A stretch of 64,000 nucleotides of DNA from Methyloglobulus sp. (GTDB lineage Bacteria; Pseudomonadota; Gammaproteobacteria; Methylococcales; Methylomonadaceae): contig JABFQX010000023.1 of assembly GCA_013141505.1 (NCBI GenBank), positions 1 through 64,000 on the forward strand, given 5' to 3'. Positions 1 through 64,000 of this stretch are shown here, in pieces. The notes below the pieces were generated by a model. The model made no database searches and was not told the origin of the DNA. It saw nothing but the letters and a program-made list of their open reading frames with translations. The stretch's first letter is position 1; every line of letters begins with the position of its first letter. The position numbers were made by a program, and so were the translations under genes.

Positions 1-129
1 GAAACCATCATCAATCTACCGGATGACCAGAAAAACGCCTTGAAACCCATCTATGAAATATTTGAAGGCCACTACAGCTATGATATTTTGCGCTGCATCA
101 GGGCGGCATTGAATTTTCAAACGGCTTAA
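1..129 (+). CDS. C-terminal fragment of an unidentified protein
   Basis: An open frame runs in frame 1 from the window edge to a TAA at 127-129 and gives the last 42 residues of a protein. The fragment ends in a mixed hydrophobic and charged stretch with the motif IYEIFEGHYSYDILRCIR, which looks alpha-helical. I do not recognise the family from this tail, and the start lies outside the window. A downstream gap with repeat DNA follows, so it is probably the end of a transcription unit. It could be an accidental open frame, but 43 codons without a stop and an even codon pattern favour a real gene end. Confidence 0.45.
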   Translation, partial: ETIINLPDDQKNALKPIYEIFEGHYSYDILRCIRAALNFQTA

Positions 130-130
130 T

Positions 131-179
131 ACTATCTAGCCGGACGCGGGGTTAACATACCTGTCTCTTAATCACAACT
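131..179 (+). repeat. Possible remnant end of an IS50/IS4-like element, copy 1
   Basis: The stretch holds AGCCGGACG, then a G-run, then CTGTCTCTTAATCAC. Nearly the same order of blocks recurs at 49677-49714. From memory, CTGTCTCTTA resembles the terminal sequence of IS50/Tn5-type elements (CTGACTCTTATACAC). No transposase is attached. This is a sequence resemblance only. Confidence 0.3.
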
Positions 180-219
180 CAGCGAGTTCTGTAATGGTAT
201 ACAAAAACCGGACACTCTT

Positions 220-384
220 TTAGAACCTGTTCAAGATCGTCGTTTATGCCCTTGAGGGTACGAGCTGTCGCCAGTCGTGGGCGGACGGAGCGTAGGAACC
301 GGAGTTTACTCGATGTAAATGAGGATTCTGAACACCGCCCAACCGCAGATGGCGGCGGCGCAGTAGATCTTGAACAGATCCTTA
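220..384. repeat. Small inverted-repeat (MITE-like) element downstream of regA
   Basis: CTGTTCAAGATC near 226-240 is mirrored exactly by GATCTTGAACAG near 367-379, giving 12-bp perfect terminal inverted repeats around about 140 bp of interior DNA. The interior is GC-rich and has no convincing gene; the 65-codon frame at 246-443 crosses one repeat arm and runs into the regA terminus. Size and structure fit a non-autonomous transposon remnant. The mobilising transposase cannot be named from here. Confidence 0.5.
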
Positions 385-419
385 GTTATCGGAAGCAACT
401 CAAACTTATTTTTAAGCAG

Positions 420-968
420 CTATTCTTTGGCAGGTTTTTTTAACAATTTTCTTTGTAACGACCGGCGGTGCATATTGAGTGCCCTGGCGGCTACAGAAAT
501 ATTACCATCATAGTGCAGCATTATTTTCTGCAAATGCTCCCACTCCATACGTTTTGCTGAAAGTGGCTTTTTGCTGATCATGACCGCTGTGTCGCCTTCT
601 TTTTTAGTCAGCGCCTGGACGATTTCATCAGCATTGGCAGGCTTTGTCAGATAGTGTATCGCACCCAGCTTGATGGCTTCGACAGCCGTTGCAATACTGG
701 CAAAACCAGTCAACATAACACAAGCTGTGTTGGTATCTAGGGACATCAATTTTTTGACCAGCTCAAGACCTGAATCCAGACCAATTCGCAAATCAATCAC
801 CGCATACTCAGGCACATGCTTTTCGGCCAATAACAACCCTGTTTCGAGGTCATGGGCGGCAAAAACCTGAAAATCGCGACGCTCCAATGACGCTTTCAAT
901 ACTTTACAGAACGTTTTGTCATCGTCTACCAGCAAAAGTATCGGCAGATCAGATTCTTCAAAAGTCAT
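420..968 (-). CDS. regA: RegA/PrrA-type response regulator
   Basis: Response regulator of a global redox-responsive two-component system (RegA/PrrA/ActR/RoxR family); it binds DNA once phosphorylated by RegB. The receiver domain fills residues 8-120, with the acidic DDD near residue 15, phospho-acceptor Asp59 in YAVIDLRIG and the conserved Lys in LTKPANADE. The C-terminus carries the short Fis-type helix-turn-helix typical of RegA, with the family signature ALNMHRRSLQRKL. I chose the internal ATG at 968 because AGGAGG lies about 7 bp before it; the upstream ATG at 986 has no such site. The 182-aa length fits the family. The start overlaps the end of regB by 11 bp, so the two are translationally coupled. 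In other bacteria RegA controls oxidases, carbon fixation and nitrogen metabolism; targets here are unknown. Confidence 0.9.
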   Translation of the reverse strand: MTFEESDLPILLLVDDDKTFCKVLKASLERRDFQVFAAHDLETGLLLAEKHVPEYAVIDLRIGLDSGLELVKKLMSLDTNTACVMLTGFASIATAVEAIKLGAIHYLTKPANADEIVQALTKKEGDTAVMISKKPLSAKRMEWEHLQKIMLHYDGNISVAARALNMHRRSLQRKLLKKPAKE

Positions 969-2340
969 TGTCACCCTCCTCGACATCCACTAACAATGGC
1001 AAGTTAATGTCAACACAGGCACCACCCGTTTCCATATTGCTGAGCTCAATTTTACCGCCCAGGCGATTGATTGTTGAATAAGTCAGAAACAGCCCGACAC
1101 CCAAGCCTTTATTTTTGCTGGCTACAGGTTGTTTACCTGAGAATTCAAATATCTCAGCGGGAAAGCCGAGGCCAAAATCCCTGATTTTCAGAATTAATTC
1201 ATTTCGGGATGAGCGCACATGAAATTCAATTCCTTGCTCGGGGTCGGTAAACTCAACCGCATTATTCAGAATATTAATCAGGGCGTGTGTCAGGGTGCGT
1301 TCGGCGATAATTTTTGCGCCAACATCAATCTCAGGGTCGATAAAATACTGCAATTTTGCCGCCGACTTGTGCGCCCGCCATTGAAAGAGCACCTCATCAA
1401 GGTAATTTATCAATGGCATGACGTTACCCGATTCAGCACGCATCTCTCCCGCAGACGCTGACATAAGCGACAATGCCTCTTTGCAACGATTGACCTCATT
1501 TTGCAGAATATGCATCTTGTCATTGATATCTGGATACTCACTGACGGGAAAATCTTCAAGCAAATCATGCACAACAATCGCAATAGTACCCAGTGGCGTA
1601 CCCATATCGTGGGCAGCGCTGGCTGCAAGTGTGCCTAACGCAACTACGCGCTCGTCCCGTAGGGCATTTTCGCGTGCAACGGCCAGGCTACGCTCTTGAT
1701 TTTTAAGTGTTCTCGCTAATTCTGCCACAAAAAACGCCACTAATCCGGCGCTAAACAAAAAACCAAACCACATACCAAACATGTGGAGGTTGTAATAATG
1801 GTTATCACTTATCGCATGGGCTTTCTGCGACATTTTAGAACTCGCCATATCAGGGCTGGGGTTCAACAAACCGGGATCAGGCATATGGGGTTCAATCGAA
1901 GGTAACGGTATATTGAAGGCGATCAACAGCGAATACATCGAAGTCGTTAAAATGACCATATACCAAGCATACGACTGGGGTAACATAATCGCCGTAATAA
2001 TCAGGGGCAGCAAAAACACCCAGGTTATCGGGTTGGATGCCCCCCCCGTCAGGTAAAGCAGTGCCGCAATCGAAAATACATCAATGGAAATTTGGGAAAA
2101 AATTTCCAATTCTGTCACCTGATCATCGGTTTGCAAGCGCATTGAGGTGTAAACATTAAAGGCAATAATCGCCACGATAATCAGCCATAACTGCTGTTCA
2201 GGTATGCGAATATTAAGGCCGTAAACAAACATGATGACTAAAAAGCACTCACCCAGAATCATCATATTCCTGAGAATAAAAAGCCATTTAAGGTTCTGAC
2301 GAATGGAAATTTCTGACTTAGGTAATATTTGCGAAAGCAT
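958..2340 (-). CDS. regB: RegB/PrrB-type redox sensor histidine kinase
   Basis: Membrane histidine kinase that senses quinone-pool or redox state and phosphorylates RegA. The first ~210 residues hold about six hydrophobic helices, including the quinone-interaction signature GGASNP (residues 99-104, family GGxxNP). The H-box AAHDMGTPLGTI contains phospho-acceptor His244 and matches the RegB-specific form (AHELGTPL). Cys286 in NRCKEAL sits where the redox-active cysteine of RegB is found. The C-terminal ATPase domain has the N-box (ALINILNNAVEF) and G-boxes (DFGLGFP, GLGVGLFL). At 460 aa it has family length. It is first gene of a two-gene operon with regA. A GCGAC...GTCGC palindrome lies about 280 bp upstream of its start, which could reflect control by RegA. 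Confidence 0.93.
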   Translation of the reverse strand: MLSQILPKSEISIRQNLKWLFILRNMMILGECFLVIMFVYGLNIRIPEQQLWLIIVAIIAFNVYTSMRLQTDDQVTELEIFSQISIDVFSIAALLYLTGGASNPITWVFLLPLIITAIMLPQSYAWYMVILTTSMYSLLIAFNIPLPSIEPHMPDPGLLNPSPDMASSKMSQKAHAISDNHYYNLHMFGMWFGFLFSAGLVAFFVAELARTLKNQERSLAVARENALRDERVVALGTLAASAAHDMGTPLGTIAIVVHDLLEDFPVSEYPDINDKMHILQNEVNRCKEALSLMSASAGEMRAESGNVMPLINYLDEVLFQWRAHKSAAKLQYFIDPEIDVGAKIIAERTLTHALINILNNAVEFTDPEQGIEFHVRSSRNELILKIRDFGLGFPAEIFEFSGKQPVASKNKGLGVGLFLTYSTINRLGGKIELSNMETGGACVDINLPLLVDVEEGDNDF

Positions 2341-2621
2341 GTAATGTGCAGATTAGTTATATTATTTAGGTATGCAAGCTATGGCCGGACATGATGAATT
2401 ATGTCCTAAAAGATTTAAATCGTATTACTTTCGTTATTGTATTTTCGTACGAATACTATCTGGATTTTCGTTGTAATTAAACAGTCAGTACCATGAAAAA
2501 GGCCGAAAAAAATCTCATCGCACTTCACTTATCGGACTTAAAATTAAAAAATATTATTTTATTTTTATTTAAATTCAATGTGTTACAAATTATTTTTGAC
2601 TCAAAAAAACACTCAAGGGGG

Positions 2622-2638
2622 TGCGACAATTTGTCGCA
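2622..2638. promoter_or_regulatory. Candidate RegA binding palindrome
   Basis: TGCGACAATTTGTCGCA is an 8-bp perfect inverted repeat around one base. It fits the GCGNC-spacer-GNCGC pattern described for RegA/PrrA/RoxR-type regulators. It sits in the intergenic region next to regBA itself, which raises the odds that it is a true site. Binding is inferred, not shown. Confidence 0.5.
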
Positions 2639-2739
2639 TTCCCTATTACAATTTTCGTTGTTAATATATATCTAACTTTTGAGGGGTTGTATTTTGAACC
2701 TTGATAGCTGAAAGTTGCGTTATATCCTTCCTAAACTTT

Positions 2740-2769
2740 AAGGCGGTTTTTTAAAACCGCCTTTTTTTT
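2740..2769 (+). terminator. Rho-independent terminator, plus strand
   Basis: AAGGCGGTTTT and AAAACCGCCTT form an 11-bp perfect stem with a 2-base loop, followed by a run of eight T. The U-tract is on the plus strand only, so it ends a plus-strand transcript although both flanking genes (regB and msrA) are on the minus strand. Confidence 0.8.
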
Positions 2770-2785
2770 GCCCGTTGATCCTGGA

Positions 2786-3418
2786 TCACTTAAAAGCGAC
2801 GCCCAACCCACCTAACCCACAATAGCCTTCAGGATTTTTAGCTAAAAATTGTTGATGGTAATCCTCCGCATAATAAAATGGCTTTACTGGGACTATCTCG
2901 GTACTTATCTGACCCTGCCCGTACTGGCTCAGACGGTGTTGATAATGCTCTCTGGATTTGATCGCTTCATCCCACTGAACCTGACTATAGGTATAGATTC
3001 CTGAGCGGTATTGGGTGCCCGTATCGTTACCCTGTCTCATACCTTGCGTAGGGTTATGTGATTGCCAAAATAATGCCAGCAATTCTTGATATGCGGTTAG
3101 GCTGGGGTCATAAACCACCAGCACGACTTCGTTATGTCCGGTTAAGCCTGTACAAACTTCTTCGTAAGTCGGATTGGGCGTAAAACCAGCACTGTAGCCA
3201 ACCGCCGTGCTAAACACATTTTGCACTTGCCAAAATTTCCGTTCCGCACCCCAAAAACAGCCCAAACCAAACATTGCGAGCTGCACATTATCGGGAAGCG
3301 GTGGTGCGATGGGGTTGCCGGTCACAAAATGCCGGTTGGTGATAGACATGGATGCACACCGTCCCGGTAAAGCGTCTTCCGGGTTGGGAAGAACTAATTT
3401 TTTGCTTGAAGAAAACAT
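2786..3418 (-). CDS. msrA: Peptide methionine-S-sulfoxide reductase MsrA
   Basis: Reduces the S-epimer of methionine sulfoxide in proteins and in the free amino acid, using thioredoxin; it protects against oxidants. The catalytic Cys54 lies in GCFWGAER, followed by the family blocks [22 protein letters not shown] and [15 protein letters not shown] resolving Cys is present in GYCGLGG near the end; the additional terminal Cys of the E. coli enzyme seems to be missing. I chose the ATG at 3418 because [20 protein letters not shown] aligns with the E. coli N-terminus; the longer frame reaches 3523 and would overlap hslO. At 210 aa it matches the long enterobacterial form. It is divergent from hslO, another oxidative-stress gene, with about 100 bp between the starts. 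Confidence 0.95.
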
Positions 3419-3516
3419 AGTTGCGACAGTATCTAGTGAAAAAGAAAACGGCTTGAAATGAAGCCTACTATAATTCTGGCTTATAATAAAATGCAATAAA
3501 CCCTTGCAGGATTCGC

Positions 3517-4389
3517 ATGACACAACACGATATACTACGCCGTTTTATATTTGAAGACATTGGAATCCGTGGGCTTTGGGTCAATTTGGCAACCAGTTGG
3601 CGAACCGCAAAACAGCATCAGCACTGCCCAGATAATGTCCAAGACCAGTTAGGGCAAGCCTTAACCGCTGTTGTGCTATTATCTGCGACAATTAAATTCA
3701 ATGGCTCAATCATACTCCAGGCACAGGGCGATGGACCGCTAAAAACACTGGTCGCTCAAGCCACGCATGACCAAAAAATCAGGGGCTTGATTAGAAGTGG
3801 AGATGTTGCAAATACCCGCTCATTGCAGGAAATGTTCGGCGAAGGTCGCCTGGTAATTACTATATATGCAGACAACGCGCCGCCATACCAAGGCATCGTG
3901 GCTTTACAAGGCGCCAATCTGGCGGCGGCACTTGAAACTTATTTTGCCCAATCCGAACAACTCAACACCCGTTTGTGGTTATTTGCCGATGCTGATCGGG
4001 CGACAGGCTTGCTCCTGCAAGAAATGCCTTCCCAGCTCAATGATAAAGAGGATTGGGAACGACTGGAAATGTTGGCAAGCACATTAACCGAGCAGGAGTT
4101 ATTAACATTGGATTGCGAAACAATTTTGTATCGCTTATTCAATGGCGAAAACCTTCGCTTGTTTGATGCTGAACCCGTCGTATTCGACTGCTCCTGCTCA
4201 CGCACAAAAATTGAATCCGCCTTGCGCCAGTTAGGCCGCGAAGAACTACAGGGAATTTTGGAAGAACGTAGCCATATTGAGGTCACTTGCGAGTTTTGTA
4301 ACCAACTTTACCGTTTTGACCAAGTTGATGTCGAACAACTTTTACTTAATGACACAAACATACTTATAGATTCACCAACTAAACACTAA
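3517..4389 (+). CDS. hslO: Redox-regulated holdase chaperone Hsp33
   Basis: Cytoplasmic chaperone that is inactive when reduced and zinc-bound, and becomes a holdase when its cysteines are oxidised. The C-terminal zinc-switch is complete: CxC at residues 225/227 (DCSCSR) and CxxC at 258/261 (CEFC). The N-terminal domain carries the usual hydrophobic core ([21 protein letters not shown]). At 290 aa it is of normal length. The ATG at 3517 is preceded by GCAGGA. It is divergently placed against msrA, so both flanks of this intergenic region respond to oxidation damage. A lipoprotein gene follows after 59 bp. Confidence 0.95.
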
Positions 4390-4448
4390 ACCCTGTTTGT
4401 TATTCCTTCATCGAGCATCTCACATCTTACGACTTATCAAATCAGCCT

Positions 4449-5207
4449 ATGAACATTAAAACTATTCGGATTATTTGTCTTGCTGTGTTGCTGGCAACTT
4501 TGACAGGATGCGCTTACTGGTGGCGCGCCTATAAAACCTATCAGCAAATGGATGAATTTGACCGCTATTTTTCTGTGACCGTAACGGACGACTTTACCTT
4601 GAACTTCAAGGAGCCCATTATGTTAAGCGAAGATTTTATCTCGCTGGCAAGACTAAGGCCCAGCGAGGAAAAATCAGTGCCTGACGGCAAGCATTGGCGG
4701 TACTGGTTTCGAAAAGTTGATGGCTATAAAAAAGTGGTCATGCCAGAAGTCAAATTTTATTCCGATATGCGTTTCAACAAAGAAGACGAATTGACCGCCT
4801 GGTCATTTTCATCCCTATTTTTAGAAATAGCCCCACCCAAATTTTTGGAAGCTTCTTTACGTTCTGTCGGCGGGGGGGAAATCAACAAAGATAAAATGCA
4901 ACTGCGTGGCAATACCGATTCCATCGAAAAAATTGCCGATGCCCTTCCTAAAAAACCAACTGTCATTGCCAAGCTTGGGCAACCTTTCGAAATAATAAAA
5001 GAAAAAACCCAAGAAATTTATGTCTACCGATTTTTGCTGGACACCAAAACCATTGATGAAGGCTACGAGGATCATGCCCTAAATGACGTAAAGCTGACTT
5101 TCGATAATAAAACCCAGGAACTTACCCGCATGGCAGGCCGTTTTGCTGGCTTGAAGATTTCCATCAACTATAAAAAATTTCAGGGCAAAGCGGCTAAAGA
5201 CTCTTAA
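4449..5207 (+). CDS. Predicted outer-membrane lipoprotein of unknown function
   Basis: A 252-aa protein with a type II signal peptide: a basic start, a hydrophobic run and a lipobox LTGC with the lipidated Cys at residue 21, followed by Ala-Tyr-Trp-Trp, so retention in the outer membrane is likely. The mature part is rich in charged and aromatic residues and contains alternating beta-type stretches (TVTVTDDFTLNF, VYRFLLDTK), which suggests a beta-rich periplasmic fold. I recognise no family. It follows hslO in the same direction and could be cotranscribed. Confidence 0.75.
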   Translation: MNIKTIRIICLAVLLATLTGCAYWWRAYKTYQQMDEFDRYFSVTVTDDFTLNFKEPIMLSEDFISLARLRPSEEKSVPDGKHWRYWFRKVDGYKKVVMPEVKFYSDMRFNKEDELTAWSFSSLFLEIAPPKFLEASLRSVGGGEINKDKMQLRGNTDSIEKIADALPKKPTVIAKLGQPFEIIKEKTQEIYVYRFLLDTKTIDEGYEDHALNDVKLTFDNKTQELTRMAGRFAGLKISINYKKFQGKAAKDS

Positions 5208-6111
5208 CGGATAAAAATTGCCATGATAATCTCGGCGCAATATTGACGAGAAACCCATTTTGGCAGCTAGCAGCAATAGGCTATAAAAATCAGCCCACGC
5301 AACATCTTTTAATCTTAAGCAACCGAACCCAAAACCCAGCATTTTAAAACATGGCTAAATCACACCCTTCCAACCAAGGCCTCGATGCAAGATGTTGTGC
5401 AATATTTTTAAAAAATTAGCAAGGTAATATTTCACATTTTCAGCGTGTACTATTACCTTGTTTGCTACAAGTCATCAATATAGACTTTCTTTGGGCTGAA
5501 CTGATTTACGGTGCGGTTGAAACAGCATTTCGCACCTAAAACATACAGATTAGTTAAACCAACTTGCACGAATTTCGACATGTGAGTTGAGATAAATTCC
5601 ACCCAATCTGGGGGCGATGTGTAGCCATGTTTTCAAATAAAAATGTTTTTTGCTCTGCAAACGCCCAACAACCGTTAACAGACAGAATTTATTTGAAAAA
5701 AGGAAATACGCTTCGCAAAAGCCCAAAAACAAACCTAACTATCGGCTGGCGCAACAATTCTTACCAATTTTTTACGTTTAAAAAGATATTTTTCATATTT
5801 AACAGATGCTTGAGAAAAAATTTAGAGCGAATTTTCTTAAGATTTGGAGCAATAAATTGACCAAACCATAAATACCTTAAGGAATTATTAAATGAACTTA
5901 GTTTTTATTATTTTTTCTTATATTTAAGGTATATTTAAGGCCACTGTTAACCGAATACTCCTTTTAACAAGGGTTAGCGAAGATTTATTGGGGGCATTTC
6001 ATAGTGAGAATGCTGAAAAGCAGAGCAAGGATGTAAACGGATTTCAGTGCTCGCCAATCGCGCCACTATGTGATGGACACATTAACAATAATCACATAAG
6101 AGGTTAAGATC
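5208..6111. other. Long AT-rich intergenic region with a structured leader candidate
   Basis: About 900 bp separate the lipoprotein gene from the large surface-protein gene. I see no convincing gene; the 77-codon frame at 5627-5860 has poor composition. The last 120 bp hold several complementary short segments (see the leader feature). The rest is AT-rich and probably carries the promoter of the 6.1 kb locus, which I cannot place exactly. Confidence 0.4.
6000..6070 (+). promoter_or_regulatory. Structured 5' leader candidate upstream of the 1825-aa gene
   Basis: CATAGTG (6000-6006) pairs with CACTATG (6064-6070). Inside this stem, CTGAAA (6013-6018) can pair with TTTCAG (6042-6047) and GAGCA (6023-6027) with TGCTC (6048-6052), an interleaved order that would make an H-type pseudoknot. 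An alternative is the hairpin TGCT-GAAA-AGCA (6011-6022) with a GNRA loop. It matches no riboswitch class I can recall. Function is inferred only. Confidence 0.3.
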
Positions 6112-9100
6112 ATGAAAAACATATTCCAACCAAATAGCTTGGGGGTTGGCATCAAACTGACCCTGACGGTGTCTTTGCTGGGTGCGCTGGTTATGCCAGA
6201 AGCGCAGGCAGGAATTACCTTGAATGTCGTTGACCATAATGGCGTAGCGATAACCAGCGGCTTCCGCTGGTTGGTTGAAACCGACAGTACACACACAACA
6301 ACCCCTGGTGTCCGAGATGTCAATGCGTTGGGGGTGAGCTTCCACAAAAGCGACTCTCCCGTATTGGCGGAAGGTCAAGCCGCTTCAGCAACTGCCAGCC
6401 TGACTGGCAACCGACTAACGGCTGGAAAACGAGTCTTTGTTTCCGTATTGCCGTACAAAGATTATTCAATCGGCGGCGGTATGGCAACCCTGAACGCTAG
6501 CGGCAATGCGACGCTGACCGTTACAGTTGACACCCATCCAATACCAACCACTCAGTTCTCTGCTTACGTATTTCACGATAAGTTTCCAATCAACAATGCC
6601 CCTGATGGCGGTAGTGAACAAGGCAGTGCGGCGACTTGCAATGGCCCCGACCACTTTTGTCCGCAAGAATTCACCGTCCAAATTGTTGATGCCGGGGGAG
6701 GCTATGGGGCAGCGGGCCCCGGCCCTTTAAGCACTGATGCTTTCGGTAATCCATTAGGCACCACTTACACTGCTTCGGGTGATGTTGATGTCTTGGGCAA
6801 TGGTATTATTCACCCTGACGAAACAGGCCTGGTTGTTGTCAAAAACCTGGTGCCCGCCAAATACTCGATCAATGTGATACCTCCAGCAGGGCAAGGTTGG
6901 GTGCAAACTTTCACTATTGAAGGCACAAAAGCCAATGATGTCTGGCTTGCGGCAGGCGGGCCAACATATACCAATGAATGGGGGCCGACCTTCTACCATA
7001 ACAACACCGGTTTTGTGAAAGAATTTACCGACACTACCGTATTGACAGGTGGAGCCACTATTTCTGGAACCATAACCAACAGTCACTTGACCGCACCCCC
7101 ATTGTTGGCAAATGTCGTTGGTGCGCCAATTCCTGAATGCAGGATCGGTTTAAACACCGTTGCTGGTGTCGGCGTATACAGTGGACGTTGCGATGCCAAT
7201 AGCCATTTCAATATACCCAATGTCCCAGATGGCAGTTACCAGTTAGTGGCATGGGATGATAATCTGGACTTGATTATTTCTTTCTATAACGTGGACGTGG
7301 TTGGCGGAGCTGCCACTATCAGCCAAGCCGATGCCAACGGCAATATTCCCGCCCCAAACTGGTTTCACTCATCTAATCACTTAGTATTCAATGATACCAA
7401 TGGCAATGGTTTCCGTGATGCTGGTGAAGTCGGCATAAAAAACAAAACCATCAACTTACGTTTCCGCGATGCCCGACTTTACCAAACCTCGCCTACTGAC
7501 ATCAATGGTAAAGCTGATTTCACAGAAGTATTTCCGTTTTTCCACTGGCTAGTCGCAGAGAGTGATTTTTCCCGTGACAAAGCAACCGGTGTCACAATCG
7601 TCACCGATGCCGGGGGCGCAATTCCGGCGGGTTCAACAGGAAATTTCCCTGATTTCGGTGTATTGACCCCGCAAGCTCAAATCTGTATGCCTGCTGATGC
7701 TTTGCTTTCTGGTTGCACCTTGGGCAGCCCCCTAAACAATCCCAGGACAGGCAATAACCTATCCCGTACCGAGCTATCAACTGCCGATACCGGCCCCCTT
7801 ATACTCCAAGCATTCCAAGGCTTTTTGGGACAAACTAATGTTTACCAATGGGGACGCAAACTTTACACGGGTAACGAAAACGGTGGTATCACTGGTATCG
7901 TTTATTACTCCAGCACGCGTGCAGAACACGATCCACGATACGGTGTAGGCGATCCTTGGGAGCCTGGGGTTGCACGCGTCCAGATGGCGCTTTATGCCGA
8001 TGGTGATCGCAATAACTTACCAGCCGCTTTTCCAGGGCCTGAAGATGTCAACTGGAATGGCGATACAGTCGTAAATCCAGCTGACGGTAAAATCGACGAT
8101 CTCAACGGCAATGGGGTGATTGACCGGGCGGATGTTGACAACTACCCATTTGGCTGGGCGGATGGTGGCACGATGGGGCCGGAAGATGTTGACAACCATC
8201 CTGCCAGTGCCGCCTTCAATAAAGGCGATGCCGTGCAAATATCTTCTACGGACAGTTGGGATGACAACAATCCGACTGGCTGCCAGAACGCCACGACTTT
8301 CTTTGTTGACCCTCTCAATGGTGGCGCACCTGTAGCCAAGGACTGCTATGACGGTTTGCGTAATTACAACCAATCTCGCCCCGGTGTTTATGATGGCGCT
8401 TATATGTTTGATGGTTGGCGCACTGAAAACCCAACAGGAATAAGACCTGGCAATTATATCGTTGAAGCATCGCCACCGAAAGGATTCAAAATAGTTAAGG
8501 AAGAAGATTTCAACGTCACCTTGGGCGACGTTTTTAACCCTAACCTGGTGCCACCCGAGTGTATCGGTAATTTGCACACAGTGCCTAACCTGTTGAGTTT
8601 ACAAGCTGATGCAGCCGGTAATTTCGTTGGAACGGACGACACCCCACCCATGTATGCGGGCCAACAACGCCCTCTGTGCGATCTGAAAAAAGTGAACCTG
8701 CAAGCCAAACAAAATGCGGCTGTAGATTTCCATGTATTCACTGATGTACCTCGATCTACTCGGGTTGTCGGCAACACTTTTAACGATGTGTTGGCAACAA
8801 TTGACCCCACTTCGCCCAATGCGGGTGAAAAAGCAAATCCAGCGTGGGTTCCGGTCTCATTCCGTGATCGTACCGGCCACGAAGTGGTACGCATACTGAC
8901 TGATGAATGGGGCGCTTTTAACGCCCAGTTACCTTCCACCTGGACCGCTAACGTACCCCTACCATCGGGTTTTTCGCCAGCCGTTTTTTCCGCCTGTGTT
9001 AATGACTCTGGCATTAAGCCTAACCCGAATTTTCCTGGCGGCAACAACTTGCCATTTATTCAGGACCCTAATTACGATCCTACGCTCGCCACCGTTTGCT

Positions 9101-11589
9101 GGCCTTTCCAATACATGCCCGGTACAACAACTTATCTGGATGCCCCAACTGTTTCTAAAGCCAGTTTCGCCGCTACCCGAAATTTTCCGGTGGATTGCGA
9201 ACAACCCACCAATACGCCTGCGATTGCTTCTGCGACAGGCGTTGATGGCGGGCCTTATGTGAAAGTGACGGGGCTTACGGGAACAGCCAGGACAGCGGCA
9301 CAAAGGACTTTGACCATCAAAGCGGCAGGGAATGTCCAAGTACCAAATCCACTCTATGACGGTGACGGATCGCCACCGAAATTGGTTAGCCGAAATTATG
9401 GTTTGGGAACACTGGGAAGCGGCGTAACAACAGCGCAAGTTAAATTGACCAATGCCAGTGGCGTTGTTATCGACAGCACCGGCACTGCTAACGCTACTAT
9501 TACTGGGGTCAGCTGTGCTGCGGTAGCGACAGCACCATCGGCAACTGGCTTTAGCTGTGGTTGGAATTCGGCGACTAATACGGTCGAAGTCTTGTTTGGC
9601 AGTAATTTCCTGGGTGGCGCGTATGACATCCTGCTGCATGCTGCGGGCGGCACTAATGGTAATTGGTCGCCTGTCGGCATTAAGGTGACAGTGGGCAATA
9701 ACGCCAGACCCGATCCTGGCAAGGCCGGTACAACCAGCATCTTACATGTTAACAATGGTCAAAAGATTCAGACGGCTATCGACGCTGCCAAAGCTAATGA
9801 CCTGATCCTGGTGGCTCCTGGTATCTACAATGAGCAATTGATTGTAGATAAACCGTTACGCCTGCAAGGTTCTGGGGCACTTACGACATTTATCTTTGCC
9901 CAAAAAACAACTGTCGATACGACGGATAATTGGCGTACCCATATGCAAGCCTCCATTAATGCCGGTAAAGTATCATTGTTGCCACCATTGACAGGCGTTG
10001 TCGCGACCGACTTCATCAATGATGAATTGGCCGGCATCAGCATCTTTGGCAAAAGCGCTGGCACCGGGCTTTTTACGGCTGGTGTGAACGCCCGTATTGA
10101 TGGCTTTACTGTCACCGGTGCAGATAATGGCGGTGGCATAAACGTCCATGGCTATGCCGATTATCTGGAAATCTCAAACAATATCGTCAAAGCCAACTCC
10201 GGCAATACCGCTGGCGGCATCAAAGTTGGCAGGACTGATTTGGCAGACCCTGCGACCGGCAATGACACCAATGCCAGCAATGACAACATCCGCATCCATA
10301 ACAATCAAATCAGCCAAAATGGTGGTTTGGGAACGGGTATTGAAGCTGCAGGCGGCGGTATTGGCCTGTATACGGGTGCCAATGGTTATCAAGTGAAAGA
10401 GAACTTCATCTGCGGCAATTTTTCCCAAGGTGATGGCGGCGGTATTGCCCATCAAGGCTTGAACTTGCGGACTACCCAGAAAGCGACCAGTGTGATTGAA
10501 AAGAACACCATCGTGTTTAATCAAAGCTTGTATTTCCTGGGCGGTTACGGCGGTGGGATTTCGATCTCTGGTTCAACGGGCGGTGTAGCAGGTGGCTTGA
10601 CGCAAGGATCTGGCCCGCTGGTCGTCAACGCCAACCGTATCGAAAGTAATCAGGCGGGCAGTGGCGATGGCGGCGGCATCAGCCTACGTTTCATCAACGG
10701 ACAGGATGTATCGGCAGCGGTTACCAATGGACATAAAGTCAGCTTGACCAACAACATCATAGCCAACAATATGGCGGCATTGGCAGGTGGAGGCATCATT
10801 ATGCAAGATGCTGTGCAGCTCAACATTGCCCACAACACGGTGGTCAATAACGATAGCGCCCCGTCCGTGCCTGAAGCCTTCGGCACCAACCTTAACCTGA
10901 GTAACCAATTCCCGGCTGGGATTGTTTCCAGGGTTCATAGCCCAACATTAAGTGCTTTGCCAAGTGTGGCATCAACCTTCTCGGATCCGTTGACTTTGGT
11001 CAACAATATTGTCTGGCATAACCGTACGTTCCAATGGACGGCTGACCTTAACAACAATGGTGCGCTCGATGACTCTGGATTCCTGCCTAATATCGGTGCA
11101 GGTGAAGCGGCCTTCTATGATGACTTTGGGGTATTGCCCGCCGGCACTGGCTCACTCAGCCCAACATGGAGCATCGTAACCAGCACGAGTGATGACCCTG
11201 GATTGAACAACGCGACTGCCAACAACCTGTTTGTGAATCAAAAGCTCAACGGTAGCCGTTCAGGTGCCGTCAATACGAGTATTTTCACTGCCAAGGTATT
11301 TGATGAGGCGGGAGCCGCATCCATTACGGTTGACTTTGGGCCTTTAACGCTCGGTAATCGCAACTATCATTTAACCACTGCCGCTAACCCAGCCATCGAT
11401 AAGGCTAAGGCACTCACCGCTGTGCCTAATGTCGGCATTCCCGGTGCCACTGATGTTCTGCTCTCTGACTACGACGCTCAGCTTCGTGTCCCGACAGCAA
11501 CGATACCCACATCAGCAAACGGATCGCTAAATGATATTGGCGCCGATGAACGCTTTGCCAATGAAGGAGACGTGCGGATATTGCCTTAA
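6112..11589 (+). CDS. Large secreted surface protein with calcium-site-like and beta-helix regions
   Basis: An 1825-aa exported protein with a Sec signal peptide ending near MPEAQAG (residues 1-34). The first half is a chain of beta-sandwich modules; one at about 435-470 has the SdrD-B-like pattern FNDTNGNGFRDAGE. Around 630-700 several Asp/Asn-rich calcium-type loops occur (DGDRNN, DLNGNGVID, ADVDN), resembling dockerin or EF-hand loops. From about residue 1209 a right-handed beta-helix begins (IQTAIDAAKANDLILVAPGIYNE) and runs to about 1600 with repeated IxxNxIxxN rungs. No catalytic motif or membrane anchor is evident. AAGAGG precedes the ATG. It stands first in a locus with three cupredoxin proteins and a protease, so a scaffold, adhesin or matrix role for the oxidase is plausible. 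Family assignment is by fold only. Confidence 0.75.
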   Translation: MKNIFQPNSLGVGIKLTLTVSLLGALVMPEAQAGITLNVVDHNGVAITSGFRWLVETDSTHTTTPGVRDVNALGVSFHKSDSPVLAEGQAASATASLTGNRLTAGKRVFVSVLPYKDYSIGGGMATLNASGNATLTVTVDTHPIPTTQFSAYVFHDKFPINNAPDGGSEQGSAATCNGPDHFCPQEFTVQIVDAGGGYGAAGPGPLSTDAFGNPLGTTYTASGDVDVLGNGIIHPDETGLVVVKNLVPAKYSINVIPPAGQGWVQTFTIEGTKANDVWLAAGGPTYTNEWGPTFYHNNTGFVKEFTDTTVLTGGATISGTITNSHLTAPPLLANVVGAPIPECRIGLNTVAGVGVYSGRCDANSHFNIPNVPDGSYQLVAWDDNLDLIISFYNVDVVGGAATISQADANGNIPAPNWFHSSNHLVFNDTNGNGFRDAGEVGIKNKTINLRFRDARLYQTSPTDINGKADFTEVFPFFHWLVAESDFSRDKATGVTIVTDAGGAIPAGSTGNFPDFGVLTPQAQICMPADALLSGCTLGSPLNNPRTGNNLSRTELSTADTGPLILQAFQGFLGQTNVYQWGRKLYTGNENGGITGIVYYSSTRAEHDPRYGVGDPWEPGVARVQMALYADGDRNNLPAAFPGPEDVNWNGDTVVNPADGKIDDLNGNGVIDRADVDNYPFGWADGGTMGPEDVDNHPASAAFNKGDAVQISSTDSWDDNNPTGCQNATTFFVDPLNGGAPVAKDCYDGLRNYNQSRPGVYDGAYMFDGWRTENPTGIRPGNYIVEASPPKGFKIVKEEDFNVTLGDVFNPNLVPPECIGNLHTVPNLLSLQADAAGNFVGTDDTPPMYAGQQRPLCDLKKVNLQAKQNAAVDFHVFTDVPRSTRVVGNTFNDVLATIDPTSPNAGEKANPAWVPVSFRDRTGHEVVRILTDEWGAFNAQLPSTWTANVPLPSGFSPAVFSACVNDSGIKPNPNFPGGNNLPFIQDPNYDPTLATVCWPFQYMPGTTTYLDAPTVSKASFAATRNFPVDCEQPTNTPAIASATGVDGGPYVKVTGLTGTARTAAQRTLTIKAAGNVQVPNPLYDGDGSPPKLVSRNYGLGTLGSGVTTAQVKLTNASGVVIDSTGTANATITGVSCAAVATAPSATGFSCGWNSATNTVEVLFGSNFLGGAYDILLHAAGGTNGNWSPVGIKVTVGNNARPDPGKAGTTSILHVNNGQKIQTAIDAAKANDLILVAPGIYNEQLIVDKPLRLQGSGALTTFIFAQKTTVDTTDNWRTHMQASINAGKVSLLPPLTGVVATDFINDELAGISIFGKSAGTGLFTAGVNARIDGFTVTGADNGGGINVHGYADYLEISNNIVKANSGNTAGGIKVGRTDLADPATGNDTNASNDNIRIHNNQISQNGGLGTGIEAAGGGIGLYTGANGYQVKENFICGNFSQGDGGGIAHQGLNLRTTQKATSVIEKNTIVFNQSLYFLGGYGGGISISGSTGGVAGGLTQGSGPLVVNANRIESNQAGSGDGGGISLRFINGQDVSAAVTNGHKVSLTNNIIANNMAALAGGGIIMQDAVQLNIAHNTVVNNDSAPSVPEAFGTNLNLSNQFPAGIVSRVHSPTLSALPSVASTFSDPLTLVNNIVWHNRTFQWTADLNNNGALDDSGFLPNIGAGEAAFYDDFGVLPAGTGSLSPTWSIVTSTSDDPGLNNATANNLFVNQKLNGSRSGAVNTSIFTAKVFDEAGAASITVDFGPLTLGNRNYHLTTAANPAIDKAKALTAVPNVGIPGATDVLLSDYDAQLRVPTATIPTSANGSLNDIGADERFANEGDVRILP

Positions 11590-11599
11590 TACGCTAAAA

Positions 11600-11634
11600 G
11601 AAGGGCGTAGGCGTGTGCCTACGTCCTTCGCTTT
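11600..11634 (+). terminator. Terminator after the large surface-protein gene
   Basis: GAAGG-G-CGTAGGC and GCCTACG-T-CCTTC form a 13-pair stem (one G-T pair) with a 4-base loop, followed by CTTTT. It separates the 1825-aa gene from the cupredoxin genes, so those may have their own promoter or depend on read-through. Confidence 0.7.
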
Positions 11635-11691
11635 TCAAAACAAGAACAAGAACGCTATCTGATTAATTGAGAGAGATTAGAGGTTGCAACC

Positions 11692-12933
11692 ATGAAAACT
11701 GGCAAACTATTTTTTATAAGCATACCGCTCGCTTTAGCGGCCAATACTGCACTAACCCCTGCACTCGCAGGCGTTAATATCCAATGCCCGGGGGACGCTA
11801 ACGATGGCATTATAAATGCTGTACCGGCGCCTGGGCCCAACTATAATGCCAAGGTTAAATGCAAACACCTAAGCGCGGGCGACGGCTTCATTACTATGGC
11901 TGATGGTTCTGAACTATATATTTTTGGTTTCAGCAATTTGACAGGTATACCGCAGGCACAAACTGCCAGTGCGGGCATACTGACGGCAACCAGCACCGCA
12001 CCCAGCATTGTTTTGGATGAAGGCGATAAGTTTTACTTGTCCCTGACCAATGTAGGCACACTTAAACGACCCGATCTATTTGACCCACACTCGGTGCATT
12101 TCCACGGCTTCCCGAATGCGGCCAGTATTTTCGATGGCGAGCCAGAGGCATCGGCTGTCATCGGTATGGGGTCGACCTTTACCTATTTCTATGACATTAA
12201 AGAACCCGGCACCTACATGTACCACTGCCATGTGGAAGCGTCGGAACATATGCAGATGGGCATGTTGGGCAACCTTTATATCCATCCTGCCCAAGATAAA
12301 GGCCCTGCAATCAATGGCTACAGAAAATTTGCCTATAACGACGGCAACGGTGCAACAGGTTACGATGTGGAATTCCCCATTCAAATGGGTTCTTTCGACT
12401 CCAACTTCCATGCCAAGCATATTGCCGTTCAGCCCTTGCCTTTCGCCGACATGAAAGACGATTACCCCATACTTAATGGTCGCGGTTATCCTGATACCAT
12501 AAGTGCCACAGGACCTGCGGCACCTGCTGAAGTAGCTGACATGCATCCCAACTTAACGACCACTCAGCCGTTAAGCTCCAAAATTACTGTTCAATCAGGC
12601 AAACGTGCATTATTGCGTATATCCAACCTGAATGTGACTAGAAACTACACGCTGGCCGTTATGGGGCTTACCATGAAAGTAGTTGGCAAGGATGCCCGTA
12701 TTTTACGGGCAATGAGTGGTACTGACCCGCTGCAACCGCTCACCCAAACGGGAGCCGACCTTTCTTATGAAACCAACTCTGTAACTCTTGGTAGTGGCGA
12801 AACGGCTGATGTACTGATTGAAACAGCAGGTGTGGCTCCAGGTAAATACTTCCTGTATACCACTAACCTCAATTACTTGAGCAATGGTCAGCAAGATTTC
12901 GGCGGCATGATGACTGAAATTGAGATTATTTAA
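11692..12933 (+). CDS. Multicopper-oxidase half with type 1 copper site (cupredoxin protein A)
   Basis: A 413-aa exported two-domain cupredoxin protein with a signal peptide ending near ALAG (residue 27). The first cupredoxin domain has H133-SV-H136-F-H138-G, the HxxHxH motif, and H178-C179-H180 followed by H186 and M191 (YHCHVEASEHMQMGM). This is the set normally found in the last domain of a multicopper oxidase: a type 1 copper (H133, C179, H186, M191) plus half of a trinuclear centre (H136, H138, H178, H180). The other trinuclear half, HxHG plus HxH, is absent from this chain. The second domain (about 250-413) keeps the fold pattern but no copper ligands. AGAGG lies 9 bp before the ATG. 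The next gene, 30 bp on, has the complementary half, so the two may form one heteromeric oxidase. A stand-alone electron-transfer protein is the alternative. Confidence 0.85.
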   Translation: MKTGKLFFISIPLALAANTALTPALAGVNIQCPGDANDGIINAVPAPGPNYNAKVKCKHLSAGDGFITMADGSELYIFGFSNLTGIPQAQTASAGILTATSTAPSIVLDEGDKFYLSLTNVGTLKRPDLFDPHSVHFHGFPNAASIFDGEPEASAVIGMGSTFTYFYDIKEPGTYMYHCHVEASEHMQMGMLGNLYIHPAQDKGPAINGYRKFAYNDGNGATGYDVEFPIQMGSFDSNFHAKHIAVQPLPFADMKDDYPILNGRGYPDTISATGPAAPAEVADMHPNLTTTQPLSSKITVQSGKRALLRISNLNVTRNYTLAVMGLTMKVVGKDARILRAMSGTDPLQPLTQTGADLSYETNSVTLGSGETADVLIETAGVAPGKYFLYTTNLNYLSNGQQDFGGMMTEIEII

Positions 12934-12963
12934 GTCACATTTGCGAGCGATTAGGAGATTAAC

Positions 12964-14319
12964 ATGAAAAATCAATTCAACCTGATAAAGAGCTGTAAAC
13001 TTGCCGCACCTTTAGCACTGGCCTTGTCGATCTTTGCCAGCCCATCTTTGCAGGCAGGCGCAACAATACCGGGCATTACCGGACCCACTTTTACACTGAA
13101 TACCAACGATGATTTCCTGACCACCCCGGATGGCGGTAGCGTCTACGTTTGGGGATACGGGGTGGGCAACAATTCCGCCATGCAGTATCCTGGGCCGACC
13201 CTGATAGTCAACCAGGGGGACACCGTCACTATCAACTTGACCAACCATTTGCCGCAATATACCTCCATCGTCTTTCCCGGCCAGGAAGGTGTAACCAGCT
13301 CCTGCGCCATTGCTGCACAGTGTCGCAATGGCTTGCTCGCCAAAGAAGTCAGGCCGAACGGTAAGGTGACGTATTCTTTTGTTGCCGGTAAGCCTGGTAC
13401 CTACCTTTACCACAGCGGCACCCGACCAGACTTGCAATCGGAAATGGGCTTGGTTGGCGCCATGATTGTCCGTCCGACCGGCTACACGGGCGTTGGAGCT
13501 AACAATAGAGCGTATAACCATGCCGGTTCCAGATATGACCATGAATACATGTCGCTACTGACAGAAATGGACGTACGCATCCATGACGAAGTTCAAAACG
13601 GTGCCTATAATTCGGTTGATACCCGTGACTATAAACCGGTCTGGTGGTTTATCAATGGCCGAAACTCTGTCGACACATTATCGGCTGATAATGATGCCTT
13701 ACTACCTAACCAACCCTACGGCGCAGCCGTCCGCACCCGACCCGGCGAAAAAGTGTTACTTCGGCTGATTGGCGCCGGTCGTGACCCCCATCCTTACCAT
13801 ACCCATGGCAATAACTTCACCTTGCTTGCCAAAGATGCCCGGATGTTTGAAAGCAACCCTGGTGTTTCGGGGCCCAATCGGACGACCTCCGGTTTTACCA
13901 ATGAAACCTTTCCGGGCGACACCTATGATCTGTTGTTTACTTGGAGCGGTGCTGGTCTAGGTTGGGATATGTATGGTTACACCCATGCAACACAGCCCAC
14001 TTACTGTGGCGCGAACAATAATGCGCTGGCCGCGTACCCGGCAGACAAAAGGTCGCAACTGGCAACTGATCGCTGTAAACCGCTACCCGTTGTGTTGCCC
14101 GGTTTGCAGGAATTAACTTTCGGGCCTTTCTACAGTGGCAGCCCTTATTTGGGTGGCGAGGGACAGTTGCCCCCTGGCGAAGGCGGCTTCAATGCAAATA
14201 ATGGTTACTTTTTTATGTGGCACTCTCACAGTGAACGCGAACTGGTCAACTTTGATATTTTCCCCGGCGGCATGATGACTTTCCTGATTGTTGAGCCGCC
14301 CGGAACACCCATTCCCTAA
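12964..14319 (+). CDS. Multicopper-oxidase half without type 1 site (cupredoxin protein B)
   Basis: A 451-aa exported protein with a signal peptide ending near SLQAG (residue 32) and two cupredoxin domains. The first domain (about 60-170) has the sequence frame of a multicopper oxidase domain (YPGPTLIVNQGD) but its ligands are lost: the usual HxH is replaced by SIVFPGQ. The second domain has H276-PY-H279-T-H281-G and W-H420-S-H422. Where an oxidase's terminal domain would have HCH, this has HSH, so no type 1 copper can be built. H279, H281, H420 and H422 are what the first domain of a normal oxidase supplies to the trinuclear centre, and what protein A lacks. AGGAG precedes the ATG. Gene spacing of 30 bp to protein A supports co-expression and assembly. 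Substrate unknown; metal or phenol oxidation are possible. Confidence 0.85.
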   Translation: MKNQFNLIKSCKLAAPLALALSIFASPSLQAGATIPGITGPTFTLNTNDDFLTTPDGGSVYVWGYGVGNNSAMQYPGPTLIVNQGDTVTINLTNHLPQYTSIVFPGQEGVTSSCAIAAQCRNGLLAKEVRPNGKVTYSFVAGKPGTYLYHSGTRPDLQSEMGLVGAMIVRPTGYTGVGANNRAYNHAGSRYDHEYMSLLTEMDVRIHDEVQNGAYNSVDTRDYKPVWWFINGRNSVDTLSADNDALLPNQPYGAAVRTRPGEKVLLRLIGAGRDPHPYHTHGNNFTLLAKDARMFESNPGVSGPNRTTSGFTNETFPGDTYDLLFTWSGAGLGWDMYGYTHATQPTYCGANNNALAAYPADKRSQLATDRCKPLPVVLPGLQELTFGPFYSGSPYLGGEGQLPPGEGGFNANNGYFFMWHSHSERELVNFDIFPGGMMTFLIVEPPGTPIP

Positions 14320-14435
14320 CTATTCATGAGTATGGTTTGTAATCAATCTGGCCTATGTTTTTCCGTATGAAGACAGGGTAGAAAAATTTAATAACCGACT
14401 AACCGATGACAGTTTATTTGATGAGGGTTTAACCC

Positions 14436-16562
14436 ATGAAAACGAATATAAAACGCAGTATCCTTGCAGGTGCTACAGCTTTAATCTGCACCAATGCGCT
14501 GGGGGCGGAATACTGGCTGTGTGCAGGCAGCTTCAACAAAACCATGCCCGACAATAGTGTTGTACACATGTGGGGGTATGCGGACGTAAGCAATGTCGCA
14601 GCATTTCCTGCCCATGCCTGTCCAGCTAGCGGCAATGCCGCTTATACATCACCAGGCCCGCGTTTAACGGTACCGCTCGGCAACCCCAACTTGATCATCC
14701 ACCTTCAAAACACCCTGGGTGAAGCAACATCTTTGGTCATACCAGGCCAAACCGAAACCGCCATGGCTCCGGTCATAATTGGCAATAGGGTACATTCATT
14801 CACACATGAAGCGCCTGCCGGTGGAACTGATAACTATACTTGGGGAACAACGGCTAAACCGCTAAGACCGGGCAGTTACATTTATGAAACCGGAACTCAT
14901 CCGGCAAAGCAGGTTCAGATGGGCTTGTTTGGGGCGGTAACCAAAAATAATTCAGCGACTAACGCTTATCCGGGCGGCTCCGCCTTCAGCCATAGCACTG
15001 AAGTTATCGAGTTCTTGAGTGAAATTGATCCCGCTTTACATAGCCGGGTCGCCAGTGGCGCTTACGGTGCGGCTTGCGAAAACCCTGCCAACCCGTGTAC
15101 CGGCACCTTGGACTACAACCCAAGCTGGTTTCTGGTAAACGGCAATGCTTTCGTTGATCCAAGCCCGGCACTACCAGCAACTATTCCCGCAGGCAACACC
15201 GCTGGCACCACACTCATCCGTTTTTTTAACATGGGGTTACGTAGCCACAATATGATCCTGCAAGGCGGCAGTATGAAAGTGATTGCTGAAGATGGGCGCG
15301 TCTTACCAGCCCCACATGACCAATACTCCATTATGATGGCAGCCGGAAAAACCCATGATGTACTCTTCAGACCGTCAGCAGCAGGAATTTACCCACTTTA
15401 CGAACGGATGCATAACTTGGCATCAAGGGATCGCACGGTTAACGTGAAAACAGGTGGGTTGATGAGCTTTCTCAATGTGAGTGCAGGAACCGGAAACACA
15501 TCACCTTCCTTAAATGCTATTCCAACACCCCAATCTGCGATAGTGGGTACAGCTTTTAGCCTTACCGCAGTGGGTGTTGATGCTGATGTTGGTGATGCTA
15601 TTACGTATTCAATGTCTGGAAACCCTACTTGGCTTAGCATAAATAGCACCACCGGCATCATGTCTGGAACACCTGCTGTTGCCGGCTCATCAACAGTCAC
15701 AGTCACTGCGACAGATTTATCCGGCGCAACGGCAAGCCAAATTTTTACGCTTAACGTGACTTCCGCAGTTGCGACTCCGATTATTTATTTCTCCACTGCC
15801 GGCAATGTCAACCCGACAGGTCTCACAACAGGTATAGCTGACAATGCCGATATTTATTCATGGAATGGCACCGCTTTCAGTCGGCCCGTAAATACAGCTC
15901 GGAACGTCATTTCTGAAACAGGCTTTATTGCCAATCCACTCCCCTCTTCCGCTTCGGTGGACGAGTTGAAATATGTTGATGCAAGCCATTTCTACCTATC
16001 ATTCGCAAACGATGTGACCTTACCCGGCCTGGGCTTGGTGCAGGATGAAGATATTGTTTACTACAACAATGGGGTTTGGTCAGTATTTTTTGATGGTACT
16101 GCTGCAGGCCTGTCTAGTGCCACAGCAGCAACTGAACTCAATCTCGACGTTGATGCCTTTACTGTCATAGGTAGCACGGTGTACTTCTCAACCTTTGGCA
16201 ACAGTAATCCTCCTGGAGTGACAGGTATCGCTGACAACGCTGACATTTATTCATGGAACGGAACTGCATTCACAAAGGTTGTGAATATGTCTCTCAGCCC
16301 TTCAGAAACAGGCGTTATTACCAATCCTGTACCGGGCGCTGCAAATGTTGATGGCTTGAGATTTGTTGATCCTACCCATTTCTATCTCTCTTTTACAACT
16401 GATGTCGTGTTGCCCAATACCGGTGGAACACTGGCAGTACAAGATGAAGATATTGTTTATTACAATAATGGGGTTTGGTCGGTATTTTTTGATGGCACTC
16501 CTGGCTTAGGCGCGGCAACCGCCCAGCAAATTGATGGCTTTGACATTATCCCTTTACCGTAA
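14436..16562 (+). CDS. Degenerate cupredoxin protein with Ig-like domain and tandem C-terminal repeats (protein C)
   Basis: A 708-aa exported protein. After a signal peptide (to about residue 23) two cupredoxin-like domains follow that align in layout with protein B (TSLVIPGQ corresponds to TSIVFPGQ; YIYETGTHPAKQVQMGLFGAV to YLYHSGTRPDLQSEMGLVGAM) but no copper motif is intact. Residues about 357-445 are a cadherin/He-PIG-type Ig domain (WLSINSTTGIMSGTP). Then come two copies of a roughly 125-aa module, starting near 449 and 582, each with IADNADIYSWNGTAF and DEDIVYYNNGVWSVFFDG. It follows protein B after 116 bp with GAGGG before the ATG. It probably has a structural or substrate-binding part in the same assembly; it is unlikely to be an oxidase alone. 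Confidence 0.75.
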   Translation: MKTNIKRSILAGATALICTNALGAEYWLCAGSFNKTMPDNSVVHMWGYADVSNVAAFPAHACPASGNAAYTSPGPRLTVPLGNPNLIIHLQNTLGEATSLVIPGQTETAMAPVIIGNRVHSFTHEAPAGGTDNYTWGTTAKPLRPGSYIYETGTHPAKQVQMGLFGAVTKNNSATNAYPGGSAFSHSTEVIEFLSEIDPALHSRVASGAYGAACENPANPCTGTLDYNPSWFLVNGNAFVDPSPALPATIPAGNTAGTTLIRFFNMGLRSHNMILQGGSMKVIAEDGRVLPAPHDQYSIMMAAGKTHDVLFRPSAAGIYPLYERMHNLASRDRTVNVKTGGLMSFLNVSAGTGNTSPSLNAIPTPQSAIVGTAFSLTAVGVDADVGDAITYSMSGNPTWLSINSTTGIMSGTPAVAGSSTVTVTATDLSGATASQIFTLNVTSAVATPIIYFSTAGNVNPTGLTTGIADNADIYSWNGTAFSRPVNTARNVISETGFIANPLPSSASVDELKYVDASHFYLSFANDVTLPGLGLVQDEDIVYYNNGVWSVFFDGTAAGLSSATAATELNLDVDAFTVIGSTVYFSTFGNSNPPGVTGIADNADIYSWNGTAFTKVVNMSLSPSETGVITNPVPGAANVDGLRFVDPTHFYLSFTTDVVLPNTGGTLAVQDEDIVYYNNGVWSVFFDGTPGLGAATAQQIDGFDIIPLP
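16041..16499 (+). repeat. Internal duplication in the cupredoxin protein C gene
   Basis: The 60-bp blocks at 16041-16100 and 16440-16499 differ at only five positions, and all five changes are synonymous (CAG/CAA, TAC/TAT, AAC/AAT, TCA/TCG, GGT/GGC). The surrounding modules are more diverged. This indicates a tandem duplication whose core motif is held by selection on the protein, or by gene conversion. Confidence 0.75.
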
Positions 16563-16581
16563 AAATTGCAGTAATCGACTC

Positions 16582-16611
16582 GCGCACTGGCTACCAAGGA
16601 TGCCAGTGCGC
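16582..16611. terminator. Hairpin downstream of the cupredoxin genes
   Basis: GCGCACTGGC and GCCAGTGCGC form a 10-bp perfect stem with a 10-base loop, 20 bp after the stop codon. No U-tract follows, so it is either a Rho-assisted end or an RNA-stabilising 3' stem rather than a classical terminator. Confidence 0.45.
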
Positions 16612-16848
16612 TCTAAGTAATAAACTGATGAACCGCGTTGGTACTTGCTTTAACTTTTATTTTTCTGAACGTAACAACAGTTTTCTTCACCTGTGTCAGA
16701 TTGAGGGGTAAATCAAGGTAACTCATTTATTATTCGTAACTAGGTGATATTACGTATTATTAGATATACCTACTTCAATTACAATGATTTATACATTTTG
16801 AATTTAAGCTAAAGCGCAATATTGAATAATTTAATTAGGTACAACCTC

Positions 16849-19554
16849 ATGAAACCACTCCTACTTCGATTTATCATTGTTTCAGCCTTGGCTTCTTTTT
16901 CAATTCCGCTAACAGCCACAGCTGGGGTTGTCGATTCCCAACTGCAAGCGCAATTGGAAAATATTTCCCCCAATCAATTGGTTCCGGTGATTATTACCCT
17001 TAATATTCGTGCCAATACCAATGCCGTCCATATCGTAGACAAAGCCCGGCGCAGGGTTAAAATCATCCAGTCCATGCGCGACTACGCTACTTTGAAGCAA
17101 ACAGGCTTGCTGGCTTTTTTAAGACTCAACCGCGCAACTCAAATCAAGCCACTCTGGATTATCAATAGCGTGGCAGCCACAGTACCGGCTCGGGCAATCC
17201 TGAATTTAGCGGATGTCCCACTGGTTGCCAATGTTTACTTGGATGCAACCTTAAGTCTGCCACGTTCAAATAAATCGGTTTTAAGTGCGCCAGAATGGAA
17301 TTTATCTGCCATACACGCACCGGATGTCTGGGATTTAGGCTACACTGGACAAAGCGTCGTGGTGGCGAATATGGATACTGGCGTAGACGTAGCACATCCT
17401 GATCTTAACATCCAGTGGCGAGGTGGCAGCAACAGTTGGTTTGATCCACACGGAGAATACTCAACACCTACCGATTTCGCTGGCTCGCTTAGCGGCCATG
17501 GCACTCAAACCATGGGGCTAATAGTAGGCCGTGACACAAGCGGCACCACCATCGGCGTAGCACCTGATGCCCACTGGATAGCCACTAAACTTTTTAACCG
17601 TGTGGGCGTGGCTTTTGAAAGCGATTTTCACCAAAGTTTTCAATGGTTACTTGACCCAGACAATAACCCCCTGACCGATGATGCCCCAGACGTAGTCAAT
17701 GGTTCTTTTCAAACATCTACCTTCAATGTATGCGACACCCGCTTTCAGGCCGATATTCAGGCCTTGAAAACGGCTGGCATTGCCGTCGTTTTTGGCGCGG
17801 GCAACAGCGGCCCCTACGTATCTTCCAGCAGCAGTCCCGCCAATAATCCAGGTAGTTTTTCTGTCGGTGCAATTGATTATCTCTCGACAATCGCGACATT
17901 CAGTGGTCGTGGGCCGACCCCGGTCGAGTGTGGGAGCGCTCTTTTTCCTAGTATTGTTGCACCAGGTGTTGATGTCAACACGACTGACCTCACTTTTGCT
18001 GGTTCGGCAACATACGCAACCGTCAGTGGCACTTCTTTTGCGGCACCCCATGTTGCCGGCAGTATGGCGTTACTCATTGATGCATTTCCCAAAGTTGAGG
18101 TGACTGCACTGGAATCTGCGCTTCAGGATTCTGCGACCGATTTAGGCATTCCAGGTCAGGATAATGAGTCTGGCTTTGGCTTGCTGAATGTTTTGGGTGC
18201 GTACAATATTCTAGCTGCCAGCGGACGGGATCCGATTGGTGTCGATGATAGTTATGTGCTTGATGAAGACACTACATTGACAACGCCAGCACCTGGCGTA
18301 TTGGGCAACGATACCGATCCACAAAGCAATCCAATTTCTGCCACTTTATACACCGATGTTACTCATGGCTCGCTTATCCTGAACGCTGACGGTTCTTTTT
18401 TATATACGCCTGAAAGCAACTATAACGGTACCGACAGTTTTGCTTACAAAGCGACTGATGGCATGCATGAAAGCGGTATAGTGACTGTTATGTTAACCAT
18501 AAATCCGGTTAACGATGCACCGGTTGCTGTTGATGATGGCGCTTACACCGTCACTTCTGGCTATGTGCTAAATATTCTGGCCGCCTCCGGCGTATTGGCT
18601 AATGATACGGATATCGAAAATAACACCCTTAACGCCCTGCGAATGACTAACCCATCATCCGGCGAACTCACACTAAATTCTGATGGCTCTTTTAGTTTTA
18701 ATGCAGCTGGTGTGGTCGCCGGTAATTATGCTTTTACATATATTGCGGATGATGGCCTGGGCACCAATAACCTAAGCAACCTTGCGACCGTAACCATCAA
18801 TGTCCTACCAAATCCGGTTAATACGGCTCCGACTGCAAATAGCGATATTTTTCTCTACCGTCCCAATGTTGCACGTATCGTCAATAAAGCCGGTACTTTA
18901 GGTGCGGGTGTATTGCAAAACGATAGCGATGTAGACCTAAACCCCCTGACCGGTCAGTTTGTAACAAACAGCCTGTCTGGTGGCGGCAACCTGAACTTTA
19001 ATAGCGATGGCAGTTTTAGCTTTGTCAAAACCACAGGTGGACTCAGCAGTTTTCGTTACCGCGCCAATGATGGCACCCTGCTGAGTTCACCAATATGGGG
19101 GGCAACAGTCTATCTGCGTAAAGATGCAGTGCCCAAAACCCTACCCGACAACTGTGTTTACACTATTACCAGCAATGAGGTAAGTGAACCGGACAGATGC
19201 AGGGTTGTCGGCGACAGGGCAATCAAAATGTCGCTTGCTGCCAATGATGTCGATCCCAATCAGGTTGTTCATGTACCGACCGATGGCGTAGGAAGTACCG
19301 TTATCGCAAATTCCACCCTTATATCCTTTGCTGGTACTGGCGTTAATGTGAACGCCAATGCAGAATGTGGACAAATTGCTCTGGGCACTACCCGAACGGT
19401 TCGGGGTACGATTGACAATAACTGCGACGGCACAGTGACGGTTACGGCGGCTGATGGCAATAACTCGAAAACTATCAGCTATCATTACCGTATTAGTGAC
19501 GATCTGGGTGCACAATCGGGTCACAGGCAAGTCATTTTAACAATACGGCCTTAA
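16849..19554 (+). CDS. Secreted subtilisin-like (S8) serine protease with cadherin-like repeats
   Basis: A 901-aa exported endopeptidase. The order is signal peptide, I9-type propeptide region (to about 140), S8 catalytic domain (about 145-450), then three or four tandem beta-sandwich modules of the VCBS/cadherin-like type (GVLGNDTDPQSNPISA, GVLANDTDIENNTLNAL, GVLQNDSDVDLNPL). The catalytic triad is complete: Asp176 in MDTGVD, His217 in GHGTQT and Ser396 in SGTSFAAPHVAG. I chose the ATG at 16849 because the signal peptide starts there; an in-frame TTG at 16822 would add nine residues. It follows the cupredoxin genes in the same direction after about 290 bp and may mature or release their products, or act on the cell surface. 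No sorting signal of type IX or LPXTG kind is visible. Confidence 0.88.
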   Translation: MKPLLLRFIIVSALASFSIPLTATAGVVDSQLQAQLENISPNQLVPVIITLNIRANTNAVHIVDKARRRVKIIQSMRDYATLKQTGLLAFLRLNRATQIKPLWIINSVAATVPARAILNLADVPLVANVYLDATLSLPRSNKSVLSAPEWNLSAIHAPDVWDLGYTGQSVVVANMDTGVDVAHPDLNIQWRGGSNSWFDPHGEYSTPTDFAGSLSGHGTQTMGLIVGRDTSGTTIGVAPDAHWIATKLFNRVGVAFESDFHQSFQWLLDPDNNPLTDDAPDVVNGSFQTSTFNVCDTRFQADIQALKTAGIAVVFGAGNSGPYVSSSSSPANNPGSFSVGAIDYLSTIATFSGRGPTPVECGSALFPSIVAPGVDVNTTDLTFAGSATYATVSGTSFAAPHVAGSMALLIDAFPKVEVTALESALQDSATDLGIPGQDNESGFGLLNVLGAYNILAASGRDPIGVDDSYVLDEDTTLTTPAPGVLGNDTDPQSNPISATLYTDVTHGSLILNADGSFLYTPESNYNGTDSFAYKATDGMHESGIVTVMLTINPVNDAPVAVDDGAYTVTSGYVLNILAASGVLANDTDIENNTLNALRMTNPSSGELTLNSDGSFSFNAAGVVAGNYAFTYIADDGLGTNNLSNLATVTINVLPNPVNTAPTANSDIFLYRPNVARIVNKAGTLGAGVLQNDSDVDLNPLTGQFVTNSLSGGGNLNFNSDGSFSFVKTTGGLSSFRYRANDGTLLSSPIWGATVYLRKDAVPKTLPDNCVYTITSNEVSEPDRCRVVGDRAIKMSLAANDVDPNQVVHVPTDGVGSTVIANSTLISFAGTGVNVNANAECGQIALGTTRTVRGTIDNNCDGTVTVTAADGNNSKTISYHYRISDDLGAQSGHRQVILTIRP

Positions 19555-19610
19555 TCATGCAGAAGCCCTGGGATTTTTTAATCCTTACCTAACCAGAGGA
19601 TACATTGATC

Positions 19611-20174
19611 ATGTTGCAATTTGCAGCCTACCATTCACGAATGCGGTCAGCGTTGTTCGCTGTGCTGTCAGTGGTTTTCGGATTGCCTCCGGTAGATAGC
19701 CAAGCAGCTGACAAACAACCTCAGCCCCCCGCCCCACTAAGCAAGCAACAGAGCAACACGACTATCCAACCAATCGATGCCACTAAAACAGCGGCAATAG
19801 AAAAACGCTGGGGCGTGATTATCCAGGGCATTAAATTTGCGGCAGCAGGCCACATGCTGGACTTCCGTTTTCGGATTACCGATCCGGGCAAGTCGGCCAC
19901 TTTAATGGATCCTAAAAATAAGCCCTTTGCCACGATTGAAGGAAAAGACATTAAACTTGAAGTGCCGAATGTGCCTCGTATTGGTGCATTGCGGCAAAAA
20001 ACACAGCAGGCCAAAAAAGGGATGACGTTGGCTATTTTGTTTGCTAACCCTGGAAAAATGGTGACGACAGGGCAAAAACTGACCATAACCATTGGCGACT
20101 TTTCCATCGAACATATTCCCGTAGGCAAACTGTTGAATGCCCCGCCAAAACCCAAAAAGCCAGTAAAAAAATAG
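19611..20174 (+). CDS. Small secreted protein of unknown function
   Basis: A 187-aa protein with a signal peptide ending near SQAAD (about residue 32), then a Gln/Pro-rich linker and a compact domain of about 110 residues (RWGVIIQGIKFAAAGHMLDF to FSIEHIPVGK), ending in a basic Lys/Pro tail. The domain alternates short hydrophobic strands and looks like a small beta-sandwich. I know no family for it. I chose the ATG at 19611, with AGAGGA about 10 bp upstream; a TTG two codons earlier is possible. It lies 56 bp after the S8 protease gene in the same direction, so it belongs to that unit and could be a chaperone or inhibitor of the protease or a further surface component; both are guesses. Confidence 0.65.
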   Translation: MLQFAAYHSRMRSALFAVLSVVFGLPPVDSQAADKQPQPPAPLSKQQSNTTIQPIDATKTAAIEKRWGVIIQGIKFAAAGHMLDFRFRITDPGKSATLMDPKNKPFATIEGKDIKLEVPNVPRIGALRQKTQQAKKGMTLAILFANPGKMVTTGQKLTITIGDFSIEHIPVGKLLNAPPKPKKPVKK

Positions 20175-20684
20175 CCGCTTAATTCAAGTAGCCAACTTGA
20201 TCACGTATTGTACGGATGGCGTTGATCAATGGTGGCTATAGCCACTAAGCCTTTGCTAAACTTAAAATTAGACCGTAACTCATTTTATTTCGGCAATCCG
20301 ATGCGTACCGGTAACTTGTAGACTTGGTTTGGCAAGCACATTCGATTGGGGAAAACTGCTAAAAACGCCTAAACCGAACTTTTCACAGGTGAATCTAATC
20401 TCAATTACGGTGACTACTCATTAAATTTTGAACAAGCCTTGCACCAAATCCCAATCAACGTCCACTACAGATGAGCATTTCAAGTTATTCTGGCTTGATA
20501 ATCCCAATGCTATAGAATCTTTGTTAGTTATCCATATTCAACATCAATATCTGCCATTAGCACGGCATAGAGCACTGAAAACCATAGCCGTTAAATTTAA
20601 TCTATGCGAATTTCCACTATAGTTTGTTTAGCCAAAGGGTTTTATGGATAATGACAACTTAATTTAGTTATTTAAACGACACAT
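20175..20684. other. Intergenic region before oadGAB
   Basis: Some 510 bp with no gene I can support. The 64-codon frame at 20428-20622 lacks a ribosome site and has an unconvincing composition. No terminator with a U-tract is visible after the secreted-protein gene. The promoter of the oad genes should lie here. Confidence 0.4.
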
Positions 20685-20915
20685 ATGACAGAACAAATTA
20701 GCAGTGGCGTGGAACTTATGTTTGCCGGCATGGGCATTGTGTTTATCTTTCTTACCATGCTGGTTGTTTCTATCAATTTTATGTCTGCTTGCGTACAACG
20801 CTTTTTTCCAGAGAGACCGGCTAGCAAGTTAAACCTGTCCGCTGGTCTTGATAAAACCACAGTTGCGGCTATTACCTCGGCTGTTCACCAATATCGAAAC
20901 AGGCATAATCAGTAA
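20685..20915 (+). CDS. oadG: Oxaloacetate decarboxylase, gamma subunit
   Basis: Small membrane subunit of the sodium-pumping oxaloacetate decarboxylase; it ties the alpha subunit to the membrane beta subunit and in studied systems carries zinc. The 76-aa protein has one membrane helix (LMFAGMGIVFIFLTMLVV, residues about 11-28) and a charged cytoplasmic tail, the normal layout. Family signature GMGIVFIFL is present. The tail ends in AAITSAVHQYRNRH, which resembles other OadG C-termini with AAI..AV..YR. It is first of the oadG-oadA-oadB order usual in gammaproteobacteria; oadA starts 116 bp later. Confidence 0.88.
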   Translation: MTEQISSGVELMFAGMGIVFIFLTMLVVSINFMSACVQRFFPERPASKLNLSAGLDKTTVAAITSAVHQYRNRHNQ

Positions 20916-21031
20916 CGCATAATGGCTTCTGATCGAACTTTAAAATAAAATCAGATTTGCAACACCCACATTTCTGATTTCCCATTTACCAGCCAAAATG
21001 GCCGAACAACTGGTTTAAGAGACGATATCGA

Positions 21032-22831
21032 ATGGCAACAAAACTCAAAAAAAAGCCCTTGGCGATTACTGAAGTGGTGCTGCGTGATGCACATCAATCA
21101 ATTCTGGCAACCCGCTTACGCATCGAAGACATGCTTCCAATTTGCCCCAAGTTGGACGATATTGGCTACTGGTCTTTGGAATCCTGGGGCGGCGCTACGT
21201 TTGATGCGTGTATCCGGTATTTGGGCGAAGACCCCTGGGAGCGCTTACGCTTACTTAAAAAAGCCATGCCAAAAACCCGCCAACAAATGCTGTTGCGTGG
21301 GCAAAACCTGCTGGGTTACCGCCATTATGCTGATGATGTCGTTGATAAATTTGTCGAACGTGCCGCTATTAATGGCATTGACGTGTTCCGCGTCTTTGAT
21401 GCCATGAATGACATGCGTAACATAGACCGTGCTATCAAAGCGGTTTTAAATACCGATGCTCACGCCCAAGGGACTATTTCGTATACGACGAGCCCTGTCC
21501 ATACCATGGACGTATGGATTGATTTAGGCAAACAAATTGAAGATATGGGCGCGCATTCAATCTGCATCAAAGACATGGCTGGCTTACTTAAGCCTTATGA
21601 TGCCTTCGAACTGGTCAGCCGCCTGAAAAAAAGTACCAACATACCCATACACATGCAATGTCATGCGACCACAGGGTTAAGCGTCCCCAGTATCATCAAG
21701 GCGGCAGAAGCGGGGATTGACAATGTTGATACCGCCATTTCGTCACTCAGTATGACTTATGGACATAGCCCAACAGAAACAATAGTCGCATGCTTTGAAG
21801 GTACAGATCGCGAAACGAACCTTAATCTGGTTAAACTCGAAGAAATTGCCGATTATTTTCGGGAAGTCCGCAAAAAATACGCCCAATTTGAAGGCAGCCT
21901 GAAAGGTGTTGATGGCCGCATCCTGGTGTCGCAAGTGCCGGGGGGCATGTTGACTAATATGGAAAGTCAACTCAAAGAGCAAGGCGCCGCTGACAAGTTC
22001 GATGAAGTCATGCAGGAAATCCCCCGTGTGCGCGAAGATTTAGGCTTTATACCGCTGGTAACGCCGACCTCTCAAATTGTCGGCACCCAGGCGGTCATCA
22101 ACGTAATGAGCGGAGAACGCTATAAAACCATCACCAAAGAAACCGCCGGGGTTTTAAAAGGTGAATACGGCGCCACGCCCGCCCCGGTCAACAAGGAGCT
22201 ACAGGAACGGGTGCTGAATGGCGCGACTGCGATTAAATGCCGTCCGGCGGATTTGCTGACGGCTGAAATGGACAAATTGGTCTCGGAAGTGTTGGCCAAA
22301 GCCGAAAAGGAAGGCGTTCGACTGGCTGAAAGTGTTGAAGAAGATGCCTTGATCAACGGGATGTTCAACCAAGTGGGCTGGAAGTTTTTGGTCAACCGCA
22401 GGAATCCATCAGCCTTTGAGCCAGCGCCAAACCATCAGGATTACTTGGCGACAACATCGGCAAAATCAGCCATAAAAGCCGATAAAGCTGCTTCTTTAAG
22501 TGAAACCTATGCAGTTAACGTGGATGGCCGTAATTTTAAGGTATCCGTCAAACCCGGCGGCGATGGGTTGAACATTGTGCCAGAAGTCAGCGCGGCATTC
22601 GCTACGCCCGCCTCCAGCAGCGGCGAGGTGGTGACCGCCCCGATGGCGGGCACGGTCTTAAAAATCTTGTTCGAAGTGGGCGCGAGTGTCGCCAAAGGCG
22701 ACGTGGTTGTGATTATGGAAGCCATGAAGATGGAAACCGAAATCCGCACCAAAGTTGCCGGCATAATCAGTGCCATCCATGTCAAAGAAGGCGGCACTGT
22801 CGCCAGCGGCGATACCTTGGTTTCTTTGTAA
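21032..22831 (+). CDS. oadA: Oxaloacetate decarboxylase, alpha subunit (biotin enzyme)
   Basis: Carries out carboxyl transfer from oxaloacetate to biotin and bears the biotin itself. The 599-aa protein has the full order: carboxyltransferase TIM barrel (about 5-270), conserved carboxylase domain (about 290-460), and a biotinyl domain at the end with [10 protein letters not shown] and biotin-acceptor Lys566. Catalytic features include the metal-binding Asp in VLRDAHQS, Lys in CIKDMAGLL and the HxH pair in MQCHATTG. The Pro/Ala-rich linker of some homologues is short here. With oadG and oadB it forms the Na+ pump that turns decarboxylation energy into a sodium gradient, or works in reverse to fix carbon. 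Pyruvate carboxylase subunit B is similar in sequence, but the neighbours settle the assignment. Confidence 0.95.
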
Positions 22832-22910
22832 CACCGGCTGTTTCGGGAGCCTTGGCATGGTCATTTTGAGTTTTATTGTAGCAATAACGGATTTCAATTT
22901 ATAAGATCGC

Positions 22911-24038
22911 ATGGAAAACCTCCTTTCACTGTGGCAAAGCACCGGCCTGTACAACTTTACCGGTGGCCAGGCATTTATGATGCTAGTCGGCTTTGTGCTG
23001 TTGTTCCTGGCCATCAAGAAAGGCTTTGAACCGCTGTTGCTGTTGCCCATCGGTTTTGGTGCAATCCTCAGCAATATCCCTATCGCTGACATAGCCAAAG
23101 ATGGCGGCCTGTTGTATTACCTCTATTTCGGCATCAAACTCGGCATCTTCCCGTTATTGATATTTATGGGCGTGGGTGCCATGACCGATTTCGGCCCCAT
23201 GATAGCCAACCCCAAAACCTTGTTATTGGGCGCAGCAGCACAGTTTGGCATTTTTGCCTCATTATTGGGTGCATTGGCACTCAATATTATTCCCGGCCTA
23301 GAATTCAGTTTAAAAGATGCCGCCGCCATTGGCATTATCGGTGGTGCCGACGGCCCAACGGCTATTTATGTGGCTTCCAAATTAGCCCCGGATTTATTGG
23401 GCGCGATTGCGGTGGCGGCGTATTCTTACATGGCCTTGGTGCCTTTAATCCAACCGCCCATCATGCGGGCATTGACGACCGAAGACGAACGCAAAATTGA
23501 AATGGTGCAAATGCGCGATGTCAGCAAAGCCGAAAAAATCGTTTTTCCCTTAATGCTGCTGTTCTTGTCGATCTTGCTCCTGCCCTCCGCTACGCCTTTA
23601 ATCGGCATGTTTGCCTTGGGCAACTTAATGCGAGAAAGCGGCGTGGTGGAACGCTTAAGCAGCACCGCGCAAAATGAACTTATCAACATCGTCACCATCT
23701 TTCTAGGCTTGTCGGTCGGTTCAAAATTGAGCGCAGAAGCATTTTTGCAAGTCAAAACCTTAGGGATATTGGCCTTGGGCGCTTGTGCCTTCGCGATTGG
23801 CACCGCAGCAGGTGTCATCATGGCAAAAATCATGAACCGGTTCAGCAGCACTTTGATCAATCCCTTGATCGGTGCGGCTGGCGTATCTGCCGTGCCAATG
23901 GCGGCGCGTGTCGCCAACAAAATTGGTTTGGAAAGCAATCCCCATAACTTCTTGCTCATGCATGCTATGGGCCCTAATGTCGCTGGCGTCATCGGCTCTG
24001 CGGTAGCGGCTGGGGTATTATTGAGCCTTGTTAAGTAG
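22911..24038 (+). CDS. oadB: Oxaloacetate decarboxylase, beta subunit (sodium pump)
   Basis: Integral membrane protein of 375 aa with about nine to ten hydrophobic helices. It decarboxylates carboxybiotin and exports Na+. The strongly conserved stretch [23 protein letters not shown] holds the Asp believed to act in Na+ transport, and the C-terminal region with [12 protein letters not shown] and [12 protein letters not shown] is also typical. It follows oadA by 79 bp and completes the oadGAB operon. No clear intrinsic terminator follows; the gene runs toward the convergent hsdR, 107 bp away. Confidence 0.95.
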
Positions 24039-24145
24039 CTCATATTTCAAACCTTATGCCACCGTCGAAATGGATTCAATTGAAAAAATAGACAAGAGAG
24101 ATTACGCGTAAAACAATATATATTAGGTATTGTTCCTAAATGCAA

Positions 24146-26536
24146 TCAAGCAGCGACTTGTTGATACAAATGTTTCTGAAACTCTATAAACAACGAACTG
24201 ATATTCGCGACGTTACCTAAAACGTCCTTGGCATCTTCCAGCGAGTGATATTTGTTGGTTAACAAGATTGGCAATTTTTCCTGATCCAATTCTTCAACAC
24301 CTGTTTCAATATATTTACTCAAAACAAAATCAATAAATTCCTTTTGTTGGGCATTCAGGAAAGCAAAAATATTCGCTTGAGCCGTTGCAACCCTCGCTTC
24401 TCTGGTTATAGGCTTAACATCACTGTTAAAGACATACTCCAACACATCAAATAAATCGCTCTTTTCTGCATCAATGAGTTTTTGCAGTGTCGATAACTCT
24501 TCCTTGCCATAACCTGCTTCGTCTAATTGTTCTAACAAAACGCGTCGGGTCATTGGATTGCTCCAAAGCGTCCGTAATTCTGTTTCACTTTTGAACAGGT
24601 TTGGCAATTCGCCAAACAGGTTATTTAAGAATTCTTCTGTTGAAATCGGTCTACCGTTGGCACTCCAAAATGAGGTTGAAATCATGTCTTGTATGTCTAA
24701 TTCTTTGCCATTCTTCAACTGTATTTTTACTTTCTTAATGCACTTACAAGGCAGTTGTTCGCATTTCGGGCAAGGTAGGGGTCGTTCTTTTTCGCATTCG
24801 CAAGGTTGTTGATTACATAGCTTGCAGGTCTTTGGCGGTTTGGCTTCGCAGACACAAGGATTGTCTCCGCATTTGGCACAAGGTTCTTCTTCTAAAGATT
24901 CGCCATCCCATTCGGGATCGGAAAAATTACGGTAGGCATCAACAAAATCGTAAATGGTAAAAAACTCTTTGCCTTCAAATAAGCGCGTGCCACGTCCTAC
25001 AATCTGTTTAAACTCAATCATGGAATTGACGGGGCGCAACAACACAATATTGCGGATATTTAGCGCATCGACACCCGTGGATAATTTTTGTGAGGTGGTC
25101 AGAATAGTGGGGATGCTATTTTCATTGTCTTGAAAATCCCTTAAGAATTGCTCGCCTAGCTCGCCATCATTGGCGGTGACGCGCACACAATAATTCGGGT
25201 CTTTTAAGTTTTTGTATTGATTGACCAGATCACGAATGGCGGCGGCATGGTCTTGGGTAGCACAGAAAATAATGGCCTTTTCGTTCTGATTGGCTTCGGC
25301 CATAAATACCTGGACGCGCTTTGCCTCCCGTGCCTTAATTTCTATGATCTTATTGAAGTCGGCTTCGGTATAAAGTTTTCCCTCTTCGATTTCGCCCTCA
25401 ATAATCTGGTCATCGCTGGTGTAGATATAATCATCCAGCGTGGTCTTAATGCGTTTTACTTTAAAAGGTGTAAGAAAACCATCATTGATACCCTCTTTCA
25501 GTGAATAGGTATAAACGGGTTCGCCAAAATATTTATAAGTGTCAACGTTGTCTTTGCGTTTGGGGGTGGCGGTTAAGCCCAACTGAACCGCTGGTGCAAA
25601 ATAGTCTAATATCCCGCGCCAGTTGCCTTCATCATTCGCACCGCCTCGATGACACTCATCAATCATGATGAAATCAAAATAGTCGGGTGGATAGGCGCCA
25701 AAATAAGGAGCGGGCTTGCCGTCCTTATCCGTACCACTCATAAAGGTCTGGAAGATGGTAAAGAAAATACTGCCATTGGTCGGCACACTGCCTGTTCTCC
25801 TGATTTCATCCGGGCTAATCCGTACCAACACATCGTCAGAAAATGCAGAGAAGGAATTAAAGGCTTGGTTAGCCAAGATGTTTCTATCCGCCAAAAATAA
25901 TATCCGTGGCCTTCTGCCGCCATCGCGTTTTAAGTTCCAGCGGGTTTGGAAGAGCTTGCAGGCAATTTGAAAAGCAATGGCGGTTTTCCCCGTACCTGTC
26001 GCCAAAGTCAGTAAAATGCGGTCTTTGTTGTTGGCTAGGGCTTCTAAAGTGTTTTTTACGGCGATTTCCTGATAATACCGCAATTGCCACGTACCGCCTT
26101 TATCTTCAAACGGAATGGCAGCAAACTTCTCCCGCCATTCATTTTGAGCAGCAAAGGTTTTGTTCCACAGCTCGTCTGGGGTCAGAAAATCGGCAACCAA
26201 GCCTTCTGCACCTGAAAGCATACAAATGCTGTAGATTTCTTTGCTGTTGCTGGAATACGTGGTTGCTAAGTCTAATTTTTGGGCATACAGTTTCGCCTGT
26301 GCCACCCCTTCACCTACGCCCAGTTCGTCGCTTTTAGCTTCTACGACCGCGAGCTTTATACCCTTGTAGACCAATACATAATCAGCGGTGAGTTTTTTGC
26401 CTCTTACACCACCCGTTTGTATTTTTCCGGCGGTAATATTATATTCACGCAGGATTTTAGAGCCTTCTACAACGCCCCAGCCACAGGCTTTTAGTTTAGG
26501 GTCAATCAGTTCTGCTCTGGTTTCGGCTTCGTTCAT
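24146..26536 (-). CDS. hsdR: Type I restriction enzyme, R subunit (nuclease/translocase)
   Basis: ATP-driven DNA translocase and nuclease of a type I restriction system. In 796 aa it holds an N-terminal PD-(D/E)xK nuclease (DYVLVYKGIKLAVVEAK), the Walker A motif TGTGKTAIAF, a DECH box (MIDECHRGG), motif III LTATPKR and motif VI QIVGRGTRLF of an SF2 helicase, and a C-terminal helical domain for binding HsdM. Odd is a cysteine-rich insert at residues 553-599 with three copies of CxxCxxxxCxC, probably metal-binding, between helicase and C-terminal domain. It is the last gene of the RM operon, but a transposase gene and REP repeats now separate it from hsdS, so its expression may depend on read-through or a new promoter. 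Reading frame is intact. Confidence 0.93.
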   Translation of the reverse strand: MNEAETRAELIDPKLKACGWGVVEGSKILREYNITAGKIQTGGVRGKKLTADYVLVYKGIKLAVVEAKSDELGVGEGVAQAKLYAQKLDLATTYSSNSKEIYSICMLSGAEGLVADFLTPDELWNKTFAAQNEWREKFAAIPFEDKGGTWQLRYYQEIAVKNTLEALANNKDRILLTLATGTGKTAIAFQIACKLFQTRWNLKRDGGRRPRILFLADRNILANQAFNSFSAFSDDVLVRISPDEIRRTGSVPTNGSIFFTIFQTFMSGTDKDGKPAPYFGAYPPDYFDFIMIDECHRGGANDEGNWRGILDYFAPAVQLGLTATPKRKDNVDTYKYFGEPVYTYSLKEGINDGFLTPFKVKRIKTTLDDYIYTSDDQIIEGEIEEGKLYTEADFNKIIEIKAREAKRVQVFMAEANQNEKAIIFCATQDHAAAIRDLVNQYKNLKDPNYCVRVTANDGELGEQFLRDFQDNENSIPTILTTSQKLSTGVDALNIRNIVLLRPVNSMIEFKQIVGRGTRLFEGKEFFTIYDFVDAYRNFSDPEWDGESLEEEPCAKCGDNPCVCEAKPPKTCKLCNQQPCECEKERPLPCPKCEQLPCKCIKKVKIQLKNGKELDIQDMISTSFWSANGRPISTEEFLNNLFGELPNLFKSETELRTLWSNPMTRRVLLEQLDEAGYGKEELSTLQKLIDAEKSDLFDVLEYVFNSDVKPITREARVATAQANIFAFLNAQQKEFIDFVLSKYIETGVEELDQEKLPILLTNKYHSLEDAKDVLGNVANISSLFIEFQKHLYQQVAA

Positions 26537-26553
26537 AATCCTACTTTTTAGAT

Positions 26554-26567
26554 AGCCCTGAAAGGGT
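26554..26567. repeat. Single REP-like unit between hsdR and the transposase
   Basis: AGCCCTGAAAGGGT is a variant of the AGCCCTGAAAGGGCG unit that is arrayed on the other side of the transposase gene at 27099-27499. Units on both sides of the gene fit REP sequences mobilised by, or moved with, this transposase. Confidence 0.6.
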
Positions 26568-26615
26568 AATATATATTAGCGGAGGGCATCGCCCTTCGAT
26601 TCGGTGGAGACATAG

Positions 26616-27068
26616 TCAGTCCCAAACATAACGTTCATCATAGTCCAAATTATATTTTTTAAGGAATGTGCGGTATTCATCCTGGAAGGTTTTCTTACTA
26701 TGATGTTCGTGTTGATTAGCGATATAGGCAATGACTGTGTCAATTTCAGTTGGATTGACTGAAAATGCCCCGTAGCCATCTTGCCAATAGAAATTACGGT
26801 ACTCTTCGCCTTTGGTTTTTATCCATTTGGAAGAATGCGCTTTCAACTCCTCCATCAGTTTTATCAAGGCTATCTTTTTGGATAACATGCACAGTATGTG
26901 GATATGGTCAGTATGCCCGCCCACTTTTATGACTTGGCAGTCGAGTTTGTTGCAGATACCGCCGAGGTAGCTATGCAATTCTGCTTCTACGGGTGGATAT
27001 ATCAGCGGTTGCCTGTGTTTGGTGCTGAATACGATGTGCATGTAATTATTTACGAGCGACTGTCCCAT
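26616..27068 (-). CDS. IS200/REP-associated type Y1 transposase
   Basis: A 150-aa HUH single-strand transposase of the IS200/REP-associated (RAYT) type. The HUH motif is H55-I-H57 in HTDHIHIL and the catalytic tyrosine is Tyr115 in IAYIANQHEHH. The whole domain is present, so it may be active. I use the ATG at 27068 (MGQSLVNNYMHIVFST), where homologues begin; the open frame extends to 27158 only because it reads through a REP unit. No accessory tnpB gene is present. It lies between hsdS and hsdR, with REP-like palindromes on both sides. Such RAYT genes are single-copy domesticated partners of REP sequences in many gammaproteobacteria; IS200 proper is the alternative. Confidence 0.85.
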   Translation of the reverse strand: MGQSLVNNYMHIVFSTKHRQPLIYPPVEAELHSYLGGICNKLDCQVIKVGGHTDHIHILCMLSKKIALIKLMEELKAHSSKWIKTKGEEYRNFYWQDGYGAFSVNPTEIDTVIAYIANQHEHHSKKTFQDEYRTFLKKYNLDYDERYVWD

Positions 27069-27098
27069 AGTGTTATATGCCGATGACAAATGATAGCA

Positions 27099-27499
27099 AG
27101 CCCTGAAAGGGCGATATATCCTAACACAGGGCGCAGCCCTGTGAAGCGACCAAGCCAAAAAGCCCTGAAAGGGCGAGATACGCCAGCGATGGGGATCGCC
27201 CTTCGCCTATGGCAACGCCACGAAACCCAAGCCCTGAAAGGGCGAGATATACCAACACAGGGTGTAGCCCTGTGAAGCTCCCAAAGCCCCGAGGGCAAAA
27301 AGCCCTGAAAGGGCGTAATAGGTTAGGCAGATGCCGCCCCTTTGGGGCTGTGTAATGCGTTCAGTTTATCAAAACCCTGAAAGGGCGAGATATACCAACA
27401 CAGGGTGTAGCCCTGTGAAGTTCCCAAAGTTCCGAGGCCAAAAAGCCCTGAAAGGGCGTAATAGGTTAGGCAGATGCCGCCCCTTCGGGGCTTTGTAAC
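27099..27499. repeat. Composite REP-like palindrome array
   Basis: Six copies of (A)GCCCTGAAAGGGCG lie at 27099, 27161, 27230, 27301, 27372 and 27444. Between them sit other palindromes such as CACAGGG-TGTAG-CCCTGTG and CGCCCC-TTT-GGGGC. Two blocks of about 127 bp, 27229-27355 and 27371-27498, are near-identical direct repeats with a 142-bp period, which shows recent tandem growth. It resembles a BIME-type REP cluster and not a CRISPR, since spacers are themselves repeated and palindromic. It covers the end of hsdS. Confidence 0.85.
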
Positions 27500-28737
27500 T
27501 GTCCTGTCCCTTTAGGGTTGTGTAATTCCCCACGAAACGCCTTTTGCAACACACTCTTTTTCAATTCGTCCAAATCATTGAGGTGTTGTTGGTAGATGGC
27601 TTCTAGTTTTTTGGTTTGGACTGATAGGGCATCCAGTTTTTGGACGATGGTTTGTTGGTCTGATAGTGACATTTTCGGAACAATGAAATTTCGTAAAGCA
27701 GTCAACGACACTGTTTTTTGTGCTGTCCCAGTTGCAGTATCATTTGCTTGCATAAAAGCCTTTGGTGATAAAATCCAATAATATAACCATTTACTACTGA
27801 CATTTTCTTTCGGCCTGATTAAGCCAATATGTCGCTGAAAGCAAAACTCAAAATCGTCTTCTATTAAAACAGGAATGCCATAAGAGCCAGTAACCGTGTA
27901 TAACACATCGCCCTTTTTAGGCTTTCTATTTCCTTTTAATTTCTGAAAATATTCGATTGAAACCGTAAATGTATCTGAAAAATCAATTCGATGGTTTTGT
28001 TTGTTGATGTTTGAGATAGTAATAAATGGCACACCTTCTTGTGTTTTTGGAGGTGGCATATGGTCGCCATCGGTGATGTCAATCGCTAATTCAGATAACC
28101 TTACTTCTTCCCAACCCTCACCTTTATTTTCAAACACCGATTGCAAATAACTATCAAAAAGTTCTTTGGCGTTTTTGAGGTTTTGTTCTGCATTGGCTTT
28201 TGCCTTGGCTATGGCAGCAAAGGCTTCATCTATAATGGCTACTATGCGTTGTTGTTCGGGGAGTGGGGGATGAGGGATTTCTAAGTTTTTAATAAAAGGA
28301 AGTTTTACACCTTGAACAGTCGCCCCAGTTCCTTCTTCTACTATTAAGTGAGAAATGCTTTTTAACCACTGAAATAAATAGCTAACCGATAGCTGAGATT
28401 TTCTCTTAGGAATAATACCCCGAAGATCTTGATTGATTGCTGTATCATTTTCAATTAAAGAAACCTTTCCAAGCCCAACTCTTGTCGCAATTATGATATT
28501 CCCTTTCGGGATAATATTTGTTGAGCTGCTTTTAACAGCTACCTCCGTGATTTTATGCTCGGTTTCTACGATTTTATCGCCTTGCATATCCCTAACAGTA
28601 GCCCAATTAATTGTGCCATTGTAGAATTTCGCATTTGCCTTTGATGGCGTGCCACCTCCAATAACATCACAAACCTCCCCCAGCTTTTTAATTTCCCAAC
28701 CCTCAGGCAACCTCAGTGAATTAGTTACCTCATTCAT
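27466..28737 (-). CDS. hsdS: Type I restriction system specificity subunit
   Basis: DNA-recognition subunit, 423 aa, with two target-recognition domains, each followed by a conserved helical spacer. The first domain starts PEGWEIKKLGEVCDVIGGG and its spacer is LPEQQRIVAIIDEAFAAI; the second begins EGWEEVRLSELAIDITDGDH with spacer LSDQQTIVQKLDALSVQTKKLEAIYQQHLNDLDELKKSVL cut here into its key words QQTIV and LKKSVLQKAFRGEL. I use the ATG at 28737 (MNEVTNSLRLPEGW); it overlaps the preceding nuclease gene by 8 bp. The last 12-15 residues and the stop codon are supplied by the REP array, so the native C-terminus has been replaced; the loss is at the very end, after the functional AFRGEL motif, so activity is probably kept. 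Confidence 0.9.
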   Translation of the reverse strand: MNEVTNSLRLPEGWEIKKLGEVCDVIGGGTPSKANAKFYNGTINWATVRDMQGDKIVETEHKITEVAVKSSSTNIIPKGNIIIATRVGLGKVSLIENDTAINQDLRGIIPKRKSQLSVSYLFQWLKSISHLIVEEGTGATVQGVKLPFIKNLEIPHPPLPEQQRIVAIIDEAFAAIAKAKANAEQNLKNAKELFDSYLQSVFENKGEGWEEVRLSELAIDITDGDHMPPPKTQEGVPFITISNINKQNHRIDFSDTFTVSIEYFQKLKGNRKPKKGDVLYTVTGSYGIPVLIEDDFEFCFQRHIGLIRPKENVSSKWLYYWILSPKAFMQANDTATGTAQKTVSLTALRNFIVPKMSLSDQQTIVQKLDALSVQTKKLEAIYQQHLNDLDELKKSVLQKAFRGELHNPKGTGQLQSPEGAASA

Positions 28738-29728
28738 GATTTTCACCCAACATCTTAGCCAGTTCATGCAGCTTGGCTTGCAAGAGCTTTTTATCCGGCA
28801 GCAAGGTGGTGTAATGTGCAATCAGTGTCGGCGATAGGTGGCGGCTCATGGCATATTCCACCACCTCGTCATCTTTGTCGCTACACAGCAGTACGCCGAT
28901 GCTGGGGTTTTCGTGCGGCTTTTTAACATCCCTATCTAAGGCTTCAAGATAAAAATTGATTTGCCCTAAATGCTCAGGTTTAAATTTTTCAATTTTCAGT
29001 TCAAAGGCAACCAACGCCGATAACCCGCGATGAAAAAACAGTAAATCAATCAAAAAATCACTGTTCCCCACCTGTAAGCGATACTCTTCACCCACAAAAA
29101 TAAAATCACGTCCCATCTCCAAAATGAATTGTTTCATATTGGCTATCAGCGCTTGTTGCAGGTGGTTTTCACTGTGTACTGGCGGCAAGCCTAAAAACTC
29201 CAGCACGTAGCTGTCTTTAAACGTGTTGTCGATAGCGGGATGTAATTCTCTCAGCACTGCCGAGAGGTTTTGATTGCCCAACATGGTGCGTTCAAACAAT
29301 GCGGTATTAATTTGGCGTTCGAGTTCTCGAACCGAGTATTTTTCATTATGTGTTAGCCGTAAATAAAACTCTCGTTCCTCACTGCTCTTGAGCGTCATGA
29401 TCAGTCGATTATGGCTCCACGACAATTCTCGCCACAGTGTGGCGAGTTTTTCATCTTGCTGATACGTTTCATAAAATTGCTTCATTCGCCAAAGGTTTTT
29501 ATCACTAAAGCCTTTAGCCGTAGGATCATTTTGCAGGATAAACCCTGCAAGCTCACGCACCACACCTTTGCCCCACTCAGCATTGTTAACCTTTTGACTG
29601 ATGGTTTGCCCGATAGTCCAGTAAAGTTCAATGAGCGTACTATTGATTTGGGAATATGCTTTTTGTCGCGCGTGACGAATATGGGTTAAAACCTCAGCAA
29701 ATTCAATCTGGGGTTGCATATCACTCAT
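28730..29728 (-). CDS. DUF1016/YhcG-type PD-(D/E)xK nuclease
   Basis: A 332-aa protein with an N-terminal DUF1016 DNA-binding region (AYSQINSTLIELYWTIGQTI) and a C-terminal PD-(D/E)xK nuclease-like domain with FLIDLLFFHRGLSALVAFELK as its core and the block HLGQINFYLEALDRDVK after it. The family is often found inside type I restriction loci and elsewhere in defence islands; its exact role is unsettled. Here it overlaps hsdM by 4 bp and hsdS by 8 bp, so it is a true operon member and likely made with the methyltransferase and specificity subunits. It may add a second nuclease activity or help control restriction. Confidence 0.9.
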   Translation of the reverse strand: MSDMQPQIEFAEVLTHIRHARQKAYSQINSTLIELYWTIGQTISQKVNNAEWGKGVVRELAGFILQNDPTAKGFSDKNLWRMKQFYETYQQDEKLATLWRELSWSHNRLIMTLKSSEEREFYLRLTHNEKYSVRELERQINTALFERTMLGNQNLSAVLRELHPAIDNTFKDSYVLEFLGLPPVHSENHLQQALIANMKQFILEMGRDFIFVGEEYRLQVGNSDFLIDLLFFHRGLSALVAFELKIEKFKPEHLGQINFYLEALDRDVKKPHENPSIGVLLCSDKDDEVVEYAMSRHLSPTLIAHYTTLLPDKKLLQAKLHELAKMLGENHE

Positions 29729-31242
29729 AATAATCCCATTAATGCGTTTAAAACCGCCGCGCTTTCCACATCAAGGGCTTTCATTTCCGCCAAAATTTCT
29801 TGTGGTTGGCGTAAAGCAGCCTCTTCTTTTTTATTAGGGTTTTTGGCACTTAAATCAAAGGTGGTTTGGTCAATGTGTTTTACATTAATCGTCCAAGAAT
29901 TTTCACTTTCTGCTTTGGTTTTTTGTAGTTCAACAAAGTCTGCTAAATCCTGTTCATTCAGCGCATTGGTCTTACCTAAATTTCTGTCTAAATTAAGCTG
30001 ATAAAACCAAACATCCTGGGTGGCACTGCCTTTGTCAAAAAACAACACCACCGTTTTTACGCCTGCCCCTGTAAAAGTACCGCCTGGCAAATCTAACACG
30101 GTATGCAGGTTGCATTTTTCTAACAGCAATTTGCGTAAACTGATCGACGCATTGTCGGTATTGCTTAAAAAGGTGTTTTTAATGACCACACCGCCTTTGC
30201 CACCGGCTTTCAATATCTTGATGAAATGCTGTAAGAACAGGGACGCGGTTTCTCCGGTTTTAATGGGGAAGTTTTGTTGCACTTCGGCGCGTTCTTTGCC
30301 ACCAAAGGGCGGATTAGCCAACACGATGTCGTAGCGGTCTTTTTCCTGTATATCCGCTAGGTTTTCAGCCAAGGTGTTGGTATGGACAATATTGGGGGCT
30401 TCCACGCCATGCAGAATCATGTTCATCGTGCCGATGATGTAGGCCAACGATTTTTTCTCTTTGCCGTAAAAAGTGCTTTTCTGAAGTATTTCATACTCTT
30501 TGGTAGTGAGTTCTCGCCGCTGCCCTGTGCCTGTTTGGGCCTGCCCTGAGCGGGTCGAAGGAGCCTGTCCTGAGCTTGTCGAAGGGTGCTTTAAGTATTC
30601 AAAGGCTTCACACAAGAAACCCGCTGAACCCACCGCGCCATCATAAATTTTGTGGCCTATTTCGGGGGCGACGACTTTGACGATGGTTTTAATCAAGGGG
30701 CGTGGCGTGTAATATTCGCCACCATTGCGCCCTGCATTACCCATGTTTTTGATCTTGTCTTCATACAGATGGCTCATTTCATGCTTTTCTGCATGGGTCC
30801 TAAAGCGCAATTCATCAATACGGTTGATGACTTCGCGCAAGTTGTAACCGCTTTGGATTCGGTTTTTTAATTCCGAGAATATCTCACCAATCTTGTATTC
30901 AATGGTATCCGCGCTATCCGCAGAGGATTTAAACTTTTTGAGGTAGGGAAATAAATGGATGTTGACAAAATCGGCAAGGTCATCGCCTGTGAGGGCGTTG
31001 TGGTCAATGTTGCCATTTTCCAATTTGGGTGCTGCCCAAACAGCCCATTGATATTCGGGCGCAATGATAGGGGTGTAGGTCTTAGCTGTCAGTTCAGCGG
31101 CGGTGGCTTTGTCCCTTTCTAAATCGTCCAGGTATTTTAAAAACAACACCCATGAGGTTTGTTCTACATAATCCAATTCACTACCGCAACCCGCGTCTTT
31201 GTGCAGGATGTCGTCTATATTTTTAAAGACTTGTTCAAACAA
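29725..31242 (-). CDS. hsdM: Type I restriction system DNA methyltransferase subunit
   Basis: N6-adenine methyltransferase of 505 aa; with HsdS it protects host DNA, with HsdR it allows cleavage. The N-terminal helical domain is followed by YYTPRPLIKTIVKVV, SAM motif I (YDGAVGSAGFLCEAF, about 200-214) and catalytic motif IV NPPFGG (310-315). Odd is an in-frame insert at about residues 220-236 with the Ser/Gly/Gln-rich sequence PSTSSGQAPSTRSGQAQ, encoded by two units of a palindromic repeat (30535-30585). It lies in a surface segment between motif I and the rest, so function may be kept. First gene of the operon hsdM, DUF1016, hsdS, hsdR. Confidence 0.93.
   Translation of the reverse strand: MFEQVFKNIDDILHKDAGCGSELDYVEQTSWVLFLKYLDDLERDKATAAELTAKTYTPIIAPEYQWAVWAAPKLENGNIDHNALTGDDLADFVNIHLFPYLKKFKSSADSADTIEYKIGEIFSELKNRIQSGYNLREVINRIDELRFRTHAEKHEMSHLYEDKIKNMGNAGRNGGEYYTPRPLIKTIVKVVAPEIGHKIYDGAVGSAGFLCEAFEYLKHPSTSSGQAPSTRSGQAQTGTGQRRELTTKEYEILQKSTFYGKEKKSLAYIIGTMNMILHGVEAPNIVHTNTLAENLADIQEKDRYDIVLANPPFGGKERAEVQQNFPIKTGETASLFLQHFIKILKAGGKGGVVIKNTFLSNTDNASISLRKLLLEKCNLHTVLDLPGGTFTGAGVKTVVLFFDKGSATQDVWFYQLNLDRNLGKTNALNEQDLADFVELQKTKAESENSWTINVKHIDQTTFDLSAKNPNKKEEAALRQPQEILAEMKALDVESAAVLNALMGLL
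30535..30585. repeat. Palindromic repeat inserted in frame within hsdM
   Basis: Two adjacent units, CCTGCCCTGAGCGGGTCGAA and CCTGTCCTGAGCTTGTCGAA, each followed by GG, lie inside hsdM. They are of the GAGC..GTCGAAGG type that is dispersed in many proteobacterial genomes, and the hairpin at 33251-33307 has a related core. Their insertion added about 17 codons without breaking the frame. Confidence 0.75.
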
Positions 31243-31445
31243 GGTATTTTCCTAATTATGATTTTGATGAATGTGAAGAAAAAAAACCGAGAATGCCATC
31301 CCTACTTAAAAGCACGCAACAACCTTAAGGTTAGTGTCGTTATGCTGATTTCATGCAGGTTATGGTGATGATAGTTTATTCTAAAGATTTATCCATGCCC
31401 AACATTGTAGGCTGTTTGGGTAATCTTAAAGAAAAGCGGCCCCCC

Positions 31446-31474
31446 TTGACTTTTTAATGAGAATTGTTATCATT
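31446..31474 (+). promoter_or_regulatory. Fur box overlapping the bfd promoter
   Basis: AATGAGAATTGTTATCATT (31456-31474) is a 19-bp imperfect palindrome with arms AATGAxAA and TTxTCATT, close to Fur sites of the GAGAATxxTTxTCATT type. It overlaps a promoter with -35 TTGACT (31446) and -10 TATCAT (31468), spacing 16 bp. Iron-loaded Fur would block transcription of bfd. Confidence 0.75.
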
Positions 31475-31505
31475 AACATAACAGTTGATCATTTAGGAAA
31501 TGTTG

Positions 31506-31712
31506 ATGTACGTGTGTGTTTGCAAAGCAGTTACCGATACCCAAATTAAGAATGCGCTTGACGAAGGCGCGTGTTCGCGTCGCGAGTTATTTAAATGCTT
31601 AGGCGTAGGCAAAGACTGCGGTAAATGTAATCCCCACGTAAGAGAATTGCTTCATGACCACAAGCAAACCTTAGTGCAAAACTCGACAATTCCCTCTATA
31701 CTCGCCGCTTAA
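31506..31712 (+). CDS. bfd: Bacterioferritin-associated ferredoxin
   Basis: Small [2Fe-2S] protein that reduces bacterioferritin iron so that it can be released under iron starvation. The 68-aa chain has the ligand pattern C-x-C (MYVCVC) and C-x2-C (DCGKC) and the helix-turn-helix-like fold typical of Bfd (KAVTDTQIKNALDEGACS). I chose the ATG at 31506 because homologues start MYVC and AGGA lies 8 bp before it; the ATG at 31500 is too close to it. A Fur box covers the promoter. Bacterioferritin follows after 25 bp. Confidence 0.93.
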   Translation: MYVCVCKAVTDTQIKNALDEGACSRRELFKCLGVGKDCGKCNPHVRELLHDHKQTLVQNSTIPSILAA

Positions 31713-31737
31713 CCGATGACGAGAACGAGAGGTTGCA

Positions 31738-32202
31738 ATGAAAGGTGATGCTAAAGTAATTGAATTCCTTAATAAGGCACTGACAAACGAACTGACAGCG
31801 GTAAACCAGTATTTTCTGCATGCCAGGATGTACAAAAACTGGGGTTTTTCCAAGCTCAATGAGAAGGAATACCACGAATCCATTGATGAAATGAAACATG
31901 CCGACCAGCTGATTGAGCGCATCCTGTTTCTGGAAGGATTGCCCAATTTGCAGAACCTTGGCAAGCTCAGTATTGGCGAAAACCCTGAAGAGATGCTCAA
32001 ATGCGATCTAAAGCTGGAACTTGAAGCCATTCCGCCACTGAGGGAAGCAATCGCCTATTGTGAGCAAATCAAGGATTATATTTCCAGGGAAGTTTTCCAA
32101 CATATCCTTGAAAACGAGGAAGAACATGTCGATTGGCTGGAAACGCAATTTGAGTTGATAAACAAGATTGGCCTGCAAAATTACCTGCAATCACAAATGT
32201 AA
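31738..32202 (+). CDS. bfr: Bacterioferritin
   Basis: Iron-storage protein that assembles into a 24-mer, binding haem between subunit pairs. The 154-aa four-helix protein has the full di-iron ferroxidase centre: Glu18, Glu51, His54, Glu94, Glu127 and His130, plus the haem ligand Met52. Length matches E. coli Bfr closely. Placed 25 bp behind bfd with GAGAGG before the ATG, so the store and its releasing ferredoxin are made together. A short perfect hairpin follows at 32214-32237. Confidence 0.95.
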
Positions 32203-32213
32203 ATACGTTAAAA

Positions 32214-32237
32214 TTCTGTTATTGACTCATAACAGAA
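32214..32237. promoter_or_regulatory. Inverted repeat between bfr and trhO
   Basis: TTCTGTTAT and ATAACAGAA make a 9-bp perfect inverted repeat around TGACTC. There is no U-tract, so it may be an operator for trhO or a 3' stem of the bfr message. Confidence 0.35.
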
Positions 32238-32254
32238 CCTAACGCAGAAGATCC

Positions 32255-33217
32255 ATGTCCGAAATAGTTGTTTGCGCCCTTTATAAATTCATCGCCCTGC
32301 CGGATTATCAACAACTAAGGCAACCTTTGCACGAGGTTATGGAAAATAACCACATCAAAGGCACGTTACTGCTTGCCCGTGAAGGTATCAATGGCACGGT
32401 TGCGGGTTCAAGATCGGCGATTGACTTGCTAATCAACTGGCTACGTTCGGATCCCCGATTAAAAGATTTGGACAGCAAAGAGTCCTATACCAACACGCCG
32501 CCATTTAACCGCACCAAAGTTAAGCTCAAAAATGAAATAGTCACGATGGGCGTTGAAGGAATTGACCCACTTCGGGTAGTAGGCACTTATGTGGATCCCA
32601 CGGATTGGAATCGCCTGATCTCCGACCCCGAGGTGCTGTTAATTGATACCCGCAACGATTATGAATACCAGGTTGGCACATTTAAAAATGCGATCAACCC
32701 GACTACCGACAGCTTTAGGCAATTCCCTCAATTTGTTAAGGAAAACCTGGATCCGGCAAAACATAAAAAAGTCGCCATGTTTTGCACAGGCGGCATACGC
32801 TGCGAAAAATCCACTGCTTATTTAAAGGAGCAAGGCTTCGATGAGGTGTACCACCTCAAAGGCGGCATCTTAAAATATCTGGAGAAAGTACCGCCTCAGG
32901 AAACCCTATGGCAGGGCGAATGCTTTGTCTTTGACGAGCGCGTGACCGTCAATCTTGATCTAAAAAAAGGTGACTACGATCAATGCCATGCCTGTCGTAT
33001 GCCGATCACCGAAGCCGACAAGCTGCACGTTACTTACCAAAAAGGCGTCAGTTGCCCGCATTGTTACGACAAAATCACTGAGGAACAGAAACTTCGCTTC
33101 AGCCAGCGGGAAAAACAGATTCAACTTGCCAAAGCCCGTGGCGAAACACACATCGGCTCAGAAGCCGCCAGTGCCTTATTAGCCAAACGTGAAGCCAAAT
33201 TGAAGCGGCAGGCTTAA
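32255..33217 (+). CDS. trhO: tRNA U34 hydroxylase TrhO (rhodanese family)
   Basis: Oxygen-dependent enzyme that makes 5-hydroxyuridine at the wobble position of certain tRNAs (formerly YceA/YbfQ). The 320-aa protein has an N-terminal acylphosphatase-like part ([15 protein letters not shown]), a rhodanese domain with active-site Cys177 in [12 protein letters not shown], and a C-terminal zinc-type segment with CHAC and CPHC. All blocks and the length agree with the family. A long hairpin at 33251-33307 closes the gene against the convergent moeA. Confidence 0.93.
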
Positions 33218-33250
33218 TTATTGATTCGGCCTCTTATGAAGTTTTAATTT

Positions 33251-33307
33251 CCCTTCGGCTCCGCTCAGGGAACGCTACGGTTTCGTTCCCTGAGCGGAGC
33301 CGAAGGG
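33251..33307. terminator. 24-bp perfect hairpin between trhO and moeA
   Basis: A 24-bp perfect inverted repeat (33251-33274 and 33284-33307) with a 9-base loop lies between two convergent genes. The core CCCTGAGCGGAGCCGAAGGG is related to the repeat inserted in hsdM. It has no T-run but could stop or stabilise transcripts from both sides. Its nature as a dispersed repeat is as likely as that of a terminator. Confidence 0.6.
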
Positions 33308-33400
33308 GCTAAACACCGATTTCAATCTTTAAAAGGCCGGATCAATAAGCTATCACCAATTAAACCCTTGATACAGGACGGCGAATACTTGATCAAGGCG

Positions 33401-34645
33401 TTAAATAAACACACTAAACGGCTCTACCCACACCTTATCACCGGCACTTACCCCATTGGCTTCGGCTGGCAAAATAATATAGCAGTTGCTGCGGCTCATG
33501 GAACTCAAGATGTGCGAGCCTTGATGTCCTGTGGATTCCACAAAAAAATTTCCGTCCGTGTCTTGAGTTAGAATTCCTCTTTGAAAATCTTGTCGTCCCC
33601 GTGATTTCTTTAGCGCTGTGGTGCAAGTTGCCATTAAGCGCAGAGGTTTATTGGCCGCTGCACCGGAAAGCTGAATGAGCGCAGGGGCAACAATTTGTTG
33701 GAATGTGACCATGGCCGAAACCGGATTGCCAGGTAGGCCAAAAAAATAACAGGGACCAATGTTGCCAAATGCAAGCGGCTTGCCGGGTTTGATAGCAATT
33801 TTCCAGAACTTGACTTCGCCGCACTGTGCCAAAATGTCCTTAATGTAGTCAGCATCCCCTACCGACGCACCACCGGTGGTGATAATGACATCATTGTGCT
33901 TGGCGGCTTGCTTAATGGTATCTTCCAACAACTGCCTATCGTCGGCTATAACGCCCATATCGACTGCGTTATAGCAAGGATCAGCCAGCAATCCGGCTAA
34001 CATATATCGATTACTGTCGTAAATTTTCCCTGGTTCCAGAGGCTGACCACCCCCTATCAGCTCATCCCCGGTGGAAAAAAAGGCGATGTTAATTTTAGGC
34101 TTAACAAGCACATCAACAATTCCGGCAGATGCCAATAAACCAAGGTCAGCCGCCGTTAATTTTTTATGTTGCTTAATAAGCAAACCACATTTTGCAATAT
34201 CCTCACCAGCTTCGCGGACATTTTCGCCAGCAACGACAGTTGCCGGGAATACAATATGATCACCATCAACTTTGACCTGCTCTTGGATGACGACAGTATC
34301 GGTTGGAGCCGACAATAAGGCTCCGGTAAAAATCCGTATGCATTGTCCGGCTTGCAATTCACCTTGGAATGGTTTCCCTGCCCATGAGATACCTGATGCC
34401 CTAAGGACGAAAGGCTGTTTGGGGTTAATGTCTATGCTAGATAGTGCATAACCATCCATAGCAGAATTTCTGGAGGTCGGTAGATTGATAGGCGAATAAA
34501 CCGCTTCTGACAACACTCGCCCCAAGGCTTTTTTTAACGCCACACGCTCTTCACCCGCAACCGCTTTTATGGCTGTCCTGATTCCTGTCAAGGCATCATC
34601 AAGGCTTAATAATGGTTTTGCTTCTAGGCTGCACGGATCAATCAT
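33401..34645 (-). CDS. moeA: Molybdopterin molybdenumtransferase MoeA
   Basis: Inserts molybdate into adenylated molybdopterin, the last step of molybdenum-cofactor synthesis. The 414-aa chain has the MoeA domain order, with RNSAMDGYAL near the start, the MPT-binding block TGGASVGDADY and the C-terminal PGNPVSAMVTF region. Its start overlaps the end of mobB by 4 bp, so both are translationally coupled. No molybdoenzyme is encoded in this window, so the cofactor serves enzymes elsewhere. Confidence 0.93.
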   Translation of the reverse strand: MIDPCSLEAKPLLSLDDALTGIRTAIKAVAGEERVALKKALGRVLSEAVYSPINLPTSRNSAMDGYALSSIDINPKQPFVLRASGISWAGKPFQGELQAGQCIRIFTGALLSAPTDTVVIQEQVKVDGDHIVFPATVVAGENVREAGEDIAKCGLLIKQHKKLTAADLGLLASAGIVDVLVKPKINIAFFSTGDELIGGGQPLEPGKIYDSNRYMLAGLLADPCYNAVDMGVIADDRQLLEDTIKQAAKHNDVIITTGGASVGDADYIKDILAQCGEVKFWKIAIKPGKPLAFGNIGPCYFFGLPGNPVSAMVTFQQIVAPALIQLSGAAANKPLRLMATCTTALKKSRGRQDFQRGILTQDTDGNFFVESTGHQGSHILSSMSRSNCYIILPAEANGVSAGDKVWVEPFSVFI

Positions 34646-35169
34646 GTTGTGCCCATAAATCGGTTAATAATAAATGCGGCTATCAGTTCGGGCTGATTCA
34701 GGTCTAATCTTACGAGGTTTTTGGGAATGTCTAAAGGCTCATCGGCTGCAATAGCAATGATGTTGACATCATCAACATAAAGTAAAGGCTTGTTCATCGA
34801 TGGCCTGTACACTTCTATTTTAGGGAAAGCGGTCGCTTTGAAGCCTTCAACCAGTATTAAATCCAGTCCGGATTGATCAAATGCCAGTAGCTGTTCGTCC
34901 AGATCTGGCTCTGTAATGTCCTGAAATTCAGTAATAATCGCCCTTCTGTGGGTAGATACCAGCATAACCGGGGACGCGCCGGCTTCGCGCAACCGAAAAC
35001 TGTCTTTACCGGGCTGGTCGATTTGAAAATTATGGTGGCTGTGTTTGATTAATCCTACACTTAAGCCCCGCCGCTTAAAAATGGGGATCAAGTGCGTTAA
35101 CAGGGTGGTTTTCCCTGTACCGCTAAAGGCCGCAAAGCCCAGTATAGGAACGCTGGCGTTTTTTATCAT
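34642..35169 (-). CDS. mobB: Molybdopterin-guanine dinucleotide synthesis protein MobB
   Basis: GTP-binding accessory protein of MGD-cofactor formation. The Walker A motif FSGTGKTTLLTHL lies about 15 residues from the start and the typical blocks GLIKHSHHNF and FRLREAGA follow. I use the ATG at 35169 (MIKNASVPILGFAA), which best fits the E. coli start; the frame extends to 35205 and an ATG at 35172 is equally possible, since no clear ribosome site marks any of them. It sits upstream of and overlapping moeA. Confidence 0.88.
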   Translation of the reverse strand: MIKNASVPILGFAAFSGTGKTTLLTHLIPIFKRRGLSVGLIKHSHHNFQIDQPGKDSFRLREAGASPVMLVSTHRRAIITEFQDITEPDLDEQLLAFDQSGLDLILVEGFKATAFPKIEVYRPSMNKPLLYVDDVNIIAIAADEPLDIPKNLVRLDLNQPELIAAFIINRFMGTT

Positions 35170-35258
35170 CATCAAATTAACACGGAGTATCGTTAGCGGC
35201 ACCATTCTAAGGTATTATTTAAGCCATAGCTAAGAAATACCGCCCTAATACGGCCAAT

Positions 35259-35771
35259 GTGCCGGAGAAATTGTTGATAAGAATATACCTGGTTTTATTA
35301 TTGGTGCTTATTGCCTTTTATGCGTTAAGGGCATTTAAAAATGCACCGCCAGAAACGCTGGCACGGCTGCTCAAAACGCTAATGCTGTCATTGATTGGCC
35401 TGATATTCATCTACATGGGCGCAACTGGCCGCTTAAATGGGTTGTTTGCGCTAATTGGCTTGTTGACCGCCTTTGCCATCCGCACATTGCCCTCATTAAT
35501 CCGCTATGTGCCCTATCTTCACCGTTTATGGCAGGAGTTTAATGCCGCTAAACAACAATCATCAGGTTCTGCAAGCAATCGCGTTAATACGAAAAGCGCC
35601 ATGACTAGAGAAGAAGCTTACGAAATTTTAGGATTGAAACCCGGTGCATCTGCACAGGAAATCACCGCAACACACCGAAAGTTAATGCAAAAAAACCATC
35701 CTGACCACGGTGGCTCAGACTACTTGGCTGCCAAAATCAATTTGGCAAAAAAAATCCTCCTGAAAAAATAG
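35259..35771 (+). CDS. Membrane protein with C-terminal J-domain
   Basis: A 170-aa protein with one or two membrane helices near the start (IYLVLLLVLIAFYAL; LLKTLMLSLIGLIFIYMGA) and a short J-domain at the end (residues about 110-170) with the HPD motif in KNHPDHGG. The layout, anchor first and J-domain last, resembles the mitochondrial Pam18/TIM14 type and bacterial DjlA-like factors that recruit DnaK to the membrane. The start is a GTG at 35259 with a weak ribosome site; a TTG at 35271 is possible. It is divergent from mobB. Confidence 0.85.
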   Translation: MPEKLLIRIYLVLLLVLIAFYALRAFKNAPPETLARLLKTLMLSLIGLIFIYMGATGRLNGLFALIGLLTAFAIRTLPSLIRYVPYLHRLWQEFNAAKQQSSGSASNRVNTKSAMTREEAYEILGLKPGASAQEITATHRKLMQKNHPDHGGSDYLAAKINLAKKILLKK

Positions 35772-35778
35772 CATCGCA

Positions 35779-36783
35779 ATGATTTTTTACCCACAAAAAC
35801 CTGTCGCACTCCCGATAAGTACACTGCTTATGCTGCTGACAGCCTGTACACCGCCGAATTACGCACCGGTAAAGGTAGTCAACCAGTCGATGGAGCCTTA
35901 TGGCGCTCAAGCCCCGGCCATTAAACCTGACACAAACCAGAACAAGCCTGATGAGCAAGCAAAACCCACACCTGAGCACTCCAACGATAATATTGCAAAA
36001 CAACAATCTACTACAAACAACAATGAAATTGATTTTACGCGAAGCCAACATGAACAAGCCACCCATCACTCAAAAAATCAATTGGCAAATAACGCAGCGC
36101 CCACCACTGTAATCAGGAAAAGCGCAAAGACTGAAAATTCACGTCACCTTTCTGAAAAAATAGTGCCTAAAAAAAGCAACAAACCATCAAATCATGATGT
36201 TGCAGGTAAAATAGACCCGAAAAAGCAAAATCCTACATCTATTCTGGCTCGACAGGCTGTGCAACCCGTAAACAACATGACTCTAGCTAAAAAAGCCCCC
36301 AATTTACCGCACGATAGTCCCCCACAAAACGCCAAAGCGTCAGATAAATCTCCAACATCTAAAAAAAATAATACGGATAGAACATCAAGTATTTCAATTG
36401 ATAACAAAAAAATGTTAAAGTTGAACTTTGATTGGCCTATTTGGGGTAAAATCTCTAAAAATTTTATACAAACAGGCAAAAAAGGCATCGACATCGCCGG
36501 AAAAAATGGCGAGGCCGTACGCGCTGCTGAAGCAGGGAAAGTGGTCTATTGTGGTCATGGTTTGGCTGGTTTTGGCGATCTCGTCATCATAAAACATAAC
36601 CAAACCTATTTAACTGCTTACGCGAATAACAGCAGACTGCACATCAAGGAAGGACAACAGGTAAAAAAAAGCCAAACTATTGGACAATTAGGTGCAAAGG
36701 CTTTGAAAAAAGTATTATTGCACTTTGAAATAAGAGAACATGGCAAACCAGTCAACCCTTTAAAATTATTACCGGAACGATAA
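35779..36783 (+). CDS. nlpD: NlpD-like lipoprotein, M23-type murein hydrolase activator
   Basis: Outer-membrane lipoprotein that activates amidase AmiC for septum splitting in relatives. It has a lipobox (LLTAC, Cys about residue 23), a long Asn/Lys/Gln-rich low-complexity linker and a C-terminal LytM/M23 domain ([23 protein letters not shown] to [20 protein letters not shown]). The zinc ligands are degenerate as in E. coli NlpD: Lys replaces the first His (KKGIDIAG) and HxH is reduced to LLHFE, so it is an activator and not an enzyme. I find no LysM domain, which typical NlpD has before the LytM part. The stop overlaps the rpoS start by one base, the synteny conserved across gammaproteobacteria. 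Confidence 0.85.
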
Positions 36784-37808
36784 TGTCTCCCTCAGTTAGG
36801 CAGGTTAACCCAGTGGTTAATATGAACGAAGAAATATTTGAACCTACCGATGATGAAATATGCGTATCCTTTGACGATGAGGAAGATATTTCTATCGTCG
36901 ATTTGGAAGCGGACAACTTTTGTGACGAAAAGCTCGCGATAGAAGACCCTGCTGTTTTACAAGCACGCTCTGAAACCAGCTTTGATGCCACCCGGGTTTA
37001 TTTGAATGAACTTAGCCGTTCCCAGTTACTGACGGCCGATCAAGAAAAAACATACGGCAAACGTGCGCTAAAAGGCGACCGGGAAGCCCGCAGGATAATG
37101 ATCGAAAGCAATTTGCGGTTGGTCGTAAAAATTTCCAGACGTTACCTCAATCGTGGTTTGCCGTTGTTGGACTTGATTGAAGAGGGCAATCTTGGCTTGA
37201 TTCGTGCGGTTGAGAAATTTGACCCTGAGCGGGGCTTTCGATTCTCTACTTATGCAACATGGTGGATACGCCAAACGATTGAACGGGCGATCATGAATCA
37301 GACTCGGACTATTCGTCTGCCGATTCATATTGTTAAAGAAATGAACACCTACCTCAAAGCTCAACGTCATCTGGCGCAATTGCTCGATCATGAACCCAGC
37401 GCCGAAGATGTCGCACGGCATTTAGATAAGCCCGTCAGCAAAGTAGAAAAAATGCTCAAGCTCAATGAACGGGTTACGTCCATCGATGTTCCCGGCAGCA
37501 AAGACTTTGACCAACCCTTAGTTGAATCGCTTTCCGATAATGAACGCGCGTCACCCGCAGAGCAATTGCAAGAAATCGGCATGAAACAAAATGTCGCCAC
37601 ATGGGTATTCCAATTACCTGAAAAACAACGTGAAGTTATCTGCCGCCGATATGGCTTATGCGGCTACGAAGACTCCACGCTTGAAGATGTCGCCCAGGAA
37701 TTGAATGTTACCAGAGAACGGGTCAGACAAATCCAGATGGACGGCCTAAAAAGGCTTAAAGAAATCCTCGAAGTCAGCGGCTATTCATTTGAGTCAATTT
37801 TCAATTAA
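36783..37808 (+). CDS. rpoS: RNA polymerase sigma factor RpoS
   Basis: Stationary-phase and general stress sigma factor. The 341-aa protein has an acidic N-terminus, region 1.2 ([21 protein letters not shown]), region 2 ([35 protein letters not shown]) shown here by its words [15 protein letters not shown] and IRQTIERA, region 3 and region 4.2 helix-turn-helix ([20 protein letters not shown]). The fit to RpoS, as against RpoD or RpoH, rests on size, absence of the long non-conserved region and the nlpD neighbour. ATG overlaps the nlpD stop (TAATG). It ends tail to tail with the hydrolase gene, the two coding ends overlapping by 4 bp, with no terminator between them. Confidence 0.95.
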
Positions 37809-38668
37809 ATCAGCGTTTTTTGTAGCGGCCAATCCCGATAATTAAATACTTGGCCTTGCTCCCGCACCACAGCACAGGCATCGAGATCTATTTCACCCAG
37901 CACCCACTGCACAGTGTTCAATTTGCCAATGGCTAATATGCCATCGTCGGGAAAGCCACGATCAACTGGCGTATAGATGGCTGCAGCGCCGATATTCACA
38001 TCCACCGCTTCCGACCATTCTGCATTCCCTACCAGGCAAGCCTGCGCCACGTAGCACTGATTTTCCAGCGCCCTGGCCTGACAACCAATCTTGACCCGGT
38101 GATAACCCGCCAAGGTATCCGTGCAACTTGGCACCAGTATTAAATTGGCGCCCATTTCCACCTGCTTTCTTGCAATCAGCGGAAACTCACTGTCGTAGCA
38201 AATATTAATCGCAACTTTGCCATATTCGGTATCGAAGCATTTTAACTCCTTGCCACCCTGAATAAACCATTGCTCGTTTTCAAAGCGCGTCATGACCAGT
38301 TTGTCCTGAAACTCAATTTTGCCATCAGGATAGAACAGGTAAGCACGATTTTGATAGGCACCCGATTCCACCTTAACCGGAAAACTGCCTGACTGGATAT
38401 AACATTGACATTGTTTAGCAAGACCCTTAAATAATTCAATATAACCATCATGCACTGTTTGCATGGCAGCTAATTGCTCACCCAATGACGAATACACCTC
38501 CTTGCCAAATAATGACGCAAGCTCCATGCTGGCATACTCAGGAAACAACAGGATTTGCGCGCCCTTCCCCACGGCGACATCAACCCAGCGGTTAATTTTG
38601 GCCTCATAATCTCGCCAATCAGCCAAAAAACTGATGTCGTACTGAGCGGTTGCAATCTTAATATTCAT
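37805..38668 (-). CDS. Nitrilase-superfamily carbon-nitrogen hydrolase
   Basis: A 287-aa single-domain amidohydrolase. The catalytic triad is in place: Glu44 in [10 protein letters not shown], Lys123 in [10 protein letters not shown] and Cys157 in [10 protein letters not shown]. It cleaves a carbon-nitrogen bond; the substrate cannot be read from sequence. Its start overlaps the end of the GNAT gene by 11 bp. In some bacteria the two are fused as a GNAT/carbon-nitrogen hydrolase protein, so they should act on one metabolite. Confidence 0.88.
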
Positions 38669-39263
38669 GTTTCAACCAGAAAGTCATTGGTTTTGCGGTT
38701 TCATCACTATCATCCAAATCCTTCCATGCATAGGACGTGGACAACTCTGGATGTTTGAAGTAGCCCCGTTTATTCCAGAATTTATCTAAAGGTACATAAT
38801 CAACGGGTCGTCTGGGGTGGTCAACCGGACGTTCAACACAACAAAAAGTGATATGTTGAAAACCACCTAGTTCTGCGGCATGAGCCTCCCGTTCTTGAAA
38901 GAAACGCACCCCCAGACCCAAGCCACGGTAATCTTTGTTCAATACCGATTCACTGCAATAAAAAACTTTATCTATATCGTAGCCATGTTCCAAAAATGGC
39001 TTTTGTAATTCCGCCGTTTCATCGCGCATCGGTATCGCCGTCGATGCCCCGACAATGTTGTTATTGTTATTATCGAAAGCCAGCACAATCACGCTATCGG
39101 AATGGTCGATATACGTCTGCAAATATTTTTTTTCGTATTCGACAGTTCCGTCATATAGATAGGGGAAATCCCGGAACACTACTATTCTCAGTCGGGCAAG
39201 TTCTGGAATGTAATCGAGCAAAGCGTTACCGCTTTTTCTCTCAACGCGCACGGATTTTTTCAT
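38658..39263 (-). CDS. GNAT-family N-acetyltransferase
   Basis: A 201-aa protein of the Gcn5-related acetyltransferase fold; the acetyl-CoA-binding region is seen in SVLNKDYRGLGLGVRFFQEREAHA cut to its key words YRGLGLGVRFF. It is coupled to the nitrilase-family gene (11-bp overlap). A run of five Asn codons (NNNNN in AFDNNNNNIVG) comes from a short AAT/AAC tract. Substrate unknown; a small amine or polyamine-type metabolite processed by both enzymes is a reasonable guess. Confidence 0.85.
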   Translation of the reverse strand: MKKSVRVERKSGNALLDYIPELARLRIVVFRDFPYLYDGTVEYEKKYLQTYIDHSDSVIVLAFDNNNNNIVGASTAIPMRDETAELQKPFLEHGYDIDKVFYCSESVLNKDYRGLGLGVRFFQEREAHAAELGGFQHITFCCVERPVDHPRRPVDYVPLDKFWNKRGYFKHPELSTSYAWKDLDDSDETAKPMTFWLKHEY

Positions 39264-40065
39264 GAAAGGTAAAAGTTAACAGCTAAAAGCGCTATTTTAT
39301 CTGAATGTGTTCATAAATTGGCTTACCCAAACAAAAGAATTTTTGCGGCGTATTTTGTTTGTGCTGTCATGGCATTTTTGAGAATGGTCGCTACAACTAT
39401 CCTGGCGACAATCATTGTCAATTATCTTGGTTTGACATTTTAATTCAACAGATGAGTGTCCATGCTTTTTACGATAACAATAACCATGAAAGGGCACACT
39501 CAGGTTGTTAGACATTTACCGTTATATTCCGTAGCCCAACAAAAACTCGGTCTATTTTTCAAATTAATTATTTTATTTTTTGTTAGCTGAACTTAGATGT
39601 TGTTCTATGAATTATTACATGTTATAAGTTATATCATAAGGTTTGGATAAGCTCTTTAGCAAAAAATTTCTGCTGCTGCCTTCACCGGAAACCGGCTTGG
39701 TTTCAAATAGTGGTGCGGGAGGGCTATTGGGTAATTTAAAAAGCAATTACTTCAGGCGTTAAATTAAAGTCAACGGCATCTGGTACCAATACCAGCCTTA
39801 CTTACGCCATATATTGACTGCATCGCCTGCCCAGATATTCGACTGTGCAGAACGCCCTACATATCAACTTCAAGATCAAAGCTGTTTATAGAACATTAAG
39901 AAGATTTAGCGATACACATGATGACGTGCATTGCTAAAAAAACCTTACCAGCAACGGGTGCCTTTGTTGGCGAGTGGCTGTACATGGCATCATTTCTTAG
40001 CAACGAAATTCAGTTTTATCGAAAAGTTCGTTGTCCAACTTTTAATTTAAAATTAGGAGAACACC
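39264..40065. other. Intergenic region upstream of the glycine-rich peptide gene
   Basis: About 800 bp, AT-rich at 39530-39660. I find no gene: the minus-strand 72-codon frame at 39297-39515 has no ribosome site and odd composition. The region from 39700 to 39900 looks less AT-rich and may be decayed coding DNA, but no frame stays open. The promoter of the peptide gene should lie in its last 200 bp. Confidence 0.35.
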
Positions 40066-40353
40066 ATGCGTGATCTACAAAACGAAGAATTAGTACAAGT
40101 ATCGGGCGGAACATTTGGTTTGTTTAGCTTATTTAGCTGTTTCGGTGGTTTTGGCGGCGGCTATAGTGACGGCGGCAGCAAAGGCGGCGACGGCGGTTAT
40201 GGTTGCGGTGACAGTGGTAGCAAAGGCGGTGACGACAACTATGGTTGTGGCGACGGCGGCAGCAAAGGCGGTGACGGCGGTTACAATGACGGTGGCAGCA
40301 AAGGTAGTGACGGCGGCTACAGTGACGGTGGCAGCAAAGGCTGTGGCTGGTAA
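40066..40353 (+). CDS. Glycine-rich peptide precursor with double-glycine leader
   Basis: A 95-aa precursor. Residues 1-15, MRDLQNEELVQVSGG, form a classic double-glycine leader of the kind cut by C39 peptidases of bacteriocin exporters. The predicted mature part is 80 aa: a short aromatic section (TFGLFSLFSCFGGFGG) and five Tyr-started units of 11-14 residues built on Y-x-DGGSKGGDGG (starts at 33, 45, 59, 73 and 85), ending in GCGW. Four Cys occur at 25, 47, 61 and 93. AGGAG precedes the ATG by 7 bp. No other gene is cotranscribed directly; a terminator follows at 40496. The C39 exporter 2.6 kb downstream is the natural partner. It might be a microcin-like toxin, a signal, or a metal-binding or surface peptide; the repeats match nothing I recall. 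Confidence 0.8.
   Translation: MRDLQNEELVQVSGGTFGLFSLFSCFGGFGGGYSDGGSKGGDGGYGCGDSGSKGGDDNYGCGDGGSKGGDGGYNDGGSKGSDGGYSDGGSKGCGW
40160..40350 (+). repeat. 36-42 bp tandem repeat inside the peptide gene
   Basis: Five units of 36 or 42 bp with the shared core GGCAGCAAAGGCGG-GACGGCGG encode the Y-x-DGGSKGGDGG units. Units differ by insertion of a GGTTGC/GGTTGT pair that adds Gly-Cys, so copy number and Cys content can change by slippage without shifting the frame. Confidence 0.8.
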
Positions 40354-40495
40354 ATAGCCGTTGCCGTTCGCTTGTAAAGGCTAAAGTTAGTGTATGGGGG
40401 AATGCCTAGCTTAGGGACATGAACGATAAACTACTTGGAAATATTTTTTATAGTAGCTCATCGTTTATGGATTAACAAAATAGCCTCATCCCCTA

Positions 40496-40524
40496 ATGCC
40501 CCGGCAAATTGTCGGGGCATTTTT
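40496..40524 (+). terminator. Terminator after the peptide gene
   Basis: ATGCCCCGGCAA and TTGTCGGGGCAT form a 12-pair stem (with one G-T pair) and are followed by TTTT. It separates the peptide gene from the export genes, so the peptide can be made at a higher level than the machinery. Confidence 0.8.
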
Positions 40525-40657
40525 CGTTAGATTTTTGGAGTCCGACTGCTAGAAAGTCATATGACTTCCATAAAACCGACAAGCGAACCAAAAACTTTGT
40601 ATGATTAATCATTTGTTGAATTAATTTTCGGAAAGCACGATTTCAAGGTTCGGAACA

Positions 40658-41680
40658 GTGACACAAAAGGACATAACGGACGAACAAAAAGCCATGTTAT
40701 TAAGCCGATGGCAAGCGTGGAACACGTTTGTGTCCGCGCAGGCCAATGCGGGATTTATGCAATCGTCATGGTGGGCAGACTTTCAGACGACAATCGGAAG
40801 GGAAAATTTCGGCACAATATTGCGAGATGGGGAAGCTATTGTCGGTGGTGCGGTCGTGCTGAAATTCACCTATGCACCCGACAAATGCTATTACTACATA
40901 CCTGAAGGCCCCGTGCTTCCGAAAGACACATCAGACGCGGCACAAGCATTCAATAACATCCTCACATTTATCGAAGAAAAACGTAAGCAGGAAGCCCTCA
41001 TCGTGAGCCACTTGCGTATCGAACCTCGTTGGCACAGTATCCCGGACTTTATGCACGGCTTTCAAAAAACCGGACAATGGTTTGAACCTCGCGACACACT
41101 CTGCATTGATCTTAGCCTTTCCGAAACCGAATTGCTGGCTCAAATGAAACCCAAAGGCCGATACAATATTGGTGTCGCACGCAAGTGCGGCGTTTCCATC
41201 GTTGAAGATACCTCCTTGCAAGGGCTTGAAGATTTTTTGCGGATCTATAAAGATACCGCTAGCCGTCAGGATATGAGTGAAAAAAATTCGGCCTATTTTC
41301 GCAACCTAGCCTCTATGCTGCATACATTAAAATGCGGTGCGCTGTTTTTTGCCGAATATCAAGGCATACGGCTCGCCACCGCATTGGTAGTCTACTTTGG
41401 TCAACGGGCAACCTATTTTTATGGTGCTTCCCTTGCCCTTCATCGCAACGTCATGGCTCCCTACCTGCTTCATTTTGAAATTATGTGCAAAGCCAAAGCC
41501 CTTGGTTACGAATGGTATGACCTATGGGGCGTAAATCCGCAAAATCAGCCTAACCATCCGTGGGCAAATATCAGCGCCTTCAAGCGAAAATTGGGCGGGC
41601 AAGAACTGGCTTTTGTGCCGACGCTGGACTACGTATATGATTCAGTCGCATACCGTCAGTACAGGAACAAAATTGCATAA
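40658..41680 (+). CDS. FemAB-like aminoacyl-tRNA-dependent acyltransferase
   Basis: A 340-aa protein of the FemAB/peptidoglycan-bridge family: two GNAT-like folds in tandem, with FMQSSWWADFQ near the start, the block LLAQMKPKGRYNIGVARKCGV in the middle (key words MKPKGRYNI), and YEWYDLWGVNP and FKRKLGG near the end, all typical. Known members transfer amino acids from aminoacyl-tRNA to lipid II or to small molecules. It starts at GTG 40658 with AAGG 9 bp before it. It heads the export gene set for the glycine-rich peptide. Two roles are open: immunity by altering the cell's own peptidoglycan, as Lif does against lysostaphin, or addition of an amino acid to the peptide, as PacB does for pacidamycin. 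A housekeeping role is less likely in this setting. Confidence 0.85.
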   Translation: MTQKDITDEQKAMLLSRWQAWNTFVSAQANAGFMQSSWWADFQTTIGRENFGTILRDGEAIVGGAVVLKFTYAPDKCYYYIPEGPVLPKDTSDAAQAFNNILTFIEEKRKQEALIVSHLRIEPRWHSIPDFMHGFQKTGQWFEPRDTLCIDLSLSETELLAQMKPKGRYNIGVARKCGVSIVEDTSLQGLEDFLRIYKDTASRQDMSEKNSAYFRNLASMLHTLKCGALFFAEYQGIRLATALVVYFGQRATYFYGASLALHRNVMAPYLLHFEIMCKAKALGYEWYDLWGVNPQNQPNHPWANISAFKRKLGGQELAFVPTLDYVYDSVAYRQYRNKIA

Positions 41681-41715
41681 TCCTGAAGCAACAAACACAA
41701 GCTTGATTAGCTGAC

Positions 41716-42990
41716 ATGAACCAACCCTTGTTCCGACCCGAAGTGTTTGCCGAACGCCAAACCCAATGGCTGGGTACGGTTTTGCTCGCACCTCGACTGT
41801 CCCACCGGTTTTTTTCACTGTTTGCCATTTTGGCAACCACAGGCATTTTATGCCTCGTATTTTTTGGTGAATACACCAGAAAAGCGCATATCAATGGCTG
41901 GCTGGTACCACAACAGGGATTGATTCGTGTTTTTGCCCCCCAGCCCAGTGTTGTCAAACAGGTTCTTGTGCAAGAAGGATCGGAGATTCGCAAAGGGGTG
42001 CCGCTGCTCGCCCTATCGACCGAACAACAAAGTTCGGCACGGGGCGAAACCCAGGCAGAAATCGCAAGGCAACTGGCGACCAGACACAATAGCCTGATTG
42101 TAGAACGAAAAACACAACACTCACTGTTTGATCAGCAAGCCAAATCGCTTGGTGATCGCCTACTGGCGGTCAAGTCTGAACAAACCGAGCTGGAGCGGGA
42201 AATTGACCTTCAACGTGACCGCCTGGAATTGGCAGAACGCTCGACAGGCCGTATTTACCAACTCAGCGAGCGCGGCTTTGTCTCGACCCAACAACTACAG
42301 CAACAGGAAGAAGCCAGGCTTGATCAAGAACTAAAATTACAAGCACTTGAGCGCAACCGGACGGTTATCAAACGTGATCGAGTTACGTTGGAAGGCGAAA
42401 TTAAGGATTTACCCCTCAAGTCTCGAACCCAGATTGGCGAGATCGACCGCAACATAGCACAGTTGGAACAAGACTTGGCTGAAGTTGAAGCCCGACGCCA
42501 AGTTATCGTACCTGCGCCCCAAGACGGCACGGTGACCGCAATCCAGGTGGAACCCGGTGGTAACGCCAATGTCAGTTCGCCGTTGCTCAGCATCATTCCA
42601 GCAGGCACTAAATTAGAAGCACATTTACTCAGTCCAAGTCGCGGAATTGGCTTTTTGCAGCCCGGCCAACGGGTGCTACTTCGTTATCAGGCTTATCCGT
42701 TCCAGAAATTCGGCCAATACGCAGGAGCAGTCGATCATGTCTCGCGTTCTGCACTGAGCCCTAGCGAACTTCCCCCACAACTTTCCGGCTTGACCAGCTT
42801 GTATGGCACCAATGAACCGGTCTATCAAATCACAGTGAGCCTAGCCAGCCAAACTGTCACGGCGTATGGCAAACCTATCACACTTCAACCCGGTATGCAG
42901 CTTGAAGCGGATGTAGTTATTGAAAGCCGCAAAATTTATGAGTGGATACTCGATCCACTGTACACACTAAGTGGGCAGTGGCAAAAATGA
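41716..42990 (+). CDS. HlyD-family membrane fusion protein of a peptide exporter
   Basis: Periplasmic adaptor that connects an inner-membrane ABC exporter with TolC. The 424-aa protein has one membrane helix near residues 35-52, two half-lipoyl/beta-barrel parts (INGWLVPQQGLIRVFAPQPSVV, key words INGWLVPQ and IVPAPQDGTVTAI) and a coiled-coil of about 100-250 rich in Glu, Gln and Leu. Size and order match CvaA/MFP proteins of colicin V-type systems. Its stop overlaps the start of the ABC gene (ATGA), so both are translated in step. Confidence 0.9.
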   Translation: MNQPLFRPEVFAERQTQWLGTVLLAPRLSHRFFSLFAILATTGILCLVFFGEYTRKAHINGWLVPQQGLIRVFAPQPSVVKQVLVQEGSEIRKGVPLLALSTEQQSSARGETQAEIARQLATRHNSLIVERKTQHSLFDQQAKSLGDRLLAVKSEQTELEREIDLQRDRLELAERSTGRIYQLSERGFVSTQQLQQQEEARLDQELKLQALERNRTVIKRDRVTLEGEIKDLPLKSRTQIGEIDRNIAQLEQDLAEVEARRQVIVPAPQDGTVTAIQVEPGGNANVSSPLLSIIPAGTKLEAHLLSPSRGIGFLQPGQRVLLRYQAYPFQKFGQYAGAVDHVSRSALSPSELPPQLSGLTSLYGTNEPVYQITVSLASQTVTAYGKPITLQPGMQLEADVVIESRKIYEWILDPLYTLSGQWQK

Positions 42991-45152
42991 AGATCATGGA
43001 ACGCCTTAACTTGGGTTGGGGCAAACGACTGCCTATGATATTGCAAACTGAGGCCGCCGAATGTGGTCTTGCCTGCTTGGCAATGCAAGCCAGCTATCAT
43101 GGCTACCATACTGATCTGGCCGATTTACGCCGTCGTTTCAGCGTTTCCCTTAAAGGCGCAACATTACAGGATTTGACCGGAATCGCACGGCAACTGGGTC
43201 TGGCATCCCGCCCGGTGCGGCTTGAGCTGGAAGAGCTTCGGCAGTTGGAAACACCCTGTATCCTGCACTGGGATTTGAACCACTTTGTCGTACTCAAAAG
43301 CGTCAGTCGCAACGGCATCATAATCCATGATCCGGGTGTCGGCATAAGACGGCTCACTTTCGCGATGGTATCCAGGCATTTTACCGGCGTGGCCTTGGAG
43401 CTTAAGCCAACCAGTGGCTTTGAGACCGCTGAAGCCACGCCACGGGTGAAATTACGCTCGCTACTCGGACGTATGGTCGGCATCAAACGCTCACTCTTTC
43501 AGGTACTGAGCCTTGCGCTCGCTATCGAGGTATTTGCAATCCTCAGCCCACTGTTTATGCAATGGGTGGTAGACCATGCCTTAGTGACGGCAGACCGCGA
43601 CCTGTTATTAACCCTGGCGCTAGGTTTTTCATTGCTGCTGCTGTTGCAAACGGCGGTGTCGGCGATGCGCGGGTGGATGCTCATGGCGCTCAGTGCCAGC
43701 CTAAAAGTACAAGGCCGCGCCAACCTGTTTTCCCATCTGGTCAATTTACCCGCCGCCTATTTTGAAACACGTTATCTCGGCGATGTAATGTCGCGTTTTG
43801 GTTCGCAAGAAATCATCCTTCAGGCAATCACTACCGAACTGGTAGAAGCTATCTTGGATGGATTGATGGCAAGCCTTACCCTCGTGATTATGTTTGTTTT
43901 TTCGCCAGCGTTAACTGGAGTCGTGCTGATCGGCGCGGTGTTGTACGGCCTGCTGCGCTGGGTATCGTATTCGCCTTTGCGGTTGTCATCATCGGAAGCC
44001 ATCATCTGGGCGGCAAAACGCGACACGCATTTTCTGGAAACACTGCGTGGAATCAAAGCCATCAAGATTTTCAATGGGCAGGAAGCCCGTCAGACGCATT
44101 GGTTGAACTTGTTGGTCGAAACCATTAACCGCCAGCTAACCACCCAAAAATTGCAACTTTTATTTCGCATTGGCAACCAGCTTTTGTTCGGCTTATTGGC
44201 GATATTGATCGTCTGGTTAGGCGCACAACGGGTATTGGAAAACACCTTTTCTACCGGCATGTTACTTGCTTTCATTGCTTATAAAGATCAATTCCTAAGA
44301 CGTGTCAGCGAACTGATTAACAAGGCGGTAGACCTCAGAATGCTGAGTCTCCATGCCGAACGACTGGCGGACATCGCGCTCACGGAACCTGAACAGGTAA
44401 GCCAATCGACCAGTAGCATAGCTCGTGACTATAGCTCGGTTTCCATTGAAGTGCGGCATGTGCGTTTCCGCTACAGCGATAGCGACCCTTGGGTACTCGA
44501 CGACTTAAACTTCCATGTAGCCCCCGGAGAATCAGTAGCCATTGTCGGCTCGTCTGGATGTGGTAAATCCACATTGCTAAAACTACTGGTCAGCTTGCTG
44601 CAACCGACCCATGGCGAAATACTCGTCAACGGCGAGCCGCTGGCGCGTATCGGCGTTGAGCGTTACCGCTCGATGATCGGCGTAGTGATGCAGGATGACC
44701 AACTGTTCGCCGGCTCCATCGCCGATAACATCAGCTTTTTCGCTGACCACCCCAACCCCCAACGCATCGAAGAATGCGCCAAACTCGCTGCTGTGCATGA
44801 AGACATACTCGCGATGTCGATGGGTTACAGCACCCTAATCGGCGATATGGGTACGGTATTGTCAGGTGGACAGAAGCAGCGCGTACTCATTGCCCGCGCC
44901 CTGTATCATAGGCCCAGTGTTCTTTTGCTGGACGAAGCAACCAGCCATCTCGATGTAGGCAGGGAAAAAAATGTCAGTGCCGCCATACGCAACACTCAGG
45001 TGACACGGATTATTGTCGCCCATCGCCCCGAAACCATACGCTCAGCTGATCGGGTCATCGTCATGGAACAAGGCAAAGTCATGAAAGATTTTCAGGTGGT
45101 CACTGATAGCAGTGATTTAACCACATCATTAGCCGGATTATTTGATACCTAG
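42987..45152 (+). CDS. C39-peptidase-containing ABC exporter (bacteriocin type)
   Basis: A 721-aa transporter that cuts off the double-glycine leader and exports the mature peptide. The C39 peptidase domain (about 15-140) has the catalytic Cys26 in ECGLACLAM, His99 in NHFVVL and Asp115 in HDPGVG, so the protease is intact. A six-helix membrane domain follows, then the ATPase with Walker A GSSGCGKSTLL (521-531), signature LSGGQKQR and Walker B VLLLDEATSHLD. I use the ATG at 42987 (MKIMERLN), which overlaps the adaptor stop in ATGA; an earlier frame start at 42942 lies inside that gene. It fits CvaB-type colicin V exporters. The peptide at 40066 has the matching leader. Confidence 0.93.
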   Translation: MKIMERLNLGWGKRLPMILQTEAAECGLACLAMQASYHGYHTDLADLRRRFSVSLKGATLQDLTGIARQLGLASRPVRLELEELRQLETPCILHWDLNHFVVLKSVSRNGIIIHDPGVGIRRLTFAMVSRHFTGVALELKPTSGFETAEATPRVKLRSLLGRMVGIKRSLFQVLSLALAIEVFAILSPLFMQWVVDHALVTADRDLLLTLALGFSLLLLLQTAVSAMRGWMLMALSASLKVQGRANLFSHLVNLPAAYFETRYLGDVMSRFGSQEIILQAITTELVEAILDGLMASLTLVIMFVFSPALTGVVLIGAVLYGLLRWVSYSPLRLSSSEAIIWAAKRDTHFLETLRGIKAIKIFNGQEARQTHWLNLLVETINRQLTTQKLQLLFRIGNQLLFGLLAILIVWLGAQRVLENTFSTGMLLAFIAYKDQFLRRVSELINKAVDLRMLSLHAERLADIALTEPEQVSQSTSSIARDYSSVSIEVRHVRFRYSDSDPWVLDDLNFHVAPGESVAIVGSSGCGKSTLLKLLVSLLQPTHGEILVNGEPLARIGVERYRSMIGVVMQDDQLFAGSIADNISFFADHPNPQRIEECAKLAAVHEDILAMSMGYSTLIGDMGTVLSGGQKQRVLIARALYHRPSVLLLDEATSHLDVGREKNVSAAIRNTQVTRIIVAHRPETIRSADRVIVMEQGKVMKDFQVVTDSSDLTTSLAGLFDT

Positions 45153-45155
45153 CTT

Positions 45156-46151
45156 ATGCCTGTCATCATTTCGTTAGCGGTCGTCATCAAAGAAAAAGTG
45201 TGGGGGCTAAGTGAAATCATCCGCAGCTTTCATGACTTGGCTTTAGAGTATTTTTATCAGGGGCATTATGACGCAGCAGAGCAGCTATTTCTAAAAGCAC
45301 TTAGAATTCGGGAACAAGCCTTGGGCTTGGAGCATCCTGATGTTGCCGATATCTTGTATAATCTGGCTCAACTCTACCGGGTTCTGGGCCGCTATACTGA
45401 AGCTGAAGCAAAATTTCTGCGGTCGCTGGCAATTCGGGAAAAAACCTTGAGCCCCGATCATCTTCTGGTCGTTGCCTGCCTGAACAACCTGGCATTAGTA
45501 TACCAAAATCAGGGGCGCTATGACGAAGCTGAACCGCACCTTCTTCGAGTGCTACGCATTCAGGAACACGCCTTAGGTTCGTATCATCCTCAGGTTGTCA
45601 CCAGTCTTAATAAATTGGCGTGGGTGTATCAAAACCAGGGGCGTTACAGCGAAGGCGAACCGCATATCCTAAGGGCACTGTCAATTTGCGAACACACTTT
45701 AGGCTCAACCCACCCTCATGTCGCCACCAGCTTCAATAACTTGGCGGGGCTTTATCAAGCTCAAGGGCGCTACGTAGAAGCTGAAAATTACTACCTTAAA
45801 GCCTTAGCCATACGGCAACATGCTTCTGGTTTGGATCACCCCGGCATGGCTATCAGCCTGAACGGCCTGGCCTTCCTGTATCAAAACCTGGGCCGCTATG
45901 AAGAAGCCGAGCCGCTTATGTTGCGAGTGCTGATGATATGTGAAGATGTTTTGGGTTCCAATCATCCACATATCGCCACGAGCCTAAAAAATTTAGCCAC
46001 CTTATGCAAAGCCCAAGGCCGTAATGATGAGGCCGAAACCTATCTCCTCAGAGCACTTACGATAAGGGAAAATACTTCTCCGCTTATTGACTCAGACGTA
46101 CATTATCAGCCTTTGTGCTCTGTTGCAGTTTACCGGGATGAAGATTGCTGA
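45156..46151 (+). CDS. Tetratricopeptide-repeat protein (kinesin light-chain type)
   Basis: A 331-aa protein made of about six or seven 42-residue repeats of the pattern LNNLALVYQNQGRYDEAEPHLLRALRIQEHALG, given here in its key words NNLALVYQNQGRYDEAE and LGSxHPxVA. No signal peptide or membrane segment is clear; the first 20 residues are hydrophobic but short. It starts 3 bp after the ABC gene stop, so it belongs to the operon. TPR proteins of this class bind partner proteins; here a role as chaperone, docking factor or regulator of the exporter is likely but unproven. Nearly identical repeats suggest unequal crossing-over. Confidence 0.85.
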   Translation: MPVIISLAVVIKEKVWGLSEIIRSFHDLALEYFYQGHYDAAEQLFLKALRIREQALGLEHPDVADILYNLAQLYRVLGRYTEAEAKFLRSLAIREKTLSPDHLLVVACLNNLALVYQNQGRYDEAEPHLLRVLRIQEHALGSYHPQVVTSLNKLAWVYQNQGRYSEGEPHILRALSICEHTLGSTHPHVATSFNNLAGLYQAQGRYVEAENYYLKALAIRQHASGLDHPGMAISLNGLAFLYQNLGRYEEAEPLMLRVLMICEDVLGSNHPHIATSLKNLATLCKAQGRNDEAETYLLRALTIRENTSPLIDSDVHYQPLCSVAVYRDEDC

Positions 46152-46197
46152 TGATAGGTTACACTGGCGCGATTGTAATTAAATTTCCAAACCCAAT

Positions 46198-47550
46198 ATG
46201 ACAAAAAAACTTTTAATTCGAGAACTGGCTCAATTAATTTTTCTGGTATTGCTAAGCGTTCCTTGCCTACTGAGAGCCGATGATTTGATGACTATTTTTG
46301 AAATCGCCCTGCAGAATGACCCCATCCTCAAGCAAGCCGAAGCGAAACAATCGGCGGCGGGGGAAAGCAGAAACCAAGGATTGGCGCAGTTTTTTCCTAC
46401 GATCAAAGCCGCCGGCTCCAGCGGCAGAGAATGGCGGCACAATAAAAAGACACGTTTGAATTCCTTTTATCCTTCCACTCAGGAATATTGGAACAGTAAT
46501 TTCAGTGTCAATCTCACGCAGCCCTTGTTTCATTGGGATCATTGGGTGCAATTAAGCCAATCTGACAACCAGATCGCCCAAGCTGAAGCGGCCTATCAAG
46601 CTGAGTTACAAAACCTGATGGTACGGGTAACGGAGGCTTATTTCAATGTGCTGGCGGCTCAGGACAACTTGCAATTTACCGTATCGGAGAAAGAAGCCAT
46701 TGCAAATCAGCTAGACCAAGCCAAACAACGCTTTGATGTCGGCATCATCCCCATTACCGATGTCTATGAAGCCCAAGCCGCTTATGACCAGACCGTTGCT
46801 AACGAACTGGAAGCCGCCAACAACCTGGACAACCAAAAAGAAGCCCTGCTGGAAATTATTGGCACTAACACCGTGCAAGTTAATTCACTTGGCCAGACCC
46901 TGCCGCTAAAAAAACCCGAACCAGCCGAACTATCCAAATGGGATGAAAATGCTGAAGCCACTAACCTTAGCATTATCGCCGCGTTTAATGAGATGGAGGT
47001 GTCCCGCAAAGCCATCGACATCCAACGGAGCGGCCATTTGCCCAAACTTGACTTGGTAGGTGCTTACGGCGCAACCGACAACAACAGCAGTTTTGGCCTG
47101 CGCGGCGACACCCAAAGTATCGGCGTACAATTGAATGTGCCCTTATTTGAAGGCGGTGCTGTCAATTCGAGAACCCGACAAGCCAGCTTTGAATACGAAG
47201 CCGCCAAAGAAAATTTAATGGCCGTCAAACGATCCGTCAAACGCCAAGTCAACAACGCCTACCGCAGCATACTTACCAACATCAGCCGGATAGAAGCACT
47301 CAAAGCCACCGTAACCTCAGCGGCCAGTGCCTTGGAAGCCTCCGAAGCGGGCTTTGAAGTCGGCATCCGCACCATGGTTGATATCCTATCCGAACAACGC
47401 AATGTCTACCGCGCCAAACGTGATTTATCCCGCGCCCGTTATGATTACTTGCTCAACACTATTAAATTAAAACAGACCGTCAGCAATTTGACCCAAACCG
47501 ATCTTGAACAAGTAAACAGCTTGTTGGTGGCTAATTTGACTAACAAATAA
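46198..47550 (+). CDS. TolC-family outer-membrane efflux channel
   Basis: A 450-aa outer-membrane factor with a signal peptide ending near LLRAD (residue 27), two repeats of the TolC channel-tunnel helices (blocks AYFNVLAAQDNLQFTVSEKEA and NNAYRSILTNISRIEALKA, shown by AYFNVLAAQ and NNAYRSIL), and GTNTVQVNSLG between. Completes the tripartite exporter with HlyD and ABC genes upstream. It is separated from the TPR gene by 46 bp. It ends 82 bp before the convergent PepSY gene. Confidence 0.92.
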   Translation: MTKKLLIRELAQLIFLVLLSVPCLLRADDLMTIFEIALQNDPILKQAEAKQSAAGESRNQGLAQFFPTIKAAGSSGREWRHNKKTRLNSFYPSTQEYWNSNFSVNLTQPLFHWDHWVQLSQSDNQIAQAEAAYQAELQNLMVRVTEAYFNVLAAQDNLQFTVSEKEAIANQLDQAKQRFDVGIIPITDVYEAQAAYDQTVANELEAANNLDNQKEALLEIIGTNTVQVNSLGQTLPLKKPEPAELSKWDENAEATNLSIIAAFNEMEVSRKAIDIQRSGHLPKLDLVGAYGATDNNSSFGLRGDTQSIGVQLNVPLFEGGAVNSRTRQASFEYEAAKENLMAVKRSVKRQVNNAYRSILTNISRIEALKATVTSAASALEASEAGFEVGIRTMVDILSEQRNVYRAKRDLSRARYDYLLNTIKLKQTVSNLTQTDLEQVNSLLVANLTNK

Positions 47551-47632
47551 AACCCATGATGTGGAATTTTGACAATCCATGTCAGCAGTTGTGTGCGAAT
47601 CCACCCTAGGATTCATTGACCATAGGACTATT

Positions 47633-48106
47633 TTAGTCGTTTTCGGATTTTGAAGTTTTTCCACTCACATCCAGATCAAGCTCAAACACCTTGCCGTCCA
47701 CGTTTACCTTCACTTCGTATCCAGTCACCGCACCATCGGGATTCATTACCTGCTCTGCTTCCATAATATCGGCATTAGGGTGCGCTTTTTTGATAGCCTG
47801 AGCAACTAGTGGGGGTAACGCTTTGTCGACTATTACTTCTTGTTTTTGTAAGAGAACACCATCGGCGCTGTACAAAAACTCGTATCCAATCCCGTTTGTC
47901 TTGTATTCCACCTCATAGGCTGTTTTGCCTTCAAATGGTTCTTCCTCAAAATCTAGTTCCTTAGCATTCGGATAGGCTTTTTCGAAGGCTTCGATAACCG
48001 CTTTGGGTACTTGGTTTCTACTTAAGGCTTTTTCTTTGACATTAGCTTGGGCACTTATGGCAAATAAAATGCCGAACACCACTATTATAATATGTTGCCT
48101 TTTCAT
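47633..48106 (-). CDS. Exported PepSY-like domain protein
   Basis: A 157-aa exported protein with signal peptide (to about ANVK) and two copies of a PepSY-like (BLIP-type) module of about 60-65 residues: AVIEAFEKAYPNAKELDFEEE and LVAQAIKKAHPNADIMEAEQV mark their starts, each with A-P-N-A. The modules are acidic. Such proteins often bind calcium or act as inhibitors; here no partner is evident. Confidence 0.82.
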   Translation of the reverse strand: MKRQHIIIVVFGILFAISAQANVKEKALSRNQVPKAVIEAFEKAYPNAKELDFEEEPFEGKTAYEVEYKTNGIGYEFLYSADGVLLQKQEVIVDKALPPLVAQAIKKAHPNADIMEAEQVMNPDGAVTGYEVKVNVDGKVFELDLDVSGKTSKSEND

Positions 48107-48465
48107 AATTAACCAATTGATTTACAAAATAATTATCATAATTCGCGCTCCTAATGCACAGTAAGGAACGAGAAAAAATGACTATTGACTTTTATATCCA
48201 TTTAAAACGATATAAGTATAGTCAATTGACAAAATACCATGTGATTACGGTTGATGACTAAACTGCCCACGTGCCCGGAATATGTTACCCCCGCCACTCA
48301 CGTTTTTTGCCGATGGATGGTTTTTAGCAGCACATCAAAACCCTACGAACGCCCAACATGCCTCGTCCGGGTAGAATTGTCTTACATTATGAAAATAGCT
48401 TGACATGCACGAAAAACCTTATAGCCAGTTGGGTGGGCAGCGCCTTTCTGCCCACCCTGCGAACT
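48107..48465. other. Intergenic region with a GC-rich hairpin
   Basis: About 360 bp without a gene. A 10-bp perfect stem GGGTGGGCAG/CTGCCCACCC sits at 48431-48457 close to the end of the DJ-1-like gene on the minus strand; no U-tract follows on either strand. Hairpins of this wording occur as dispersed repeats in several bacteria, so it may be a repeat that also serves as a 3' end. Confidence 0.5.
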
Positions 48466-49365
48466 CTAATTAAACAAACAAGCCCCCGGAGTACCGAGCG
48501 GACAATTCACAAAATTAATCAAGAAAAAGTCATACATGTCCCTCATCAGTTGCGCGATGATAGGGACTGATTTTTTTACCGACCCACCTTTGATGGGCGG
48601 CTGCGGATCATATTCCATATCGAGCATGACAGCCTGAGTATATTCTTTGCCAAACAGGTGGTTAACCAGTGCCAAAGACATATCTAAGCCGGCGGTGACA
48701 CCTGCTGATGTCCAATACTTGCCGTCCCGAGTCCAGCGTTTTCCTGTGTAATCAGCGCCGAATTTGGTGAGCATTTCGTTGGCACGATACCAATGCGTGG
48801 AAGCATCTTTTCCTTCCAGCAAACCAGCAGCGCCCAGAATCCAAGCACCCGTACAAACACTGGTTGTATAAATACTGGTTTGGTCTATTTTCTGGATCCA
48901 ATCGAGTATCTCGGTATCTATGGTCTGCATGGCGGTTCCACCGGCTCCGCCAGGAATAAGCAATACATCCAGTTGTGTCACTTCCGAGATCGACTTATCG
49001 ACGGCAATTGTTAGGCCGTTGCTCATCGTTATGTTGCCTTTTTTCTTGGCAATCAGAAATGTTTTTAATCCTGCTGTTTTGAATACCTGATAAGGCCCCA
49101 ACGCATCAAGTGAAAACATGCCATCGTAGACATAAATGCCGATCCCGTTCACGTTCACATTGGGATTCGGCTGGCGCCCCATCAGGTCATCCATATTGGT
49201 TATAGGCTGGCTATTCCCGCCAGCATTCGCAAAATCATGTGTAGCCATTGTTAAATCGTGGCTTCCTCCACCATTAAAGGCATGAATGTGCAATGAAGTA
49301 AGCGTGAAAATAAGTGTAATGACTGCCTTAATCAATGACTTATTTAAATTTTTTTTGTTGTGCAT
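48466..49365 (-). CDS. Exported DJ-1/PfpI-superfamily protein
   Basis: A 299-aa protein with a signal peptide (to about HIHAF, residue 30) and one DJ-1/PfpI domain (about 72-260). The nucleophile Cys171 lies in TTSVCTGAWILGAAGLL, with the following His in THWYRANEM, resembling isonitrile hydratase/AraC-type regulator PfpI domains. No DNA-binding part is present, and the secreted location is unusual for this superfamily. Substrate unknown; hydratase or amidase activity is a family-based guess. Confidence 0.82.
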   Translation of the reverse strand: MHNKKNLNKSLIKAVITLIFTLTSLHIHAFNGGGSHDLTMATHDFANAGGNSQPITNMDDLMGRQPNPNVNVNGIGIYVYDGMFSLDALGPYQVFKTAGLKTFLIAKKKGNITMSNGLTIAVDKSISEVTQLDVLLIPGGAGGTAMQTIDTEILDWIQKIDQTSIYTTSVCTGAWILGAAGLLEGKDASTHWYRANEMLTKFGADYTGKRWTRDGKYWTSAGVTAGLDMSLALVNHLFGKEYTQAVMLDMEYDPQPPIKGGSVKKSVPIIAQLMRDMYDFFLINFVNCPLGTPGACLFN

Positions 49366-49546
49366 CGTGATTGACCCCTTTTGTAGTCTATTTAGATTAG
49401 TTTGCTGTCAAATAAGCAATAATTACGATATAAGTTAATCCACACGCAAAGCGTTATTTGACAGAATTACACAGCAAAAAAAATGCCAAATTTTTAAGCA
49501 TTTGATAGTTAGGCTATTTATTAAATTTCGCAACAGCTTTCAGAAA

Positions 49547-49664
49547 AAAACTGCGTGATATGACCCACTTCAATAGGTCATATCACGCAGTTTTGCCAGG
49601 GCTCAGGCAGAATGCGGCCTATGGACTGGGTAAAAAAATGAAAACTGTGTGATATGGCACAGTT
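49547..49664. repeat. Two related hairpins
   Basis: AAAACTGCGTGATATGACC (49547-49565) is perfectly complementary to 49576-49594, a 19-bp stem with a 10-base loop. About 90 bp on, AAACTGTGTGATATGGCACAG repeats the same wording in shorter form, with an 8-bp stem AAACTGTG/CACAGTTT. The two are degenerate copies of one palindrome. Confidence 0.7.
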
Positions 49665-49676
49665 TATAATTTTTCC

Positions 49677-49714
49677 CAGCCGGACGGGGCATGTTCCCTG
49701 TCTCTTAAGCACGT
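49677..49714 (+). repeat. Possible remnant end of an IS50/IS4-like element, copy 2
   Basis: CAGCCGGACGGGG, seven bases later CCTGTCTCTTAAGCAC. The block order and orientation match copy 1 at 131-179. Probably two traces of the same element type. Confidence 0.3.
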
Positions 49715-49956
49715 TTTTATTTAAAAAAAAATTTTCAACAATTTGATTTATATGAAACTAAAAAATCCAAGGTAATACTCAAATTAAAGATAGATGGTTT
49801 TCTTGAGGGAATAAAAATAAGTTCGAATTGCACACATGCTCGGCGAGGGAATGATGCCGAACATAACTACGCAAGACGAACTTTGAGACACAAGCGTCAC
49901 AGCGCCTTTCACCCTGACCAAGCCTAGAATGGACAGAAACAAAAGCAAAAAACCAT

Positions 49957-50889
49957 CTATTGCCGAACCCGCCCAAAATGCCCATCATTCTGGACAAAAC
50001 TGGTTTGATACGTTAAATCCACAACGCCTGAGGTTTTATGCGTCAGTGGGCAGTTGGCAGACTTATTCTGGCACAGCGCTTGAATGCTTGGGTCGGCTTT
50101 GACGTAATAGTCAAGAAAGGCGAGCGTGTAGGTGATAATGTCGGATTGCACATAGCGTCTTAGATCAGTCCATCCGAGATGCCCAAAGCCTTTGAATTCG
50201 AGGAAAAACTTCGGGCTGGGCGACTGGGCGTAAGCGCCATTGCTACCTTTGAGGGTCGGAGTCATCCAGGAGTCTTCGTCAGCCCCTTGATACATCACCG
50301 GCACTGTTAATCGCGCCAAGGTTGCCTGGGCGTGATAGGGTACGGTATAAGGCGACATCGCCACCACGGCATTGATGCCGGCGATTGCCCAGCTTTGCCT
50401 TGCCCCCGCTAACCCCAAAACCGTATAGCCGCCCAGCGAATGCCCCATAAGCCCCAACTTGCTGAATTCGATTGCGGCTGAAAACTGTTGGCTGGTTTTC
50501 AGCGCCTCGATCACGGCAAGAATATCGTCGCGCCGATCAATAAAAGCCTGATCTGACCATGACACGCCGTCTTTAAAACTCACACCCGGCCTCAATCTGG
50601 CTGGCTCCGATCTAAAAGGCGAGCATTTGGCATCCTGATGGTTGGGCGCAAAAACCCAGTAACCGTGTTCAGCCAAGGTCGCCATAATATGGCTAGATTG
50701 TCTGCCACATCCGCCCAGCCCATGCGAAAAGATGATAATCGGGCTTTTCAGATGAGTTGTTTGATAAGTAGGTTGCCAATAATAAACAGTTCGCCCTGCC
50801 AATACGACCTGACGTTGGCTTAGATAGGTCGGAAGGTTTAATGACAAACTTATCAACCAGATGCCCAGGGCAACTAAAGTGGCTTTCAT
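49957..50889 (-). CDS. Exported alpha/beta hydrolase (dienelactone hydrolase/PAF-acetylhydrolase-like)
   Basis: A 310-aa protein with a short signal peptide (residues 1-19) and an alpha/beta-hydrolase fold. The oxyanion-hole block is FSHGLGGCGRQS, the nucleophile Ser151 lies in GHSLGGYTVLG, and likely Asp and His partners are in DEDSW and GFGHLGW. Family assignment points to esterases or lipases acting on short acyl chains, in the periplasm or outside. No operon partner; 75-80 bp downstream lies only repeat DNA. Confidence 0.85.
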   Translation of the reverse strand: MKATLVALGIWLISLSLNLPTYLSQRQVVLAGRTVYYWQPTYQTTHLKSPIIIFSHGLGGCGRQSSHIMATLAEHGYWVFAPNHQDAKCSPFRSEPARLRPGVSFKDGVSWSDQAFIDRRDDILAVIEALKTSQQFSAAIEFSKLGLMGHSLGGYTVLGLAGARQSWAIAGINAVVAMSPYTVPYHAQATLARLTVPVMYQGADEDSWMTPTLKGSNGAYAQSPSPKFFLEFKGFGHLGWTDLRRYVQSDIITYTLAFLDYYVKADPSIQALCQNKSANCPLTHKTSGVVDLTYQTSFVQNDGHFGRVRQ

Positions 50890-51418
50890 CCTAATTAAGT
50901 CAATGGGTTATCAGTAGCTTAAGATAGCAAGTATAAACTGCGGCATTATGAAATCTGCAAGTGTTCAGTGTGACAATTTTCACTTAGCTTAAACTTCAAT
51001 GATCAAAGTGCGACTTCCATCAACAATATATTAATCTAGCAATGATACATTATTGAATCTTAATTACCTGTGCAAAACAGGTAAATAAATAGCCGATTTT
51101 ATCCGGCCATTTATAACCATTTTGAGTAAGTAATTGTACGTATTTATTTTATATCTATTTTCTATATGATGCGGCACTAGACAAAGGTGAAAGTGCGGTG
51201 CGGAAAAGCGGGTACTTTTGCTTAATGATGAGCGAAATCGTCCCCTAACTAAACTGTCCACAATCCCGAAATTTTAGGGCTTTTATAGAAAAATTGGGCA
51301 GTTTTAAAAATGCGTGGCACTTTTTTTCCATCGTGTTAACCAATAATTCGTGCCTGATTTGGTCGCTGGCCGATCAAATATCCAGGTAACTTGTAAAAAA
51401 TTAAGAGGCAAAAAGATA
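50890..51418. other. Intergenic region between divergent hydrolase and oxidase genes
   Basis: About 530 bp, very AT-rich near 51060-51180, with no gene I can support. It must contain the promoters of both divergent genes. A short hairpin TTGGTCG-CTGG-CCGATCAA lies at about 51359-51378, just ahead of the oxidase gene. No known regulator site was recognised. Confidence 0.4.
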
Positions 51419-54400
51419 ATGGCAGATAGACCGGCACCCCGAATACTTTCAACCGTAACTTTATTGGTCTGGTTTGTGTCCGGTATTTGTTATGGGCACG
51501 GAGCGGTCGATTCCATGGACAACCATGAATACCAAGACAGGTATATCTTTGAGCAGACCATAAAAGCAGAAAAAAACAAACCCCTTTATGAGAAGCTAAC
51601 AGACTTTTTGTCGCAATGGGACGGTTCTGTCCTGACCCGGTTCATAAGCAATGCTTTTGCGATTGGCAATAACCCTGGCATTGATGGCGAGTGGGAGCCA
51701 GTGACGACTTGGCCGTTGGTGTTTGCCTCTGCAGCCAATCTCCCCGATGGTAGGATAATAGCCTGGGGGGCAAGCGCAGTTAATCATTTTGGCGGCGTCA
51801 AAGGCTACACTTATGCTTCTATCTGGGATCCAGCAACAGGGCAATTCACTACGGCCAACAACACAACACACTCCATGTTTTGCGGTGTACCCGTAATGCT
51901 TGAAGATGGGCGTGTTTTTGTTGCCGGTGGTGACCTGGCTAGCCCTGCATCCGTAAAAGCAACCAGTACATTCAATTATCTAACAAACTCTTGGACACAA
52001 ATCCAAAATATGAACGTGGGGCGGTGGTACAACGGCTCAGTTGCTTTGCCAAACGGAAAAGTATTTACGGCAGTTGGCGATCCAGGCAGCCCATATCCGG
52101 AAATTTGGAACCAAGGCTCGGGCTGGTCTTATTTAAACGGTGCCAGCCTTCAAAAGGGAATCCTGGATTTTCCCACCAAAACAGAACCAAAAAACATGTT
52201 GCCTCACCTTCATTTGGCACCCAACGGACAGATTTTCCATTCAGGCCACACGCCTGAAATGCATTTTATAGACACCGAAAACAATGGTGCCGTGCTACCG
52301 GTTTCAATTAGAAACGACTGGAACCTTGCCAATACGCCCGGCATCATGTTTGATGAAGGCAAATTATTGCAAGCCGGTGGTAAAGTTGGGACGGCTGGAA
52401 CCAAAAAGGCCGCTGTCATTGATTTGAACAGTAACATACCCAGCCGGACACTGGTTGCCGACATGCATTTTGCGCGTATCTTCCATAATGAGGTAGTGCT
52501 TCCCAATGGCGAAGTCATGGTTATCGGCGGAAATACTTCAGGGGCAAAGTTCACGGACACGAACACGCAGATGACCCCGGAGATATGGAATCCAACAACA
52601 GGTGTATGGCGCACTGTAGCGCCGCATGACGTGCCGCGCAACTACCATTCCGTTGCCTTGCTGATGACTGACGGCAGGGTATGGTCTGGCGGCGGCGGCT
52701 TGCCTGGTAGCGTCACTAATCCTGCACAGGTCGCATCAAGCCACCCTGACTCGCAGGTATACTCGCCAGCATACCTATTTAACCCTGATGGGTCGCTTGC
52801 TGCGCGTCCTGACATATTCAATGCGCCAAGCCTTGTGTCTTATGGTCGCGTTATTGAAGTTGCCGCGTCATCCAGTGTCACAAAGTTTAGCATGATAAAA
52901 ATGTCGTCCACGACCCATGCCTTGAATACTGATATGCAGTTCCTTAACGTGCCGTTCATCGAGAATAATCAAGGAACTTATAGTCTTACCCTCCATACCA
53001 ATCCAAACGTAATGACACCTGGTTATTGGATGTTGTTCGCCCTGAATGCCCAAGGCGTGCCTTCTGTTGCCAAAGTCATAAAGGTGACGACGTCGAATGT
53101 ACCGGTCTTGACAAATCCGGGGACGCAATACTCAACCGTCAATACCGGGGCATCGTTAAACATGCTTGCTGTTGATCCGGACAATAATCCGCTTACATTT
53201 AGTGCGGTCGGATTGCCAGCAGGAATGGATATTAACCAGGTATCAGGCCAAATCACCGGTATCCCAACAACGACAGGGAATAACCTTGTTGTTGTTTCTG
53301 CGACTGACGGCACAAACACCATAGCGACAAATTTTGTCTGGAACATCGTGGACAAAAGAACAACCGTTGCGACTGGCGTTTCTGGTAACAGCGGCGCCGG
53401 CGATATCTTTAGGGATAACGTTGGCACAGATCAGGTATTGACAAGCATCAACATTAATACCAGTAGCGTGATTGACTCCGTACAGGCAGTCTTGAATACG
53501 GGCGAACTAATCCAGCATGGTGGCAATACTGGTACCGCGCAAAATGTTACGTGGCCTGCTGACGAATACCTTGTAAGGATTTATGGCTTGTATGGTTCAA
53601 GCATTAGCCAAATCAGTTTTGTGACTAATACGGGTCGAGTAATGGGGCCTTATGGCACGGCATCAGGTGGCCTTGATACGAATTTATTTGATATCACCGT
53701 CCCTGCTGGACGGGAAATCGTTGGTTTTACCGGACGCGCTGATGTTTCGCTTAATGCTATCGGTGCCATGCATAGGGCTTGGCAGCAACCGAACCAACCG
53801 CCTATCGTAACGACGATCACCGAACAAACAGGGACTATTGGCGTTAATTCTAGTCTTGAGATCGTAGCGACAGATCCAGAAGGCGCTAGCTTGTCTTACA
53901 GCGCAATTGGCCTCCCTGCTGGATTAACAATCAACGCTTCGACAGGTCTTATTGACGGGACACCAACAAGTGTCGGTTCATATGATGTAATCGTAAATGT
54001 GTCAGACCCAAAAGGTGGCGCTTCTGCACTTAACTTTATCTGGACAATCAACCCGTCGTCAGTACAGATCAACCCTGTAATTGCTCAGCCAAAAGAGGTC
54101 GCCAAGCCGATTACCTACTTGGGAAGCACTAAAGATGGCGCTAGCCCAATGTTTAAATGGTCGTTCGGTGATGGTACCGCAGAAACCGCATATTCATCAT
54201 CGGGTTCGGTCACTCATACGTTCAAGATGGCTGGCATCTATTTAGTGAAGTTAACCGTAGTGGACAATGGTGCCACTAACTCAATAACCTTTAAACAAGC
54301 GGTCTATGGCAAGAAAACGCTTAAGGAACCAGCGCTGTCGTCCAACATGGCAATCACTGTTGGCTCGGGAAACAATCGTCTTTGGGTGGTAAACCAGGAT

Positions 54401-56197
54401 AATGACTCGGTGAGTGTTTTCAATACGGACACCAATAGCAAAGTTGCTGAAATACCCGTCGGAAAATCACCCAGAGCTATCGCTGTTGCCCCCAGTGGTC
54501 AGTTATGGGTCACGAATAAGGCCGATGCCACAATCTCGATGATTAACCCGGTTAGCCTAACCGTTCAACAAACACTTAGCTTGCCCTATGCCTCGCAACC
54601 GTTTGGCATAACCTTCGCGCCTTCTGGTGCGTCTGCTTACGTAGCGCTCGAGGCCACAGGCAAATTACTTAAGCTAAACTCAACCACTGGGGATTTATTA
54701 ACCAGTCTGGATGTCGGTGCCAATCCACGGCATCTTGCGGTGACCAATAACGACGCAACCGTTTTGGTTTCACGTTTTATCACCCCGCCGTTGCCGGGCG
54801 AAAGCACCAAGACCGTGCTTACAACAGTGAATACCGTAAAATTTGGCGGTGAAGTGGTGGTGGTTGGCGCAAGCACAATGGCAATCCAAAAAACCATAGT
54901 CCTTCAACATAACGAAATACTAGATTCAGAGATAAACGGTTATGGTATCCCGAACTACTTGGCTATGGTGGCTATCTCACCGGACGGCAAGAACGCATGG
55001 GTTCCATCCAAGAAAGACAATGTAAAGCGTGGTGTCTACAGGAAAAACATCACAAGCAACCTGACTTTTGAAAATACAGTGCGCGGCATAAGCTCAAAGA
55101 TCAATATGACAACCCTTGCTGAAGTTTATGCAAACAGGATTGATTTCAACAACTCAGGCATGGCAAGTGCTGCACGGTTTGATAAGTCCGGAAACTACTT
55201 GTTTGTCGCCCTTGAAAATACCCGTGAAGTCGCGGTTGTCGATGCCTACGCAAGCCGCGAATTGTTTAGGGTTGACGTTGGCAGGGCACCAGATGGCCTG
55301 ACCGTATCTGCGGATGGTAAAAAACTGTATGTGAACAACTTTATGGATCGCAGTGTCAGCGTGGTTGACCTAACTGATATGTTAAACGGAGTCGATACAA
55401 TACCTCCAGTCATCGCACAAATGGCTTCAGTTAGTAATGAAAAATTATCGCCTACCGTATTGAATGGCAAGCAATTATTCTACGATGCCAAAGACACGCG
55501 TCTGGCACGTGATGGCTATCTTAGCTGTGCAGCCTGTCACAACGATGGCGGTCACGATGGCAGGGTATGGGATTTAACCGGTTTTGGTGAGGGCTTGCGT
55601 AACACGGTTGACTTACGGGGACATGGCGGCATGGCTCAAGGAAGGTTGCATTGGACGGGTAATTTCGATGAAGTTCAGGATTTTGAAGGACAAATTCGAA
55701 GTCTAGCAGCAGGTACCGGTTTAATGACTGATACTGACTTTAGCAATACCCAAAACTCTCTGGGTGCAGCCAAAGCTGGCAAGAGCGCCGATCTGGATGC
55801 ACTGGCGGCTTATGTAGACTCTTTAAAAACCTTTGCCCCAAGCCCACTACGAGACAGCAACGGCAATCTGACAGAACCTGCGTTACTGGGTAAAACGCTA
55901 TTTACTAGCGCCGGTTGTAATGGTTGTCATAGTGGCACACCTTTCACCGATAGCCCGACCGGGCAATTGCATAACGTAGGTACGATAAAAACCAGCAGTG
56001 GCAAGCGTTTAGGCTCAGCATTGACTGGATTTGATACCCCTACATTAAAGGACGTATGGAACACTGCACCTTATCTACATGATGGCTCTGCAGCAACCGT
56101 TAGCGCGTCCATAAAGGCGCATAGCAATATAGTACTGACAACTACCGAAATTGACCAAATTGCGGCTTATATCCAACAGCTTGGTGAGACAAATTAA
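51419..56197 (+). CDS. Copper-radical oxidase fused to jacalin-like lectin, beta-propeller and dihaem cytochrome c
   Basis: A 1592-aa exported multidomain protein. After the signal peptide comes a galactose/glyoxal-oxidase kelch domain (about 85-540). The copper-radical site is complete by motif: Cys155 in HSMFCG and Tyr204 in GRWYNG (the thioether cofactor pair), Tyr409-His410 in RNYHSVALLMTDG, and His500 in THALNTD. Then follow an Ig-like domain, a jacalin-like lectin domain (about 650-785: DEYLVRIYGLYG, MGPYGTASGG, VGFTGRA), a second Ig-like domain, a PKD domain (WSFGDGTAETAYSSSG), a YVTN-type propeller (about 980-1350) and a dihaem cytochrome c with CAACH (1370) and CNGCH (1500). I chose the ATG at 51419 (AGAGG before it), not the GTG at 51350. 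Likely oxidises a carbohydrate or aldehyde outside the cell and may pass electrons to haem instead of only to oxygen. Confidence 0.88.
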   Translation: MADRPAPRILSTVTLLVWFVSGICYGHGAVDSMDNHEYQDRYIFEQTIKAEKNKPLYEKLTDFLSQWDGSVLTRFISNAFAIGNNPGIDGEWEPVTTWPLVFASAANLPDGRIIAWGASAVNHFGGVKGYTYASIWDPATGQFTTANNTTHSMFCGVPVMLEDGRVFVAGGDLASPASVKATSTFNYLTNSWTQIQNMNVGRWYNGSVALPNGKVFTAVGDPGSPYPEIWNQGSGWSYLNGASLQKGILDFPTKTEPKNMLPHLHLAPNGQIFHSGHTPEMHFIDTENNGAVLPVSIRNDWNLANTPGIMFDEGKLLQAGGKVGTAGTKKAAVIDLNSNIPSRTLVADMHFARIFHNEVVLPNGEVMVIGGNTSGAKFTDTNTQMTPEIWNPTTGVWRTVAPHDVPRNYHSVALLMTDGRVWSGGGGLPGSVTNPAQVASSHPDSQVYSPAYLFNPDGSLAARPDIFNAPSLVSYGRVIEVAASSSVTKFSMIKMSSTTHALNTDMQFLNVPFIENNQGTYSLTLHTNPNVMTPGYWMLFALNAQGVPSVAKVIKVTTSNVPVLTNPGTQYSTVNTGASLNMLAVDPDNNPLTFSAVGLPAGMDINQVSGQITGIPTTTGNNLVVVSATDGTNTIATNFVWNIVDKRTTVATGVSGNSGAGDIFRDNVGTDQVLTSININTSSVIDSVQAVLNTGELIQHGGNTGTAQNVTWPADEYLVRIYGLYGSSISQISFVTNTGRVMGPYGTASGGLDTNLFDITVPAGREIVGFTGRADVSLNAIGAMHRAWQQPNQPPIVTTITEQTGTIGVNSSLEIVATDPEGASLSYSAIGLPAGLTINASTGLIDGTPTSVGSYDVIVNVSDPKGGASALNFIWTINPSSVQINPVIAQPKEVAKPITYLGSTKDGASPMFKWSFGDGTAETAYSSSGSVTHTFKMAGIYLVKLTVVDNGATNSITFKQAVYGKKTLKEPALSSNMAITVGSGNNRLWVVNQDNDSVSVFNTDTNSKVAEIPVGKSPRAIAVAPSGQLWVTNKADATISMINPVSLTVQQTLSLPYASQPFGITFAPSGASAYVALEATGKLLKLNSTTGDLLTSLDVGANPRHLAVTNNDATVLVSRFITPPLPGESTKTVLTTVNTVKFGGEVVVVGASTMAIQKTIVLQHNEILDSEINGYGIPNYLAMVAISPDGKNAWVPSKKDNVKRGVYRKNITSNLTFENTVRGISSKINMTTLAEVYANRIDFNNSGMASAARFDKSGNYLFVALENTREVAVVDAYASRELFRVDVGRAPDGLTVSADGKKLYVNNFMDRSVSVVDLTDMLNGVDTIPPVIAQMASVSNEKLSPTVLNGKQLFYDAKDTRLARDGYLSCAACHNDGGHDGRVWDLTGFGEGLRNTVDLRGHGGMAQGRLHWTGNFDEVQDFEGQIRSLAAGTGLMTDTDFSNTQNSLGAAKAGKSADLDALAAYVDSLKTFAPSPLRDSNGNLTEPALLGKTLFTSAGCNGCHSGTPFTDSPTGQLHNVGTIKTSSGKRLGSALTGFDTPTLKDVWNTAPYLHDGSAATVSASIKAHSNIVLTTTEIDQIAAYIQQLGETN

Positions 56198-56334
56198 TTG
56201 CTTATCAGTATGATACTTTGCTTATACTTCAATGTTTTCAATGGAGAAAAATTAGACGCAGTATTTTTATCAAGCTGTTAAAATCGGTCGCGTAGACTAA
56301 TAATCGAGTTGCTTTACCTACTCCAGGAAATACT

Positions 56335-58932
56335 ATGCGACCTTTCATCACCAAAATCATTTTCTCTTTCGCCGTGATATCCAACACGGTAGCCTATGGC
56401 TTTGATGCCATTACTGTTGATAAGCGGACATCGCTGCCCAATATAACGAATAGAACAGCATCTGTCGTCGACGCAAAATACATAGGATGGGGGCCAAACT
56501 GGAAACCATGGGCCGGTGCCAGAAAGAAACCCGGCCAAACAATCAGGAAAGACAAGCCTTCTTCTGCTGAATTTGCCGGGGAGGTTAAAGCCTTGGACAT
56601 CGATTTCTCCAGCGTTGCACGACCAAGCAACAATCAGGTTATTTGGACTTACAACTGGCATAAAAAAACCGATATCCCTGATGCTATCGGGTTTGGAATA
56701 GCTTTTAATCTTAAACTGGATTCGGCAAGTTTTGACAGCCGGGCGAAAAACCCTGAGTTTTTACCGAACAACCAGGGCTGGCGCTGGCAAACGCCTGACG
56801 GCCAAAATCTGGAAGTGAAGTTTTCGCCTGCCCTGGCAAAAATTGGCTTTGAAAAAAATCAACCCAACAAAATTCGCGCCCTATTCTTTACCGCAGTAAA
56901 ACAAGGCAATGAAGAAACCACGATGACTGTGACCGTTTCGGGTAACAATGCGCGCATTGCCAATGCAATGGAATCCATTGAAAATTCCGGCAATACTGAA
57001 AACTGGCACAAAGATATTTTATCGGCGACAACATCCCCGATTGACTTATCCTTTCTAAATGCCAACGACTTACCCGCCGGTAAGCATGGCTATGTTAAAG
57101 CCCAAGCTGATAAACTTGTTTTTGCAGATGGTACGCCCTCCAAATTTTGGGGCACCAACATCATGGCTTACGCGTTATTCAAAACACCCGACAGCGATAT
57201 AAAAATCCACGCAAAACGGCTAGCGCAACTTGGCTATAACTTGGTCAGAATCCACCACTATGATAGCGCATGGGTCAAGCCGAACATTTTTAGCAATCCG
57301 GAAAACAATACCCAAGATCTTTCGGCTGAAGCCCTTAAAAAACTTGATACATGGATAAAATACTTGAAAGATGAGGGAATTTATCTATGGCTGGATCTGC
57401 ATGTAGGCAGGAAGGTTACCAAAAATGATGGCATTGATAAATTTGAGGAATTAGCCAAAGGTAAAAACAACGCTGACATTAAAGGCTTCAATTATTATGA
57501 TGAAAGCATCCAAAAGCAGATGCAGCGTTTTAATGAAACGTTATTAAATCACGTCAACCCCCTTACCGGGCTTGCTTATAAAAATGATCCGGCAGTTATT
57601 GCACTATTGATAACTAACGAAAACGATCTAACCCAACACTTCGGCAACCTGTTCCTTCCCAATAAAGGAGTACCCCAACATACCGCCGTCTTTAAGGACG
57701 ACATCAACCGCTTTTCCGCGAATACCGGCCTATCAAGCAAAAAGGCCGGAGCGACTTGGCAAATGGGTGAGCCGAAGATTTATTTAGGCGATGTTGAACA
57801 TCGATTCAATCAAAAAATGCTCGCCCATTTACGCGGCCTGGGTGCAAAATCAATGATCGCAACCACCAATAGTTGGGGTTATATGGGGCTTTTTGGCTTG
57901 CCTTCTTTAACTGACGGCGACCTTATAGATAGCCATTCTTATGGCAAAGCCGAGGAATTTAAATATAACCCCAGATACAATCCAGGCTTCTTAACCTGGA
58001 TAGGCGCGGCACAAGTAACCGCAAAGCCGCTCTCCGTTTCGGAATGGAACACAAATACCACACCGCTAGTCGAGGATCGCTTTACAACGCCACTGTATGT
58101 TGCCAGCATCGCTGATCTGCAAGGCTGGGATGCCATGATGTCATTCGGCTACAGCCAAGCACCATTGGGCAATAAACCTATGAAAAGCATCTGGTCAACG
58201 TATAACGACCCGGCAATAACCGGATTGATGCCGGCCGCCGCGTTACTTTATCGGCAATCCCATGTTGCGCCCGCAAAGCATAACTACGAGTTAAAATTAA
58301 GCAAGGATGATTTTTTCTATAAAAAACAGGATCCTAGCACTTCAAAAACCATCAGGACATTACTGGAAACCAGCCGGTTTACGGTCACTGTGCCAGAAAC
58401 GAAGGAACTGCCCTGGCTTAAAAGCAACAACCCCATGGCATCTGTCATCACCGACGCAAACAAGGACTTCATTCCTGAAGGCCAAAATTTTGTCCAATCG
58501 GATACGGGCGAATTAAAACGCGATTGGAACAAAGGCATCCACACTATTGATACGGCCAAGTCGCAAGTTGTATCGGGCTGGATTGGCGGGGAGAAAATTA
58601 ACCTGCGGGATGTTAGTTTTGAGATTGACGCAAAGCAAGCTGTGGTTGCCGTACAAAGCTTGGAAAATAAGCCGCTCAAGGAGTCAAAAACGATTTTTAT
58701 TACCCTCATGGCTCGCTCAGAAACGGCCAACGGTGGTAAAAAATTACCTTTCTTTTCAGAACCTGTCGTTGGCGAGATAACTGTTTCGGCACCTATAGGA
58801 CTAAAGCTCTTTCCTCTGGACAGCTCAGGTAAAAAACAAGAGCCCATTAAGGTCAATTATGCCAAAGGAAAATACCACATAAAAATCGACAATAAAAATG
58901 ATGCATATTGGTTCTTGTTGTCAGTCTCTTAA
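56335..58932 (+). CDS. Exported clan-A (GH5-like) glycoside hydrolase
   Basis: An 865-aa exported protein. After a signal peptide (to about residue 22) an N-terminal beta-sandwich of about 230 residues may bind carbohydrate; the catalytic TIM barrel (about 260-620) follows, with FWGTNIMAYALF and RIHHYDSAWVKP near its start. Candidate acid/base Glu429 is in LLITNENDL and nucleophile Glu570 in LSVSEWN, both in the places expected for clan GH-A. A C-terminal beta domain ends the protein. It follows the copper-radical oxidase by 137 bp in the same direction, so both may act on one polysaccharide. Substrate not readable; beta-1,4-linked glycans are typical of the family. Confidence 0.85.
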   Translation: MRPFITKIIFSFAVISNTVAYGFDAITVDKRTSLPNITNRTASVVDAKYIGWGPNWKPWAGARKKPGQTIRKDKPSSAEFAGEVKALDIDFSSVARPSNNQVIWTYNWHKKTDIPDAIGFGIAFNLKLDSASFDSRAKNPEFLPNNQGWRWQTPDGQNLEVKFSPALAKIGFEKNQPNKIRALFFTAVKQGNEETTMTVTVSGNNARIANAMESIENSGNTENWHKDILSATTSPIDLSFLNANDLPAGKHGYVKAQADKLVFADGTPSKFWGTNIMAYALFKTPDSDIKIHAKRLAQLGYNLVRIHHYDSAWVKPNIFSNPENNTQDLSAEALKKLDTWIKYLKDEGIYLWLDLHVGRKVTKNDGIDKFEELAKGKNNADIKGFNYYDESIQKQMQRFNETLLNHVNPLTGLAYKNDPAVIALLITNENDLTQHFGNLFLPNKGVPQHTAVFKDDINRFSANTGLSSKKAGATWQMGEPKIYLGDVEHRFNQKMLAHLRGLGAKSMIATTNSWGYMGLFGLPSLTDGDLIDSHSYGKAEEFKYNPRYNPGFLTWIGAAQVTAKPLSVSEWNTNTTPLVEDRFTTPLYVASIADLQGWDAMMSFGYSQAPLGNKPMKSIWSTYNDPAITGLMPAAALLYRQSHVAPAKHNYELKLSKDDFFYKKQDPSTSKTIRTLLETSRFTVTVPETKELPWLKSNNPMASVITDANKDFIPEGQNFVQSDTGELKRDWNKGIHTIDTAKSQVVSGWIGGEKINLRDVSFEIDAKQAVVAVQSLENKPLKESKTIFITLMARSETANGGKKLPFFSEPVVGEITVSAPIGLKLFPLDSSGKKQEPIKVNYAKGKYHIKIDNKNDAYWFLLSVS

Positions 58933-59123
58933 ACGGCGGACGGTATCTGCAAGCGGCAAGATTGTTGACTTGGAGATTATTGATCTGGACGGGCGTAGCC
59001 CTATAAACCGCCAGAATTGACCTTGACCGTATCGCTAATAGTTCAAAAAGCCAAAGGCTAGAGGACGCTGTAAATACGGCAGGAATGATGATAAAACTTT
59101 AAGGGTACATCGCAAATAGTTGT

Positions 59124-59165
59124 AAAAACAAAAAAGGTTGGTGCGAGATTTATCACACCAACCTT
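59124..59165 (-). terminator. Terminator of the G8-domain gene
   Basis: AAGGTTGGTG (59134-59143) and CACCAACCTT (59156-59165) form a 10-bp perfect stem. Read on the minus strand it is followed by a run of T with one interruption, right after the stop codon of the G8-domain gene at 59193. Confidence 0.8.
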
Positions 59166-59192
59166 CCCTGCTACGTTATCTCTATTGCTATC

Positions 59193-61568
59193 TTAATTCG
59201 CCAATTGGCCTAGGCTAGACCCTATCGCATGATATCCCGGCGTAAAGTTGATCAGTGTATCGTACTTCCTAGTCTGCCCATTCAATCGATCGGTATAAAT
59301 ATCCGTAATGACGATGGCTTTTTTACCATCGGGACGAATGAAATATCCATTACGTTTAATCGCTTCAAGCGACGGCTTATCCCAATCGGATTTAAAAGCA
59401 ATCCCCCCCAACGAATCGCTTTTTATGCCTCGCACCACAAAAGTATAAGCACCTGAAAGAGCGGTCGGCGCATCAGCATTCGGCGTAAACTTCAATACAG
59501 AAGAATTAACGGTGTCCGACAAAGTCAATGCTTGGTGTATGTCAGGGTTGTAGTTGCTTTGAAAAGATAGGTTAGGTTTATGGATATCAGTGGCAAGATT
59601 TATCGGTCGACCATCAACCAAAACGTTGACAAAAATAGCCGCAGTTTCGTCTGGCTGACCTGTTACCGAAGTCCCGGTAACAACAGGATGAAGGTAGCCA
59701 TTGACTTCTGCATCGACCAGTACAATGTCATTAGTCCGCTTTGCAATGCTGACACCAATATGTGCTCTCTTGGCTTTAGGGTTGGCAATTAAATGTAAAT
59801 CCCTGAAGGTATATTTTTCAGTATAGGACAACGCAAGCCCTTCTCTATTTGAATAGCCTTTCAAAGACTGGAACATATTGCGGACATCGTGATTTTGCCC
59901 TCCCCCGCCTTTGACCACTTTCAATGCCAAACCGCTTGATAGCACCGTGTTATTCTTATCGTCGGTTATAGGTATTTGTGCGTAAAAAATTGACGGCAAA
60001 TTCCTAACTATCTCCTTATTAGGGGTCAGGAGATTTTCCTTGGGAATCATCAAGTCGGCTGGAGGCGTGATAGGGTTACGTTGGAAATACACTAACCCCG
60101 CATTTTTAACGCCAGACACCACATTGTCTTCAACCGACAGGTTTCTTGACTCCAACCAAAACCCATTGCCAGAGTGACCGATATCATGGTTAAACTCACC
60201 CATCGGGAAAGGCCGATTGCTACCTTGCGCCCTAATGGCGATGTTATGTTTGAAAGAACCCAGCTCGTTGCCATCTTCTGACACGTAATGGCTACCAAAC
60301 ACATCGTAAGACGCGTTATTTTCCATGACTACATTGCCAGTATGGTTGACAAAGCCCCAACCAGGACTTGAAAACACCGCATTACCTGAGCAGATGACAG
60401 GCGGAATGTTTATGTTGCTAACGCCGGTATGATGAAAATGAACTGCATATCGACCACGCGGATTATTGTTTAAATCGGCGACAAACTGCCCATTTTTTAC
60501 GACACGCCGCCCCCCGTTACCACCAGTTAGCTTAAAATCATCGACCGGTTTAGATTTATCGGTACGCCCAAAATAATAAAAACCCGCACCTTTGACAACA
60601 ACATTCGGCGTATGCATAACCATGAAATGCCCGCGTTGACTGGCCGGAACTGAGCTTCCGCCTTCACTGCTGAAAACAACATTGCGGGTCAAATTAGCGG
60701 CATAAACAGGCATATTTGCAATAGCGGAAATATGGTTATAGGCCAGCGGCGCTGATACATTTGAATCGTTTACACTGCCCAATGTTATGGCGGTGCCAGA
60801 AATCGATTTAATTCTTCTAACTTCATCTTCGGTGACGAAGCTATTTTCATAATACATCTTTGCGTGATATTGCCCCGCCGTTACCACAACCATATCGCCA
60901 ACAGCCCAACCCGTTGGTAACGAAGCAAGCTGGATCTGGGTTGAACCAATATCCGGTTTAACAGAAAGTGCATGGAAAGCCGATTTTTGCGCGCCATAAA
61001 TTTGGGTCTTGCCTTGCAAAATCACACCCCGACTTACGTTACTAGGATCCCATTTACGGTCAATTGCCCCATTATTGGCGACAATAATTTCAACCTTGTT
61101 TGCATTTGGGACAGGATTGGTTTCCGAACCGATTTTGAAGGTGCCTATTTCGCTAACCACCAAAGTATCAAGCTTGATTTTTACATTTTTCGTGCTAGCA
61201 AACTCGATAACGCCATCTACTCTTAAGGTATTGATGCTGACATCACTGGCAACATCGACCAGTAGTGACTTATCTGCCGGTACGAGGATATTTTGTCCTG
61301 CTGCGGGCAGTTGCCCTCCGCTCCAGGTTGCAGGATTTGACCAGGCTCCGCTTTTTACGACTTCGCGATCCATCGCTTTCGTAGGCACAAGATCAAGTAC
61401 GGCTTGATGTTCTGACATGCCTACTGAAACCGCCTGAGTGGCCGGGGATGCGATCAGTAAGGCCAGCATCAAAAAAGCAAGCGGCTTTTTTTGCAGGGTT
61501 AATGTTGTTTGAAACATTGGCTTTTTCGATAAGCCATCAAATTTTGGGTTAGCTATTTTCATTTGCAT
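59193..61568 (-). CDS. Exported G8-domain beta-helix protein
   Basis: A 791-aa exported protein. A signal peptide (MLALLIASPATQA near residues 33-46) is followed by a G8 domain (about 75-190) with WSNPATWSGGQLPAAGQNILVPA cut to its key words WSNPATWSGG and NILVPADKSL, then a right-handed beta-helix of PbH1 repeats (VHFHHTGVSN, NVVMENNASYDVFGSHYVSEDG). The combination is that of CEMIP/TMEM2-like proteins, which take part in hyaluronan breakdown in animals; bacterial members are poorly known. Start at 61568 is kept, with GAGG upstream; an ATG at 61517 directly ahead of the signal peptide is an option. It converges with the glycoside hydrolase gene. Confidence 0.82.
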   Translation of the reverse strand: MQMKIANPKFDGLSKKPMFQTTLTLQKKPLAFLMLALLIASPATQAVSVGMSEHQAVLDLVPTKAMDREVVKSGAWSNPATWSGGQLPAAGQNILVPADKSLLVDVASDVSINTLRVDGVIEFASTKNVKIKLDTLVVSEIGTFKIGSETNPVPNANKVEIIVANNGAIDRKWDPSNVSRGVILQGKTQIYGAQKSAFHALSVKPDIGSTQIQLASLPTGWAVGDMVVVTAGQYHAKMYYENSFVTEDEVRRIKSISGTAITLGSVNDSNVSAPLAYNHISAIANMPVYAANLTRNVVFSSEGGSSVPASQRGHFMVMHTPNVVVKGAGFYYFGRTDKSKPVDDFKLTGGNGGRRVVKNGQFVADLNNNPRGRYAVHFHHTGVSNINIPPVICSGNAVFSSPGWGFVNHTGNVVMENNASYDVFGSHYVSEDGNELGSFKHNIAIRAQGSNRPFPMGEFNHDIGHSGNGFWLESRNLSVEDNVVSGVKNAGLVYFQRNPITPPADLMIPKENLLTPNKEIVRNLPSIFYAQIPITDDKNNTVLSSGLALKVVKGGGGQNHDVRNMFQSLKGYSNREGLALSYTEKYTFRDLHLIANPKAKRAHIGVSIAKRTNDIVLVDAEVNGYLHPVVTGTSVTGQPDETAAIFVNVLVDGRPINLATDIHKPNLSFQSNYNPDIHQALTLSDTVNSSVLKFTPNADAPTALSGAYTFVVRGIKSDSLGGIAFKSDWDKPSLEAIKRNGYFIRPDGKKAIVITDIYTDRLNGQTRKYDTLINFTPGYHAIGSSLGQLAN

Positions 61569-61958
61569 TCTAGTTAAAGCCTCGTTGTATTTGTAAGATG
61601 AGCGAGTACATTACTCAGGGCTTAAGGTAGTCTGCCCTCGGTTTCTTATCTGAGACTTAAGTCACAATAAATATTTTATGTGATTCATTTAATTGCATTT
61701 TTGCGACATATATCACATGTTAACGGCTTTTTCCTGGCGTTATTTTGTCAAACTTCAACATATTTTGAGCTTACCTTTTTATAAAAAAATATCCGCTCAC
61801 AAGAAAATGCTTTTAGAGTCTTTCCTATTCAGGTGGCAACTTTGGCCTTATCACGTTTAAAAACGGTTGCGGTTTGAAAGAAAATATTCGATACTCGAAA
61901 CGCTAATGTAGATTGTTTATGCTGGATCTAACTAACGACGATTGGAGATTAACCGTTT
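61569..61958. other. Intergenic region between divergent G8 and repeat-protein genes
   Basis: About 390 bp, AT-rich, shared upstream region of two divergent exported-protein genes. No gene or clear regulator site could be supported. Confidence 0.4.
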
Positions 61959-62354
61959 ATGAAAAAATCAATGCTTATGAGCCTGGCTATATCCGTCATA
62001 TCCTTGAATTCAATCATGGCTTCTGCTGTTACCGATGATCAATACCCGGCCTCAAGTTTCGAGCCTAAAGTAACTTATATTGACGAAAGTGCCGTCCAAG
62101 CACAGACATCTGCAACAGATGATAAGTATCCGGCCGCCAATTTTCAGCCTAAAGTAACGTATATAGACGAGAATGCAGCAGGGCAAACACAACTGACCAA
62201 AGCAACTATCGTGGATGAAAAGTACCCTGCGGCAAGTTTTGAGTCTAAAGTTATCTATTCTGACGAAAGCGCAGTTGCCGCTGAGCCAGAGCAGGAACAA
62301 TTTGACCCCAAATACCCTGCCGCTTACTTTAAGCCAAAAGTCATCTATCCTTAA
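61959..62354 (+). CDS. Small exported protein with four KYPAA-type repeats
   Basis: A 131-aa exported protein with a signal peptide (to about SAVT, residue 25) and four copies of a 25-30-residue unit on the pattern D-(D/E)-x-YPAA-x-F-x-(P/S)KV-x-Y-x-DE: DDQYPASSFEPKVTYIDE, DDKYPAANFQPKVTYIDE, DEKYPAASFESKVIYSDE and DPKYPAAYFKPKVIYP. Acidic linkers rich in Ala and Gln join them. GGAG lies about 10 bp before the ATG. No family recognised; the strict motif, with fixed Tyr-Pro, Phe, Lys-Val and Tyr, suggests a ligand- or protein-binding repeat. Confidence 0.75.
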   Translation: MKKSMLMSLAISVISLNSIMASAVTDDQYPASSFEPKVTYIDESAVQAQTSATDDKYPAANFQPKVTYIDENAAGQTQLTKATIVDEKYPAASFESKVIYSDESAVAAEPEQEQFDPKYPAAYFKPKVIYP

Positions 62355-62501
62355 ATCAAGTACGTTTATAGTATGGGAGGTGTATTCAGGTTTTATATCT
62401 CCCTGACTATCGCCGTGAAGTACGCCTAAAATTTATGCCTCTAACTTGCACGGACATTTTGGAGCACAGTTCGCTTTGCACCCTGCAATCAGGATAAAAC
62501 C

Positions 62502-63305
62502 ATGCCCCTAAACTACACCGTCACCGGCAACGATTTACAATACATCAAAATAACCCTGGAAGCAGGTGAACAAGCCATTGCCGAACAAGGTGCAATGATG
62601 TACGTGGACAAACATGTCACCATCGACACGATCTTGGGCGATGGTAGTGCGTCTTCTTTTGGGGTACTCGGTCGTTTCTGGAATGCGCTTAAGCGATCAT
62701 TCACAGGTGAATCCATGTTCAGTTCGGTATATCGCAATACGTCAAGCAAACCGCAAACTATCGCTATTGCCGCACCCAGTCCAGGCGAAATTATCCCCAT
62801 TAATCTGGGTGAATACGGCGGCATGATTATTTGCCAAAAAGGCGCGTATCTTGCCGGTGAATTGGGACAAAAAATTCAATTGGTTTTTCAGAAACGATTG
62901 CGGGTCGGTTTTTTTGGTGGTGAAGGTTTCATCATGCAAAAAATCAGCGGTCAAGGTATCGTCTTCATCCATGCATCCGGTACACTCAAAGAAGCAGTGT
63001 TAGCACCGGACGATGAACTAAAAATCGACACTGGTTGTTTGGTTGGCATGTCATCAACGGTGCGTTACGACATTAAATACACTGGCAAGCTAAAAACCAG
63101 TTTATTTGGTGGCGAAGGCTTGTTTTATGCCACGGTATCGGGCCCCGGCAAAGTATGGATACAATCCTTGCCGATGAATCGTTTAAGCAAAATACTGATG
63201 AGTTCAGCCTTAACCGGCAGCAATAGCCGGTCATCCTGGATGGGTAAAATTTATCTACTTGCCATAATCGGTTTTGTTATCGCCTCTGTATACCTCGACA
63301 AATAA
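62502..63305 (+). CDS. AIM24-family protein
   Basis: A 267-aa protein of the AIM24/TIGR00266 family (double beta-helix core), with blocks EQAIAEQGAMMYVDKHV, SVYRNTSSKPQTIAI and GGEGFIMQKISGQG, and one membrane helix at the very end (IYLLAIIGFVIASVYL). The family is widespread; molecular function is unknown (the yeast relative affects mitochondrial inner-membrane organisation). It is followed 1 bp later by an M48 peptidase gene, so the two are in one operon. Confidence 0.88.
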   Translation: MPLNYTVTGNDLQYIKITLEAGEQAIAEQGAMMYVDKHVTIDTILGDGSASSFGVLGRFWNALKRSFTGESMFSSVYRNTSSKPQTIAIAAPSPGEIIPINLGEYGGMIICQKGAYLAGELGQKIQLVFQKRLRVGFFGGEGFIMQKISGQGIVFIHASGTLKEAVLAPDDELKIDTGCLVGMSSTVRYDIKYTGKLKTSLFGGEGLFYATVSGPGKVWIQSLPMNRLSKILMSSALTGSNSRSSWMGKIYLLAIIGFVIASVYLDK

Positions 63306-63306
63306 T

Positions 63307-64000
63307 ATGTCGGTAGAAATCCCCATTCTTCTGTTTGGCCCTGACTTACCCGTAGCCGGACATCCGACAGTCTGCGTGCTTGAACAGGATCACCTTTATC
63401 TACCCACATATAAACATGCGGTGAGATTTACCGAATTGGAAGCCAGAATTGGTAGCTTCGATCACAACCAATTACAATTGTGCTGGCAATTCCAGGATCA
63501 AAGCTGGCTGTTAATCCCCTCTTCCTTGGAAACACAAAAGACTCTTATTAACGCACTACCCAAGCAATCGGTAAATGGCTTGCATAAATGGCAACGAGCC
63601 ACATTGGGGCAGAGCCTGGTTTGGAAAACAGCCATCTATTCGGCCTGCACCCTGGCTTTGGCTGCAATCTTATTGGTTTGGCAATATGATACGGCAATCA
63701 CCTGGGTTGCAGGGCAAGTGTCCTTGGCGACCGAAAACAAGATTGGTCAGTCTGTCTTGACCTCGTTAAAGTCACAAAGTACGTTGATAGATAAGGGGAT
63801 TGCTGTGGATGCCGTTAAAAAAATCGGCGACCGCTTGACCAAAAATTCAGCTTACAAATACCAATGGCATCTCTCGAATGATCCCGCCATTAATGCCTTT
63901 GCCTTACCCGGCGGCATAGTCATCGTCAACAAAGGCTTACTGGAAAAAGCGGATTCACCCAACGAAGTCGCTGGTGTGTTAGCCCATGAAATCCAGCATG
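63307..64000 (+). CDS. M48-family metallopeptidase, N-terminal part
   Basis: The frame starts with ATG at 63307, one base after the AIM24 gene stop, and is open to the window edge, giving 231 residues. The order is an N-terminal cytoplasmic part of about 100 residues, one membrane helix (about 115-135; IYSACTLALAAILLVW), and the beginning of an M48 peptidase domain with AFALPGGIVIVNKGLLE and the zinc motif HEIQH (227-231) right at the edge. The layout fits membrane-bound M48 proteases of the YfgC/HtpX group that degrade damaged membrane proteins. C-terminus outside the window. Confidence 0.85.
   Translation, partial: MSVEIPILLFGPDLPVAGHPTVCVLEQDHLYLPTYKHAVRFTELEARIGSFDHNQLQLCWQFQDQSWLLIPSSLETQKTLINALPKQSVNGLHKWQRATLGQSLVWKTAIYSACTLALAAILLVWQYDTAITWVAGQVSLATENKIGQSVLTSLKSQSTLIDKGIAVDAVKKIGDRLTKNSAYKYQWHLSNDPAINAFALPGGIVIVNKGLLEKADSPNEVAGVLAHEIQH

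Follow-up and report, generated by a model that had tools for sequence, protein, structure and literature searches.

In the genome of Methyloglobulus sp., one full set of the copper ligands typical of a multicopper oxidase (MCO) is divided between the products of two adjacent genes, here designated A and B, and a third gene, C, encodes a further two-domain cupredoxin directly downstream. The partition of the ligands between A and B is more than chance. It is likely that the three proteins form an A-B-C heterotrimer on the plan of the two-domain oxidases, in which one of three copper sites would be kept, between domain 1 of A and domain 2 of B. The evidence also modestly favors a wider reading, according to which these genes specify an obligate three-gene oxidase whose O2-reducing trinuclear site would be supplied by two gene products within a surface-displayed A-B-C ring; such an enzyme would be a living intermediate, found in several phyla, between homotrimeric two-domain oxidases and single-chain six-domain oxidases.

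The window analyzed here is a 64,000-nucleotide stretch of contig JABFQX010000023.1. Gene A (11692..12933, + strand) encodes a 413-aa two-domain cupredoxin with matches to Pfam Cu-oxidase_3/_2/_1. Its ORF is separated by 30 bases from that of gene B (12964..14319, + strand), whose 451-aa product is likewise a two-domain cupredoxin with Pfam copper-oxidase domains. Gene C comes next (14436..16562, + strand); its 708-aa product, which aligns to B by sequence, combines a two-domain cupredoxin with a C-terminal Ig-like region and matches Cu-oxidase and He_PIG domains. The N-termini of A, B and C resemble signal peptides, as judged by eye from the sequence. Upstream of A, gene D (6112..11589, + strand) encodes a protein of 1825 aa that contains an SdrD_B domain and matches NosD weakly, at a score below the cut-off; D is a member of the cassette and is probably located at the cell surface. 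The usual downstream neighbor of the cassette is a subtilase, represented in the window by a 910-aa protein (16822..19554, + strand) with a Pfam Peptidase_S8 domain and cadherin-like repeats. It is followed by a small gene (19605..20174, + strand) for a protein of 189 aa, which has zero Pfam matches and has homologues beside the cassette in other cassette loci. The genome from which the window derives contains a second set of these genes: a different contig, C46, also encodes homologues of D, A, B and C, of the subtilase and of the 189-aa protein.

Ligand roles were assigned by alignment to single-chain two-domain oxidases. Domain 1 of A contains the type 1 ligands and half of the trinuclear ligands, which are found in two motifs: HSVHFH(G) (12088..12105, + strand), with the type 1 ligand H133 and the trinuclear ligands H136 and H138, and HCHVEASEHMQMGM (12223..12264, + strand), with the trinuclear ligands H178 and H180 and the type 1 ligands C179, H186 and M191. 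Domain 2 of A has zero ligands. In B, domain 1 is without a ligand set and domain 2 holds the other trinuclear half, namely H279 and H281 (the HTH of HTHG; 13798..13806, + strand) and H420 and H422 (HSH; 14221..14229, + strand). The first of these pairs belongs to the motif HPYHTHG, which also includes H276; with H276 left aside, A and B together possess ten His, one Cys and one Met, which is the set of one oxidase. C has none of the copper motifs of A or B and no ligand set.

The conservation table comprised 86 A rows and 88 B rows, from the best 80 of 205 relatives and 8 added loci (two copies in the window genome and six relatives); these rows are not independent, as L069 and L087 belong to one genome, L070 and L102 to another, and some genomes have two copies. 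The residues of the first A motif were invariant in 83/83 rows with a letter at these places and those of the second in 84/84, H279 and H281 of B were found in 88/88 rows, and H420 and H422 in 87/87 rows with a letter there; in L151, the ORF of B stops before this last pair. The initial annotation of this DNA had recognized the division of the ligands between two polypeptides, and both of its ORFs, with their coordinates, and each ligand residue that it assigned were verified; so was its observation that neither protein is complete and that together they hold all ten His, the Cys and the Met, a partition that proved invariant across the rows with a letter. Its two-polypeptide split thus holds for the ligands but not for the unit, of which the third cupredoxin gene, C, had been missed. 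The case that it had set against its own reading, namely that A alone is a full oxidase, does not apply, as A is without the second ligand half.

The partition is not perfectly clean, since stray His residues occur at the H178 place in B and C and at the H420 place in A. In the B rows with a letter, C179, H133, H136, H138 and H180 are all absent, the place of H186 is occupied by His in one row and that of M191 by Met in two rows; the place of H178 is His in 45 of the 88 rows, including the B protein of the window (H150). H279, H281 and H422 are all absent from the A rows, in which the H420 place is His in 3/85. At the places of the A ligands, C has His at H178 in 21/87 rows, at H136 in 4, and at H138 and H186 in 1 row each; at the places of the B ligands it has His at H281 in 3/88 and at H420 in 2/87. 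C179 is absent from B and C in every row with a letter. These counts indicate that no subunit has a second set and that the H178 place alone is often retained.

A search of 84,980 species genomes with the B profile identified 205 relatives, of which the best 80 were read. The order A-B-C on one strand was found in 78/78 of those loci among the best 80 of 205 that have all three genes at least partly on the contig; at the remaining two, L091 and L122, the contig starts inside the cluster. None of the best 80 of 205 loci contains an ORF in which A and B, or A, B and C, are joined. According to their record titles, the best 80 of 205 come from Pseudomonadota, Deltaproteobacteria, Nitrospirae, Planctomycetes, Acidobacteria, Verrucomicrobia, Myxococcota and others. 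In a check for a phage or mobile origin, a scan of viral contigs with the B profile matched 14 stretches, with zero relatives among them. Large replicons that are listed as plasmids do carry the cluster: B is encoded in 8 Cupriavidus/Paraburkholderia records, and the two of these that were read in detail contain A-B-C. Cupriavidus metallidurans CH34 is one of the strains with the cluster.

The same association is seen within individual groups of bacteria. Among 299 evenly drawn Burkholderiaceae genomes, strong matches to A (E <=6e-57) and to B (E <=5e-117) occur in the same 6 (G208, G616, G629, G646, G718 and G829), and the best match outside those six, among the matches listed, has an E value of 1e-17 for A and 4e-25 for B. 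Within the 158 genomes from the family of a Sideroxydans MAG, A was detected in 9 and B in 8 of those 9; the ninth A (G915) stops 43 bases from a contig end, on the side where B is expected. In the phylum of Geothermobacter, 15 of 345 genomes encode B, at 16 full-length loci, and A and C flank it in 16/16; some of these loci are also among the best 80. Two strong B matches without A were found in 200 relatives of the window genome. One of them (G006) consists of the end of B, with C, at the start of a contig, and the other (G169, locus L082) is a B fragment with an internal stop, accompanied by neither A nor C, which we read as a remnant. Apart from contig ends and this one broken fragment, the sampled genomes gave no case of an intact B lacking A. 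The wide occurrence of B homologues without A, which the initial annotation had named as a refutation of its reading, was therefore not seen in these genomes.

A homologue of D is encoded in 60/60 loci with room upstream of A. In 57 of these 60 loci it is located upstream of the A ORF or inside it, and in 3 (L143, L155 and L161) downstream. In 5 loci (L112, L132, L135, L164 and L166), D and A are joined in one ORF, with D on the N-terminal side. C-D fusions, in which D follows the C-terminal side of C, occur in L155, L161, L204 and L205, as well as in the Sideroxydans-like locus L228. That D is joined to A in some loci and to C in others suggests a joint action of the three proteins. The relatives of D have adhesin-like or polysaccharide-lyase-like domains. 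A homologue of the subtilase was found in 43/53 loci with 3.5 kb of sequence after C. In L128, the cassette is followed by a SCO1/SenC gene and a cytochrome-like gene; genes of these two kinds were absent among the 9 window neighbors searched.

The family to which A and B belong was assigned from AF2 models, which were built from alignments of 71 A rows and 72 B rows, with cut, short and near-duplicate rows omitted. The mean pLDDT was 86.3 for A and 90.4 for B, and the lowest-confidence stretch of the A model, residues 142-152, adjoins the first ligand motif. Two cupredoxin domains per chain are seen in the models of A and B, and are assigned in C by sequence only. The best folds for A were 3g5w and 2zwn (Z 28.6, rmsd 1.9, 264 aligned) and those for B were 2zwn and 3g5w (Z 30.4, rmsd 2.6-2.9, 272-275 aligned). 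These two entries lead the next ones, which are other two-domain oxidases and nitrite reductases, by at least 2 Z units. The first is the blue copper oxidase of Nitrosomonas europaea and the second a metagenome laccase, and we take both to be type C two-domain multicopper oxidases. Both halves are on one chain in 3g5w, as they are in the single-chain relatives L190-L192, with HxxHxHG and HCH in domain 1 and HxxHxHG and HDH in domain 2; the cassette proteins have their ligands in the same columns, but A has the first half, B the second half and C neither.

According to the available part of PMC13151041, type C two-domain oxidases carry the type 1 copper in the N-terminal domain, and the two-domain oxidases form trimers in which two protomers provide the trinuclear ligands. 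The type 1 ligands of A are in its N-terminal domain, as in the type C class, but none of A, B or C has both trinuclear halves on one polypeptide, another feature of that class. Whereas a type C homotrimer gives three sites, here the halves are found on different gene products and there is a third chain, which is without a ligand set. The initial annotation had compared the system with trimeric small laccases (type B); the appropriate comparison is with the type C two-domain oxidases, in which the type 1 copper is N-terminal. The fold of A and B is like that of two-domain oxidases, in which the site lies between subunits, and this fits a trinuclear centre shared by A and B. The earlier proposal of a trinuclear centre at an A-B interface is consistent with the adjacency of the genes, their co-occurrence, the complementary invariant ligands and the fold class, but an A-B pair falls short of the conserved unit. 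As this unit has at least three genes (A, B and C), a ring made up of three different subunits is likelier than such a pair.

The same comparison bears on the origin of the HSH motif of B. At its place, 3/3 single-chain relatives (L190-L192) have HDH, three B proteins have HNH, and the two-gene relatives described below have HIH, HVH, HSH, HLH and, once, HCH. Because HDH is found at this place in single-chain relatives, HSH is the normal motif of a domain without type 1 copper. The candidate explanation of HSH as a mutated or degraded HCH is ruled out by these HDH motifs, which also contradict the idea in the initial annotation that a change from HCH to HSH made the split one-way: as HSH is not a lost HCH, it did not cause a one-way split.

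In the mechanism that we propose, A, B and C would be three diverged copies of the subunit of a type C two-domain multicopper oxidase. Under the homotrimeric plan, each interface between domain 1 of one subunit and domain 2 of the next would hold a trinuclear site. In the cassette, a ring of three different subunits, assembled outside the cytoplasmic membrane, would replace the ring of three identical ones, with two of the three interface sites lost and one kept. Domain 1 of A would bind the type 1 copper (through H133, C179, H186 and M191) and provide four trinuclear His (H136, H138, H178 and H180), domain 2 of B would provide the other four (H279, H281, H420 and H422), and C, domain 2 of A and domain 1 of B would be structural. 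Electrons would enter at the type 1 copper of A and pass through the HCH motif to the A/B interface, where O2 would be reduced. D and the Ig-like tail of C probably anchor the complex at the cell surface. The electron donor might be a reduced metal, Fe(II) or Mn(II), which we offer as a guess.

In the analysis, C was represented by its N-terminal 400 to 480 residues, A ORFs longer than 500 to 520 aa by their C-terminal 430 residues and long B ORFs by 500; the C protein of L069, which is broken, was omitted. The evolutionary relationships of the subunits were examined in a tree of 69 two-domain units. A, B and C each form one clade (support 100/100, 100/99 and 99/95, respectively), so either the three genes separated before the sampled lineages diverged or the cassette moved whole. 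B and C fall together on one side of a branch with support 100/97 in this unrooted tree. Mutual information was calculated from 85 paired A/B/C rows. Pairs between domain 1 of A and domain 2 of B did not stand out clearly: they were at 1.5x expectation in the top 25 pairs and at 0.84 of expectation in the top 100. The strongest enrichment in the top 25 was between domain 1 of B and domain 1 of C (4.2x), which is not predicted by the ring model.

A second, smaller split system is relevant to the role of C. At nine loci, a B-like gene is followed by an A-like gene (303-343 and 329-378 aa, respectively), and the two products have the same complementary ligands as B and A in 9/9 each. The stretches fetched around these two-gene relatives contain no further ORF resembling A, B or C, and therefore C may not be needed. 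They count in favor of an alternative in which A and B share the copper site in an assembly with a different stoichiometry, such as A1B2 or a hexamer, and C stays outside the ring as a separate adhesin-like protein. We regard this as unlikely, because C follows A and B at every one of the 78 loci, keeps its two-domain cupredoxin half and lies with B on one side of the 100/97 branch, because D is fused to either A or C, and because two-domain oxidases are known as trimers (PMC13151041, in the part available).

According to another alternative, there is no trinuclear site at all: A would carry electrons as a blue (type 1) copper protein, B would store copper or act as its chaperone, and the two half-sites would be ancestral remnants. 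Such roles would agree with the lack of a full set in either protein and with the SCO1/SenC gene near the cassette in L128. However, remnants would decay, whereas the four trinuclear His of A and the four of B are invariant across several phyla, and the equivalent places in C, in domain 1 of B and in domain 2 of A keep His often only at the H178 place; we therefore consider this alternative improbable. A complex like copper nitrite reductase, with a type 1 and a single type 2 copper, in place of an oxidase is very improbable: nitrite reductases are alike in fold (Z 24 to 28) and take one His from domain 2 of the next subunit, but they have Asp at the place of H136 of A and are without the HxH/HxH pair of B, and the scores of A and B against the NCBIfam equivalog model TIGR02376 are 26 and 34 bits, as compared with a cut-off of 296.

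The proposed A-B-C ring resembles the six-domain oxidases MnxG, MofA and ceruloplasmin in having six cupredoxin domains in total and one trinuclear site, a likeness of architecture; the six-domain oxidases consist of one chain, whereas the domains are here distributed over three separate genes and chains. In MnxG, the C and D copper motifs come before the A and B motifs, as given in the available text of PMC3618234, and this is the same order as that of gene A followed by gene B in the cassette. The accessible portion of PMC3600357 places the bacterial trinuclear site between domains 2 and 3 instead. Among the matches listed for the 299 Burkholderiaceae genomes, no MnxG or MofA was recognizable.

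A related cluster is encoded on a 3,003,656-base contig (G980:C1, locus L228), which, from its gene order and genome size, we take to be Sideroxydans lithotrophicus ES-1. The contig contains A (with HTVHFHG and HCH), B (with HPFHFHG and HSH), a C-D fusion of 2879 aa, two small genes, a gene for a 212-aa protein and a gene with one heme motif. The 212-aa gene occupies the place of SCO1/SenC and is identified by position only. This gene order matches the locus numbers Slit_1812-1818 as they appear in the part of PMC12016527 available. The same source reports higher expression of Slit_1812-1818 in late magnetite cultures than in Fe(II)-citrate cultures, and canonical MCO motifs in Slit_1817 and Slit_1818 but none in the larger Slit_1816. 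For S. lithotrophicus ES-1, the available text of PMC5566968 describes three tandem MCO genes, accompanied by a mofC-like gene and one for a copper chaperone, with products predicted to be extracellular. The window and Slit_1812-1818 both have cupredoxin genes in a tandem of three, of which two contain MCO motifs and a larger one does not; Slit_1812-1818 differs in having SCO1/SenC and cytochrome genes beside it, in contrast to the window neighbors searched. The gene cluster is thus already in print, and what is not stated in the available parts of PMC12016527 and PMC5566968 is the ligand split, with half a site per protein. In the open-licence literature, searched by titles and the starts of abstracts, we recognized no paper on an oxidase copper site split between gene products.

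If A and B are inactive apart, it would be misleading to rely on the expression or annotation of one of the genes by itself. A candidate mineral-oxidation cluster would then have to be reread, as its two proteins with "canonical" oxidase motifs would be inactive when separated. In the published scheme for ceruloplasmin and MnxG, triplication of a two-domain protein gave six domains and three trinuclear sites, of which two were lost (PMC3600357, in the part available). A three-chain ring with one kept site, if true, would be a natural step between, still present in several bacterial phyla.

The division of copper ligands between neighbouring polypeptides extends to a second type of split oxidase, which is encoded by only two genes, in the order B-like followed by A-like (loci L075–L081, L084 and L085). 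The copper ligands of the two proteins are complementary, as in the cupredoxins A and B of the three-gene cassette, in all nine of these loci, and a search of the fetched stretches for a nearby third open reading frame resembling A, B or C found none. In L075, for example, the pair occupies positions 4610–5626 and 5642–6553 on the minus strand. At the place of the HSH motif of the window B, the B-like protein of L085 carries HCH, while the remaining B-like proteins have HxH without Cys.

The genome that contains the window also encodes a second cassette (L068, contig C46), comprising D, A, B, C, the subtilase and the small gene, with A and B about 75–79% identical to the window copies. In another genome (G169), locus L082 contains part of a B gene, interrupted by an internal stop (about 5971–6498), and neither A nor C near it; it is probably what remains of a cassette that has been lost. 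The fusion partner of the large protein D varies by lineage, being A in some (L112, L132, L135, L164 and L166) and C in others (L155, L161, L204, L205 and L228). In the window, the cassette is followed by genes for sodium-pumping oxaloacetate decarboxylase-like alpha (PYC_OADA with a biotin domain) and beta (OAD_beta) subunits (21032–24035).

Domain 2 of B includes a stretch (13969–14100, about residues 336–379) whose Cys and His columns are kept in most relatives. In the B alignment, C348 is found in 61 of the 64 rows having a residue there, and position 370, an Arg in the window copy, is His in 79 of 85 rows. At the end of domain 1, a single alignment column holds His in A (84/84), B (85/87) and C (76/87), corresponding to A H240, B H207 and C H202 of the window copies; all three single-chain relatives have Ala in this column. 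These residues could form an additional metal or interface site in the proposed A-B-C ring.
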